Assembly: GCA_963682055.1 (NCBI GenBank)
Contig: OY821741.1
Location: forward strand, 20,451,211 to 20,515,210
Origin: Primula veris
Lineage: Eukaryota > Streptophyta > Magnoliopsida > Ericales > Primulaceae
DNA length: 64,000 bases
Reading direction: 5' to 3'
Under the pieces are notes generated by a model. It was not told the DNA's origin and did not search any database. It saw nothing but the letters and a program-made list of their open reading frames with translations. A program made the translations under genes and the position numbers. This document shows, one piece after another, positions 1 through 64,000 of the stretch; within the stretch, counting starts at the first letter, position 1; each line of letters opens with the position of its first letter.

Positions 1-1049
1 GATTTGGTATTAGGCGTGGGAAGCTCTTTTACTTGGATTTGTCGCCTAAGAGTTCTGTGAAGCTAGTTCAAGCCTTGAAAGTAGATGGTTCTAAGGAGGA
101 GAACAATAAATCATAAATATGGTTGTGTCATCGACGATTGGGGCATGCTTCTTTTAGTTATCTTAAAAAAAAATTCCTAGTTTATTTTAGAATTTTGAGG
201 TTTCTAATTTCAGATGTGATGTTTGTGAAATGGCAAATAGCCATCGTGTTTCGTTTCCGTTATAATTGAATAAAAGTCAACTGCCTTTTATGATTATACA
301 CTCGGATGTTTGGGGACCGTCTAAAATTACAAATTTAAATGGATCACGCTGGTTCGTTATTTTTATTGATGATTGTACATGGATGACCTGGTTATGCTTG
401 ATGAAGTCAAAAAGTGAAGTAAACCTGTTATTTCAAAAATTTCATAAAATGATTAAAACTCAATACAATACAGAGATTAAAATAACCAAACTTCGACATT
501 ATTTGGAAACACATGGAATGGTTTATCAAACTAATTTCTCCAATACACCTGAACAAAATGGGGTTGTTGAGCGGAAAAATCAACATTAATTGGAGGTTGT
601 TCATGCTTTACTTGCATATGTTGTTGACTTATTAGGGAGAAGCACTTAACTCTACAACATGTTTAATCAATCGAGTTCCCTCTAGGTCTATCAATTTCCA
701 GACAACATTTCAAGCTTTGAGTGATGTAGTTGTAGCACCAACTGTCCCGAATTTCCATCCATGTTTGGTTGCGTAGCATATGTGCATCTCCATAAAAATT
801 AGCGAACCAAGCTGTCACCTGGAGCACTACGGTGTGTTTTTCTTGGTTATGTCACACATCAAAAAGGGTACGGATGCTATCACCCCCCAATCCGTCCAAT
901 AATTATTACAATGGATGTTGTTTTTCATGACGATAATATGTATTTTTTGTTTTTAATTCTGAAACTCATGAGGAGCATCAAAAGGAAATTATACTTTAAA
1001 TTATGAATTTCTAGAAACAATTCATCAGAATTCTGAGGGAGGCGGTTAT
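1..1049 (+). pseudogene. Host Ty1/copia pol remnant, copy 1: GAG-pre-integrase and integrase part
   Basis: The window opens inside the polyprotein of a Ty1/copia retrotransposon. Frame pieces give the end of the protease/GAG-pre-integrase region (1-115), a zinc-binding H-H-C-C segment (about 118-235, with LGHASFSYL and CDVCEMA) and the integrase core (266-589), with HSDVWGPS, a second catalytic region now reading KLRHYLETHG, and NTPEQNGVVERKNQ around the catalytic Glu. Stops follow NNKS, interrupt the zinc-binding segment and end the core at 589. The same stops occur in the second copy (50815-51865), so the element was dead before it was duplicated. The 3' part resumes at 2083 after a solo LTR insertion. 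No function is expected. Confidence 0.9.
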
Positions 1050-2077
1050 TGTTGGTTTTGGTACTATTTTGAAAACAATAATTGAAATGACAATAAATTA
1101 AAATACAAGAACGCAATGGAAATAACAATTTATTCTCACAATTGGAATATAAATTACAATTCCTGACTCGTACAGAATTTAAATTACACAAATTAAATTT
1201 CAGACAGATTTAATATAAATTATTAAACTGCTGGACTGTATTGTAATTGTTTGAGACTGTCCGACAGAATAGTATAATTACTAATTGCTGGACTGTTTAA
1301 CAATTAAAGAAAACTGCCATAACAGAATAGTATAATTACTAAACTGCTGGACTGTTTCTGTAAATAAAAGAAATTACAGAACTGAATTATAAAATTACAG
1401 AATCTAAATTACAGAATAGGAAAAGACTGAAAAGTAAATACAGAAAAGTAAACATTACTGAAATGAAAATACAGAAAGGTAAACAGTACAGAAAAGAAAT
1501 TGACAGAATGAAAAGGACTAAAAAATAAATAACAGAAATATAAAAGAAGAGGCAACTGCTGAGCAGTTTCTCTTAAACAATATTTCCCGAACCACCTTTA
1601 AAAGTTTCTGGTTTCGGGACTTTGTTCCCAATGTACAACTTCTGTCTCAGAGTGGCTCGTATGCCCGCGCCCGCGACCCGAGACCAGCGACACGAGCGAG
1701 CGCGCGTGTGTGGTACACACTAATAATATTAGGTGTATGTGGACATGTTAGTTTAACAACTACATGAGTTGGTATTCTATATACATTGTAAAATTGACCC
1801 TCAATCTTCCAATATGGGATTATTCTAAATGGTTTTTCCATTACCATTTCGTTTTTCCAGAATTAACCTTTCGAGAGCCCAACTTTGAAAGCCGATTTGT
1901 ATTCACACCCATTCTCCGAATAGGTCATGCGATATACCGTTACGAAGCTCGTCACACGGGCTACTCAAACACGTTGCGTACAGTATAAACAACTCAACGC
2001 TGTCACATGAAATAATGACTCGAAGTTGGTCCAGTGACCATTCGGAAACACCCATGTTTATACACGTTTTTCCAACA
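1050..2077 (-). mobile_element. Solo LTR of copia family X inserted in the host copia
   Basis: The segment reads TGTTGG...CCAACA and matches, end to end, the LTRs at 51866-53261 and 57623-59065. No internal region accompanies it. The flanking pentamers are gttat (1045-1049) and gtttt (2078-2082), a target-site duplication with one mismatch. It is 1028 bp, against about 1396 and 1443 bp for the other LTRs. About 390 bp are missing near 1658, between the GGCTCG and CCCGCG blocks, including the CCCAAG hexanucleotide tract. Orientation is taken from the complete elements further right. The usual origin of a solo LTR is recombination between the two LTRs of one element. Confidence 0.9.
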
Positions 2078-2082
2078 GTTTT

Positions 2083-3959
2083 ATTGGGGGTCAAGATAAT
2101 CCAATAGAGAATAACATAGATCAAACTGATATAACTCCAGAGTTTAATGAAATATTGGATAATAATGATAATCATGAAGCTGAACAGATTACTATGGAAA
2201 TTGCAAATAAAGAACGGGCATCTCCGACACACAACTAATACCAAACCAATCACCTGCTTCAGATGTTCACGATTTAGTGTTGGAACCGTCTAAGAGGCAG
2301 TTACCTTAGCACGACACGAGAGGTATTTCTAAGTCCACATATGAACTTGAACTGACTAGTAAAGCCAAATATCCTATGAGTAATTATGTTTCTAACCATC
2401 GCTTGTCAGGATCAAATATGTCATTTGTGAGTCAATTATCTGTTGTATCTATTCCTAAAAATATGCAGGAGGCCTTAAATGATCGGAGATGGAAAGAAGG
2501 TATGAATGAGAAGATAAACTCCTTGTAGAAAAATGAAACATGGGAACTCGTTGAACTTCCACCTGGTAAATAACCAGTTGTATGTCGATGGATTTACACC
2601 GTGGAATACAAAGATGATGGAGAAATTGAACATTTTAAAGCAAGCCTGGTAGCGAAAGGATACTCTCAAACCTATAGAATTGACTACACCGAAACGGTTG
2701 CACCAGTAGCAAAAATTAACACAGTCCGAGTTTTGTTATCTTTAGCTGCAAACTTGGACTGGCCATTACATCAATTGGATGTGAAGAATGCGTTTCTACA
2801 TGGAGAATTGACTGAATACGTCTATATAGATCTCCCTCCTATATTAGAACCTCCAACTAATCGAAAAGTATGAAGGCTTAAAAAGTCATTATATGGCTTG
2901 AAACAATCCCCAAGAGCGTGGTTTGGACGATTTACTAAATCTATAATAGCCTTTGGATACCATCAAAGGAATGCAGACCACACTTTATCTCTTAAGAAAC
3001 ATCAAAATAAGATTAATGCACTCATTATTTATGTTGACGATATGTTGGTCACATGAAATGATGATGGAGAGAGAAAAGCTCTGCAAAATTACTTGTCCAA
3101 AGTATTTGAAATGAAAGACATGGGAAATTTGAAATACTTTCTTGGGATCGAAGTGTCTCGTTCTACTAAAGGTATTTTCCTATCTCAAAAAAAATATACA
3201 TTAGATCTATTGCGAGAAACTAGCATGTCGGATTGTCATCTGGCGGAAACACCCGTATAAGAAGGTTTAAAGTTATGTGTAGAGTCTAACCAAGTACTGA
3301 CCAATAAGGAAAGATATCAAAGGCTTGTAAGAAAATTGATGTAATTAGCGCACACTTGGCCAGACTTGGCATACGCATTGAGTATTGTTAGCCAGTTTAT
3401 GGATAATCTTGGCAAGAAACACATGGATGCAGGTACTCGAATTCTGAGGTACCTTACCTTCTCCGGGAAAAGGAATTTTGTTTATGAAAAATGTAAGTCA
3501 TCAAAACATAGATGCATATACTAATGCCGATTGGGCTGTGGAGCTATAGATGATAGACGATCAACGCCTGGTTACTTTACCTTTGTGGGCGGTAACCTTG
3601 TTATGTGGAAAAGAAAGAAGCAAAACGTTGTTGCTCGTTCAAGTGCAAATGCTGAGTTCAGAGGTCTGGCCATTGGATTATACGAAATATTGTGGCTGCG
3701 ACTTCTATTAATGACTTGGGTTATGAACCTCGATAACCAATTCAACTATATTGTGACAGTAAGGCAACATGTGATATCATCCGTAATCCAGTTCAACATG
3801 ATTGAACAGAGCATGTAGAGATCGGCAGATTTTTCATTAAGGAGAAGTTGGATGAAAAATTTCTGGAGTTGCCTAAGATACGATCTTAGGACCAGTTGGC
3901 TGACATGTTCCAAGAAAAGTTGGGTATGTATGACATCTACGCCCCAACTTTAGGAAGAG
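2083..3959 (+). pseudogene. Host Ty1/copia pol remnant, copy 1: reverse transcriptase and RNase H part
   Basis: This continues the element broken by the solo LTR. After a degenerate linker, the RT domain begins near 2470 (WKEGMNEK, then ETWELVELPPG). It runs through [12 protein letters not shown] (about 2777), KSLYGLKQSPRAWF (2884) and the catalytic YVDDML (about 3031). The RNase H region follows: RYLTFSGK, DDRRSTPGYFTFVGGNLVMW (3547) and NVVARSSANAEF. There are at least six in-frame stops, among them after GELTEYV...NRKV at 2873, directly after YVDDMLVT and inside ETPV. The same RNase H stretch occurs on the - strand at 26837-27343 with fewer stops. It cannot encode a working enzyme. Confidence 0.9.
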
Positions 3960-4142
3960 TGTTGAGATTATATCCCTACTAATCCGGGGATTGTACACTT
4001 AAATGTTTCTATATATGTTTTCTCTAATTAGGAACACAATATTTACATATTTCATTTGCTATTCTAGCTTGTATAGTATTCTATAAGTTGTATCATCATC
4101 ATTCATTGGAATATATGAAAAATACAATTTTGTAAACCTACA
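3960..4142 (+). mobile_element. 3' LTR of the host copia, copy 1
   Basis: A 183-bp sequence starting TGTTGAGATTATAT and ending GTAAACCTACA. It matches the 5' LTR at 49339-49519, which is followed directly by a primer-binding site, and the inverted LTR at 26355-26536. It lies just after the end of RNase H. The short LTR marks the host copia as a different family from X, whose LTRs are 1.4 kb. Confidence 0.9.
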
Positions 4143-4521
4143 ATTTTTTACTAATATACTATTTCCTTCCAATTCTAGGATATTGTAATTTCCCTCAATA
4201 ATGTAGGCTCTACTCTTATCAGCGTTTTATATTCTTTTCTATTTTGTTAATTTGAAAGTGTAATAATATGTCGGGATTCCTTTCATGCTTGAAAAAAGTT
4301 TAAAATTAGTTTATCTTCTTTCGTTTGATTTCTGCTTATTTCTTGAGGCAGATTTTTATATCGATCTTAATCGGTTGATATATATTCCTTCATATCGAAA
4401 ACTTTTTAATTTTCTTTTACCCGTGATTCGGTCATTTTTAATGATATATTCATACTTCATCTTGATAAATTCATAGTAAATGTTATTTATGTGAATGGTT
4501 TATTTCTTTGCGGACAAATCT
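4143..4521. repeat. Genomic flank of the host copia, inverted copy of about 26060-26354
   Basis: Non-coding AT-rich DNA that matches, in reverse complement, the flank beside the - strand copia LTR at 26355-26536. The copia and its insertion site were therefore duplicated together in opposite orientation. Homology stops at about 4520, exactly where the giant inverted repeat begins. Confidence 0.8.
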
Positions 4522-6249
4522 TATAGAGGTTTTACTGTAGATTTATGTTGCTAAAAAAATCTTAAAATGGGATGTGGGTTATGTTCCTAGATTTTCGTCT
4601 TTTTTCTCCTTATGTGTTTGTGATATCAAAAACATGAATTGCATCATTAGATATTCCCTTTTACATGGTGCAATCGGTGAATACTATAAATACTGAAAAA
4701 TAAATTGAATCGTGATTTTTTATGTGCGATAATCAGATTACGTGCCTTCATAAGGAAAACGGAAAAATCCATTTATAATCAATTATAGTGAAAGAAAATT
4801 CTGAAATCTGATAGCTTCTCAGTATTTCATTGTATTCTATTACAAAAAAAAAGTCTCTCATTATCTACGCTCTATTCACCCTCAGATTCAGAACAATCTA
4901 CAAGGAAAACTTTTGAACTCTCCAAATTTAATTTTTTTTAACTATTTTTCATTTGCTCGAACATCTTGTTTGTTTAATGGACAACCTCAAAAATGACCTA
5001 TTGGCGATCGTCCTTCAACATCTCAATGACAACAAATATCATGAGACCCAACGATCGTGAGTGTCTCTATTTTTTTTATTGTGTATATAAATATGTTTGC
5101 ATGCATACACATCTTTCTAGCAATTAATGATATGTTATTCTTAGTACTTGTCAATTTTCAAGTGGATTGCTTTTCAAAAAGGATTTGCAAAGTAAAAAAA
5201 TTAAAAAACTTAAACATTGAAGCACTTTTTAATCATTATCAAAACGATAGATGTCCCCGAACGAGTATTGGAAAATAAGAAATCTCTTATTTTGCGTTAT
5301 TTTGAGCCAATATGATGAATCATGATATTTTTGAGAATATATTATTTAATCTAAAATCACTTTTTAAAAAGTTGTTTAAAAAATCTAATGAGAATCCAGA
5401 ATTTTGTTTTCAAAATTTTTGTAGTCTTTTAGCCAAAAAACAAGTATAAAAGCTAAATAATATAACTTTCCAAACACTCTATGATTTTTACATCCAAATT
5501 TTAGAAATCAGGGAAAAAATGTGTTACCAAACGGAGTTGGATTATGCCCAATCATAAGCGAAATCGTTTTATCACGGATTAAATAATTTGGATTAAAACC
5601 AAATTTCTCATACTACTAATCCAAATTAATTAGATCAAATTTACACAAAAGTTATTTAGATTGGGCAATACCAATAATAACTTTTAATCGAATTCGTATT
5701 TAAATCAAGTTCGTCTTTATTTTTAGTTGTCATATATGTTCTTCAGATTCGTATACCGGAAAATACATTAGTTTTCTTTTTGACTTTGTTTTTGAAAAAT
5801 GCATTAGATAATGTAGTTCATTTTATTTGGAATGGTTTTCCCAAAAAGAAAATAGTACTACTGCATACAACTTTTTTTTTTGGGCTGCTCGAGTTACAGG
5901 TGGAAAGAAAAAGTTGTTAACGGTTTGGTATTGTAGTAAAATATGTACCAATTAAAAACAATTGGTTTGTTTTTGTTTGATTTTGTTTGGTTATGACTAA
6001 AATAATTGTCGTAACGGAACCAAACTAGACCAATCATAGTCGGTTTCGTTTGACCAGTTTGAACTCTAACAAAAAAAAAAACAAAATGAGAATTAACACT
6101 AACAGGTTAGTTTCGGCTTTCAATTTATAGATTTGTTTTTAATTTTGAGATAAAAAAAAAAACAAGTAAATTAACTATAAATTAACAAAATATTATATAT
6201 TGAATCATTAAATACAAATAACAATTAAATTAACATTTTATCTCAACTT

Positions 6250-6268
6250 ATATATATATATATATATA
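6250..6268. repeat. (TA)n microsatellite in intron 1 of the left arm
   Basis: A short pure TA run. The matching place in the right arm (about 11617-11672) holds a much longer TA tract. Confidence 0.85.
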
Positions 6269-6398
6269 ATAAATCGGTCGGTTTGAAAACCACTAAAATC
6301 GTAAAATTAACCGATTCAATCGATTCATTTGATTTATCATAAATATTGTACTCAGTGTGTGACTGTGTGTCTAATTGAACTGTTTATTAAAAAATTAT

Positions 6399-6727
6399 AG
6401 GCACGTTTGAGCTTAGTTGTTATCTTATTACTTGTTTAGTGACTTCTAACTTTTTTGTTTATCAATAAGTCAGTATTTCACTAATGTTGACTTACGAAAT
6501 ATTTGGAAATATACAAACATGTTTCTTTAAAAAAAAAATTATTTTTTATAATTTTTATGTGAAAAAGATAAGATAATCCGTAAATTTTTATCTTCTCTGA
6601 TTTTGAGCTTTTTTTAGCCTTTTTGACCAAAAGCTAGCTTATAAAAGCTAACAAACAAAACATTCATAGCTTCTATTAAGCAAAAAGCTAAAATGGCTGA
6701 GAAAAACAGTTGTTGCCAAACATGCAC
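6399..6727. repeat. Possible MITE inside intron 1 of the TOPLESS-like pseudogene (left arm)
   Basis: Edges read GGCACGTTTGAGC at the left and, inverted, GCATGTTTGGCAACAAC at the right. The sequence between is of the AGCTTTTTG / TTTGTTAGCTTTTATAAGC type common in small plant DNA elements. The same block lies in the right arm at about 10757-11155. The reading frames here are just the translated repeat. No clean target-site duplication was found, so this is tentative. Confidence 0.35.
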
Positions 6728-9700
6728 TATGTTAGATATAGTTTCATAGATATTTATTAGAATAAATTGGATAACTTTCCCGAAAATAGGGGGAATCACA
6801 CTGATCGATAGTAAAACTTTGAAGGCTTGCTTGTTTGGATGCATCTATTAAGAAAATAATCTGGCTTATTCAAGGACGAGAAAAAACCCGAGACCATTTG
6901 GGTCGAAACTTCTATCTTTAGGGGAAAGAAAACTAAAAAGTATGAACCTCCAAAGATTTATTCAAATTTAATTGAACTAACTGATTAGCCAAACTTAAAA
7001 GCTTGTCCAAAGAATAAAACTATCTGAATATATATTCCATTAATTGGGTTACTAGTTGTTGGATGGTACTTTTCTAATAACTAAACTATCTGAATCAACT
7101 GATTAGAATCAAATAAGTATTGCTCATATGTTTGGGTGAATTATATAGGCTTGAGCAAGAATTTGGAATCTTTTTAAATCTGAAGCAATTTGAAGAGAAA
7201 GTAATAGCTGGTGAATGGGAGGACCTTGAAAAATACCTCGGCTTTACCAAGATGGATGAAACTAGATTTCGATGAAAATTTTCTCGGAGTTAAGGACGCT
7301 AAAATATCTGGAAGCCCTTGATCGGTATTCTTTTTTATCCGTTTCGTTTTGTAGCTCTGTTTCGATCATATATAGTTATTTGACATTATTTGTCTCCTAC
7401 GTATGTTTATAGAAATGAGAGAGACAGAACTTTTGGTATATTAAGAGATGATCAGGAGGTGTTCTCTTTATATGACGATGACATGTATAAGGAGTTGTCC
7501 CATCTCATGAGCCTAGAGAATTTCAGGTAAAATAGTAAATAATATAATGTGTCTTTACCTAATTTGAGAGTGATGACAGTACACTGCTTAACGTAGTACC
7601 AGAGTAGGCCCATATTCTTGGTTCAAATCTCACCGCTACCTTACTAAAAAGATTGGTTGAAACTTTGTTGCCTATTCTTAATAAGTGATACCATGTGTTT
7701 CACTCTAATAATATATGCATTTAAGTAAAATGATAACACCTCACTTGATAATCAGTTTGACATTATTTAAGTGCTTGGAAGTCATTTTCCTTTCCCATAG
7801 TACTTTTTTATTTGATGGAAATATAACGAAGATTTATAATTCAAGATTCGGAAAAGAAAGATTGTCGGTATACACGGTAGAGACATGTATCCATGTGCAC
7901 GAGTATTTTTTAAAAAAAGTGTGCACTTTCTATAATGCTTTTGTTTTTTTCTGAGACTTTTATATAGTTATATTGTTAGTTTTAAGTCCAAATGGAGCTG
8001 CTTGCTATAAAAAGATATCCACTGCTATTAGATTTGGAGGCTAACAACTGAACTATATAATGCTTTGTTTCTTGATGTTTAATCATTTTAATAAATTTCA
8101 GAGAACATGGACCTCTACGAAACTATGGTGATGTGCAAACATCTCGGATTAAATTGTTTATTTCTCTCAATGGGATTATAGAGGCAAACCCCAGTTTTTA
8201 CTAAAATCTTGATTTCCCTTCTTTTGGTTCTGCAAGACTTATGAACATGCTCAATCAAAGTTGATTTTTTTTCCAAAGATAGTAAATTATGTTGGGACTA
8301 AGAAGGCGGACATTGTTTAGTTATGTATTTCTTGTTAATCGTTTTATATCTTAATCCACATACCTTTTCTTATCCATGCAGGGAAATAACAAATGTCTAG
8401 TTAAAAATAACAAAACATATTGCATAAAACACAACATTTTATTATTTCAACGATAAAATAATTGGCTTTTCTTCTACTCTATTATTTTAACTAATGTTGC
8501 TAAAGTGCTTTGACTTCCTTCATAAAAAAATATTTTCTCCATATTATCAAAACTCAAGCTGCTAAAGGAATGTTGTACTTGTTTAGCAATTCTCTATGAA
8601 CTTTGCAGCAAATTGGTGATGTCCCTCAACATAATCCTAGTGATGTTAATTTTTGCACATATCATCTGCCAACAGCGTTTTAATTTCTGGAAACCCCCTC
8701 CAGTTCTCACATAAGAGATGTTGCATGTTAGCACTGGATCGATACCAAGAGAGCATATTTATTAACCCAATAAAATGGCAACATAGCATAGTGAAGATGA
8801 TATGTGCAAAAATTAACATCACTAGAATTATGTTGAGGGACATCACCAATTTGCTGAAAAGTTCATAGAGAATTGCTAAACAAGTACAACATTCCTTTAG
8901 CAGCTTGAGTTTTGATAATATGGAGGAAATATTTTTTTATGAAGGAAGTCAAAGCACTTTAGCAACATTAGTTAAAATAATAGAGTAGAAGAAAACCCAA
9001 TGATTTTATTGTTGAAAGAAACATTTAAACTCGAAACACCAAAATGTTGTGTTTTATGCAATATGTTTCCTTATTTATTTAGGCATTTGTTATTTCCCTG
9101 TATGGATAAGAAAAGTTATGTGGATTAAGATATAAAACCATTAACAAGAAATACATAACTAAACAATATCTGCCTTCTTAGTCCCAAACTAGTTTACTAT
9201 CTTTGGAAAAAGAAAATCAACTTTGGTTGAGCATGTTCATAAGTCTTGCAGAACCAAAAGAAGGGAAATCAAGATTTTAGTGAAAACTGGGGTTTGCCTC
9301 TATAAGCCCCTTGAGAGAAATAAACAATTTAATCCGAGATGTTTGCGCATCACCATAGTTTCGTAGAGGTGCATGTTCTCTGAAATTTATTAAAATGATT
9401 AAACATCAAGAAACAAAACATTCTATAGTTCAATTGTTAGCCTCCAAATCTAATAGCAGTGCATATCTTTTTATAGCAAGCGGCTCCATTTGGACTTAAA
9501 ACTAACAATATAACTATATAAAAGTCTCAGGAAAAAACAAAAGCATTATAGAAAGCGCACAATTTAAAAAAAAAAACTCGTGCACATGGATTCATGATTC
9601 TACCGTGTATACCGACAATCTTTCTTTTCCGAATCTTGAATTATAAATCTTCGTTATATTTCTATCAAATAAAAAGGTACTATGGGAAAAGAAAATGACT

Positions 9701-11384
9701 TCCAAGCACTTAAATAATGCCAAACTTATTATCAAGTGATGTGTTATCATTTTACTTAAATGCATATATTATTATAGTCAAACACATGGTATCACTTATT
9801 AAGTTTAGGCAACAAAGTTTCAACCAATCTTTTTAGTAAGGTAGCGGTGAGATTTGAACCAAGAATATGTTCCTACTCTGGTACTACGTTAAGCAGTGTA
9901 CTGCTATCACTCTCAAATTAGGGAAAGGCGCATTATATTATTTAATATTTTACCTGAAATTCTCCAAGCTCATGAGATGGGACAACTCCTTATACATGCC
10001 ATCATCATATAAAGAGAACACCTCCTCATCACCTCTTAATATACCAAAAGCTCTGTCTCTCTCATTAATATAAACATACGTAGGAAACAAATAATGTCAA
10101 ATAACTATATATGATCGAAAGAGAGCTAAAACACGAAATAGATAAAAAAATAATACAGATCAAGGGCTTACAGATACTTTAGCGTCCTCAACTCCAGAAA
10201 ATTTTTAGAAAATCTATTTTCATCCATCTTGGTAAAGCCAAGGAGGTATTTTTCAAGGTCCTCCCATTCACCAGCTATTACATTCTCTTCAAAGTGCTTT
10301 AGATTTAAAAAGATTCCAGATTATTGCTCAAGCCTATATAATTCACCCAAACATATGAGAAATACTTATTTGATTCTAATCAGTTGGTTCAGATAGTTTA
10401 GTTATTAGAAAAGTACCAACCAACAACTAGTAACCCAATTAATGGAATCTTTATTCAGATAATTTTATTCTTAGGACAAGCTTTTAAGTTTGGCTAATCA
10501 GTTAGTTCAATTAAATTTCAATAAAGCTTTAGAGGTCCGTACTTTTTAGTTTTCTTTCCCCTAAAGATAGAAGTTTCAACCCAAATGGTATCGGGTTTTT
10601 TCTCATCCTTGAATAAGCCAGATTATTTTCTTAATAGATTCATCCAAACAAGCAAGCCCTAAAAGTTTTACAATCGATCAGTGTGATTCCCCCTATTTTT
10701 GGGAAAGTTATCCAATTTATTCTAATAAATATCTATGAAACTATATCTAACATAGTGCATGTTTGGCAACAACTGTTTTTCTCAGCCATTTTAACTTTTT
10801 GCTTAAACGAAGCTACGAATGTTTTGTTTGTTAGCTTTTATAAGCTTGTTTTTGGTCAAAAAGCCTAAAAAATGTCTAAAAGCAGAGAAGATAAAAATTT
10901 GCGGATTATCTTATCTTTTTCTCACAAAAATTATAAAAAAATATATATTTTTTTAAAGAAACATGTTTGTATATTTACAAATAATTCGTAAGTCAACATT
11001 AGTGAAATACTGACTTATTGATAAACAAAAAAGTTAGAAGTCACTAAACAAGTAATAAGATAAAAACTAAGCTGGTGCCAAACACCACAATGAGTATTGA
11101 GCAATTTTTCTTCTTTTTAGGAGCGTTTTGACCAATAAAACTAATCTCAAACGTGCCTATAATAATTTAATAAACAGTTCAATTAGACACACGGTCACAC
11201 ACTGAGTACAATATGGTGAAAAATTAAGACCTAAACATAAGAAAGATGATATATAATGGCTATATATATTTTTTGTAATGAATATATAATGGCCAAGCAG
11301 CATGCATACCATGCAAATATTTAGCCTTATCGTGGTTGACCCTATATATGTGTAGATACATATATATAATAGAATCATCGCCAT

Positions 11385-11437
11385 GGGTGGGAGGGAGGGA
11401 GGGAGGGAGGGAGGGAGAGAGAGAGAGAGGGAGAGTT
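11385..11437. repeat. (GGGA)n / (GA)n microsatellite, right arm only
   Basis: About seven GGGA units followed by GA repeats and another GGGA. It lies in a roughly 290-bp stretch (11215-11500) absent from the left arm. Runs of three G at 4-bp spacing could form a G-quadruplex on the + strand. Confidence 0.85.
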
Positions 11438-11616
11438 TTACTATCAGACCGTTCAACTCCCGGGGGGCAATTATGATTAAATTATTGGGTACATAAACAT
11501 AAACCAAACCAATTGAACCAATCAAAACCCATTTGGTTAGAAATTTGATAAATAAAAGGAATCGGTTAATTTTACGATTTTAGTGGTTTTCACACAGAAC
11601 AATTTTTTTTATATAT

Positions 11617-11618
11617 AA

Positions 11619-11668
<50 letters not shown>

Positions 11669-11672
11669 ATAT
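11617..11672. repeat. (TA)n microsatellite, right arm
   Basis: An interrupted TA/TATA tract of about 55 bp, the expanded counterpart of the 19-bp tract at 6250-6268. Confidence 0.85.
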
Positions 11673-12630
11673 AGGTTGAGATAAAATGTTAATTTAATTG
11701 TTATTTGTATTTATTGATTCAATATATAATATTTTGTTAATCTATAGTTAATTTACTTGTTTTTTTTATTTTGATCTTAAAATTAAAAACAAATATATAA
11801 ATTGAAAGCCGAAACTAACCTGTTAGTGGTATTCTCATTTTGTGTTTTTTTTTGTGGGAGTTCAAACTGGTCAAACGAAACCGACTATGATTGGTCTAGT
11901 TTGGTTCCATTACGACAATTATTTTAGTCATAACCTAACCAAATGAAAGAAAGACAAACCAATTGTTTTTAATTGGTACATATTTTACTACAATACAAAA
12001 CCGTTAACAACTTTTTCTTTCCACTTGTAATTCAAGCAACCCAAAAAAAAAGTTGTATGCAGTAGTACTATTTTCTTTTTGGGAAAACCATTCCAAATAA
12101 AATGAACTACATTATCTAATGCATTTTCCAAAAACAAAGTCAAAAAGAAAACTAATGTATTTTCCGGTATACGAATCTAAAGAACATATATGACAACTAA
12201 AAATAAAAACGAACTTGATTTAAATCCGAATTCGATTAAAGTTATTATTGGTATTACCTAGTCTAAATAACTTTTGTGTAAATTTGATCTAATTAATTTG
12301 GATTAGTAGTATGAGATATTTGGTTTTAATACAAATTGTTTAATCCATGCTAAAACGATTTTGCTTATGATTGGGCATAATCCAACTCCGTTTGGTAACA
12401 CATTTTTTGCGCGATTTCTAAAATTTTGATCTAAAACTCATAGTGTGTTTGGAAAGTTATATTATTTTGCTTTTATACATGTTTTTTGGCTAAAAGACTA
12501 CAAAAATTTTGAAAACAAAATTCTGGATTCTCATTAGATTTTTTAAAGAAATTTTTAAAAGGTGATTTTAGATTAAATAATATATTCTAAAAAATATCAT
12601 GATTCATCATATTAGCTCAAAATAACGCAA

Positions 12631-12849
12631 GAATTGCATACATCCTTGCAACTTTGGATATCTTGTTTAGTTGCACATTACTTTTGTATCCATGGAGAGT
12701 TTATTTACATCTCATATGATACGCATAATGTAATCATGTTAAGATGACAATTGGCAACCATTCCACATCAATAAGATATAAATCAAACGGGGTTGGCATC
12801 AAATGTCGGATTGGATGCGCCTTTATAAAACATCAAGAAGGGTCGTAAC
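12631..12849. repeat. Right-arm-specific insertion of about 220 bp
   Basis: The left arm reads directly from AAAATAACGCA into AAATAAGAGATTTC (inverted, about 5275-5300). In the right arm these are separated by about 220 bp that includes a GCATACATCC start and GATGCGCC near the end. No terminal repeats or coding potential were recognised. It may be an insertion, or a piece lost from the left arm. Confidence 0.6.
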
Positions 12850-13610
12850 ACAAAATAAGAGATTTCTTATTTTCCAATACTTGTTCGGCGACATCTATCG
12901 TTTTGATAATGATTAAAAAGTGCTTCAATGATTAAGCTTTTTTAATTTTTTTACTTTGCAACTCTTTTTTGAGAAGCACTCCACTTGCAAATTGAAAAGT
13001 ACTAAGCGTAACATATCATTAATTGCTAGAAAGATATGTGTATGCATGCAAACATATTTATATACACAATAAAAAAAAACAGAGACACTCACGATCGTTT
13101 CGTCTCATGATATTTGTTGTCATTGAGATATTGAAGGAAGATCGCCAATAGATCATTCTTGAGGTTGTCCATTAAACAAACAAGATGTTCGAGCAAATGA
13201 AAAATAGTTAAAAAAATTAAATTTGGAGAGTTCAAAAGTTTTTCTTGTAAATTGTTGTGAATATGAGGGTGAATAGAGCGAAGATAATGAGAGACTTTTT
13301 TTTTTTGTAATAGAATACAATGAAAGACTGAGAAGCTATCAGATTTCAGAATTTTCTTTCACTATAATTGATTATAATGATTTTTCTGTTTTCCTTATGA
13401 AGGCACGTAATCTGATGATTGCACATAAAAAATTACGATTCGATTTATTTTTCATTAATTATAGTATTCACCGATTACGCCATGTAAAGGGGAATATCTA
13501 ATGATGCAATACATGTTTTAGAGATCACAAATACATAAGGAGAAAAAAGACGAAAATCTAGGAACATAACCCACATTCCATTTTAAGATTTTTTTACCAA
13601 CATAAATCTA

Positions 13611-13721
13611 CAGTAAAACCTCTATAAATTAATAATGTTGGGACCATGAAATTTTATTAATTTAGATAGTTATTAATTAACCGATAAATTAATAGTTATT
13701 ATTTTAGTGAGGTTTTTATTG
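13611..13721. mobile_element. Pogo/Emigrant-like MITE at the outer edge of the inverted repeat
   Basis: It starts CAGTAAAACCTCTATAAAT after a TA and ends in the inverted, diverged form AGTGAGGTTTTTATTG, about 111 bp apart, with no coding capacity. The start resembles the terminal repeat I recall for Emigrant/Lemi1-type pogo elements of plants, which insert at TA. Only the first 16 bp are mirrored at the left end of the giant inverted repeat (4522-4537). A copy lies at 37967-38077. Superfamily assignment is from memory. Confidence 0.5.
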
Positions 13722-14149
13722 ATTTAATATTTTTACTCCTTCAAAACATAAATTAAATCATTATATATTTTTTTAATTAATTTGTGGGGAAAACCCACAT
13801 TTTATTAATGAAAAACGTGGGTGAAAAACCCCATAGAAATAAAACCATGTAGCAATACAGAAAAGATCTCAAACGACGAGACCCAAAAGAAATAATAGAA
13901 AACTATTACATCCAATTGAAATTAATGAAAAAGGAAACTCCAAAATCTGCTAAAGCAGGATTCAATAGACTGGCGAACGAAACTTGAAGGACTAAAACTG
14001 TAATATAGATGTAATAATTCAACAGCTGTCCTCTTCCACCTCTTCATTTCCCATGAGAATTGAACGAAGAGAGAGAATCTTTCTTTTTACCACCGTTCTC
14101 CATTATCACCGAAATCTTAGGTTAGAAAAACCTTTAGCTTCAGTGAGAA

Positions 14150-17100
14150 TGATCCCTTTCAGAACATGAGGAAAATCATCCAAACAAGAAGAGGCGATGT
14201 TACCCTCCCAATTTGCAAGAAGATCAGCAGCCTTGTTGCCTTCTCATGCCACGTGTTTGAACAGATACTCACCATCCTTTAACATATCTTTAATAAGGTT
14301 TAACACGTCTATAACCTTCTGAGGGCATTTTTTTTACCTTCTACAATTTTACTTAATAGCAATGAATCACTCTCAATAATAAGTTCTTTTTTTGGTGAAA
14401 TTAGAAGACCATAATAGAGAGCTTTGAACTCTGAATAGAGAGTTGAAATACTGGCAATAGATCTAGAAAACCCTTTAACAAAAGTGTCATTTTCATCCCT
14501 AATTAAACCTCCAATACCATTAATGGCCTATGTTTGTTTATAACAACCATTTATATTAAGTTTCATAAACCCAGTTGAAGGATGAAGCCACTTAATAATA
14601 GTGACCTTATGAATTTTCTTCTTACCACTAAAATTAGAATAAGAGAAACCTTTCTCCTTATAACCAGACAGGATAATCAACTCTTCAGTTTTTCGAATAA
14701 TATTACAGGACCTCATTTTGATATTCTCAAATTTGCATGAGCATCTGGATTTCCAAATTAACCAAATAATGAGAGAAGGTAGAACCTGACAAATTTTTTT
14801 CCAGAGAAATGCTTTTTCTTAGTGATATGAGACCACCAACTGTTAATTCTTCCATATAAAGAATTATTCTGAATAAATATCCCCCATTTTCTTTCAAAGA
14901 ATTTCCAGACTTCATTGGCTACTATACCAGTACTAAAAAGATGATCAAATGTTTCTTTTGATGTTTTACAACAACCACACATAGAAGCCATACTAATGCC
15001 AAATTTATGCAGATTGCAATCCAAGGAGACTGCTTGATTAAATAATTTCCACATGAAGCAAGAGACTTTTAAAGGTACCATTCTATTCCAAATAAATGAA
15101 CTTCTCCAATTTACAGTACCTACCTCTCTAGAAATCTCCCAAGCTGAATTTATAGTAAAATTCCCTAGATTAGTAGGTTTCCATATAGGTGTAACCCCAT
15201 TTCCAGCTATAATGGAATTACTATAAGTAAATTCTCTAGCTTGAAGCATTCTGCACCAAGTAGTAGTTCCTCCTTTAATAGGGATGCCTTCTGCTTGTTT
15301 ATTCCTACAGTATTTTGTTTTCAAGAATTTGGTCCACAAAGATTCTTTTGTTTTGAACTTCCACCAGAGTTTCATTGCAAAAGCTTTTGATATATCATGA
15401 AAAATTTTAACATTCAAACCCCCTTCTTTCACAGGAGTACAAATTTTGCTCCACCTAACCCAATGGTACTTATTTTTACCATTTTTGTTACCCCAGAAAA
15501 AGTTTGACAGCAGTTGGTCTATTCTTTTAATCACTTGTAGTGGAGGATTCATATCAGCCAATGTATAAATAGGTATAGATTGAAGAACATGCCTAATTAG
15601 TATTAATTTCCACCCAAATTTAGCCAGTTACCCTTCCACGTAGACAGCTTACTTTTCACTTTTAGAATAAGTTCATAAAAAATAATACACTTTTTGTGCC
15701 CATAATATAATTTGCAACCAAGGTAGGAGAAAGGAGGTCTCTTACTAGTGATATTAAGCTCTTTGAAGATATTTTCTTTTTGTATTGCACTCACACTTTT
15801 TGAGAAATAGACAAAGCTCTTGTCTAAGCTGATTTCTTGACCAGAATCTTGATTATAACATTGCAGGGTGTTGCTTATCTTTCTGATAGAATGAAGGTCT
15901 GCTGAACTAAAAATAAGTAAATCATCAGCAAAAGCAAGGTGAGTGATAATAGGGCTTCCAATAGGAGATTTAAATGCTGACCATCTTTTGTTATCAATCA
16001 AGTCATTTAAATTTCTACTTAAAACTTCATAACATAATATAAATAGACAAGAGGAAAGAGGATCCCCCTGTCTCAGGCCATTTTTGGGAGTAAAAAGCTC
16101 AGTTGGGTTGCCATTCACCAAAATAGAAGTCTGATTTCCAGAAATAATCCTCCATACTAAGTCAATAGTCTTCTCAGAAAAACCCATTTTTCTTAGTGTA
16201 GAAGTAAGAAAATGCCAAGAAATACGATCATAAGCTTTTTTCATGTCTAGCTTTAAAGCTATGTTTTTAACACTTGTCTTTTTATTGAGAGTTGAGATAA
16301 ACTCCTGAGCAAGAAGAATATTGTCCACAATGTCTCTAGATTTAACAAATCCACTTTGATTCTCAGAAATAATATTAGGAAGTATAGTAGCAAATCTAGA
16401 AGACATAATTTTTGAAATGATCTTATTGCAAAAAGTACATAAGCCGATAGGTCTGAATTCAGCAAACTTCTTTGGCTTGATCTTCTTTGGTATTAAAGCA
16501 ATAACAGTAGTGGATAGAGATCTAGGAAGTAAATTTCCCATGAAAAAAAGATTAATAGATTTGATAATGTCTTCTCCAATAAAATTCCAACAGGATACAA
16601 AAAACTGACCTGTAAAACCATCTATTCCAGGAGCACTAGATTTGCTTAGATCAAAAACAGCTTCTTTTACCACTTCTATAGTAGGGTCTTTGTCTAAGAA
16701 GTTATTAACCTCTGTAGAAATAAGTTTAGGAATATTATTCAAACAATTATATACATAAGAATGAGAATGATCTGCTGCTAATAGGCTTTGGAAATAATCC
16801 ATAGCCTCCTTTTTAATAACCACTGGGTCTCTAGTGCAAGTACCATCTTCTTTTTCTATTTCACCAATGACACACTTTAGTCTTCTTTTCTTTACTATAC
16901 TGTGATAAACTTTTGTATTAGCATCCCCTAGTAAAGGCCATTTCAGATTAGCTTTTTGACCCCAAAATTTTTCTTCTATGCTGGGATTAGCTTTTAGAGT
17001 AGCTTCCACCTTATTGAGCTCAATTATGTTGACAGGTGTTGGGTTCATTTCAAACTGCTGCTCTGCTCTCAGAAGATTGTCTTCAGCTTTTGTTATTTCT

Positions 17101-17981
17101 TGAAATATATTCCCAAAGGTATTATAATTCCACCCTTTCAATCTCTTTCTAGTTGTCTTTAAATTAGCAGCAAGGTTATCCAATGCATTATAATTAGAAC
17201 TGGAAACCCATACTTCTTTCACTGCATTAGAAAAGCCTTGATGATCTACCCAAAATTTTTGAAATATAAACCTTTTAGGATTGTTGACTGGAACCAACTG
17301 TAATTTTAACAACAAGGGACTGTGGTCTGAAGTAGCTTTACTCAAATGATCAAGATAAATATTGTAGAATAAATTTGCAAACTCTTGATTAAATAGTATC
17401 TTATCTATTCCTTCAAAAATAGAATCCACCCCACTACGCTTGTTCCACCAAGTATATTTAGAGCCACTATAGATAGTTTCTGAGACACCCAAATTGTTAA
17501 TACAAGACAGGAAATCATTAGCTGAATTAATATTAATAGGCAAACCCCCAATTTTATCTTCCTCTGTTGAAACAGTATTAAAATCCCCTCCAATCAACCA
17601 AGGATTAACAGTGAAAGAATTTTCTAAGAAATTCCAAAGAACTTCTCTTTCAGCTGCTGTGCACTTGGCATAGACCACTGTAATTTGTAACTGTAGACCC
17701 AAATAATCAATAGAAACTGCCACATTTACAGCTTGATTCATTTGATTAATAATAGAAATGTTAATCTCTTGCATATAAAAGACCCAAATCTTATTGTCTT
17801 CATGTACCAGAACTTCATCAAACCCAAACTTCCTTTGATGAAACTCCACTTTATCTTGATTTTTCTTTGGTTCTAAACAGACTAAAAACATAATATGATG
17901 TAATTTACATAGCATATTCATACTCCTAGTAGTAGATTTAGTACCCACTCCTCTGATATTCCAAAAGAGTGTATTAATCAT
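14150..17981 (-). pseudogene. LINE ORF2, copy 1: endonuclease, reverse transcriptase, zf-RVT, RNase H
   Basis: The frame starts MINTLFWNIRGVG at 17981. The endonuclease part shows LIGGDFNTVSTEEDKIGG and SDHSPLLLKL. The RT follows with LIPKKIKPKKFAEFRPIGLC, NGLRQGDPLSSCLFILC and the catalytic FADDLLIFSS (about 15920). After LSTWKGNWLNL a one-base loss near 15607 shifts the frame, shown by comparison with copy 2 (39961 onward). The second piece (15561-14758) carries the zf-RVT region with CGCCKTSKETFDHLF. Weaker frames from 14716 to about 14150 read WLHPSTGFMKLNINGCY, IESDSLLLSK and, after a further shift, NKAADLLANW, a type I RNase H as found in many plant L1 elements. The 792-residue first piece is unusually intact for this window. 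Confidence 0.92.
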
Positions 17982-17983
17982 TT

Positions 17984-19320
17984 AAAACTTTTTTTAACCC
18001 CTACATTAGAGGATCTAAGAACCATAGCATCTTTAGCAACAACAATTGAAAGTTTCCCCAATTTTCTCTTATTTTTTGGTGTTTTCCATTCTCCTTCTTC
18101 TAATATATTGGGAATTTCCCTAGGGGAGAGACCCAGATCAATTCTAAGGTCTTTAGATATATCTGGAGCATCAATGAGATTAGAATCTCTCATTGTCACA
18201 TTTTCATCAAAATATGGTGTGATATTTAAAGGCCTTAGAACTGGTTCACCTATAAATAGTACTATATCAGTGTTAAGATTACACTTTTCTCCCCTTTCAT
18301 CCTCCATTAATAAAACTTTTTTGGCATTTTTAGAAAATTCTGCAGCTGGTATCTTTGCTGCTGCTTCTTCACCATTTCTTGCAATTTCTTTATTAAAGCT
18401 TTTAGTAACCCATTCTCTTGTGCCTATTTTCTCTTGGTTGTAATAATTGGCCCTTTTTTTTTTCTTTTCTTTAGCTTGCTTTTCACAATTTTCTTCTATG
18501 TCCTTTGCTGCATCTTTCCCTTTGCTAGTATTTTCTTCTTTGCTTCCCCTTCCCTCTTATATATTTTCTAGATTAGTGAACTTACAGGCCTCTATAGAAT
18601 GACCTAGTTTAAAACATTGAGAACAGTATTTTGGTACATCTTTGTATTTGCAATGTTGCCAGAATCCTTCACTTTCTCCATAATTTATTCTAACTCTTTT
18701 TATCAGAACTTTTTTTAAGTCAATTTCAACACAGATTCGGGCTAGACCTGGTCTAGTCAGTTTCACTGTTGGTTCGCTACTTTAAGTGGTTTTCCAAAAG
18801 CTGAAGCAATACTAAATATGCTACATTTATTGTAAAGATGGATAGGTAGTTTCGATAGAGAAATCCAAACAAGGGTAACTGGGGATTCTTTTTCTGGACT
18901 AAAATCGTAGGACCATTTAAAGGTTTTCATTGGGATATTGTCAATGTACCAAATTTTGCACATCCAAATTCGTAGAAAATCTTCTTCATAATAACAACGA
19001 ATTAGAATATGTTTTGAATCAATGACTCCAATATGATAGTTAGCTTTCAAATCCATAGAACTAAACGTTTTACGAATTATATCTATATGAGGCTTACCGT
19101 GTGAGAATTTTCCGACAATAGTATATTTGAATGGTTCTGAAAGAGTGTTTAGATCTTCAATTGTATAATGAATCATTGGTTCTCCTTCATAAGATTCGAT
19201 TTCTTTAACTGGAACTTTAGATGTCACAGTTTGGGTTTTTAATATGGATGCGAAAGATTTAGATGTAGGTGGGTCCGGGGAAAGGGTTTGGTTGGGGTCA
19301 GGTGGCTGAAGAGCGGTCAT
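17984..19320 (-). pseudogene. LINE ORF1, copy 1 (nucleic-acid-binding protein), broken
   Basis: ORF1 starts MTALQPPDPNQTLSPDPPTS at 19320, after a GA-rich leader, and stays open to 18763. A frame break follows. The next piece (18766-18557) includes a CCHC zinc knuckle, CSQCFKLGHSIEAC, and then a stop. A third piece (18307-17978) is the basic C-terminal region (WKTPKNKRKLGKLS). The domain order, an N-terminal DUF4283-like region and then a zinc knuckle, is typical of plant L1 ORF1 proteins that bind the element RNA. ORF1 and ORF2 are separated by only a few bases. In copy 2 the zinc knuckle is deleted. Confidence 0.85.
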
Positions 19321-19425
19321 TTTTCTGGCGGCTAGGGCTTTTCACCCTAGTCGTCTCTCTCTCTCTAGGGTTTCGGTTTAATGATTAAGATTATTATGAT
19401 TTAATATATAAATTAAATCATTATA

Positions 19426-21269
19426 AATTACTAATAATGCTCGTTAAACTCGTTAGTAAAGGCAAATACACTATTTCAATTACTAATATATAAATTTTGT
19501 TACATTTTAAACCATATATCAAACTAAAAATAGATATTAGATTCATGATATACGTTTGATCAATTTTATGTATATTCACCATCATTGAATAAAGTAGTAC
19601 AACTCATTGTTTAATCGCATATAGAACTTAATAATTGTTTGGTGCAAACCGCAAACACAATACAAGATATCTTACCTTGGTTGGTACATCACTAGTACCT
19701 CTTGATATGCGACATCTTTTATTGAAATGTCATAAACAACGATCAGTATGATTTCACTCACCATAACCTTCTTTGATCACCCGACCGTTTAAATTTTCTT
19801 CATTTCCAACAGCAAGCTCAAGGATAGACATAATTTATCACCTCCTTTCAAATTATATCGTTCCTCGAAAAGGGAAATGTTATAGAAATCCAATATGGGG
19901 ATTGTTTTTAGGTTTCTAAAGAGAAATCGAATTTAAGCATCATGTTTATACATTGAAACAACATAGTTTGATGAAAATCAAATTCTAACACACATATCAA
20001 TAAATTAATAAAATGGTCATGTGTTTGCATTTGTGTTTGTGCATAAATATATTAGTAAAGAGAGAGAGGGGGGAGAAAGAGAAATAATAAGAGTATAAAG
20101 ATATACTACAACATTGCTCTCTAGGTTAGACAACTTGACTATGGCTTGGTTTGTGGATCTATAGGGTTATCAAGAACCCATAAAAAGCCGAGAATATTAG
20201 TTATGGGTCACCTTTTACAAGATTTTTTAAATGGAGATCATGGGCCAAAACTTTTTTAAGTTCCAGTCATTCGGCCCAATAAAAAAGAGCTTAGAAGTTT
20301 TCTTTAAGCTTAAAAAATAATTTATAATCTATATGGAAAAGATATTAAAATGTAAATAAGAGGTTAAAATTTGTTCTTAAGCTTAAAATAATATATTATA
20401 AGCTACACGAGAAAGATATTAAAGTGTAAAAAAATAACTTAAAAGTTGTTTTTTTAGTTTTTTGTCATTTTTTTTAGTGTTTGTTTTAATTATTAAGTAA
20501 AAAAAAGATAACAAAAAGTTACATAAATAATATATATTTTTCAGTTGTAAGTTAACCTACATTTAAAATTTTTATGAGAGTAGTGATCTATGAACAAAAA
20601 TATTATTGAAATGTGATCTCCCACCAATGGCCCTAAAAAGACTCCTATTAAAAAGATATAACCAAAATGGAATGTGAAATTATTAATAAATATAACTTTC
20701 CTTCCCTTAAATATTAAAGACTTCGAACTTGAGAGATGATTCATGTGAGGAAAAAAATAGGATGATGTATAACTTAAAAAGAAAACTAAATGAAGAAAGG
20801 TAAAAAACATTAAAACCTATATATATACTCCAGATTCATATTTTGAAAAAATCAATTATTGTCATTTAACCAAGTGGAAATATTCAAGTTTTCTTGGGTT
20901 GGTTCTTTTAATAGTGTCATTGCAATTATCAAATTTCCTTATTAATACTCAAAAAGAAATATAATAACTATAATAGTTAACACTATTAAATATAGCTTCA
21001 TGATTGCATTTTTGTGTTGTGTTTGCTATCCAACTTGTGTTGAGTTGGTATTATTTTGAGTTATGAAATATTTTGACTATCATCAGTTATCATTATTAAT
21101 AGTATTTGCCTTATTCAGTGCCTAATTTGAAATAATACACTTTATACTTTAAAATTTGTCTCATTTAAGAATCTTTGATTTTTTTTATTTTCATTTTATT
21201 TCCATATTATTCAAATTAATACATAAATAAATTTTATTTTTTAAAATAAATTTTTTTTTAAAGGCAATG
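19426..21269. other. AT-rich spacer with possible exon remnants (about 19696-19832, - strand)
   Basis: Mostly non-coding AT-rich DNA shared with 43139-44964. On the - strand, 19832-19762 reads MSILELAVGNEENLNGRV followed by KEGYG and a GTGAGT. A second open stretch (about 19764-19677) reads DISIKDVAYQEVLVMYQPR before GTAAGA. Both look like short exons with donor sites, but they are in different frames with only about 46 bp available for an intron, and I do not recognise the protein. A GA-rich tract lies at 20058-20085. Nothing else is evident. Confidence 0.3.
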
Positions 21270-21838
21270 TGTAACGACCCAATCCTCCGCCGAATCGCCA
21301 CCATCTCCTTTCTACCACCAATATTGTCCACTTTGGCCAAATTTCGTCATCGTTTCTTGGGCTGTACGGTTTTAAAAGATCTTGATGATAAGAAAGCGGA
21401 TACTCATAACTTATATATCATATATGTACTCACATATATATGGGATTTGGGATAGCTTTCGTCGCTTTAGCAGGTTATTTCCCTCCAGAAATCCAGGTTC
21501 TTACGGTATTCCCCCTTCAGACACGACGTTCCCTTCGGCCACGCCATCCTTTCGGGGTTCAAACGCCGTCTTCAGCTCGATAGCGGCTCTGATACCAACT
21601 ACAACGACTCGGTCTTCCGACCGGACCACCACCATCTGCTTCCTATAACCAATATTGTCTGCTTTGGTCCAATTTCGTCATTGTTTCTTAGGCCGTATGA
21701 GTTTAAAAGGTTTTGGTGATAAAAAGGATGATACTGCTATTTTATATACCATATAGGTAGTCACATATCTAGGCGATGTGGGATAGCCATTTCTTCTCTT
21801 TACCATGGTAATTTTCCATGAAAATCCGGGTTTTTACA
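21270..21838 (-). mobile_element. TRIM-like miniature LTR retroelement, copy 1
   Basis: Two direct repeats of about 235-239 bp flank an internal region of only 95 bp. Left: 21270-21504, starting TGTAACGACCC. Right: 21600-21838, ending TTTTTACA. Shared blocks include CCAATATTGTC, TTTGGCC/TTTGGTCC, TTTCGTCAT, GTTTTAAAAG and GATGAT. Read on the - strand the LTR is TGTAA...TTACA, and the internal region begins with a TGGTATCAGAGCC primer site. There is no coding capacity, as expected for a TRIM, which would depend on other elements for copying. The flanking pentamers do not match, so the ends may be worn. Confidence 0.75.
21585..21597 (-). promoter_or_regulatory. Primer-binding site of the TRIM-like element
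   Basis: On the - strand this reads TGGTATCAGAGCC, the standard plant primer site complementary to the 3' end of initiator methionine tRNA. It starts two or three bases after the right-hand repeat, where the 5' LTR of a - strand element should end. Confidence 0.75.
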
Positions 21839-22798
21839 CTGTTACCTCTTCAGGCATGACGTCCTCGTAATACACAACTCATTTTATGTTCTCAATTTCC
21901 CATAAATCGTATTTTCCCTTTCTCATCGGCAAATATATAGAAGGAGCTAACTTAACACTTTAAAAATAATTTTAGCAGACCACTAATCGAAAACCTTTTC
22001 TCGTTCAAATCAGAACTACTAATAACTTGAGCAAGCTAAAGAGCAATAAGTACTTTTATCTGTCACCTTGCACTCCGTAAACTAATATATATGTATATAT
22101 CCATTTTTGTCCATTCAAGATGACACATGTCAGTATGAACATATATATATATATTATATATACATTATAAATACATATACTTGTTGGTGCTCTAACTTTC
22201 CCTATATTTGGTGCTCTAACTTTCCCTATATTTCCTTTCATTCACTTTCTCGCATTTTCCGCTTATCCACTCAGACACACGGTAAACTTGTGAAGCTCAT
22301 AAGTCGTCATCGTATGGCTAGTAATTATAAAAAACTTTACCGCTTATTGTACCTAGATATAAACATCATGCTTCGATGTCACTTCAGCATCACTTCAGAT
22401 ACGGAATGTGTCTATGTCAATGTCAAGTGGTCGAACAATCATGGAAGAATATGATAGCTTAACGTCATTACGGCTAAAGTATCATAACACATTTTGGGTG
22501 TAGTATGAATCATGGCCTCAATTTTTTTCTTTACGGGACTCAATTTTCATGCCGAGTCAATGACATGTGTCGAAATGCATGAATGGATCCGTCATATCGA
22601 AAATGACAAATCCTTAATTGGATCGTTTCAAATCTGAAAAGGTCAATAATGTGTAAAATTAATGTATGCATGGATCCTCCCCTTATCTGTATCTATGTGT
22701 ATGAATATATATACACACACACACTTATAAGCTTAAAAAAGCTCATATTCCGAAACTTTTTTCGCCTATAAAGTGTAACTCCTGCATGTCTAACAATA
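21839..22798. other. Non-coding spacer with a 339-bp block missing from A'
   Basis: AT-rich DNA matching 45514-46138 except for 22102-22440, which is absent there. The A' junction reads TATATATC-ATGGAAG, with ATC available at both ends as microhomology. The extra block contains an adjacent direct repeat of about 22 bp (TTGGTGCTCTAACTTTCC, starting at 22183 and 22208). No gene was recognised. Confidence 0.6.
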
Positions 22799-23085
22799 TC
22801 TATGAACTCACTTTTAATTATACATACAGTTAATGTCACGCCCCAAAAACCTAAAAACGGATATCAAGAAAGGAAAAGGAACCTGTTGTTAAAAAGGTCA
22901 TGCCTTGATATCCGTTTTTAGGATTTTGGGGTTTAGGGTTTAGGGTCTATGAACTCACTTTTAATTATACATACAGTTAATGTCACGCCCCAAAATCCTA
23001 AAAACGGATATCAAGAAAGGAAAAGGAACCTGTTGTTAAAAATGTCATGCCTGGATATCCGTTTTTAGGATTTTGGTCCGTGACA
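22799..23085. repeat. 147-bp tandem duplication containing two copies of a 105-bp MITE, with a telomere-like junction
   Basis: TCTATGAACTCACTTTTAAT occurs at 22799 and again at 22946, and what follows is duplicated. The first MITE (22834-22931) has lost its last bases, replaced by GGGTTTAGGGTTTAGGG (22929-22945). The second MITE (22981-23085) is complete, from TGTCACGCCCCAAAA to a terminal GTGACA, with a perfect GTTAA duplication on both sides (22976-22980, 23086-23090). The inverted termini share about 33 bp (CTAAAAACGGATATC inward), so the unit folds into a hairpin. A' has a single copy at 46176-46280. Confidence 0.85.
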
Positions 23086-23090
23086 GTTAA

Positions 23091-23453
23091 CGACTGTACA
23101 AACGATAAATCCGCAACTATTATTTTCCTAATAAAAATTTATTCCACCACCACAATTAAACGCTGGATTGGTTTTAAAAATCACACAGAGGCAAATATTT
23201 ATTGCAGAATGCTGACAAGGTACGACAAAATAGTACCAGAAGTTTAATTTATGTAAAGAAGTATTGACAGACTGGTGAGTGAAATTAAAACTAAAATTAT
23301 CAATCTATTGTTGCCTCCATCATCATTCCCAATAACAAGAAATATATATCTAGCTATAATAAAAGAGAAAAGTAAACTAACTTAAGTATTTAACAAGTAT
23401 GAAATCATTTTGTTCATTACTAAATATAGATTATTTATGACAAATAACTTTAG
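23091..23453. other. Non-coding spacer
   Basis: AT-rich sequence shared with 46286-46648. No repeat boundary or gene was recognised. Confidence 0.5.
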
Positions 23454-23461
23454 ATTGACTA

Positions 23462-24172
23462 CAGTGCCGTCTCCAGCATTTTGGAGAACTAAAGCCGATC
23501 AAAAAAATGGGCCCTAAATATAAAGATTACTTTAACCATTAAAATATATAAAAAAACACCCGAATTGATAATTTACTCTTTTTCCAACTATGTTTTAAGT
23601 AAATAATATGGCACAACCGCACCTGATAAATTATCAGAATAAATTATTAAATCAATCATTTACACAAAATTGAGAATAAATATACCAAATTAAAATATTA
23701 ATTTAAAATCACCAAATTTAGTTATCTAAATCATCCCAAAAAGTTCATGAGTCATAGGCCATATGAATAAACCAGATTCTTTTTTGTTGTACTATTTTTT
23801 TTAGGTTAGCCTAACCTAGTTTTTTTTGGGCTATTCGATCAAAAAAAATCTCTTCCAAGATTTAACAAAAATTATGGAAACATTACTACGTAGAATTGCC
23901 TACATACATTCCTCGATAACACGAGTAGTTAAAAAAAGAAACAAATTTCAATGCGATTACGGTACGTTATTTTAGATTAACACAATCATAAATCCGGTAA
24001 ATGTGTGTCAGCCACTAAAAACCCAACACCTATTAATGAACCTAAAATAACTACTAGCCTAAAATTAATTTTAAATTAAAACTAAATTCATAAAAAAATA
24101 AAAAAATGGGATGCTATAATTTTGGTGGCCCCAATTTTATGCTTTTTAAATTTGGCTCTCCAGCCGATCCTG
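23462..24172. mobile_element. hAT-like non-autonomous DNA transposon, copy 1
   Basis: Ends are CAGTGCCGTCTCCAGC at the left and, inverted, CAGGATCGGCTGGAGAGCC at the right. Immediate 8-bp flanks are ATTGACTA (23454-23461) and ATTGAGTA (24173-24180), a target-site duplication with one mismatch. An 8-bp TSD and CAG-type ends fit the hAT superfamily. The 711 bp between contain GGGCCC near the left end and GGCCCC near the right but no transposase frame. The A' copy has lost its right end. Confidence 0.65.
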
Positions 24173-24180
24173 ATTGAGTA

Positions 24181-24844
24181 AGTTGAGTTGTGCAAGTGGT
24201 TGTGACATTAGTAAATCCTGCATGTGATCATAATTCAATCATTTCCACTATTGAGTGTGATTATTATCAAATATAACTTTAGATTCTTCATGTTCTATTT
24301 TAATATCAGTTATTTATTCATGTTTATTACTAAGGAAAGAAAAAAAGTATCTTGTTATAATTTTTTCTGGTAAATCACTTATTAGCCAATGATCGCATAT
24401 AGCTTGCTTTATGTTTTCCCTTACCATATCATATTCGTCTTCGTTGTCTTCATCTACTTCCTCCATTTTTCTCATAGCTACATAAAAATTGTAAATTTAC
24501 TTACTACTTTTGAATTTCTTCTAATGAAAAGAACTCAGGTTTAAAGTTGTGAGGAAAAAAATGAGGATATGTTCCTTTATATAGAGAAATGTGTCATGAA
24601 GTCTAGGGTTGGAAAGGACAATAATTATTTTTTCAAAGATGCGGCGCCATTGTCCGTATAAAGTGTTTACTTTTAGGGTTATAATAACAAGAATTGCAAC
24701 GTGGCCCATTGGTAATGTTACCTGACCCCGATTGGTCCTTGAATTAATGTAATTCAGCTGGTGAATCACACGATATTGAACCATATTAATTTGATATATA
24801 TATTTATCTGCAATCAATGTTGTTCTTGCCTTATTTGGGATAAT
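24181..24844. other. Non-coding spacer
   Basis: AT-rich DNA shared with about 47320-47972. The short - strand frame at 24521-24817 has no recognisable domain and is not maintained as one frame in A'. I see no feature. Confidence 0.5.
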
Positions 24845-25807
24845 ATCACTTTAGTTCCCTGAGTTTTGGGTTATATTTACTTTAGTGACCTGACTTTCAA
24901 AAATGTTGAATTGGTGACCCATGTTTCACATATACTTTGATTTAATGACCTCCTGAACTTTGCAAGTTTTAAACAATTGCAATACATCCCACTTAGTTTA
25001 AAAATTAATAAAATAGACACCGATTTGTTGAAAATGACAAAATTAACTCTTTAATTTTATAATTTTTATAAAACACACGTTTTACAATAAGCAAACTTTT
25101 CTTTATAATAAGTACAATTTTAGACATAATTTTTGTTCTTTTCAAAAAGGTTTTAATCTGTAAAAAAATTGTTTTAATCACTAAAAATTACACTACATCC
25201 GTAAATAATTTTTGATAATTAAAGAAAAGTGTACGGATTAATATTAAAAATTGTCTGGTAAGTTACAGAAAATTATTAAAGAAAATTACACGGAGTTATC
25301 GCACGTAAAATTTTACGTTTCCATGACTTCAGCATGAAGTTATACTATTTTTTTTGTAACAAAAAGGTTCACAAAAAGAAAAATTGGCAAACCAGACTAT
25401 CAAATATTCAAGATACGCGTAATGTAATTTTCTTTAATATAAACAGTAAAATTTTCTTTAATTGCAAATTGTCGTGTTTATTTTGTTGGAAAAATTGTAT
25501 TCAAAGTCATTTTTTTAAAAAAAATTATGTCTAAAATTGTATTTATTATAAAAAAAAGTTTGCTTATTGGAAAACGTGTGTTTTACAAAAATTGTAAAAT
25601 TAAAGGGTTAATTGTCATTTTCCACAAATCGGTGTCTATTTTATTAATTTTTTAACTAAGTGGGTTGTATTGCAATTGTTTAAAACTTGTGAAGTTTAGG
25701 AAGTCACTAAATCAAAGTATATGTGAAACCTGGATTACCAATTCAACATTTTTGAAAGTCAGGTCACTGAAGTAAATATGACCCAAAACTCAGGGCATTA
25801 AAGTGAT
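24845..25807. mobile_element. Long-TIR (foldback or MULE-like) non-autonomous element, copy 1
   Basis: About 320 bp at each end are inverted copies. Left starts ATCACTTTAGTTCCCTGAG (24845); right ends, inverted, ATCACTTTAATGCCCTGAG (25807). Inner matching blocks include GACCTGACTTTCAAAAATG, AAACAATTGCAATACA and AAGCAAACTTTTCTT. The central part (about 25170-25480) is unique and AT-rich without a transposase. Long terminal repeats suggest a Mutator-like or foldback element, but no 9-bp duplication was found at the flanks. The second copy is at 47973-48939. Confidence 0.65.
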
Positions 25808-26354
25808 ATTCTTTAGTCTAAATAACATTTGTGCGGGCAGTTTTGAGAGCTTGATTTTGTAAAATTTTATCAAGGATCATAACTAATCGCGAGAAATGGC
25901 CGGGGTTTTTATTCAATAAACACTTCATACTAAGTGAACTACCTGAATTGGATTGTTTCTATAAAGAACATCATAATTGGTGGTTTATGTGCACAACCGT
26001 ATGCACCTTATCATACTATTGAAACACGCGGTGATATCAAATTAAATAACTGAATAAGATTTGTCAGCAAAGAAATAAACCATTCACATAAATAACATTT
26101 AAAAATGACCGAATCACGGGTAAAAGAAATTTAAAATGTTTTCGATATGAAGGAATATATATCAACTGATTAAGATCGATATAAAAATCTGCCTCAAGAA
26201 TAAGCAGATATCAAACGAAAGAAGATAAAATAATTTTAATTTTTTTTCAAGCATGAAAAGAATCCCTATGAATGCTGATACGAGTAGAGCCTACATTATT
26301 GAGGGAAATTGCAATATCCTAGAATTGGAAGGAAATAGTATATTAGTAGAAAAT
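25808..26354. other. Non-coding flank of the - strand host copia
   Basis: No gene is seen. The part 26060-26354 is the reverse complement of 4143-4520. The part 25808-26197 is also present at the right end of A' (48940-49313), where it stops and the second + copia begins. Confidence 0.7.
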
Positions 26355-26536
26355 TTTAGGTTTACAGAATTGTATTGTACATATATTCCAATGAATGATA
26401 ATGATACAATTTATAGAATAATATACAAGATAGAATAGGAAATGAAATATGTAAATATTGTCTTCCTAATTAGAGAAAACATATATAGAAACATTGAAGT
26501 GTACAATCCCAGATTAGTAGGGATATAATCTCAACA
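26355..26536 (-). mobile_element. 3' LTR of the inverted host copia fragment
   Basis: A 182-bp LTR matching 3960-4142 in reverse complement: TGTTGAGATTATAT starts at 26536 on the - strand. It differs by scattered substitutions, and its inner end reads CCTAAA instead of CCTACA. It sits directly downstream of the RNase H fragment in element orientation. Confidence 0.88.
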
Positions 26537-27343
26537 CTCTTCGTCAAGTTGGGGCGTAGATGTCACACAAACCCAACTTATCTCGGAACTTTCAGAACAC
26601 TCGATTTGAAACAACTTTCGTTAACATGTCAGACAACTGGTCCTAAAATCGTATCTTAGGCAACTCCAGAAATTTTTCATCCAACTTCTCCTTAATGAAA
26701 AATCTGCCTACCTCTATATGCTTTGTTCGATCATGTTGAACTGGATTACTGGCGATATCACATGCTGCTTTACTGTCACAATATAGTCGAATTGGTTGTC
26801 AAGGTTCATAACCCAAGTCATTAATAGAAGTCGCAGCTACAATATTTTGCATAATCCAATGGACAGACCTCTTAAATAGGCATCTGCACTTGAACGAGCA
26901 ACAACGCTTTGCTTCTTGCTTTTCCACATAACAAGGTTACCGCCAACAAAGGTAAAGTAACCAAACGTTGATCGTCTATCATCTATAGCTCTAGCCCAAA
27001 CGGCATCAGTGTATGCATCTATGTTTTGATGACTTACATTTTTTGTAAAAAAAATTCCTTTTCCCAGAGCAGGTTTTAGGTACCTCAGAATTTGAGTAAC
27101 TGCATCCATATGTTTCTCGCCAGGATTATGCATAAACTGGCTAACGATACTCAATACGTATGCCAAGTCTGGCCATGTGTGCACTAAGTACATCAATTTT
27201 CTTACAAACCTTTGATATCTTTCCTTATTGGTCGGTACTTGGTTAGACTCTACACATAACTTTAAACCTTCTTCTATGGGTGTTTCCATCAGATGACAAT
27301 CTGACATGCCAGTTTCTCGCAATAGATCTAATGTATAATACAC
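26537..27343 (-). pseudogene. Host copia RNase H and C-terminal RT fragment, inverted copy
   Basis: The - strand reads LDLLRETGMSDCHLMETPIE, KLCVESNQVPTNKERYQR, LRYLKPALGKGIFF, DDRRSTFGYFTFVGGNLVMW and SVVARSSADAYL, the same order as 3195-3700 on the + strand but with an open frame from 27343 to 26837 where copy 1 has stops. Beyond 26837 it degenerates to the LTR. The upstream RT, integrase and gag are absent: homology ends near 27338, close to the gypsy remnant. It is a truncated fragment. Confidence 0.88.
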
Positions 27344-27370
27344 ACAAAGTGCCCTGACACAAAAAGTTGA

Positions 27371-27939
27371 TATAGAACCGCGACCCGTTACCTATAAAGA
27401 GATGGGAACCTTGGTATATGAAGACGCCACAAACAGTTATGGACTGCCGAATGATAAGTCGGGGTGAACGCCACAAGGTAGAACCTTGATAAGTTGGAAA
27501 AGTTCAATGAAGAACCAAAGAGAAATCTCTCATTATATTTTATCCAAATCTAATTTACAATGCCACGAAATGGCTCTTATTTATACTTGGAACAAGCCTC
27601 CAAGCATTTGAAAAGTCTTAGAAAAACATTAAATAACATAGGTTCAAAGTATGATTGACCTATGACCTTCTAACTTACTTAACTACTTCAAATTCAGCAA
27701 TATAATAGTAAATACAATGCATTTAGGTTGAACAACTCAAGAATGAATTTAAAGCTTCGATTATTTTATTCCCCTTGAGTTGTAGTTCATGAATCCATGT
27801 AATAGATGTAAAAAATCTGCCACCGTGCATTAATATCTTTGATGATTCATACCCTTTATAATCAAGCACTAATAACCATGAAATTATCCTTAGAGTAGTT
27901 TCTTGAATAGCCCCAATCTGATTCACCAAGTGTTGGGCT
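27371..27939 (-). mobile_element. 3' LTR (terminal repeat) of the Ty3/gypsy remnant
   Basis: About 569 bp repeated directly at 31915-32486. Shared marks are CCCGTTACCTATAAAGAG, AGATAAGTCGGGGTGAA-type sequence, CAATGCCACGAAATGG, CTTATTTATACTTGG and CACCAAGTGTTGGGCT at the outer end. The element is on the - strand, since pol reads toward this repeat, so this is its 3' LTR. Boundaries are set by where the two repeats stop matching and may be off by a few bases, as no clean TG...CA was fixed. Confidence 0.75.
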
Positions 27940-27981
27940 TCGTTTGAGCTTGTCTTAAGTTTCGATTTTCCCATAATCAGC

Positions 27982-29691
27982 CTATATGTTATGTATTAAC
28001 ATGTTTAGCGCTTCTTGGAACCTTTTATCTTTTGATCTTGTTATTGGTCTGATAGAAACTTGAAATGAATTTCTAGGTATAGGAACCATGATCACATCAG
28101 ACTCCCTCTCTTGAAAAATATTTGTCCTCAAATCGGAACCTGCGAAAAAACAAGATAAGTTAGAGTCATCAAAGTTTTCACTAACATCATGGTTACCTTG
28201 GTACTTCGTTTTGCCTTCGATCTCTTTAAGCATGAAAATTTTCTCTTCATTTATTAGTAGAAAGCTAGGCATTGTTGGGGTATACCATCCTTGCATCAAA
28301 CCTATATCTCCTGGCTTGAACACAACTTTCTAAAACTCATTTTCAAATTCGAAAATCAAATTGTTCATTTTTTACGTTAAAGTTCTTTCGATCCTTTTCA
28401 TGAATCTATTGATTTATAAACTCAACACTCATTTTGACAACAAATCTGCCATAATCAACGATAGAAAATATAGTTAACTCTAATGAAGCTGAAGGATTCA
28501 AACCACAAACAAACCTAGAAGGATGGTACCTATCACATGAATATTTAACATGCTCCAAATACCCTTTCCACGTACTCAAATTGTTTTGAATTATATCATG
28601 TGACAAGCTAGTTAAATTCACATGAACTAAATTTGTTGGATCATCAGTTTCGAGGTAACAAGTGATAGAAAACAATAACTTACGTACTAACTTACACCAA
28701 AAATAATAACAAAACTAGCTTAATAACTTTGTGTTTTTGTTCAAAGAAATATTTTTCGACTTGTAATGCATTTTTAAAATTTCTTTAAAGAGTAAAATAG
28801 CATCACAAGTGGCTTTATTACAAGATATAGCATAAACAGCCCTACAAAGTCTATCAACCACCCGAAAAGCAAATTCCACATGGCATGCTTCAAACACAAT
28901 TTTACTTTTAGATTTAGTTAAGCCTAACACATGAACAATATAAATAACAAGCAAAGCCCTTAGCAATGAATATGAAACTTGAGGTTTCATTTTAAATTTG
29001 GCATGCTTATAGGTAACAATTTTCCTACCAACTTTGTGCAAAGTATTTCCTTTAATACGGTAGAGTAAAACCAGCTTATAGCCACAATAAGTAAACTTCT
29101 TGAGATAAGAACACAAATTTTCAAATATCAAAAGCTCGAAAATCATATTTGAAAGCTCAATATCATATTTTAAGCGTTTGTTGTAGAACATATTCTTTTC
29201 AATGTATGCAAATAATTAGGAACATTAATTAACTCAAATAGTCTAGCAAACATATATACATGTAAAGCAACTAGTGTCTTAGAAACACCAAAGTGTCCTA
29301 TTACATCAGAACCATGAGCTACTCTAACAAACAAATCAGATGATAAACAACTAATGTCATTCAATTCATGCGTTTTGAACAATAACGAGTCTTACCGATT
29401 AAGGTGTTCAATTTCTACTTTGTCAAAATAACCGAGTATAGTTGCAAAATAAGAATCATCAATATATATATCCTTAATGTATCAAAAACCATGTAATTGT
29501 CCAACTAAATTTGAATGCAACGTATACCTTTTCGAGAGCGCATCAGCCACTACATTCTTCTTACCTCTCTTATACGTGATTACAAAAGAAAATGTATCGA
29601 TGAACTTCACCCATATGACATGTCTTTTGTTCAGTTTTTGTTTACCTCGTAGGTGCTTTAGTGTGTCATAACCATAGTGAATCACGAACAT
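27982..29691 (-). pseudogene. Ty3/gypsy pol remnant: RNase H tail, integrase, C-terminus
   Basis: Reading the - strand from 29691: [20 protein letters not shown] and [11 protein letters not shown] are the RNase H tail. The integrase zinc-binding part at 29382-29170 retains HGSDVIGHFGVSKTL. A degenerate core at 29191-28715 retains VVDRL and SIS-like spacing. Then comes LSTWKGYLEHVKYSCDR (28675-28406), and finally the C-terminal region 28323-27982 ending RPITRSKDKRFQEALNML, characteristic of gypsy polyproteins just before the 3' LTR. The frames are separated by stops and shifts, and several catalytic positions are gone. No activity is possible. Confidence 0.85.
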
Positions 29692-29709
29692 CTTAGGCCA
29701 AGAATAGTG

Positions 29710-30059
29710 TTACCAAGTCTCCAATGCCCTCGCTAATGCATATAACTTCTCATCGTATGTTGGATAATTTAAAGCTGCCCAGGTTAGATTTTCACTAAAG
29801 TATGCAATAGGACATCCTCTTCGCATTAGAACAGCTCCAACACATTGTTCGTAGGTTACGTAACGACCAATTTCAATGAAGTACTCCACCTGGATATGCT
29901 TCTTACCCTCCTTGCGTTGACAAGTCTGAATTCCAATTCCCTCTTTCGCCTTAACAAGGTGTTCGATCCCCTTAAATTGTCGCAGCCCAATAGCAATCTC
30001 TCGGGAAATTAAGTCTTCACCACCCTGTAATAGATAAAGAAAAACACTAGAAAAACAAA
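29710..30059 (-). pseudogene. Ty3/gypsy RNase H domain fragment
   Basis: The - strand reads [20 protein letters not shown] and [20 protein letters not shown], the RT-connection/RNase H region of gypsy elements. It begins abruptly at about 30059, beside a pyrimidine-rich tract. The whole RT palm with its YxDD motif, expected between protease and this point, is missing. Confidence 0.85.
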
Positions 30060-30240
30060 TGCTCACTTTTGTTCTCTATTTTCTTTCCTCTCCAAGAAAC
30101 ACTTTTTTTCCCTCTCCTTTCTTTCTATTTTCATCTCAGATATTTTTAAGATGTCACTCTCATTCTTTTCAATCTTGTTTTTCTTTTCGCTCTCATTTTT
30201 TTCTTTACTTTTTTATTTTTTTTCATTTTCTTTTAATCTC
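30060..30240. repeat. Pyrimidine-rich low-complexity tract at the site of the missing gypsy RT
   Basis: On the + strand this is almost entirely C and T (TTTCTTT, CTCTCC, TTTTTCTTT). It sits exactly between the protease-region frame and the RNase H fragment, where about 1 kb of RT coding sequence would be expected. Confidence 0.8.
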
Positions 30241-31138
30241 ATTCGATCTTCGTACACCTGATTTGGTGTTAAAGGAACAATACTAAGTTGTTTTTCTTTG
30301 AATACGAAGGAGTAGGTATTGATTGAATCGTCATGTTTCACCCTTCGATCAAACAACAATGGTTTTCCCAAGAGAATATGCGCCACCTGCATTGGAGCCA
30401 CATCACATAAAACGTCATCCTTATATCTCCCTATTGAACACACCAAAACCTGTATATTGATCAGAACTTTGTCATAATCATTTGTCAATTGTAACATATA
30501 AGGATTAGGGTGTTTTGAAATTTGTCAATTTAGTTTTTCGACCATAATACTACTAGCCACATTAGTACAACTCTCGCCTTCGATTATCATGCTAGACACC
30601 TTAGCATTAACATAGCATATAGTATGAAAGTAGTTGTCAACTTGTAATTCCAGATGTCTCTTAATTGGTCCATCTAGCTCGTTGGTTATAAAATTAATTT
30701 CCACCTCAACCACATCATCTTCAACATCCTTAACAAGCTCATGATCAGATTCACTTTTAGTAACAACACCATTATTTGGGCATATAATATCATCAAGCTT
30801 TCTTCCAAAATCTTTGAAACATTCATCAAATATTTTTTCATAATCTTGAGTTTTAGTTTTACCTTCGTCTGAAGTGAGTCGCTCCGTTATGTACTTTGAG
30901 ATCTGAACCTTAGGCTTGGAATTATGTTCATGAAACCCTTCATTTTTACTTTTCCCTTTCTTTGGTTGGACTCTTCGCCTTTCATGCATGCTAGGGACCT
31001 TTTGTCACTGTTTTTTAGGTGTGTTTCGTAGCCCATCGATTCATTTGTTTAGTCGCTCGAAATCAGTCCTAATCATTCTTCGTATCTCACCAATCATGGC
31101 CTCCATTTGTAATTTCATTTCAGTCTCTTCCGAATCCA
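30213..31138 (-). pseudogene. Ty3/gypsy gag-protease remnant
   Basis: A gag-like start at 31138 reads MDSEETEMKLQMEAMIGEIR and then FERLNK. After stops the frame resumes at 30989 with MHERRRVQPKKGKSK and runs to 30525, with ESCTNVASSIMVEKLN, the region around the aspartic protease site. The next piece (30497-30213) has DVAPMQVAHILLGKPLLFDR and LTPNQVYEDR, the protease-to-RT linker of plant gypsy elements. The central gag domain (retrotrans_gag and zinc knuckle) appears deleted between the start and the basic region. Confidence 0.8.
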
Positions 31139-31139
31139 T

Positions 31140-31914
31140 TCGAACTTGTTTTCACTGCAAAAATATGTTAGAATAAAAATTAAATAGACCTCACATGCTC
31201 GCTCACGTGTTTAAACTCAGAAATGTGCATTCATCGCTCGTGTATCACTCAAATTGGCTTTTACCCTCAAGTGATCTCACACACTCTGCCTTTTTCTCCT
31301 CAAATATAAACTCACACACTCAGCCTTACCCACTCTTAATTTGTTTCCTCTATAGGTTCTCTATGAACTTATTAAACCACAAGATTTTCCTCGTATCGTT
31401 TATATAAGCGAAGTAGTTAGTGACCAGAATTTTCTTTTAAAGTATGGGGATTACTAAAACACTTGATGGACTGTATTTAGTGATGGATATTAAAATGACT
31501 CAAATAAAAAAACTTGACAATTCTCTTTCTTTTTCATTTTTTTGTTGGCACTTCTATTTTTTGAGCTCTCTTAGAATCTGATTTTTTTATTTTCTTTTGA
31601 TCCTTTTTCTATTTTTTTTTATATCACTTTTATTTGTATCTTTGTTTTTTTTTTCAATGAGGATAACAAAGATCAACAACGAAATATAAATGACTCTTTT
31701 CTTTGTATACAACTTATTAGAACTCAATAAAGCAAAAAAAAAATGTGAATACTTTTTTTTTACAATATCTTATCAGGTTTATAACGATCAAACTAAAGAC
31801 CACGACCCGTCACCTATAAAGAGGTGGGAATCTTGGTATGATTAGCTCATATTACAATACTAAAGACCGTAACCCATCACCTATAAAGAGGTGTGAACCT
31901 TGGTATGATTAGTT
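31140..31914. repeat. Gypsy leader with low-complexity DNA and imperfect 5' repeats
   Basis: T-rich runs fill 31500-31780. From about 31797 to 31970 the block CCCGTCACCTATAAAGAGG, with GGGAACCTTGGT nearby, occurs three times (near 31806, 31868 and 31930). The last belongs to the LTR. The 3' LTR has only one, so the 5' side carries a local expansion. No gene is seen. Confidence 0.65.
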
Positions 31915-32486
31915 TGCTATGGAACCACCACCCGTCACCTATAAAGAGGTGGGAACTTTGGTACGTGATGACGCCACAAACTGTTATGGATTACCGAAAG
32001 ATAAGTCGGGGTGAATGCCACAAGGTAGAATCTTGATAAGTTCGAAAAGTTCAATGAAGAACCAAAGAGAAAACCCTCAATATATTTTATCCAAATCTAA
32101 TTTACAATGCCACGAAATGGCTCTTATTTATACTTGGAACAAGCCTCCAAGCATTTGAAAAGTCTTAGAAACAAATTAAATAACATAGGTTCAAAGTATG
32201 ATTGACCTATGACCTTCTAACTTACTTAACTACTTCAAATTCAGGAATATAATAGTAAATACAATGCATTTGAGGTTAAAAACTCAAGAATGAGTTTAAA
32301 GCTTGAATTAATTTATGCCCCTTGAGTTGTAATTCATGAATCCATGTAATAGATGTCAAAAATCTGCCACCATACATTAATATCTTTTAAGATTCAGCCC
32401 CTTTATAATCAAGAACTAATAACCACGAAATTATCCTTAGAGTAGTGTCTTGAATAGACACAATCTGATTCACCAGGTGTTGGGCT
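31915..32486 (-). mobile_element. 5' LTR (terminal repeat) of the Ty3/gypsy remnant
   Basis: About 572 bp matching 27371-27939 in direct orientation, upstream of gag in element orientation. Matching ends at GTGTTGGGCT (32486). No primer-binding site was found next to it, which fits the general decay. Confidence 0.75.
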
Positions 32487-34255
32487 AATTTATCCATAAA
32501 CGTTTTATACAAATTTTACCAAAAACCGGTCACTCGACTAATTTTTAGCCAAAAACCGAAACTCTTCCGAAAAACTTTATTTTAAAAAACTGTTACTAAT
32601 TTTATAAATAAAAAGGACCCAATAGATTTGTTTCTAAAGATTTGTTATTTTTGAGTAGTAAAATAATATTTTTGGATCATGAGTTAACTTTTAAAACTTT
32701 GGGGACCAAATAGTTTGCTTCCACAAACTCTCTCAAAATAGTTTGTACATCTTCAATTCAGCCCACTTTGAAAGCAGAAAAACCAAAAACAACAGAGAAA
32801 AGAGAGATTTCAAAGCTTAGGAAGAAGAAGAAGAAACCACGTTAGCGGATTCTTACCGGAAGCATCTCTTCTACGCGCTAAGGTAACGGGGGTTATCCAT
32901 TGTGACTTGACGAGGGTGTATGTTAGGGTTAGGTCTTGCGTTTATTTTAAATTGGGGGTTTTGCCTTTATCTCAATTATGTTCTTAAATTGTTAATTGGG
33001 TTTTATTTGTTATACCTTTAATTCACTTACTTGAATTGTAGAAGTTGAGAAATTAGACTTATTAATTTCGAATTAATGAGATTATGGATGGGTTTGCGTG
33101 TTTTATGAGTTGATTATGTGATATTATAGTTGTTGATGAAATTTGGTAAATTTATGTTGAATAAAGATGAATTGTAGTTTATGCATACAAGGTGTTTGTT
33201 AAAATGCCTGAATGAGATTTATGTTGTTGGACTTGTTTGGCTAGTTGTGAATCTAGCACCTATGCTTATGGGTTTTGTTGAATTACGTTAAAGTGACGTA
33301 TGAGAATGTGATAATTGAATGGTTTAATATTATTGGTCGAGGCCTTGTGATTTATTTATTTGTTAGCAAGGGTCTATGTCTCTTCCTATACCGGGGACAT
33401 AAGACGGCCGAGGGGTATAGGGAATGACTCGTCTTACGGACTGGGGCGAGTGGCGTGAAGAGGTCCTAGTGTGCACTTTTATTATTTTTGTTAGCAATGG
33501 TCTCTGTCTCTTACTATACCGGGGACATAAGATGGCCGAGGGGTATAGGGAATGACTCGTCGTACGGACTGGGGCGAGTGGCGTGAAGAGGTCCAAGTGC
33601 GCACTTTAAATCTAATTTTTGTTAGCAAATGGTCTATGTCTCTTCCTATACCGGGGACATAAGACGGCCGAGGGGTATAGGGAATGACCTACCTTACGGA
33701 CTGAGGTAGGTGGCGTGAGAGGTCCATGTTTGCTATAGATGTGTGTTGAAGTTATTTAGTTTATTTCGTTGTACGATGTTATTTTATTTATTTTTATACA
33801 TTGTTATTGTAGTTGTTGTTGTGAGTTCTTTCATTTATGGGATGGAGTGACGGTATCTTCGTGGTGTCGTCCCGTCTATGTATGTGCGTGGGACTCACCG
33901 TTACAGTTTATTCTTTCAAGTACGACTTAGGTTGGCACATTCGGATAGGAGAATTGGCGAAGTATCGCATGGGCTCAGGGCTTCTTTCCGTTGCTTTCTT
34001 TTCACTTAGACTAGTTTTTGAGGTTGTAGCCTACGGGCAAATTACTTTCATTTGTTATCTTTTATAAATCTTTTAAAACCTTCTTGTCTTGTAGCCGCGT
34101 TTGGCAAACACTTTTTATTTAATTGTTTAATTGTTCCTTTAGCTCGCAAGTCTTTTTCTTTTAAAAGTAAATTTTGTACCAGCAGGTTCTTTTTCCTTTT
34201 GTTTAAAAAGGTCACGCCTTGATGTTCGGGTTTTGCGGGTTTTGGGGCATGACAA
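32487..34255. mobile_element. LTR-like terminal fragment ending in GGGGCATGACA
   Basis: The right end reads TTTTGGGGCATGACA after AAAAAGGTCACGCCTTGATG. It shares the layout of the termini of the 105-bp MITE (TGTCACGCCCC...GGGGTGTGACA). Termini of the TGTCACGCCCC type are common on plant LTR sequences, so this is probably most of a long solo LTR or element end whose left part was lost beside the gypsy element. It holds a GAA-rich stretch (32825-32840) and the triplicated minisatellite. No pol domain was found. Confidence 0.5.
33360..33735. repeat. Minisatellite: three units of about 128-131 bp
   Basis: GTTAGCAA followed by GGTCTATGTCTCTTC recurs with starts at 33362, 33490 and 33621. Each unit contains TATACCGGGGACATAAGA, CGGCCGAGGGGTATAGGG and GGCGTGA. 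It is much more GC-rich than its surroundings. Units 1 and 2 are closest; unit 3 has substitutions such as GACCTACC for GACTCGTC. Confidence 0.92.
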
Positions 34256-34765
34256 AACCCTTTTTAGGTACCTATGAATTATTACAAATGTTTTAATTTT
34301 TACTGTAGTTTCACTAAAAGTATATGTGTCTCAATGTTTTTGGGTAATATTTTACTCAGTAAAAGTATCAAACTTTAAAAATAAATCCTGCGTTTATAAT
34401 TGAATTTATAAAGGTAAACATTTGCTAATGTACATAAAAATGTTCTATTGATTGTTAATATCGTCATTATCATCTATGACTTTCTTGACTTTTTTAATAT
34501 CAAAATAGCATAGCCTAAGCATTTTATGTCATGAGTGGGACTCAAGTACAAAAAGTGTAAGCTTTGCTACGTGTTTATGCTTTTCAATCAGATATAATTA
34601 AAATTTTCACCTATGCGCTTTGAGCCAGTACTTTTTTTCAAAGATGTTATTGCACAAACCCCCTCATTATTATAATGAGTGTAAGCCCCAAGTTGCCCCC
34701 AGTTGCCGCCTGTAAGCCCCCAGTTATGTATTCAGAACTTCAAAGTTTATTTTCTTAGAATACTG
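34256..34765. other. Non-coding spacer
   Basis: AT-rich sequence with a short repeated AAGCCCC/AAGTTGCCCCC motif at 34682-34725. No gene or element boundary was recognised. Confidence 0.5.
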
Positions 34766-35138
34766 TGTTATTGCCAGAGAGATTAAACTATAGCGGGAGG
34801 CCACCTTGAATAGGATAGTTAAGAGGAGTAGTAGTAATAGCAATATAGGCTTAAACTACGAGTGAGTCATTAATTTTGTAAGTCTTAGATATTTATTGTA
34901 ACCTTTCTCAATATTCTAATATGAGCAAGATTCCCAGAAAGTGGACTTGGTCGAACTCCATAATCAAACGTGTTGGGTTCAACCTCTATTTATTCAGTAC
35001 GTATGTGTGTCTGATTAGGCTTAAGTACGAAGATCCATTTTCAATTACAACTGAGAAATAAATTTACTAAAGTTCAGTTATAACTGAAACATGTGTAACT
35101 GCATCTTAGAGTATTAAGACATTTAATTATTTCAATTG
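34766..35138 (+). mobile_element. Possible LTR of a third copia element
   Basis: It starts TGTTATTGCCAGAG and ends near TTTCA (35134), directly before a primer-site-like sequence and a copia gag. No second copy exists in the window to confirm it, so the left boundary is a guess based on the TG start. Confidence 0.35.
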
Positions 35139-35149
35139 TTATCAGAGGT
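35139..35149 (+). promoter_or_regulatory. Primer-binding-site-like sequence of the third copia
   Basis: TTATCAGAGGT is close to the standard TGGTATCAGAG core and lies 44 bp before the gag start at 35193. Confidence 0.5.
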
Positions 35150-35192
35150 ACACATCAAACCTTATTGGTGTGGATCATGTGCTAAAAGAATT

Positions 35193-36130
35193 ATGAATCT
35201 AATGGAAGAAGGAAATTCTGGTGGAAAGCCACCATTGCTGAGATGTGCAACCAACTATAGTATGTGGAAGATAAAAATGATGGCATACATCAAGCAGATA
35301 GATGAAAAATCCTGGAGCATGGTTAATGAAGGATGGAGTCCACCAACGTTAGCTGATGATGAGGGAAATAAATTCAAGATTGCTCAATAAAAGTAGACTG
35401 CTGAATAGAAGAAGCAAGTTCAGGGTGACTCTAAATCTGTGTATGCACTGTACAATGGGGTAACTGTAAAACAAAATTCTCTTTTTTCTCTCCAAGCAAG
35501 TTGGGACACTTTTGTTGTAACTTTTGAAGTAACCAAAAAGGTTAAGGCCTCTAGATTACAAGAGTTTGTCACTAATTTTGAAAATCTAAGTCTGGATGAC
35601 GAATAAACTGTTGAAGAGTTTAATATTAAAATTTGTACTCTTTCTGGTAATGTGCTTCCTCTAGGGAATTTTTTTTTGAAAAGAAACTTGTTAAAAAAAC
35701 TATGAGATCTCGTTCACCTAGACTTAACATGAAAGTTACAGCTATTGTGTAATCTAGTGTTATTAATACTATCAAACTGGAAGAATTAATTGGAAATCTA
35801 AGAACCTATGAGTATAATTTTTTTTTAAAGTTAGTTGTACTTGAAAATAACATTGATGATGAGGAGTTTGCTTACTGTGTGAATTATTTTTACAAGAGAA
35901 TGTTTAAAAAACTTTTTAATGATCAAAATAATTTTGATAACTACAAGAAGAATGGCTATCAGGGTAATAGTCATGATCTTAAAATATTAGAGAATAAGTG
36001 GATGTCTAAAGTAAATTACTCTAACAACCACAAAAACAAGGACCAATCTGGTAATCATAGACCTAAAGGTATCCAATGTAGGGAGTGTGAAGTATGGTCA
36101 TGTTCAGGAAGAGTGTGTATGCGATTCTAG
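35193..36130 (+). pseudogene. Copia gag remnant (UBN2-type), third family
   Basis: The start is MNLMEEGNSGGKPPLLRCAT. It continues with NYSMWKIKMMAYI and EGWSPPTLADDEGNK (to 35390). After stops come SLQASWDTF, KASRLQEFVTNFENLSLDD, TVEEFNIKICTLS and ELIGNLRTYE, which is the order of the UBN2 gag domain of plant copia elements. The end (about 36070-36130) reads GIQCRECEVWSCSGRVCMRF, a broken zinc knuckle. At least four in-frame stops are present. The protease, integrase and RT do not follow, so the element is truncated at about 36130. Confidence 0.8.
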
Positions 36131-36300
36131 GCGATTACAATGTTTTGAATTACTGAAGGTGAATAAGTTATGGTTATACCGAGTCTATATATATTCCAGG
36201 CGATTCCAACCTCAAATGTTATCTTACTGAAGTTGAATAAGTTATGGATATACCGAGTCTATATATATAAATATATGTGTGTGTGTGTAAAACTATAACA
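36131..36300. repeat. Short tandem duplication and TA/TG microsatellite
   Basis: TGAATAAGTTATGG with TATACCGAGTCTATATATAT occurs near 36160 and again near 36231, a period of about 72 bp. A TATATA/TGTGTG tract follows at 36263-36288. Confidence 0.75.
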
Positions 36301-36334
36301 TTTTGAAATACTAATTCTCTCTCTATATATTTCA

Positions 36335-36660
36335 AAAATCAAAAACCCTAAAACTAGAAAGCCAAACCAAGTCGTCGCCTTGGGCAGGGGGAGCCACAAC
36401 CGTTTCTCTAGCCCCTAGACCGTCTTCCATTCCCTAACCCTCTTTCATCTATCTCCTCAACCCCGTCTTTGTGGTCTCCTATCCCACTTCCCATCTCAAC
36501 CCACTCTCCCGTTTTTTGTGAAAAGAAATCCCGCTCTATCGTAGGACTTCCCCGAGGTCAGATGATTTAGGGGTAAGAGGAGTCGTGGTGGCTCCCCTGC
36601 CCCAAGTGGCGGCAGCTTTTCTTTGGCTTTTGGGCTTTTTAGGGTTTTGAATTTTAGATT
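36335..36660. repeat. Small foldback element
   Basis: The left part holds AAAAACCCTAAAAC and CGCCTTGGGCAGGGGGAGCC (about 36347-36394). The right part holds their inverted, imperfect counterparts GTGGCTCCCCTGCCCCAAG (about 36588-36606) and GGGCTTTTTAGGGTTTTG (about 36628-36645). The order is mirrored, so the unit can fold back. The element class is unknown. Confidence 0.5.
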
Positions 36661-36909
36661 TGTTTGGAGGTATCACCGTTATATATTATCACTTTTGAAT
36701 TATAGTTGTGCCGACTTAATTTTGTTATCAATCCCATTCTAGTGTGAAAAATTATCACTTTCATTGTATTCTATTACAAAAAAAAGTCTCTCATTATCTT
36801 CGCTCTATTCACCCTCAGATTCAGAACAATCTATAAGCAAAACTTTTGAACTCTCCAAATTTAATTTTTTTTAACTATTTTTCATTTGCTCGAACATCTT
36901 GTTTATTTA

Positions 36910-36989
36910 ATGGACAACCTCAAAAATGACCTATTGGCGATCGTCCTTCAACATCTCAATGACAACAAATATCATGAGACCCAACGATC
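36910..36989 (+). pseudogene. TOPLESS-like exon 1 copy, left half of the small palindrome
   Basis: Same 80-bp exon as 4977-5056: ATG, LisH-type LLAIVLQHLNDNKYHET, then GTGAGT. No stop lies within it. No further exons follow. Confidence 0.75.
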
Positions 36990-37448
36990 GTGAGTGTCTT
37001 TATTTTTTTTATTGTGTATATAAATATGTTTGCATGCATACACATATCTTTCTAGCAATTAATGATATGTTATTCTTAGTACTTGTCAATTTTCAAGTGG
37101 AGTGCTTTACAAAAAAGATTTGCAAAGTAAAAAAATAAAAAAACTTAAACATTGAAGCACTTTTTAATCATTATCAAAACGATAGATGTCCCCAAACGAG
37201 TATTGGAAAATAAGAGATTTCTTATTTTCCAATACTTGTTCGGCGACATCTATCGTTTTGGTAATGATTAAAAAGTGCTTCAATGATTAAGGTTTTTTAA
37301 TTTTTTTACTTTGCAAATCTTTTTTGAGAAGCACTCCACTTGCAAATTGAAAAGTACTAAGCGTAACATATCATTAATTGCTAGAAAGATATGTGTATGC
37401 ATGTAAACATATTTATATACACAATAAAAAAAAAATAGAGACACTCAC

Positions 37449-37528
37449 GATCGTTTCATCTCATGATATTTGTTGTCATTGAGATATTGAAGGACGATCG
37501 CCAATAGGTCATTCTTGAGGTTGTCCAT
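37449..37528 (-). pseudogene. TOPLESS-like exon 1 copy, right half of the small palindrome
   Basis: Same exon as 13093-13172, reading LLAIVLQYLNDNKYHEM before the GTGAGT donor. It faces the copy at 36910-36989 across the palindrome centre. Confidence 0.75.
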
Positions 37529-37966
37529 TAAACAAACAAGATGTTCGAGCAAATGAAAAATAGTTAAAAAAATTAAATTTGGAGAGTTCAAAAGTTTTTC
37601 TTGTAGATTGTTGTGAATCTGAGGATGAATAGACCGAAGATAATGAGAGACTTTTTTTTTGTAATAGAATACAAGGAAAGACTGAGAAGCTATCAGATTT
37701 CAGAATTTTCTTTCACTATAATTGATTATAAATTGATTTTTCTGTTTTCCTTATGAAGGCACGTAATCTGATGATTGCACATAAAAAATAACGATTCGAT
37801 TTATTTTTCATTAATTATAGTATTCACCGATTACGCCATGTAAAGGGGAATATCTAATGATGCAATACATGTTTTAGAGATCACAAATACATAAGGAGAA
37901 AAAAGACGAAAATCTAGGAACATAACCCACATTCCATTTTAAGATTTTTTTACCAACATAAATCTA

Positions 37967-38077
37967 CAGTAAAACCTTTATAAATTAATAATGTTGGGAC
38001 CATGAAATTTTATTAATTTAGATAGTTATTAATTAACCGATAAATTAATAGTTATTATTTTAGGGAGGTTTTTATTG
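37967..38077. mobile_element. Pogo/Emigrant-like MITE, copy in A'
   Basis: Matches 13611-13721. The terminal repeat has one change (CAGTAAAACCTTTATA). It is followed by the LINE target site. Confidence 0.5.
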
Positions 38078-38509
38078 ATTTAATATTTATAGTCGTTCAA
38101 AACATAAATTAAATCATTATATATTTTTTAATTAATTTGTGGGGAAAACCCACATTTTATTAATGAAAAACGTGGGTGAAAAACCCCATAGAAATAAAAC
38201 CAAGTAGCAATACAGAAAAGATCTCAAATGACGAGACCCAAAAGAAATAATAGAAAACTATTACATCCAATTGAAATTAATGAAATAGGAAACTCCAAAA
38301 TCTGCTAAAGCAGGATTCAATAGACTGGCGAACGAAACTTGAAGGACTGAGACTGTAATATAGATGTAATAATTCAACAGCTGTCCTCTTCCACCTCTTC
38401 ATTTCCCCTGAGAATTGAACGAAGAGAGAGAATCTCTCTTTTTACCACCGTTCTCCATTATCACCGAAATCTTAGGTTAGAAAAACCTTTAGCTTCAGTG
38501 AGAATGATC

Positions 38510-41500
38510 CCTTTCAGAACATGAGGAAAATCATCCAAACAAGAAGAGGCGATGTTACCCTCCCAATTTGCAAGAAGATCAGCAGCCTTATTGCCTTCTC
38601 ACGCCATGTGTTTGAACAGGTACTCACCATCCTTTAACAGATCTTTAATAAGGTTTAATAGGTCTATTAACTTCCAAGGGCATTTTTGATTACCTTCTAC
38701 AATTTTAATTAATAGCAATAAATCACTGTCAATAATAAGTTGTTTTTTTTATGAAATTAGAAGACCATAATATAGAGCTTTGAACTCTGAATAGAGAGCT
38801 GAAATACTTGCAATAGATCTAGAAAACCCTTTAACAAAAGTGCCATTTTCATCCCTAATTAAACCTCCAATACCATTAATGGCCTCTGTTTGTTTATAAA
38901 AACCATCTATATTAAGTTTCATAAACCCAGTTGGAGGATGAAGCCACTTAATAATAGTGACCTTATCAATTTTCTTCTTACCACTGAAATTGGAATAAGA
39001 GAACCTTTCTCCTTATAACCAGACAGGATAATCAACTCTTCAGTTTTTCGAATAATATTACAGGACCTCATTTTGATATTCTCAAATTTGCATGAGCATC
39101 TGGATTTCCAAATTAACCAAATAATGAGAGAAGCTAGAACCTGACAAATTTTTTTTCCAGAGAAATGCTTTTTGTTAGTGATATGAGACCACCAACTGTT
39201 AATTCTTCCATATTAAGAATTATTCTGAATAAATATCCCCCATTTTCTTTCAAAGAATTTCCAGACTTCATTGGCTACTATACCAGTACTAAAAAGATGA
39301 TCAAATGTTTCTTTTGATGTTTTACAACAACCACACATAGAAGCCATACTAATGCCAAATTTATGCAGATTGCAATCCAAGGAGACTGCTTGATTAAATA
39401 ATTTCCACATGAAGCAAGAGACTTTTAAAGGTACCATTCTATTCCAAATAAATGAACTTCTCCAATTTACAGTACCTACCTCTCTAGAAATCTCCCAAGC
39501 TGAATTTATAGTAAAATTCCCTAGATTAGTAGGTTTCCATATTGGTGTAACCCCATTTCCAGCTATAATATAATTACTATCAGTCAATTCTCTAGCTTGA
39601 AGCATTCTGCACCAAGTAGTAGTTCCTCCTTTAACAGGGATGCCTTCTGCTTGTTTATTCCTACAGTATTTTGTTTTTAAGAATTTGGTCCACAAAGATT
39701 CTTTTGTTTTGAACTTCCACCAGAGTTTCATTGCAAAAGCTTTTGATATATCATGAAAACTTTTAACATTCTAGCCCCCTTCTTTCACAGGAGTACAAAT
39801 TTTGCTCCACCTAACCCAACGGTACTTATTTTTACCATTTTTGTTACCCCAGAAAAAGTTTGATAGCAGTTGGTCTATTCTTTTAATCACTTGTAGTGGA
39901 GGATTCATAGCAATCAATGTATAAATAGGTATAGATTGAAGAACATGCCTAATTAGTATTAATTTCCCATCCAAATTTAGCCAGTTACCCTTCCAAGTAG
40001 ACAGCTTACTTCTCACTTTTAGAATAAGTTCATGAAAAAGAATACACGTTTTGTGCCCAGAATATAATTTGCAGCCAAGCTAGGAGAAATGAGGTCTCTT
40101 ACTAGTGATATTGAGCTCTTTGCAATTTTCTTTTTGTATTGCACTCACACTTTTTGAGAAATAGACAAAGCTCTTGTCTAAGCTGATTTCTTGACCAGAA
40201 TCTTGATTATAACATTGCAAGATGTTGCTTATCTTTCTGATAGAATGAAGGTCTGTTGAACTAAAAATAAGTAAATCATCAGCAAAAGTAAGGTGAGTGA
40301 TAATAGGGCTTCCAATAGAAGATTTAAATGCTGACCATCTTTTGTTATCAATCAAGTCATTTAAATTTCTACTTAAAACTTCAGAACATAATATAAATAG
40401 ACAAGAGGAAAGAGGATCCCCCTGTCTCAGGCCATTTTTGGGAGTAAAAAGCTCAGTTGGGCTGTCATTCACCAAAATAGAAGTCTGATTTCCAAAAATA
40501 ACCCTCCATATTAAGTCAATAGTCTTCTCAGAAAAACCCATTTTTCTTAGTGTAGAAGTAAAAAAATGCCAAGAAATACGATCATAAGATTTTTTCATGT
40601 CTAGCTTTAAAGTTATGTTTTTACCACTTGTCTTTTTATTGAGAGTTGAGATAAACTCCTGAGCAAGAAGAATATTGTCCACAATGTCTCTAGATTTAAC
40701 AAATCCACTTTGATTGTCAGAAATAATATTAGGAAGTATAGTAGCAAATCTAGAGGACATAATTTTTGAAATGATCTTACTGCAGAAAGTACATAAGCTG
40801 ATAGGTCTAAATTCCGCAAACTTCTTTGGCTTGATCTTCTTTGGTATTAGAGCAATAACAGTTGTGGATAGAGATCTAAGAAGTAAATTTCCCATGAAAA
40901 AAAGATTAATAGCTTTGATAATGTCTTTTCCAATAAAATCCCAACAGGATACAAAAAACTGACCTGTAAAACCATCTATTCCAGGAGCACTAGATTTGCT
41001 TATATCAAAAACAACTTCTTTAACCTCTTCTATAGTAGGGTCTTTGTCTAAGAAGTTATTAACCTCTATAGAAATAAGTTTAGGAATATTATTCAAACTA
41101 TTATATACATAAGAATGAGGATGATCTGCTGCTAATAGGCTTTGGAAATAATCCATAGCCTCCTTTTTAATAACCACTGGGTCCTAGTGCAAGTACCATC
41201 TTCTTTTTCTATTTCACCAATGGCACACTTTAGTCTTCTTTTCTTTACTATACTCTGATAAAATTTTGTATTAGCATCCCCTAGTAAAACCCATTTCAGA
41301 TTAGCTTTTTGAACCCAAAATTTTGTTGAGAGGTGTTGGGTTCATTTCAAACTGCTGCTCTGCTCTCAGAAGATTGTCTTCAGCTTTTGTTATTTATTGA
41401 AATATATTCCCAAAGGTATTATAATTCCACTCCTTCAATCTCTTTATAGTTGCCTTTAAATTAGCAGCAAGGTTATCCAATGCATTAGAATTAGAACTGG

Positions 41501-42278
41501 AAACCTATACTTCTTTCACTGCATTAGAAAAACCTTCATGATCTACCTAGAAATTTTGAAATATAAACCTTTTAGGACTGTTGACTGGAACCAACTGTAA
41601 TTTTAATAGCAAGGGACTGTGGTCTGAATTAGCTTTACTCAAATGATCAAGATAAATATTGCAGAATAAATTTGCAAACTCTTGATTAAATAGTATCTTA
41701 TCTATTCTTTCAAAAATAGCATCCACCCCACTACGTTTGTTCCACCAAGTATATTTAGAGCCATTATAGATAGTTTCTGAGACACCCAAATTGTTAATAC
41801 AAGATAGGAAATCATTAGCTGAATTAATATTAATAGGCAAACCCCCAATTTTATCTTCCTCAGTTGAAACAGTATTAAAATCCCCTCCAATCAACCAAGG
41901 ATTAACAGTGAAAGAATTTTCTAAGAAATTCCAAAGAACTTCTCTTTCAGCTGTTGTGCACTTGGCATAGACCACTGTAATTTGTAACTGTAGACCCAAA
42001 TAATCAATAGAAACTGCCATATTTACAGCTTGATTCATTTGATTAATAATAGAAATGTTAATCTCTTGCATATAAAAGACCCAAATCTTATTGTCTTCAT
42101 GTACCAGAACTTCATCAAACCCAAACTTCCTTTTATGAAACTCCACTTTATTTTGATTTTTCTTTGGTTCTAAAAGGACTAAAAACATAATATGATGTAA
42201 TTTACATAGCATATTGATACGCCTAGTAGTAGATTTAGTACCCACTCCTCTGATATTCCAAAAGAGTGTATTAATCAT
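38510..42278 (-). pseudogene. LINE ORF2, copy 2, broken in several places
   Basis: The endonuclease frame 42278-41547 has MINTLFWNIRGVG, LIGGDFNTVSTEEDKIGG and SDHSPLLLKL, and ends at a stop after FIFQNF where copy 1 reads KFWVD. A deletion of about 57 bp near 41323 and a one-base loss near 41187 follow. The RT frame 41177-40080 has GLRQGDPLSSCLFILC and FADDLLIFSS, with the preceding Ala changed to Thr. Then come 40016-39771 (intact across the site where copy 1 is shifted) and 39731-39213 (zf-RVT, CGCCKTSKETFDHLF). Weak RNase H frames reach about 38510. Copy 1 and copy 2 are broken at different places. Confidence 0.88.
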
Positions 42279-42283
42279 TTAAA

Positions 42284-43032
42284 ACTTTTTTTAACCCCTA
42301 CATTAGAGGATCTAAGAACCATAGCATCTTTAGCAACAACAATTGAAAGTTTCCCCAATTTTCTCATTCTTCTAATATATTGGGAATTTCCCTAGGGGAG
42401 AGACCCAGATCAATTCTAAGGTCTTTAGATATATCTGGAGCATCAATGAGATTAGAATCTCTCATTGTCACATTTTCATCAAAATATGGTGTGATATTTA
42501 AAGGCCTTAGAACTGGTTCACCTGTAAATAGTACCATATCAGTGTTAAGATTACACTTTTCTCCCCTTTCATCCTCCATTAATAAAACTTTTTTGGCATT
42601 TTCAAGAAATTCTGCAGCTGGTATCTTAGCTGCTGCTTCTTCACCATTTCTTGCAATTTCTTTATTAAAGCTTCTAGTAACCCATTCTTTTGTGCCTAAT
42701 AGAAAATCTTCTTCATAAAAACAACGAATTAGAATATGTTTTGAATCAATGACTCCAATATGATAGTTAGCTTTCAAATCCATAGAACTAAACGATTTCC
42801 GAATTATATCTATATGAGAACTTTCCTACAATAGTATATTTGAATGGTTCTGAAAGAGTGTTTAGATCTTCGATTGTATAATGAATCATTGGTTATCCTT
42901 CATAAGATTCGATTTCTTTAACTGGAACTTTAGATGTCACAGTTTGGGTTTTTAATATGGATGCGAAAGATTTAGATGTAGGTGGGTCTGGGGAAAGGGT
43001 TTGGTTGGGGTCAGGTTGCTGAAGAGCGGTCA
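42284..43032 (-). pseudogene. LINE ORF1, copy 2, with zinc knuckle deleted
   Basis: The start is at 43032 (same ATG context as 19320). About 545 bp present in copy 1 (18428-18972) are absent, joining the N-terminal domain to the C-terminal region in one open stretch (42783-42364): MDLKANYHIGVIDSKHILIR, then a jump to LGTKEWVTRSFNKEIARNG. The CCHC knuckle of copy 1 lies in the missing part. A further short loss near 42364 removes WKTPKNKRK. Confidence 0.85.
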
Positions 43033-43138
43033 TTTTTCCGGCGGCTAAGGCTTTTCACCCTAGTCGCCTCTCTCTCTCTAGGGTTTCGGTTTAATGATTA
43101 AGATTATTATGATTTAATATATAAATTAAATCATTATA

Positions 43139-44964
43139 AATTACTAATAATGCTCGTTAAACTCGTTAGTAAAGGCATATACACTATTTCAATTACTAAT
43201 ATATAAATTTTGTTACATTTTAAAACATATATCAAACTAAAAATAGATATTAGATACATGATATACGTCTGACCAATTTTATGTATATTCACCATCATTG
43301 AATAAAGTAGTACAACTCATTGTTTAATCGCATATAGAACTTAATAATTTTTTGGTGCAAACCGCAAACACAACACAAGATATCTTACTTTCCTTGGTAC
43401 ATCACTAGTACCTCTTGATATGCGACATCTTTTATTGAAATATCATAAACAACGATCAGTATGATTTCACTCACCATAACCTTCTTTGATCACCCGACCG
43501 TTTAAATTTTCTTCATTTCCAACAGCAAGCTCAAGGATAGACATAATTTATCACCTCCTTTCAAATTATATCGTTCCTCGAAAAGGGAAATGTTATAGAA
43601 ATCCAATATGGGGATTGTTTTTAGGTTTCTAAAGAGAAATCGAATTTAAGCATCATGTTTATACATTGAAACAACATAGTTTGATGAAAATCAAATTCTA
43701 ACACACATATCAATAAATTAATAAAAAGGTCATGTGTTTGCATTTGTGTTTGTGCATAAATATATTTGTAAAGAGAGAGAGGGGGGAGAAAGAGAAATAA
43801 TAAGAGTATAAAGATATACTAAAACATTGCTCTCTAGGTTAGACAACTTGACTATGGCTTGGTTTGTGGATCTATAGGGTTATCAAGAACCCATAAAAAG
43901 ACGAGAATGTTAGTTATGGGTCACCTTTTACAAGATTTTTTAAATGGAGATCATGGGCCAAAACTTTTTTAAGTTACAGTCATTCGGCCCAATAAAAAAG
44001 AGCTTAAAAGTTTTCTTTAAGCTTAAAAAATAATTTATAATCTATATGGAAAAGATATTAAAATGTAAATAAGAGGTTAAAATTTGTTCTTAAGCTTAAA
44101 ATAATATATTATAATCTACACGAGAAAGATATTAAAGTGTAAAAAAATAACTTAAAAGTTGTTTTTTTAGTTTTTTATAATTTTTTTTAGTGTTTCTTTT
44201 AATTATTAAGTAAAAAAAAGATAACAAAAAGTTACATAAATAATATATATATTTTTCATTTGTAAGTTAACCTACATTTAAAATTTTTATGAGAGTAGTG
44301 ATCTATGAACAAAAATATTATTGAAATGTGATCTCCCACCAATGGCCCTAAAAAGACTCTTATTAAAAAGATATAACCAAAATGGAATGTGAAATTATTA
44401 ATAAATATAACTTTCCTTCCCGTAAATATTAAAGACTTCGAACTTGAGAGATGATTCATGTGAGGAAAAAAATAGGATGATGTATAACTTAAAAAGAAAA
44501 CCAAATGAAGAAAGGTAAAAAACATTAAAACCTATATATATACTCCAGATTCATATTTTGAAAAAATCAATTATTGTCATTTAACCAAGTGTGGTAATAT
44601 TCAAGTTTTCTTGGGTTGGATCTTTTAATAGTGTGTTTGCAATTATCAAATTTCCTTATTAATACTCAAAAAGAAATATAATAACTATAATAGTTAACAC
44701 TATTAAATATAGCTTCTTGATTGCATTTTTGTCTTGTGTTTGCTATCCAACTCGTGTTGAGTTGGTATTATTTTGAGTTATGAAATATTTTGACTGTCAT
44801 CAGTTATCATTATTAATAGTATTTACCTTATTCAGTACCTGATTTGAAATAATACACTTTATACTTTAAAATTTGTCTCATTTAAGAATCTTTGATTTTT
44901 TTGATTTTCATTTTATTTCCATATTATTCAAATTAATACATAAATATATTTTATTTGTCCAATG
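43139..44964. other. AT-rich spacer of A'
   Basis: Matches 19426-21269 with scattered changes, including the possible exon remnants, here at about 43400-43545 on the - strand. No gene is recognised. Confidence 0.5.
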
Positions 44965-45513
44965 TGTAACGACCCAATCCTCCGCCCACCATCTACTTTC
45001 TACCACCAATATTGTCCACTTTGGCCAAATTTCGTTATCGTTTCTTGGGCCATACAGTTTTAAAAGATCTTGATGATAAGAAAGAGGATACTCATAGCTT
45101 ATATATCATATATGTACTCACATATATATGGGATTTGGGATAGCTTTCGTCGCTTTAGCAGGTTATTTCCCTCCAGAAATCCAGGTTCTTACGGTATTCC
45201 CCCTTCACACACGACGTTCTCTTCGGCCATGCCATCCTTTCGGGGTTCAAACGCCGCCTTCGGCTCGATAGCGGCTCTGATACCAACTACAACGACTCGG
45301 TCTTCCGATCGGACCACCACCATTTGCTTCCTATAACCAATATTGTCTGCTTTGGTCCAATTTCATCATTGTTTCTTAGGCCGCATGAGTTTAAAAGGTT
45401 TTGGTGATAAAAAGGATGATACTGATATCTTATATACCATATAGCTACTCACATATCTAGGCGATGTGGGATAGCCATTTCTTCTCTTTACCATGAAAAT
45501 CCGGGTTTTTACA
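44965..45513 (-). mobile_element. TRIM-like element, copy in A'
   Basis: Matches 21270-21838. The left repeat (44965-45192) has lost about 9 bp near its start. The right repeat spans 45288-45513. The primer site complement GGCTCTGATACCA is intact at 45273-45285. Confidence 0.75.
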
Positions 45514-46175
45514 CCGTTACCTCTTCAGGCATGATGTCCTCGTAATACACAACTCATTTTATATTCTCAATTTCTCATAAATCGTATTTTCCCTTTCTCA
45601 TCGGAAAATATATAGAAGGAGCTAACTTAACATTTTAAAAATAATTTTAGCAGACCACTAATCGAAAACCATTTCTCGTTCAAATCAGAACTACTAATAA
45701 CTTGAGCAAGCTAAAGAGCAATAAGTACTTTTATCTGTCACCTTGCACTCTGTAAACTAATATATATGTATATATCATGGAAGAATATGATAGATTAACG
45801 TCATTACGGCTAAAGTATCATAACACATTTTGAATGTAGTATGAATCATGGCTTCAAATTTTTTCTTTACGGGACTCAATTTTCATGCCGAGTCAATGAC
45901 ATGTGTCGAAATCCATGAACTGATCCGTCATATCGAAAATGACAAATCCTTAATTGGATCGTTTCAAATCTGAAAAGGTCAATAATGTGTAAAATTAATG
46001 TATGTATGGATCCTCCCCTTATGTGTATATATGTGTATGAATATATATATATACACACACACACACTTATAAGCTTAAAAAAGCTCGTATTCCGAAACTT
46101 TTTTCGCCTATAAAGTGTAACTCCTGCATGTCTAACAATATCTATGAACTCACTTTTAATTATACATACAGTTAA
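45514..46175. other. Non-coding spacer of A'
   Basis: Matches 21839-22833 without the 339-bp block 22102-22440; the junction is at about 45777. It includes a TATA/CACACA tract at 46040-46066. No gene was recognised. Confidence 0.5.
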
Positions 46176-46280
46176 TGTCACGCCCCAAAATCCTAAAAAC
46201 GGATATCAAGAAAGGAAAAGGAACCTGTTGTTAAAAAGGTCATGCCTTGATATCCGTTTTTAGGATTTTGGGGTGTGACA
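46176..46280. mobile_element. 105-bp MITE, single copy in A'
   Basis: Complete, from TGTCACGCCCCAAAA to GGGGTGTGACA. The terminal 35 bp are inverted repeats with one mismatch. Flanks are GTTAA and ATTAA. It shows the unduplicated state of the site that is duplicated at 22799-23085. Confidence 0.85.
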
Positions 46281-46656
46281 ATTAACGACTGTACAAACGA
46301 TAAATCCGCTACTATTATTTTCCTAATAAAAATTTATTCCACCACCACAATTAAACGCTGGATTGGTTTTAAAAATCACACAGAGGCAAATATTTATTGC
46401 AGAATGCTGACAAGGTACGACAAAATAGTACCAGAAGTTTAATTTATATAAAGAAGTATTGACAGACTGGTGAGTGAAATTAAAACTAAAATTATCAATC
46501 TATTGTTGCCTCCATCATCATTCCCAATAACAAGAAATATATATCTAGCTATAATACCAGAGAAAAGTAAACTAACTTAAGTATTTAACAAGTATGAAAT
46601 CATTTTGTTCATTACTAAATACAGATTATTTACGACAAATAATTTTAGATTGACTA

Positions 46657-47320
46657 CAGTGCCGTCTCCAGCATTTTGGAGACCTAAAGCCGATCAAAAA
46701 AATGGGCCCTAAATATAAAGATTACTTTAACCATTAAAATATATAAAAAAGCACCCAAATTGATAATTTATTGTTTTTCCCACCATGTTTTAAGTAAATA
46801 ATATGGCACAACCGCACCTGATAAATTATCAGAATAAATTACTAAATCAATGATTTACACAAAATTGAGAATAAATATACCAAATTAAAATATTAATTTA
46901 AAATCACCAAATTTAGTTATCTAAATCATCCCAAAAAGTTCATGAGTCATAGGCCATATGAATAAACCATATTCATTTTTGCTGTACTATTTTTTTTAGG
47001 TTAGCCTACCCTAGTTTTTTTGGGCTATTCGATCAAAAAAAATCTCTTCCAAGATTTAACAAAAATTATGGAAACATTACTACGTAGAATTGCCTACATA
47101 CACTCCTCGGTAACACGAGTAGTTAAAAAAAGAAAAAAATTCAAAGCGATTACGGTACGTTATTTTAGAGTAACACTATCATAAACCCGGTAAATGTGTG
47201 TCAGCCACTAAAACCCCAACACCTATTAATGAGCCTAAAATAACTACTAGCCTAAAATAAATTTTAAATTAAAACTAAATTCATAAAAAAATAAAAAAAA
47301 TGGGCCGCTATAATTTTGGT
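46657..47320. mobile_element. hAT-like element, copy in A', right end deleted
   Basis: The left end CAGTGCCGTCTCCAGC and its flank ATTGACTA are kept. The right 50 bp, the second TSD and some flank (82 bp in all) are missing between GTG repeats at about 47320. Confidence 0.65.
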
Positions 47321-47972
47321 GACATTAGTAAATCCTGCATGTGATCATAATTCAATCATTTCCACTATTGAGGGTGATTATTATCAAATATAACTTTAGA
47401 TTTTTCATGTTCTATTTTAATATCAGTTATTTATTCATGTTTATTACTAAGGAAAGAAAAAAAGTATCTTGTTATAATTTTTTCTGGTAAATCACTTATT
47501 AGCCAATGATCGCATGTAGCTTGCTTTATGTTTTCCCTTACCATATCATATTCGTCTTCGTTGTCTTCATCTACTTCCTCCATTTTTCTCATAGCTACAT
47601 AAAAATTGTAAATTTACTTACTACTTTTGAATTTTTTCTAATGAAAATAACTCAGGTTTAAAGTTGTGAGGAAAAAAATGAGGATATGTTCCTTTATATA
47701 GAGAAATGTGTCATGAAGTCTAGGGTTGGAAAGGACAATAATTATTTTTTTAAAGATGCGGTGCCATTGTCCGTATAAAGTGTTTACTTTTAGTGTTATA
47801 ATAACAAGAATTGCAACGGGGCCTATTGGTAATGTTACCTGACCCGGATTGGTCCTTGAATTAATGTAACGCTCTATTATTCAGCTGGTGAATCACACAA
47901 TATTGAACCATATTAATTTGATATATATATATTATCTGCAATCAATGTTGTTATTGTCTTATTTGGGATAAT

Positions 47973-48939
47973 ATCACTTTAGTTCCCTGAGTTTTGGGTC
48001 ATATTTACTTTAGTGACCTGACTTTCAAAAATGTTGAATTGGTGACCCATGTTTCACATATACTTTGATTTAATGACCTCCTGAACTTCGCAAGTTTTAA
48101 ACAATTGCAATACAGCCCACTTAGTTTAAAAATTAATAAAATAGACACGGATTTGTTGAAAATGATAAAATTAACTCTTTAATTTTATAATTTTTATAAA
48201 ACACATGTTTTAAAATAAGCAAACTTTTCTTTATAATAAGTACAATTTTAGACATAATTTTTGTTCTTTTAAAAAAGGTTTTAATCTGTAAAAAATTTGT
48301 TTTAATCATTAAAAATTACACTACATCCGTAAATAATTTTTGATAATTAAAGAAAAGTGTACGGATTAATATTAAAAATTGTCTGGTAAATTGCAGAAAA
48401 TTATTAAAGAAAATTACACGGAGTTATCGCACATAAATTTTTACGTTTCCATGACTTCAGCATGAAGTTATACTATTTTTTTCGTAACAAAAAGGTTCAC
48501 AAAAAGAAAAATTGGCAAACCAGACTATCAAATATTCAAGATACGCGTAATGTAATTTTCTTTAATATAAATCAGTAAAATTTTCTTTAATTAAAAAATG
48601 TCGTGTTTATTTTGTTGGAAAAATTGTATTCAAAGTCATTTTTTTTTTTCAAAAATTATGTCTAAAATTATATTTATTATAAAAAAAAAGTTTGCTTATT
48701 GGAAAACGTGTGTTTTACAAAAATTGTAAAATTAAAGAGTTAATTGTCATTTTCCACAAATCGGTGTCTATTTTATTAATTTTTAAACTAAGTGGGTTGT
48801 ATTGCAATTGTTTAAAACTTGTGAAGTTTAGGAGGTCACTAAATCAAAGTATATGTGAAACCTGGATTACCAATTCAACATTTTTGAAAGCCAGATCACT
48901 GAAGTAAATATGACCCAAAACTCAGGGCACTAAAGTGAT
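47973..48939. mobile_element. Long-TIR element, copy in A'
   Basis: Matches 24845-25807 with the same inverted ends (ATCACTTTAGTTCCC and, inverted, ATCACTTTAGTGCCC) and a similar length. Confidence 0.65.
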
Positions 48940-49338
48940 ATTCTTTAGTCTAAGTAACATTTGTGCGGGCAGTTTTGAGAGCTTGATTTTGTAAAATTTT
49001 ATCAAGAATCATAACTAATAGCGAGAAATGGCCGGGGTTTTTATTCAATAAACACTTCATACTAAGTGAACTACCTGAATTGGATTGTTTCTATAAAGAA
49101 CATCATAATTGGTTTTTTATGTGCACAACCGTATGCACCTTATCATACTATTGAAACACGCGGTGATATCAAATTAAATAACTGAATAAGATTTGTCAGC
49201 AAAGAAATAAACCATTCACATAAATAACATTTAAAAATGACCGAATCACGGGTAAAAGAAAATTAAAAAGTTTTCGATATGAAGGAATATATATCAACCG
49301 ATTAAGATCGATATTTGCTAAATTTCTCTCTCCCTTTT
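48940..49338. other. Right end of A' and junction to the second host copia
   Basis: 48940-49313 matches 25808-26197. After GATCGATA (49313) the sequence changes to a pyrimidine-rich 25-bp stretch, and the copia LTR starts at 49339. No gene is present. Confidence 0.65.
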
Positions 49339-49519
49339 TGTTGAGATTATATCACTACTAATCCGGAATTATACAGTTAAATGTTTTGATATTGTTTGTT
49401 GTAGCAGGAACATAATATTTACATATTTTATTTCCTATTCTAGCTTGTATTAGTATTCTATAAATTGTATCATTATCATTCATTGGAATATATGAAAAAT
49501 ACAATTCCGTAAACCTACA
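49339..49519 (+). mobile_element. 5' LTR of the host copia, copy 2
   Basis: A 181-bp LTR, TGTTGAGATTATAT to GTAAACCTACA, matching 3960-4142. It is followed at once by the primer site, which fixes its right boundary. Confidence 0.9.
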
Positions 49520-49532
49520 TGGTACTAGAGCC
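49520..49532 (+). promoter_or_regulatory. Primer-binding site of the host copia
   Basis: TGGTACTAGAGCC, two changes from the usual TGGTATCAGAGCC that pairs with initiator methionine tRNA, directly abutting the LTR. Confidence 0.8.
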
Positions 49533-49660
49533 ACCACAAAATCCTATCACATATATATATTTATATATTTATTTTTTCTGAATCGAATTGAATCGGTCTC
49601 TCAATCATAATCATACATGGGTATTTAAAAATCTGTTGTTAGTGAAAAGCTTATTGAATC

Positions 49661-51865
49661 ATGTGGGACAAAATCTGTCTCTGTATTGTTCAATCGGAGA
49701 GTGTTTTTAATTTGGGAATCATGCTCAACGAATCGAATTATGATATTTGGTCTCAATTGGTGGAGATGCATATTGTTGAAAGGGAGAAACTAGCCTACAT
49801 CCGTGGTAAGAAGAAGCAACCTGCAGAAACCGAAGATGGATAAGAAAAATGGTATGCCGAAAATCAAAAATTAAAAAGGTGGTTATTGATGTCGATGAGT
49901 CCAGAAATTATGAAGCGTTATTTACGCTTACCTACGCCCTACGAAATTTGGAGTGCTTTGTCAAATGCATTCTATGACGGAAGTGATGAATTGCAAGTTT
50001 TTTCCTTGAACCAAAAGGCCTTCATTGCTAAACAAAATGGTAAACTCTATTTGACTATTATGGAGAATTAATAGAGGTTTTCTTGAGTTAGACCATCTTG
50101 ATAAAGTGGTCATGAAAGACTGAAAAAATTGATGCATATTGAAAGTCTATTGAGCGACTTAGGGTACACATATTCCTTGCTGGATTAGACAGTGAATTCG
50201 AAAAAGTGTGTGGAGACATTCTATGCAAAGAAACAATTCCAGACTTAGATGGGTGTCATCTTTTGGTTTGAAGAGAAGCTGTTCGTAATGCAACTTTGAA
50301 ATGCATCCATTGCAATCGAATTGGTCATACAAAGATGCATTGTTACAAAGTTGTTGGATATCCTGAATGGTGGGATCACCATCGTGATTCTCGAAAAAAG
50401 AACTACAAGACTAATTCCACTATCGCAGTAGTTGTAAAATCATCAAAGGTAAAGCCATGGGAAAGGCTTCCGTGATGGTAAGGTTTTAAATACATGTACA
50501 CTTGTTTCTAATAGTGCATGTATAATTGATTCGGGTGCTACAAATCACATGACATTTGATTCTAAACAAATCTTACCCCTTAACCCATCATCACAAAGCT
50601 TTGTCTCTACTGCTAATGGTTCTCTAACCCAAGTTATTGGTGAAGGCTCTTTAAATCTCGTTAATACTTTAAGTTTAGACTCTGTTTTAGTTGTTCCATC
50701 TTTGTATTACAACCTTCTATTCGTTTCTCAAATAAGCAAAACTTTATCTTGTGTTGTAATATTATGGCCTGAATTTTGTGTATTTAAAGACATCAAAACG
50801 AAGCACATGATTGGATTTGGTATTAGGCGTGGGAAGCTCTATTACTTGGATTTGTCGCCTAAGAGTTCTGTGAAGCTAGTTCAAGCCTTGAAAGTAGATG
50901 GTTCTAAGGAGGAGAACAATAAATCATAAATATGGTTGTGTCATCGACGATTGGGGCATGCTTCTTTTAGTTATCTTAAAAAAAAAATCCTAGTTTATTT
51001 TCGAATTTTGAGGTTTCTAATTTCAGATGTGATGTTTTGTGAAATGGCAAATAGCCATCGTGTTTCGTTTCCGTTATAATTGAATAAAAGTCAACTGCCT
51101 TTTATGATTATACACTCGGATGATTGGGGACCGTCTAAAATTACAAATTTAAATGGATCACGCTGGTTCGTTATTTTTATTGATGATTGTACAAGGACGA
51201 CCTGGTTATGCTTGATGAAGTCAAAAAGTGAAGTAAACCTGTTATTTCAAAAATTTCATAAAATGATTAAAACTCAATACAATACAGAGATTAAAATAAC
51301 CAAACTTCGACATTATTTGGAAACACATGGAATGGTTTATCAAACTAATTTCTCCAATACACCCCAACAAAATGGGGTTGTTGAGCGGAAAAATCAACAT
51401 TAATTGGAGGTTGTTCGTGCTTTACTTGCATATGTTGTTGACTTATTAGGGAGAAGCACTTAACTCTACAACATGTTTAATCAATCGAGTTCCCTCTAGG
51501 TCTATCAATTTCCAGACAACATTTCAAGCTTTGAGTGATGTAGTTGTAGCACCAACTGTCCCGAATTTTCATACACATGTGTTTGGTTGCGTAGCATATG
51601 TGCACCTCCATAAAAATTAGCGAACCAAGCTGTCACCTAGAGCACTGCGGTGTGTTTTTCTTGGTTATGTCACACATCAAAAAGGGTACGGATGCTATCA
51701 CCCCCCAATCCGTCGAATAATTATTACAATGGATGTTGTTTTTCATGACGATAATATGTATATTTTTTTTAGTTCTGAAACTCATGAGGAGCATCAAAAG
51801 GAAATTATACTTTAAATTATGAATTTCTAGAAACAATTAATCAGAATTCTGAGGGAGGCGGTTAT
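49661..51865 (+). pseudogene. Host Ty1/copia gag-protease-integrase, copy 2
   Basis: This supplies the part that lies before the window in copy 1. Gag: NYDIWSQLVEMHIVEREK (49737), SPEIMKRYLRLPTPYEIW and ELQVFSLNQKAF (to 50071). A zinc knuckle CIHCNRIGHTKMHC lies at about 50310-50351. Protease: ACIIDSGATNHMTFD with the DSGA active site (about 50518-50560), open to 50929. The GAG-pre-integrase segment is at about 50935-51070, and the integrase core at 51080-51403 shows HSDDWGPS and NTPQQNGVVERKNQ. Stops end gag after AETEDG and MEN, and the stop after NNKS is shared with copy 1. Family X interrupts it at 51866. Confidence 0.9.
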
Positions 51866-53261
51866 TGTTGGTTTTGGTACTATTTCGAAAACAATAATTG
51901 AAAGGACAATAAATTAAAAGACATGAACGCAATGGAAATAACAATTTATTTCTCACAATTGGAATATAAATTACAATTCCTGACTCGTACAGAATTTAAA
52001 TTACACAAATTAAATTCCAGACAGATTTAATATAAATTATTAAACTGCTTGACTGTATTGTAATTGTTTGAGACTGTCCGAAAGAATAGTATAATTACTA
52101 ACTGCTGAACTGTATAACAATTAAAGAAAACTGCCAGAACAGAATAGTATAATTACTAAACTGCTGGACTGTTTCTGTAATTAAAAAAAATTACAGAACT
52201 GAATTATAAAATTACAGAATAGGAAAAGACTGAAAAGTAAATACAGAAACGTAAACAGTACTGAAATGAAAATACAGAAAGGTAAACAGTACAGAAAAGA
52301 AATGGATAGAATGAAAAGGACTAAAAAATAAATAACAGAAATATAAAAGAAGAGACAACTGCTGAGCAGTTTCCCTTAAACAATATTTCCCGAACCACCT
52401 TTAAAGGTTTCTGGTTTCGGGACTTTGTTCCCAAGGTACAACTTCTGTCTCAGAGTGGCTCGCGTGGAAACCCGTACCGAACCACAGGTCGAGCTGTTGG
52501 TGGTGCGATTCTCTCTCTCTAATATGATGTTGTATGCTGTGTATGTGTGATTGTTGTGTCTGAAATGAGAGGGGGAGGGCTCCCTTTTATAGGCCTTCTT
52601 GAAACCGTACCCATAATGATCATTCAATTCTGGGAGTTACACCCCCAGAATCCGCTCACTTAATTTCTGAAACTGTTGCAATTTATCTCATTTATTGCTG
52701 GCGTTTCTATTGCTGGAAAATCTAGGGACTGCTTTTGTATTTTATACAAAACTCTCTTTTCGGACCCAAGACCCAAGACCCAAGACCCGAGACCCGAGAT
52801 ATTTCCCAAATCCCAAATCCCAAGCCCAAGCCCAAGCCCAAGCCCAAGCCTGTGCCCGCGACCCGAGACCCGAGACACGAGCGAGCGCGCGTGTGTGGTA
52901 CACACTAATACTCTTAGGTGTATGTGGACATGTTAGTTTAACAACTACATGGGTTGGTATTCTATATATATTGTAAAATTTACCCTCAATCTTCCAATAT
53001 GGGATTATTCTAAATGGTTTTTTCATTACCATTTCGTTTTTCCAGAATTAAGCTTTCGAGAGCCCAACTTTGAAGCCGATTTGTATTCACACCCATTCTC
53101 CGAATAGGTCATGCGATATACCGTTACGAATCTCGTCACACGGGCTACTCAAATACGTTGAGTATGGTATGAACAACTCAGTGCTGTCATATGAAATAAT
53201 GACTCGAAGTTTGTCCACTGACCATTCGGAAACACCCATGTTTATACATGTTTTTCCAACA
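51866..53261 (-). mobile_element. 3' LTR of family X unit X1
   Basis: It runs from TGTTGG (51866) to CCAACA (53261) and matches 57623-59065. The + strand flank GGAGGCGGTTAT is the same as before the solo LTR at 1050, so it occupies the same host site. A polypurine tract abuts 53262, marking this as the 3' LTR of a - strand element. It contains a CCCAAG tract (52819-52848). Confidence 0.92.
52819..52848. repeat. (CCCAAG)5 hexanucleotide tract in the X LTR
   Basis: Five perfect units, preceded by two CCCAAAT units and ending in CCTGTG. On the element's sense (-) strand it reads GGGCTT repeats. Confidence 0.95.
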
Positions 53262-53272
53262 ATCCCCCATAT
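53262..53272 (-). promoter_or_regulatory. Polypurine tract of X1
   Basis: On the - strand ATATGGGGGAT lies directly before the 3' LTR, the usual site for priming plus-strand synthesis. An identical tract is at 59066-59076. Confidence 0.75.
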
Positions 53273-53581
53273 GAATGCAATTGGCTGAAAATAAAAATGC
53301 TCCTAAATGCATACGAGAGAACCGCAAGAGTTCACTGCATAAGGACAGGTAGCGCGCGCTTTGAACCTGCCGTAGAGACGTAAAATCTGATATGCTACTA
53401 TTGGGTTTCCTTTAAGCCTTGAACCTTTTAGCGTTTGTGCATAACAGGGTAATTTCAAGTCAAGGGTGTCCTGACTCACCCCTCTCGACCTTTGAGATAC
53501 TTGTTTTCATTAAGAGCCTCATGCTCACCCGTAAGATGGTCTAGGTCTATCACTCTTTCATCCTAGAAATGGGTTGGGAAC

Positions 53582-54232
53582 TTAAGTTCCCAAGTGCTTT
53601 GTTCGGTCACCCCCATAGTTCGGTTTTCCCATTGAACCTGACGCTGGAGAATCCAGTTCCGGTTGGGTTGCCTCTGAGAAGGTTTCCAGTTTGATGGGCT
53701 TCAACCCCATTCCCCTCGATAAAACTTCAACTCCTACCCGAGTCAATCCTTTTGTAAATGGATCCGCAATATTGTCCTTAGATCTCACAAAATCTAATGA
53801 CACCACACCGTTAGCTAACAATTCTCTTACGGATTTATGTCTCCGACGAATGTGTCGGGACTTTCCATTATACATATGATCCTGCGCCCGCCCAATAACC
53901 GACTGACTATCGCAGTGCATGCTTATTGCTGGGACAGGTTTCGGCCACATTGGAATTCCTTCCAGAAAGCTTTTCAGCCAGTCAGCCTCTTCTGTAGCTA
54001 GATACAACGCTATGAACTCGGATTCCATAGTTGATCTGGCTATGCAGGTCTGCTTGGATGATCTCCACGAGACAGTTGCTCCTCCCATCACGAACACATA
54101 TCCGCTAATGGATCTTGTACTATTGGAATCCGAGATCCAGTTTGCATCAGAATACCCTTCCAGTACAGCTGGATATCTGGTATAATGCAACCCTCGGTCG
54201 GCTGTGTACCTCATGTATCTGAGAACTCTCAT
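53582..54232 (-). pseudogene. X1 RNase H domain
   Basis: The frame reads [60 protein letters not shown] and then [10 protein letters not shown] near the polyprotein end: the standard Ty1/copia RNase H with GYSDADW-type and STMESEF motifs. About 13 bp present in X2 (60069-60081) are lost just upstream (about 54272), shifting RNase H out of frame with RT. About 310 bp without coding potential separate it from the polypurine tract. Confidence 0.9.
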
Positions 54233-54984
54233 GATGGCCTTCCAGTGTTCCTCATTGGGATTACTGGTGTACTTACTGAGTTGGCTATGTCTGGTCTAGT
54301 ACAGTTCATGACGTACGTCAGACTGCCTATTATTCGAGAATATTCCAATTGTCTCACACTCTCCCCAAAATTCTTTTTCAGGGTGGTTGAGATCTCTATC
54401 GGAGTTCTGGATGTAGCTCTACTATCTTTATCAAATTTGTCAAACATCTCCTTGACATAGTGAGTTTGAGATAGTGCATATCCATCTGATGTCTTGGTAA
54501 TTTTCATTCCAAGTATTACATCAGCGACACCCAAATCTTTCATCTCGAATTTTTGTGACAACATTTTCTTAGTGGAGTTGATGTTATCAATACTCCCTAT
54601 TATAATCATGTCATCTACATAGAGGCAGACTACCACGTAGTCTTTTTCATTTCCTTTTACATAGACACATTTCTCACATTCGTTTATCCGAATACCGTTT
54701 GATAGCATCACTCTATCAAATTTTTTGTGCCATTGTTTAGGTGCTTGTTTAATTCCATATAAAAATTTCACAAGTTTACACACCTTGTCCGCTTTACCTG
54801 GAACTACAAACCCATCTGGTTGTTCCATGTAAATCTCCTCTTCTAGTTCACCATTCAAGATCGCCGTTTTAACATCCATTTGATGTATTTCTAGATCGAA
54901 CAGTGCCGCGAGAGCAATGACTATCCGGATTGACGTCTTCCTGGAGACAGGAGCATAGGTGTCAAAATAGTCGACACCTTTGGT
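54229..54984 (-). pseudogene. X1 reverse transcriptase domain
   Basis: Just after the stop that ends the upstream frame, it reads YFDTYAPVSRKTSIRIVIAL, MDVKTAILNGELEEEIYMEQ, KFLYGIKQAPKQWHKKF and the catalytic CLYVDDMIIIGS. It stays open through MKDLGVADVILGMKI and [11 protein letters not shown] to the 13-bp loss. The only breaks are the stop at 54985 and the terminal frameshift. Confidence 0.92.
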
Positions 54985-57281
54985 TTATCTAAAACCTTTT
55001 ACTACAAGCCTCGCCTTGTATTTCTCGATTGTTCCATCGAGCATTCTCTTCCTCTTGAAGATCCACTTGTGTCCTAGTGGCTTACACCCAGGTGGTAGAT
55101 CCACTAGTTCCCAAGTGTGATTTTGTAAGATCGATTCAACCTCATTGTTGATCGCCTCCTCCCAATATTGGGCTTCCGGGGATGACATTGCTTGTTTGAA
55201 TGTCGCCGGTTCGCCTTCTATCATGGAGGTTACAAAATATGGACCGAAAGACGTTTCCTTTCTAGCCCTTTTACTACATCGAGGCTCTTCTTCTTCTTCC
55301 TCCAATGGTTCACTTGCCCCCACATTTTCCTCACTGTTTGACTCCTCAGTCTCTACAGTTATGGAACACTTGCGGGAAAAGATATCCTCGAAGAAAGAAG
55401 CTTCCAGAGCTTTGATGATAGTATCTAAATGCACATCGAGATTATCCGACTTATGCACGAGAAAATGATAAGCACTACTGTTGTGTGCATATCCTATGAA
55501 CACACAGTCTACCGTCTTTGGCCCTATTCTCGTTCTTTTCGGAAGCGAGACAAAGACCTTCGCAAGACAACCCCAAACCCTAAAGAATTTATAGCTCGGC
55601 CGATGGCCTTTCCATAGTTCATAAGGTGCTTTATCACGCTTCTTATGCGGTAGCTTGTTCAATACATAGTTGGCGGAAAGCAGCGCTTCCCCCCACATGT
55701 TCTGAGGTAACCCAGAACTTATTAACATAGTATTCATCATTTCCTTGAGCGTCCTATTCTTATGCTCGGCAACCCCATTCTGCTCCGGAGAGTATGGGGC
55801 TGTGGTTTGATGTACAATGCCAGTTTCTGCGCATATCTGCGCAAACGGTGCCTCGTATTCACCGCCTCTATCACTCAACAACATTTTAATATTTTTATTG
55901 AGTTGATTTTCTACTCCGGTCTTATAAAGAGCGAATTTTTCTACCGCTTCATCATTACTTCTCATTAAGTAGACATAGCAGTATCTAGTACAGTCATCTA
56001 TAAACGTGATGAAATACTTTTTTCCTCCTCGCGTTTGTATAAACTTTAAGTCACATACATCTGTGTGTATTAGACCAAGAGGTTCAGTACTTTGTTCAAT
56101 ATGTTGATACGAAGACTTGGTTAATTTTGCCTCAACACAAATCTCACATTTTTGTTGTTTATTGAAGACAAAACTTGGTAGTAGATTTAGTGATATTAAT
56201 TTCTTCATTGAATTAGTATTCACATGACCTAATCTACCATGCCATAAATTAAATGAATCACAAGAATAAGCAAATGAAGTTTTATTGGCCACTTGGGCAA
56301 CATTAACGATTACATTATTCTTGGTACTGGCCTCAACCTTAGTACCCTCAATAGCTAACTCGGCTTTAGGAGCCGGAGTACCAACATTAAATTTAAACAT
56401 GCTGTTGGTCATATAGCCACGGCCTACATACATTCCATTTAAGGTGATTACAATTTTAGCAGATTCAAATACAAGTTTGAATCCTTTGTTCACCATCATG
56501 GACCCGGAAACCAGATTCTTTCGAATTTCCGGCACATGGCGCACGCCATTCAGTGTTAGCTCCTTTCCCGATGTCATCTTCAACAGAACGGTTCCTTTTC
56601 CTTCCACCCTGGAAGTAGTCATCATGTACTCATGAAAGTCCGTGACGACAAATTTCTTTGCGCCAGCATTATTCACTTTGTACTTTCTTTCGAGAGACTC
56701 CCAAAGCTCCTTTGCAGAAGTCTTGGGCTCGAATACACTGAAGAGAGTGTCATCCAGAGCACACAGGATGTAGTTCTGGCATAGGTAGTCGCCGTGTTTC
56801 CACGCTTCCACCGCCGAAACCGTCTGCACGTCCTCATCGTCCTCGCTAAGGACAGGTGCAGACTCCTTGAGAAAACGGGCAAGGTTAAGGGCAGTTAAAT
56901 AAAACAGCATTTTTTGCTGCCAACGTTTCAAGTTGTTGCCCCTAAACTTTTCCGGTTTCTCTAGATGAGAGGTTGGCAACATTGGCATAGACGGCATTGC
57001 CGGAGCCTTTCCCTTTGCCCTGGCCGCAGCCACAAGCGCTGCCTTGGCCGCAACCTTAGCAGCAGCATGTGCTGCGGAAGCAGCCGCAGCTATAGCATCG
57101 GCCTCTGCCGTAGTGGTGTCGGCCGCAGCCTTTGCCGCAGCAGCTTCGGTCTCTGCCTGAGCCAGAGCCCCCCACTCGCAGCGCTCGCAATGTTATGGCT
57201 ACTGCCAATCACAACTGCACCCTGCACGTTTTCCGAAGAAACGGTGGGTATTTGATCCTCATTAGTCATCTGAAATGACAA
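54985..57281 (-). pseudogene. X1 gag-integrase polyprotein lacking zinc knuckle and protease site
   Basis: Gag starts at about 57281 (MSFQMTNEDQIP) and shifts frame in an alanine-rich GCCGCAGC repeat. From 57033 a 682-codon frame reads MLPTSHLEKPEKFRGNN and KELWESLERKYKVNNAGAK (UBN2 gag). At [14 protein letters not shown] it jumps past about 684 bp that X2 retains (62430-63114), removing the rest of gag, the CCHC knuckle and the protease DTGA motif without breaking the frame. It continues with [50 protein letters not shown] (integrase) and into RT, ending at GFR-stop where X2 has GFRQTEG. A long open frame despite loss of the protease suggests fairly recent activity of the parent. Confidence 0.92.
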
Positions 57282-57622
57282 TATAAAATGATTTAGTTTC
57301 TCGCAAGAAAACTAATATTCTTAATCGCAAATACTAATTATAACTTAATTAGTTTTCTTCAAAAGAATAAAACAATTAAAAAGTAGATTCTAGCGTGAAA
57401 ATCAAATCACTTTTGATTTCACTAAGAACTCCTTTTATATAATATTCTAGAATTAAAAGATTAAAACCAATTCGGATTTATTCTCTTTACAAATTTCAAT
57501 TTCTAGTAAACTAGCAATGATTTTGCAAGAATAAAAAACCGAGACGTCAACAAAATAAAATAAAAAGAAAAATCCTTTTCTTTTCGAAAATAGTAAAACC
57601 AAATAATAATATTGTTTAAGAT
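57282..57622 (-). other. X1 5' leader
   Basis: Non-coding, AT-rich, between the 5' LTR and the gag start. On the - strand the first bases after the LTR are ATCTTAAACAATATT, which is not the usual methionine-tRNA primer site. I could not identify a primer. It matches 63777-64000. Confidence 0.6.
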
Positions 57623-59065
57623 TGTTGGTTTTGGTACTATTTCAAAAACAATAATTGAAAGGACAATAAATTAAAAGACAGGAACGCAATGGAAATAACA
57701 ATTTATTTCTCACAATTGGAATATAAATTACAATTCCTGACTCGTACAGAATTTAAATTACACAAATTAAATTCCAGACAGATTTAATATAAATTATTAA
57801 ACAGCTGGACTGTATTGTAAATGTTTGAAACTGTCCGACAGAATAGTATAATTACTAAACTGCTAGACTGTTTCTGTAAATAAAAGAAATTACATAACTG
57901 AATTATAAAATTACAGAATGTAAATTACAGAATAGGAAAAGACTGAAAAGTAAATACAGAAAAGTAAACAATACTGAAATGAAAATACAGAAAGGTAAAA
58001 ACTACAGAAAAGAAATGGACATAATGAAAAGGACTAAAAAATAAATAACAGAAATATAAAAGAAGAGGCAACTGCTGAGCAGTTTCCCTTAAACAATATT
58101 TCCGGAATCACCTTTAAAGGTTTCTGGTTTCGGGACTTTGTTCCCAAGGTACAACTTCTGTCTCAGAGTGGCTCGCGTGGAAACCCGCACCGAACCACAG
58201 GTCGAGCTGTTGGTGGTGCGATTCTCTCTCTCTAATATGATGTTGTATGCTGTGTATGTGTGATTGTTGTGTCTGAAATGAGAGAGGGAGGGCTGCCTTT
58301 TATAGGCCTTCTTGAAACCGCATCCATAATGATCATTCAATTCTGGTAGTTACACCCCTAGAATCCGCTCACTTAATTTCTGAAACTGCTGCAATTTATC
58401 TCATTTATTGCTGGCATTTCTATTGCTGGAAACTCTAGGGACTGCTTTTGTATTTTATACAAAACTTCCATTTCGGACCCAAGACCCATGACCCGAGACA
58501 TTCCCCAAATCCCAAATCCCAAATCCCAAATCCCAAATCCTAATCCCAAGCCCAAGCCCAAGCCCAAGCCCAAGCCCAAGCCCAAGCCCAAGCCCAAGCC
58601 CAAGCCCAAGCGCAAGCCCAAGCCCAATCCCACGCCCACGCCCACGCCCGCGCCCGTGCCTGTGACCCAAGACACGAGACACGAGCGAGCGCGCGTGTGT
58701 GGTACACACTAATACTCTTAGGTGTATGTGGACATGTTAGTTTAACAACTACATGGGTTGGTATTCTATATATATTGTAAAATTGACCCTCAATCTTCCA
58801 ATATGAGATTATTCTAAATGGTTTTTCCATTACCATTTCGTTTTTCCAGAATTAAGCTTTCGACAGCCCAACTTTGAAGCCGATTTGTATTCACACCCAT
58901 TCTCCGAATAGGTCATGCGATATACTGTTACGAAGCTCGTCACACGGGCTACTCAAATACGTTGAGTACGGTATAAACAACTCAGCGCTGTCACATGAAA
59001 TAATGACTCGAAGTTTGTCCAGTGACCATTTGGAAACACCCATGTTTATACATGTTTTTCCAACA
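57623..59065 (-). mobile_element. Shared LTR: 5' LTR of X1 and 3' LTR of X2
   Basis: TGTTGG (57623) to CCAACA (59065), 1443 bp. X1 leader and gag lie on its left, and the X2 polypurine tract and RNase H end on its right, so two internal regions share one LTR. It differs from 51866-53261 chiefly by a longer CCCAAG tract, with other small changes. Confidence 0.93.
58504..58656. repeat. Expanded hexanucleotide region in the shared LTR, (CCCAAG)11 core
   Basis: CCCAAAT units (58505-58538) lead into eleven perfect CCCAAG units at 58545-58610, then CGCAAG, CCCAAG, CCCAAT and CCCACG/CCCGCG variants to about 58656. The sense (-) strand is a run of GGG triplets spaced by three bases. The apparent 70-100-residue proteins here are translations of the repeat. 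Confidence 0.95.
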
Positions 59066-59076
59066 ATCCCCCATAT
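59066..59076 (-). promoter_or_regulatory. Polypurine tract of X2
   Basis: ATATGGGGGAT on the - strand, directly upstream of the shared LTR, identical to 53262-53272. Confidence 0.75.
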
Positions 59077-59384
59077 GAATGCAATTGGCTGAAAATAAAA
59101 ATGCTCCTAAATGCATACGAGAGAACCGCAAGAGTTCACTGCATAAGGACAGGTAGCGCACACTTTGAACCTGTCGTAGTGACGTAAAATATGATATGCT
59201 ACTATTGGGTAGCCTTTAAGCCTTGAACCCTTTATTGTTTGTGCATACCAGGGTAATTTCAAGTCAAGGGTGTCCTGACTCACCCCTCTCGACCTTCGAA
59301 ATACTTGTTTTCATTAAGAGCCTCATGCTCACCCTTAAGATGGTCTAGGTCTATCACTCTTTCATCCTAGAAATGGTTGGGAAC

Positions 59385-60167
59385 TTAAGTTCCCGAGTGC
59401 TTTGTTCGGTCACCCCCACAGTTCAGTTTTCCCATTGAACCTGACGCTAGAGAATCCAGTTCGGGTTGGGTTGCCTCTGAGGAGGTTTCCAGTTTGATGG
59501 GCTTCAACCCCATTCCCCTCGATGAAACTTCAACTCCTACCCGAGTCAAGCCTTTTGTAAATGGATCCGCAATATTGTCCTTAGATCTCACAAAATATAA
59601 TGACACCACATCGTTAGCTAACAATTCTCTTACGGATTTATGTCTTCGACGAATGTGTCGGGACTTTTCATTATACATATGATCCTGCACCCGCCCAATA
59701 GCCGACTGGCTATCGCAGTGCATGTTTATTGCTGGGACAAGTATCGGCCACATTGGAATTCCTTCCAGAAAGCTTCTCAGCCAGTCAGCCTCTTCTGTAG
59801 CTAGATCCAACGATATGAACTCGGATTCCATAGTTGATCTGGCTATGCAGGTCTGCTTGGATGATCTCCATGAGACAGCTGCTCCTCCCATCACATATCC
59901 GCTAGTGGATCTTGTACTGTTGGAATCCGAGATCCAGTTTGCATCAGAATACCCTTCCAGTACAGCTGGATATCTGGTATAATGCAACCCTCGGTCGGCT
60001 GTGTACCTCATGTATCTGAGAACTCTCATGATGGCCTTCCAGTGTTCCTCATTGGGATTACTGGTGTACCTACTCAGTCTACTTACTGAGTTGGCTATGT
60101 CTGGTCTATTATAGTTCATGATGTACATCAGACTGCCTATTATTCGAGAATATTCCAATTGTCTCAC
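59385..60167 (-). pseudogene. X2 RNase H domain
   Basis: A 260-codon frame: [80 protein letters not shown] and [10 protein letters not shown]. It keeps the junction lost in X1. A six-base loss relative to X1 gives GYVMGG. It is separated from the RT frame by a stop (60258) and a short region with a frame change. Confidence 0.9.
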
Positions 60168-60257
60168 ACTCTCCCAAAAATTCTTTTTCAGGGTCGTTGA
60201 GATCTATATCGGAGTTCTGGATGTAGCTCTACTATCTTTATCAAATTTGTCAAGCAT

Positions 60258-61775
60258 CTACTTGACATAGTGAGTTTGAGGTAGCGCATATCCGTATGAT
60301 GTCTTGGTAATTTTCATTCCAAGTATTACATCAGTGACACCCAAATCTTTCATCTCGAATTTTTGTGACAACATTTTCTTAGTGGAGTTGATGTTATCAA
60401 TACTCCCTATTATAATCATGTCATCTACATAGAGGAAGACTACCACGTAGTCTTTTTCATTTCCTTTTACATAGACGCATTTGTCACATTCGTTTATCCA
60501 AAAACCGTTTGATAGCATCACTCTATCAAATTTTTCGTGCCATTGTTTAGGTGCTTGTTTAAGTCCATATAAGGATTTCACAAGTTTACACACCTTGTCC
60601 GCTTTACCTGGAACTACAAACCCATCCGGTTGTTCCATGTAAATCTCCTCTTCTAGTTCACCATTCAAGAACGCCGTTTTAACATCCATTTGATGTATTT
60701 CCAGATCGAACAATGCCGCGAGAGCAATGACTATCCGGATTGACGTCTTCCTGGATACAGGAGCATAGGTGTCGAAATAGTTGACACCTTCGGTTTGTCT
60801 AAAACCTTTTACTACAAGCCTCGCCTTGTATTTCTCGATTGTTCCATCGAGCTTTCTCTTCCTCTTGAAGATCCACTTGTGTCCTAGTGGCTTACACCCG
60901 GGTGGTAAATCCACTAGTTCCCAAGTGTGATTTTGTAAGATCGATTCAACCTCATTGTTCATCGCCTCCTCCCAATATTGGGCTTCCGGGGATGACATTG
61001 CTTGTTTGAATGTCGCCGGTTCGCCTTCTATCATGAAGGTTACAAAATATTGACCGAAAGACGTTTCCTTTCTAGCCCTTTTACTACGTCGAGGCTCTTC
61101 TTCTTCTTCCTCCAATGGTTCACTTGCCCCCACATTTTTTTCACTGTTTGACTCCTCAGCCTCTACAGTTATGGAAGACTTGCGGGAAAAGATCTCCTCG
61201 AAGAAAGAAGCTTCCCGAGCTTGGATGATAGTATCTACATGCACATCGAGATTATCCGACTTGTGCACGAGAAAACGATAAGCACTACTGTTGTGTGCAT
61301 ATCTTATGAACACACAGTCTACTGTCTTTGGCTCTATTCTCGTTTTTTTCGGAAACCAGACAAGGACCTTCGCAAGACAACCCCAAAACCTTAAGAATTT
61401 ATAGCTCGGCCGATTGCCTTTCCATAGTTCATAAGGTGCTTTATCACGCTTCTTATGCGGTAGCTTGTTCAATACATAGTTGGCGGAAAGCAGCGCTTCC
61501 CCCCACATGTTCTGAGGTAACCCAGAACTTATTAACATAGTGTTCATCATTTCCTTGAGCGTCCTATTCTTACGCTCGGCAACCCCATTCTGCTCCGGAG
61601 AGTATGGGGCTGTGGTTTGATATACAATGCCACTTTCGGCGCATATCTGCGCAAACGGTGCCTCGTATTCACCGCCTCTATCACTCCTCAACATTTTAAT
61701 CTTTTTATTGAGTTGATTTTCTACTCCGGTCTTATAAAGAGCGAATTTTTCTACCGCTTCATCTTTACTTCTCAT
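60258..61775 (-). pseudogene. X2 integrase-reverse transcriptase frame
   Basis: 505 open codons. Integrase: LRSDRGGEYE, TGIV-like SGIVYQTTAPYSPEQNGVAE and RKNRTLKEMMNTML. Linker with an acidic EEEEEEP run. RT: HTWELVDLPPGCKPLGHKWI, KGFRQTEGVNYFDTYAPVSR, MDVKTAFLNGELEEEIYMEQ, KSLYGLKQAPKQWHEKF, FLYVDDMIIIGS. It ends in a stop after TQTHYVK-type sequence (60258), where X1 reads KEMFDKFD. The start is cut by a stop at about 61795 inside the integrase core. This is the best preserved RT in the window. Confidence 0.93.
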
Positions 61776-61795
61776 TAAGTAAACATAACATTATC

Positions 61796-62243
61796 TAGTA
61801 CAGTCATCTATAAACCTAATGAAATACTTTTTTCCTCCTCGCGTTTGTATAAACTTTAAGTCACATACATCCGTGTGTATTAGACCGAGAGGTTCAGTAC
61901 TTCATTCAATATGTTGATACCAAGACTTGGTTAATTTTGCCTCAACACAAATCTCACATTTATGTTGTTTATTGAAGTCAAAACTTGGTAGTAGATTTAG
62001 TGATATTAATTTCTTCATTGAATTAGTATTCACATGACCTAATCTACCATGCCATAAATTAAATGAATCACAAGAATAAGCAAATGAAGTTTTATTGGCC
62101 ACTTGGGCAACATTAACGATTACATTATTCTTGGTACTGGCCTCAGCCTTAGTACCCTCAATAGCTAACTCATCTTTAGGAACCGGAGTACCAACATTTA
62201 ATTTAAACATGTTGTTGGTCATATAGCCACGGCCTACATACAT
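61796..62243 (-). pseudogene. X2 GAG-pre-integrase and start of integrase
   Basis: MYVGRGYMTNNMFKLNVGTP, SFAYSCDSFNLWHGRLGHVN, CEICVEAKLTKSWYQHIE: the H-H-C-C zinc-binding region that precedes the integrase core. A stop replaces a Gln codon at about 61902, where X1 continues [13 protein letters not shown], and another lies near 61795. Confidence 0.9.
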
Positions 62244-62291
62244 TCCATTTAAGGTGATTACAATTTTAGCAGATTCAAATACAAGTTTGAA

Positions 62292-62700
62292 TCATTTGTT
62301 CACCATCACGGACCCGGAAACCAGATTCTTGTGAATTTCCATAACATGGAGCACGCCATTCAGTGTTAGCTCCTTTCCCAATGTCATCTTCAGCAGCACG
62401 GTTCCTTTTCCTTCCACCCTGGAAGTAGCCGAATTCCCCATGAAGCAGCTCTCATTGTCCACGACCATATAGGTCTTGAACATCCATTTGCTGGCACAGA
62501 TGTGACTAGTGGCGCCTGTGTCCAGCCACGATTCCTTTTGGTTGCACCCCACCAGGTTCACCTCCGAGACCACAGCACTCAGGTGCATATAGTCCTGTCC
62601 AGTATCATCTCCTCCCTCAGCCACATTTGCCTGAGCAGGTGCCCTCTTCCTCCCTTTTTCTTGGAACTTCCTCCTTGGGGGGGGGGGGGTGTTTGGGCTT
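62292..62700 (-). pseudogene. X2 protease region
   Basis: [20 protein letters not shown] contains the DTGA aspartic protease motif. It continues with [20 protein letters not shown] and [16 protein letters not shown]. The part upstream of the TSRVEGKG join is exactly what X1 has lost. It is out of frame with the zinc knuckle because of a G/C run at 62680-62690. Confidence 0.88.
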
Positions 62701-63018
62701 GTCGATGCGCATCTTACAATCGGTGGCACAATGGCCCGGTTTGTTGCACATAAAGCAATCTCCCATGAATTTATTCTTGAGAGAAGCACCGACACCGCTG
62801 TCAAAGCGTTTCTGCTTAGACACAACGTCCTCAACCACATGGGCCTTGGCAACTGCGTTGCCTGCTCCGCCATCGCATTTCCTTCTGGATCGGCGGTTAC
62901 TTTGCTCAACATTGAGCCTCTCAATGAGTCCCTCCAAGGTCGTAGCCTTTTGCTTGTGTTTCAGGTAGTTTTGAAACTCTTTCCAAGAAGGTGGCAGTTT
63001 CTCAATCATTAATGCCAC
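62617..63018 (-). pseudogene. X2 gag C-terminal part with CCHC zinc knuckle
   Basis: [20 protein letters not shown], then [20 protein letters not shown], and the knuckle [14 protein letters not shown] (about 62765-62724), followed by proline-rich [16 protein letters not shown]. The knuckle binds element RNA during packaging. A run of about ten identical bases after it (+ strand GGGGGGGGGG, 62681-62690) shifts the frame before the protease. All of this is missing from X1. Confidence 0.88.
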
Positions 63019-63087
63019 TTGGAAAGGTTCGTTGATAACTAGCCCCTCAACCTCAAGCCTATGGTATATGAGTTGGAGTTCCTCAAC

Positions 63088-63776
63088 CTACTCGATAACA
63101 CTCTTCCCATCAGTCATCATGTACTCATGAAAGTCCGTGATGACAAATTTCTTTGCGCCAGCGTTATTAACTTTGTACTTTCTTTCGAGTGACTCCCAAA
63201 GCTCCTTTGCAGAAGCCTTGGACTCGAATACACTGAAGAGAGTGTCATCCAGAGCACACAGGATGTAGTTATGGCATAGGTAGTTGCCGTGTTTCCACGC
63301 TTCAACCACCATAACCGTCTGCACGTCCTCATCATCCTTGCTAAGGATGGGTGCAGACTCCTTGAGAAAACGGGTAAGGTTAAGGGCAGTTAAATAAAAC
63401 AGCCTTTTTTGTTGCCAACGTTTGAAGTTGTTGCCACTAAACTTTTCCGGTTTCTCTAGATGAGAGGTTGGCAACATTGGCATAGACGGCGTTGCCGGAG
63501 CCTTGCCCTTTGCCCTGGCCACAGCCACAGCCACAAGCGCTGCCTTGGCCGCAGCCTTAGCAGCAGCCTGTGTTGCGTCCGCAGCCGCAGCCATAGCATC
63601 GGCCTCTGCCGCAGCGGCGTCGGCCGCAGCCTTTGCCGCAGCAACTTCGGTCTCAGCCTGAGTCCCCCACTCGCAACGCTCGCAATGTAATGGCTACTGC
63701 CAATCACAACTGCGCCCTGCACGTTTTCCGAAGAAATGGTGGGTATTAGATCCTTATTAGTCATATGAAATGACAA
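63088..63776 (-). pseudogene. X2 gag N-terminal part
   Basis: It starts MSFHMTNKDLIPTISSENVQ at 63776, changes frame in the alanine-coding GCCGCAGC repeats (63490-63660), and continues MLPTSHLEKPEKFSGNNFKR, FLKESAPILSKDDEDVQTV, KELWESLERKYKVNNAGAKK and HEYMMTDGKSVIE (63594-63088). A stop follows near 63087. The 5' LTR of X2 would lie just beyond 64000. Confidence 0.9.
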
Positions 63777-64000
63777 TATAAAATGATTTAGTTTCTCGCA
63801 AGAAAACGAATATTCTTAATCGCAAATACACATTATAACTTAATTAGTTTGCTTCAAAAGAATAAAACAATTAAAAAGTAGATTCTAGCGTGAAAATCAA
63901 ATCACTTTTGATTTCACTAAGAACTCCTTTTATATAATATTCTAGAATTAAAAGATTTAAACCAATTCGGATTTATTCTCTTTGCAAATTTCAATTTCTA
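63777..64000 (-). other. X2 5' leader, cut by the window end
   Basis: Matches the X1 leader 57282-57500. No gene. Confidence 0.7.

Follow-up and report, generated by a model that had tools for sequence, protein, structure and literature searches.

The large inverted repeat at positions 4522–13626 of the window (the whole 64-kb stretch of a Primula veris contig that we analysed) probably belongs to an amplicon of an inverted pair of truncated TPR-like genes that is decaying neutrally. The copies that we compared show no sign of constraint since amplification, and we see no sequence sign that the hairpin is maintained for a purpose.

Structure and gene content of the inverted repeat

The inverted repeat was recovered where it had been predicted, as 19 inverted block pairs. 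By alignment and exon reading, its left arm (about 4517/4522 to 8667, plus strand) contains the 5' flank and exons 1–4 of a TPR-like gene and is truncated in intron 4. The right arm (8795 to about 13626/13630) is a minus-strand copy of the same gene in which exon 2 contains stops and exon 3 no longer has its acceptor. Aligned as 4522–8667 against 13626–8795, the arms share 3893 identical and 246 different columns (4139 in all, 94.06% identity); identity per 200-bp bin is 91–98%, with no trend along the arms, and a 223-bp stretch (12631–12853) is found in the right arm only. The 127-bp spacer (8668–8794, minus strand) is the right-hand gene continuing through the end of intron 4 into its zinc-finger exon (8735–8664, minus strand; translation and profile match), which is cut by the inversion junction. 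The spacer edges carry complementary ATCATC/GATGAT.

The folding energy of the central 579 nt is −372 kcal/mol, compared with −111 ± 6.5 kcal/mol for 100 shuffles (z −40), which excludes a chance origin of the inverted repeat. RNA transcribed across the locus would form a long duplex, as had been proposed, with 72 perfectly paired runs of at least 21 nt and 1232 perfectly paired 21-mers. Long near-complementary arms around a short spacer are what is expected of a hairpin-siRNA locus. A proto-miRNA, which had also been suggested, is not supported: arms of 4.1 and 4.8 kb are not a compact stem-loop that would give a single precise duplex, and there were no Rfam matches at the gathering threshold in the window.

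The arms have the predicted extent, but the mirror homology runs on past their outer ends. Positions 3195–4524 (plus strand) align inverted with 27337–26054 (minus strand), at 84.6% with 122 gap columns or at 91–94% in separate pieces. Homology thus restarts outside 4522/13626, after a one-sided gap of 12.4 kb in the left copy that displaces the outer part of the right mirror half by that distance; therefore, 4522/13626 is the edge of this gap. The 12.4-kb stretch contains a LINE (RVT_1, DUF4283; 13800–19400, minus strand) that belongs to the tandem unit. A 4-bp ATAA at the gap might in principle represent a target duplication. A MITE-end-like sequence, presumably similar to the end of an Emigrant-type MITE, lies at 13609–13634 (plus strand), and its first 17 bp are mirrored at 4521–4537.

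The TOPLESS-like exon content was confirmed. The hand-joined exon translation matched 'Protein TPR1' (E 3.6e-47) and 'Protein TOPLESS' (E 4.3e-41), and the Pfam profile TPR1-like_2nd matched the joined exons at 2e-33 (115.8 bits, cut-off 27). In the profile search LisH_TPL scored 20.3 bits, below its cut-off of 30.7, and zf_topless was likewise below cut-off; another protein database searched with the joined exons gave no match at E 0.001. The two parts by which we assigned the arms to the TOPLESS/TPR family, LisH and CTLH, were both found. Like the TOPLESS/TPR co-repressors (PDB entries named TPR1 and TOPLESS), the arms have LisH, the CTLH-containing domain and the zinc-finger exon in the same order. 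Unlike them, the arms have no WD40 propellers, with the left copy ending in intron 4 and the right copy in the zinc-finger exon, and the nearest gene is on a divergent branch.

In the left arm (plus strand), exon 1 (LisH, 4977–5056) has the donor GTGAGT, exon 2 (CTLH, 7149–7324) contains a 1-nt frameshift that is absent from the other left-type copies, exon 3 (7413–7526) has both splice sites intact, and exon 4 (8102–8270) has a TAA near codon 160 and has lost its 3' donor GT. Of the splice sites, which had been described as mostly kept, those of left exons 1–3 and the left exon-4 acceptor are GT/AG, and the left exon-4 donor and the right exon-3 acceptor are lost. Both arms of the window's own unit are indeed broken as protein genes, and the mirrored arms with matching exons bear out an inverted duplication of TPR-like gene pieces.

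The array on contig C2

When the 436.5-Mb host genome was searched, the same inverted pair was found at no fewer than 21 sites (19 groups), spread across some 0.73 Mb of contig C2. As 40 of 296 first-look candidates were scored, this number is a minimum; the site layout omits one 34-bp array match. The array copies among the scored matches all have one orientation. A 1479-bp piece of the arm gave 66 matches; of these, 53 fall in C2:20.18–20.92 Mb, and the 13 outside the array are partial and 67–87% identical. Units have the order C'-IR-LINE-D-C, read directly across 200 kb, and are typically about 30 kb long. Both arms are kept beyond the outer 0.8 kb at 8 of the 21 sites; at seven, the core has been lost, leaving collapsed palindromes.

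The window contains a second tandem unit (37207–49314, plus strand), pieces of which are 95–97% identical to 12852–26182, and a second copy of the repeat that has collapsed to a palindrome without a spacer (36758–37986). We considered this collapsed copy as an independent fold-back and rejected the idea, because its left part is closer to the left arm of the first repeat (96.8%) than to its own right part (93.1%) and its junction is consistent with a deletion between two nearly identical direct copies, 22 bp long, of a local palindrome. Across the array, left and right types are 93.7–95.3% identical, whereas copies of the same type in different units are 97.4–98.1% identical. Thus, the inversion is older than the amplification.

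Coding state, selection and the related gene on C4

The original prediction held that an RNA role was the only one left open. This was not sustained: exons 2–4 are open, with splice sites kept, in 6 of the 12 left-type arms examined, and the absence of any role fits the substitution patterns best. Two of the six open arms end at the TAA near codon 160, and exon 1 was seen and intact in four. This TAA, present in both arms of the window, was rejected as a pre-inversion lesion because the site is CAA in 8 of 11 left-type copies (TAA in three; TAA in all three right-type copies). The lesion that the two types do share is the loss of the exon-4 donor, a site missing from all 14 array copies aligned and kept in the related gene on contig C4. 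A CTGTAA stop in exon 2 and the loss of the exon-3 acceptor are common to the three right-type copies read. We rejected a uniformly dead right type, since just four of eight right-type exon-2 matches hold a stop (none in the other four); the acceptor reading covers those three copies.

Among 11 left-type copies we counted 38 nonsynonymous (N) and 9 synonymous (S) variants (pN/pS 1.05), and variants per site were similar in introns (0.124) and at N sites (0.103; p = 0.36). The six open copies alone gave a pN/pS of 0.99. Left–right divergence was 6.9% in exons and 5.8% outside them (p = 0.33), and the exon edges were rough. In the two units compared, arm identity was 94.07/94.13% within units and 93.95/94.35% between units, so that arms of one unit were no more alike than arms of different units, as they would be in an ampliconic palindrome kept by gene conversion. 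One converted-looking tract was seen in U270R. That the copies compared have decayed neutrally is argued by this pN/pS of 1.05, by introns that behave alike and by the lack of within-unit arm matching.

Earlier history may have been different. Fixed left/right coding differences (4 N : 5 S) included proportionally fewer amino-acid changes than variants that arose later (47 N : 12 S; Fisher p = 0.037), so that one of the copies may still have functioned as a gene before amplification. Array versus C4 gave 19 N : 13 S (p = 0.050), and another count gave 9:8 versus 30:8 (p = 0.062). The dN/dS between left and right types (0.26–0.40) hints at constraint; synonymous divergence there was about twice intron divergence, on small counts. 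Against C4, exon (8.4–10.5%) and non-exon (9.3–9.9%) divergence were alike, yet dN/dS was 0.31–0.45. The CpG observed/expected ratio, which varies too much with age to serve as a guide to methylation, was 0.76 and 0.67 in the arms, 0.46–0.88 in TPR-gene pieces and 0.21 in the LINE.

Of the genes found, the nearest to the arms is a divergent TPR-like one in the region C4:4.751–4.770 Mb, with zinc-finger and WD40 parts and about 90% exon identity to the arms. The expected parental gene has a counterpart in this relative, but the proposed tie to the broad co-repressors was not supported: no arm 21-mer (0 of 4131 left, 0 of 4816 right) lies within 2 mismatches of exons 1–4 of five canonical TPR genes. 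Arm 24-mers likewise never fitted the canonical genes within this limit. At up to 4 mismatches there were 0–15 per canonical gene, mostly C10 and C11, versus 0–8 for shuffled arms. For the C4 gene, 244 of 4131 left and 254 of 4816 right 21-mers are within 2 mismatches. Within the same limit, 24-mers matched a 3-kb C4 piece (exons 2–4 and introns) in 903 of 4128 left and 1012 of 4813 right cases and the 500 nt directly upstream of the ATG in 50 and 64; shuffled arms gave none against these pieces. The C4 gene is thus a candidate target outside the array. It is possible that a hairpin RNA is made if the locus is transcribed, and it would fit the C4 gene.

Origin of the array and rival explanations

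We propose that a divergent TPR-like gene gave rise to a truncated copy, which was duplicated in inverted, tail-to-tail orientation with unequal ends. The junction, at 3–6 bp of complementary sequence, would be as expected from fold-back or template-switch repair. The pair and its flanks (C'-IR-LINE-D-C) would then have been amplified in one orientation into the array of about 0.73 Mb. After amplification the copies compared would have decayed neutrally, with stops, frameshifts and collapsed palindromes, no codon preference and no within-unit arm matching. Hairpin RNA and generic siRNAs may well arise from such an array if it is transcribed.

Alternatively, the array could be a trans-silencer whose hairpin RNA would be diced to 21–24-nt siRNAs that silence the C4 gene over its 5' flank, introns and exons 1–4, as in Populus ARR17. 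The hundreds of arm 24-mers close to C4, the perfectly paired 21-mers of the window hairpin, the sites that keep both arms, and precedents in PMC9636151 and PMC13064059 all favour it. However, arms are not matched within the two units compared, the exons lack constraint and the core is gone at a third of the sites (7/21), and we regard this reading as unlikely. In Populus, the ARR17 fragments that give rise to 24-nt siRNAs likewise evolve under relaxed selection (PMC9636151); neutral letters are therefore compatible with an RNA function. In a wider form, the 0.73-Mb amplicon would silence a divergent TOPLESS-like gene on a different contig, acting dominantly and through many copies. Letter-level conservation would then be dispensable because many hairpins and 21–24-mers share the task, but we give this version rather little credence.

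A short LisH-CTLH protein (about 157–178 aa) made from the open left-type arms, which could compete with full TPR proteins for partners, is improbable. The open arms with kept splice sites and the fixed-difference hint speak for it, as does the exon-4 donor, which, being lost throughout the array and kept in C4, suggests that the source probably already ended there. Against it, the open copies themselves show a pN/pS near 1, and the window's left arm is frameshifted. A foldback or MITE-like transposon with terminal inverted repeats would explain the MITE-like terminus at both outer ends, but the mirror homology extends beyond these termini and the matches outside the array are partial and diverged rather than dispersed copies; we rejected it as very improbable. 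Palindromic chimeras are a known class of artefact, and chimeric fold-back reads could mimic such a repeat. The 6% arm difference and the type-specific differences common across units make an assembly artefact very improbable.

The preferred reading, a decaying amplicon, can be set beside known systems. The Populus Y-linked ARR17 duplicates (PMC9636151) are likewise inverted and partial, repeat-rich and under relaxed selection, with a related intact gene elsewhere, but the present arms are 4 kb long with introns and the pair is present at 21 or more sites. The Salix herbacea W (PMC13064059) similarly has several inverted partial-gene repeats in one region, seven pairs of PISTILLATA exon 1. For ARR17, siRNAs and target methylation are reported; the S. 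herbacea repeats are sex-linked, with a proposed function. The Salix purpurea W palindromes (PMC7023750) are also large, gene-bearing and broken by insertions and deletions. Unlike the present arms of about 94% without homogenisation in two units, four shared arms there average >99% and others 96–99%, with evidence of gene conversion. Among the matches listed from open-licence literature (titles and abstract starts), none described such an array of TOPLESS-like genes.

Inverted gene fragments are raw material for plant hairpin-RNA loci, and one genome here offers several stages for comparison: large hairpins next to collapsed palindromes, copies that are open or broken, and a related WD40-bearing gene. 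We predict that any siRNAs from the array would match the C4 gene rather than the canonical co-repressors. Multi-copy silencing, if true, would represent a situation that may occur at sex or mating loci. If the array makes no siRNAs, it would be a clean case of an amplified inverted gene pair left decaying, and a caution against proto-miRNA calls made from structure only.

The inverted repeat and its junctions

The inverted repeat lies where the original prediction placed it. In the arm alignment, the left arm (4517-8667, plus strand) and the right arm (13630-8795, minus strand) flank a 127-bp spacer (8668-8794) and are 94.06% identical: 3893 aligned columns agree and 246 differ, and identity shows no trend from one end of the arms to the other. 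The right arm exceeds the left mainly through stretches of 223, 46, 319, 74 and 19 bp (23 indels in total), and the central 579 nt of the repeat fold with a z of -40 compared with shuffled sequences. The TOPLESS-like exon content was also confirmed: the joined exon translation matched the PDB chains TPR1 (E 3.6e-47), which we take to be the rice protein, and TOPLESS (E 4.3e-41), and a profile search matched it to Pfam TPR1-like_2nd. The structural claim about the repeat stands.

The spacer is the onward sequence of the right-hand (minus-strand) gene, an intron end plus a zinc-finger exon (8735-8664, minus strand; SANMQHLLCENWRGFPEIKTLLAD). Thus, the two gene copies are unequal; the left is cut in intron 4 and the right in the zinc-finger exon. 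The spacer edges read ATCATC and GATGAT. Because the zinc-finger exon of the divergent TPR-like gene on contig C4, the closest gene found to the arms, goes on as D-H and not D-D, the true homology at the inversion junction may be only 3 bp. The inverted pair probably arose by fold-back or template switching.

Mirror homology restarts outside the predicted ends, where 3195-4524 pairs with 27337-26054. At the left junction, one ATAA stands in place of 12.4 kb present on the right, which start inside a MITE-like terminus (presumably of the Emigrant type) and end at another ATAA. An insertion on the right side is a possible source of this asymmetry; the simplest reading is a deletion in the left half.

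The array on contig C2

In the 436.5-Mb host genome, where the window is C2:20451211-20515210, a 1479-bp arm piece had at least 66 matches. Among the matches listed, 53 lie within C2:20.18-20.92 Mb, and the 13 outside it are partial and 67-87% identical. Four matches of 73-74% on C1, C5, C7 and C9 cover only window positions 5307-5535, a part of intron 1 that may be a dispersed repeat.

All but one of the 53 array matches (52/53) fall in 19 groups, representing at least 21 sites. Neighbouring sites mostly lie about 30 kb apart; inside runs the shortest spacing is about 10 kb and the longest about 50 kb. Among the matches listed, left arms on the plus strand are followed by right arms on the minus strand; of the 21 sites, 8 retain the two arms past the outer 0.8 kb, 7 are short collapsed palindromes and 6 hold one arm or a fragment. 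Of the 8, the site at 20270 kb has a rearranged centre, and that at 20374 kb spans just 6.4 kb. A complete centre was read in just two units, the window's and that at 20304 kb. Direct reading of 200 kb (C2:20165001-20365000) gave C'-A-B-T-spacer-T'-B'-A'-LINE-D-C as the order of the full unit; other units in that stretch have parts missing. The window's second, collapsed copy (36758-37986) is consistent with loss of the sequence between near-identical 22-bp direct copies of a local palindrome. Mid-array, about 0.17 Mb (C2:20.52-20.69 Mb) has no arm match among those scored, reflecting either an insertion or unscored copies.

Within the window, a 128-bp tandem repeat (2.9 copies, 33351-33726) lies between the two units, and the LINE (13800-19400) has a CpG observed/expected of 0.21 compared with 0.67-0.76 in the adjoining arms. 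Copia-type elements with GAG, integrase and RT domains occupy 50814-64000 in direct tandem (52809-56618 and 58614-62428, 95%); positions 1-2077 match 50814-53261.

Left and right arms are 93.7-95.3% identical, whereas arms of one type are 97.4-98.1% identical across different units. Likewise, the window's left arm and the left half of its collapsed copy are 96.8% identical, compared with 93.1% between the two halves of that copy. Same-type copies are the closer ones, so the inversion came before the amplification. Within-unit arms were no better matched than arms from different units in the two units with both arms compared. The right-type arm U270R of another unit carries a tract (C2:20277453-20278146) 99% identical to the left type. 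This is probably a conversion tract; thus, conversion appears to occur at times.

Lesions and selection

A truncating lesion is common to the array copies. The exon-4 donor is lost in 14 of 14 aligned copies (11 left, 3 right), whereas the C4 gene retains it. In the window, the left arm has a 1-nt frameshift in exon 2, and the right arm has exon-2 stops (CAATAA, CTGTAA) and has lost the exon-3 acceptor. The three right-type copies read (the window's, U304R and U270R) all have CTGTAA and lack the exon-3 acceptor, but among eight right-type exon-2 matches from a genome search with TPR1 residues 1-158, just 4 contained a stop.

The copies compared appear to decay neutrally. Variants among 11 of the 12 left-type copies read (U185L, which has no exon 4, was excluded) numbered 38 that change an amino acid and 9 that are silent (pN/pS 1.05), with intron variants at 82/662. 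Amino-acid to silent counts were 24:6 in six open copies (ratio 0.99) and 9:3 in three right-type copies (0.75). Fixed left/right differences were 4 N : 5 S compared with 47 N : 12 S for later variants (p = 0.037), and fixed array/C4 differences were 19 N : 13 S (p = 0.050); an earlier comparison on another copy set gave 9:8 against 30:8 (p = 0.062). These fixed-difference ratios hint at coding constraint before amplification.

Relatives and candidate small-RNA targets

Searching for relatives with the same TPR1 residues, we found five canonical-looking TPR genes (on C3, C5, C6, C10 and C11), TPR-like stretches in a single frame on C8, and a divergent branch that takes in the array, C2:26.90 Mb and C4. 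The C8 matches (29042977, 29138748 and 29261295, all within 0.22 Mb) each span several exons without a change of frame, and two lie inside 723-aa open frames; they may be either retrocopies or fused genes. The C4 gene (exon 1 at C4:4769986, minus strand) is open through exon 4 and then has zinc-finger and WD40 pieces. Its divergence from the array is 8.4-10.5% in exons 2-4 and 9.3-9.9% outside these exons.

We compared 4131 left-arm and 4816 right-arm 21-mers with these genes. Within 2 mismatches, 244 left-arm and 254 right-arm 21-mers matched the C4 exons, 64 and 76 the C2:26.9-Mb copy, and 7 and 3 a second C4 copy. None came as close to any of the five canonical TPR genes, for which the comparison covered the first four exons or 1.3-2.4 kb pieces; at 4 mismatches, 0-15 21-mers matched per canonical gene compared with 0-8 from shuffled arms. 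Similarly, no 24-mer on either strand lay within 2 mismatches of the canonical pieces, and for C4, 50 left and 64 right 24-mers lay that close to the 500 nt immediately upstream of the start codon. With no arm 21- or 24-mer within 2 mismatches of the compared parts of the five canonical genes, the proposed link to broad co-repressors is not supported. The proto-miRNA label was not upheld.

The sequence comparisons show the inverted pair, its common truncating lesion, its amplification, a decay that looks neutral among the copies compared, and possible targets. A candidate hairpin from the array may act on the C4 gene, in the manner of ARR17 in Populus, whose siRNA-making fragments are under relaxed selection as well (PMC9636151).
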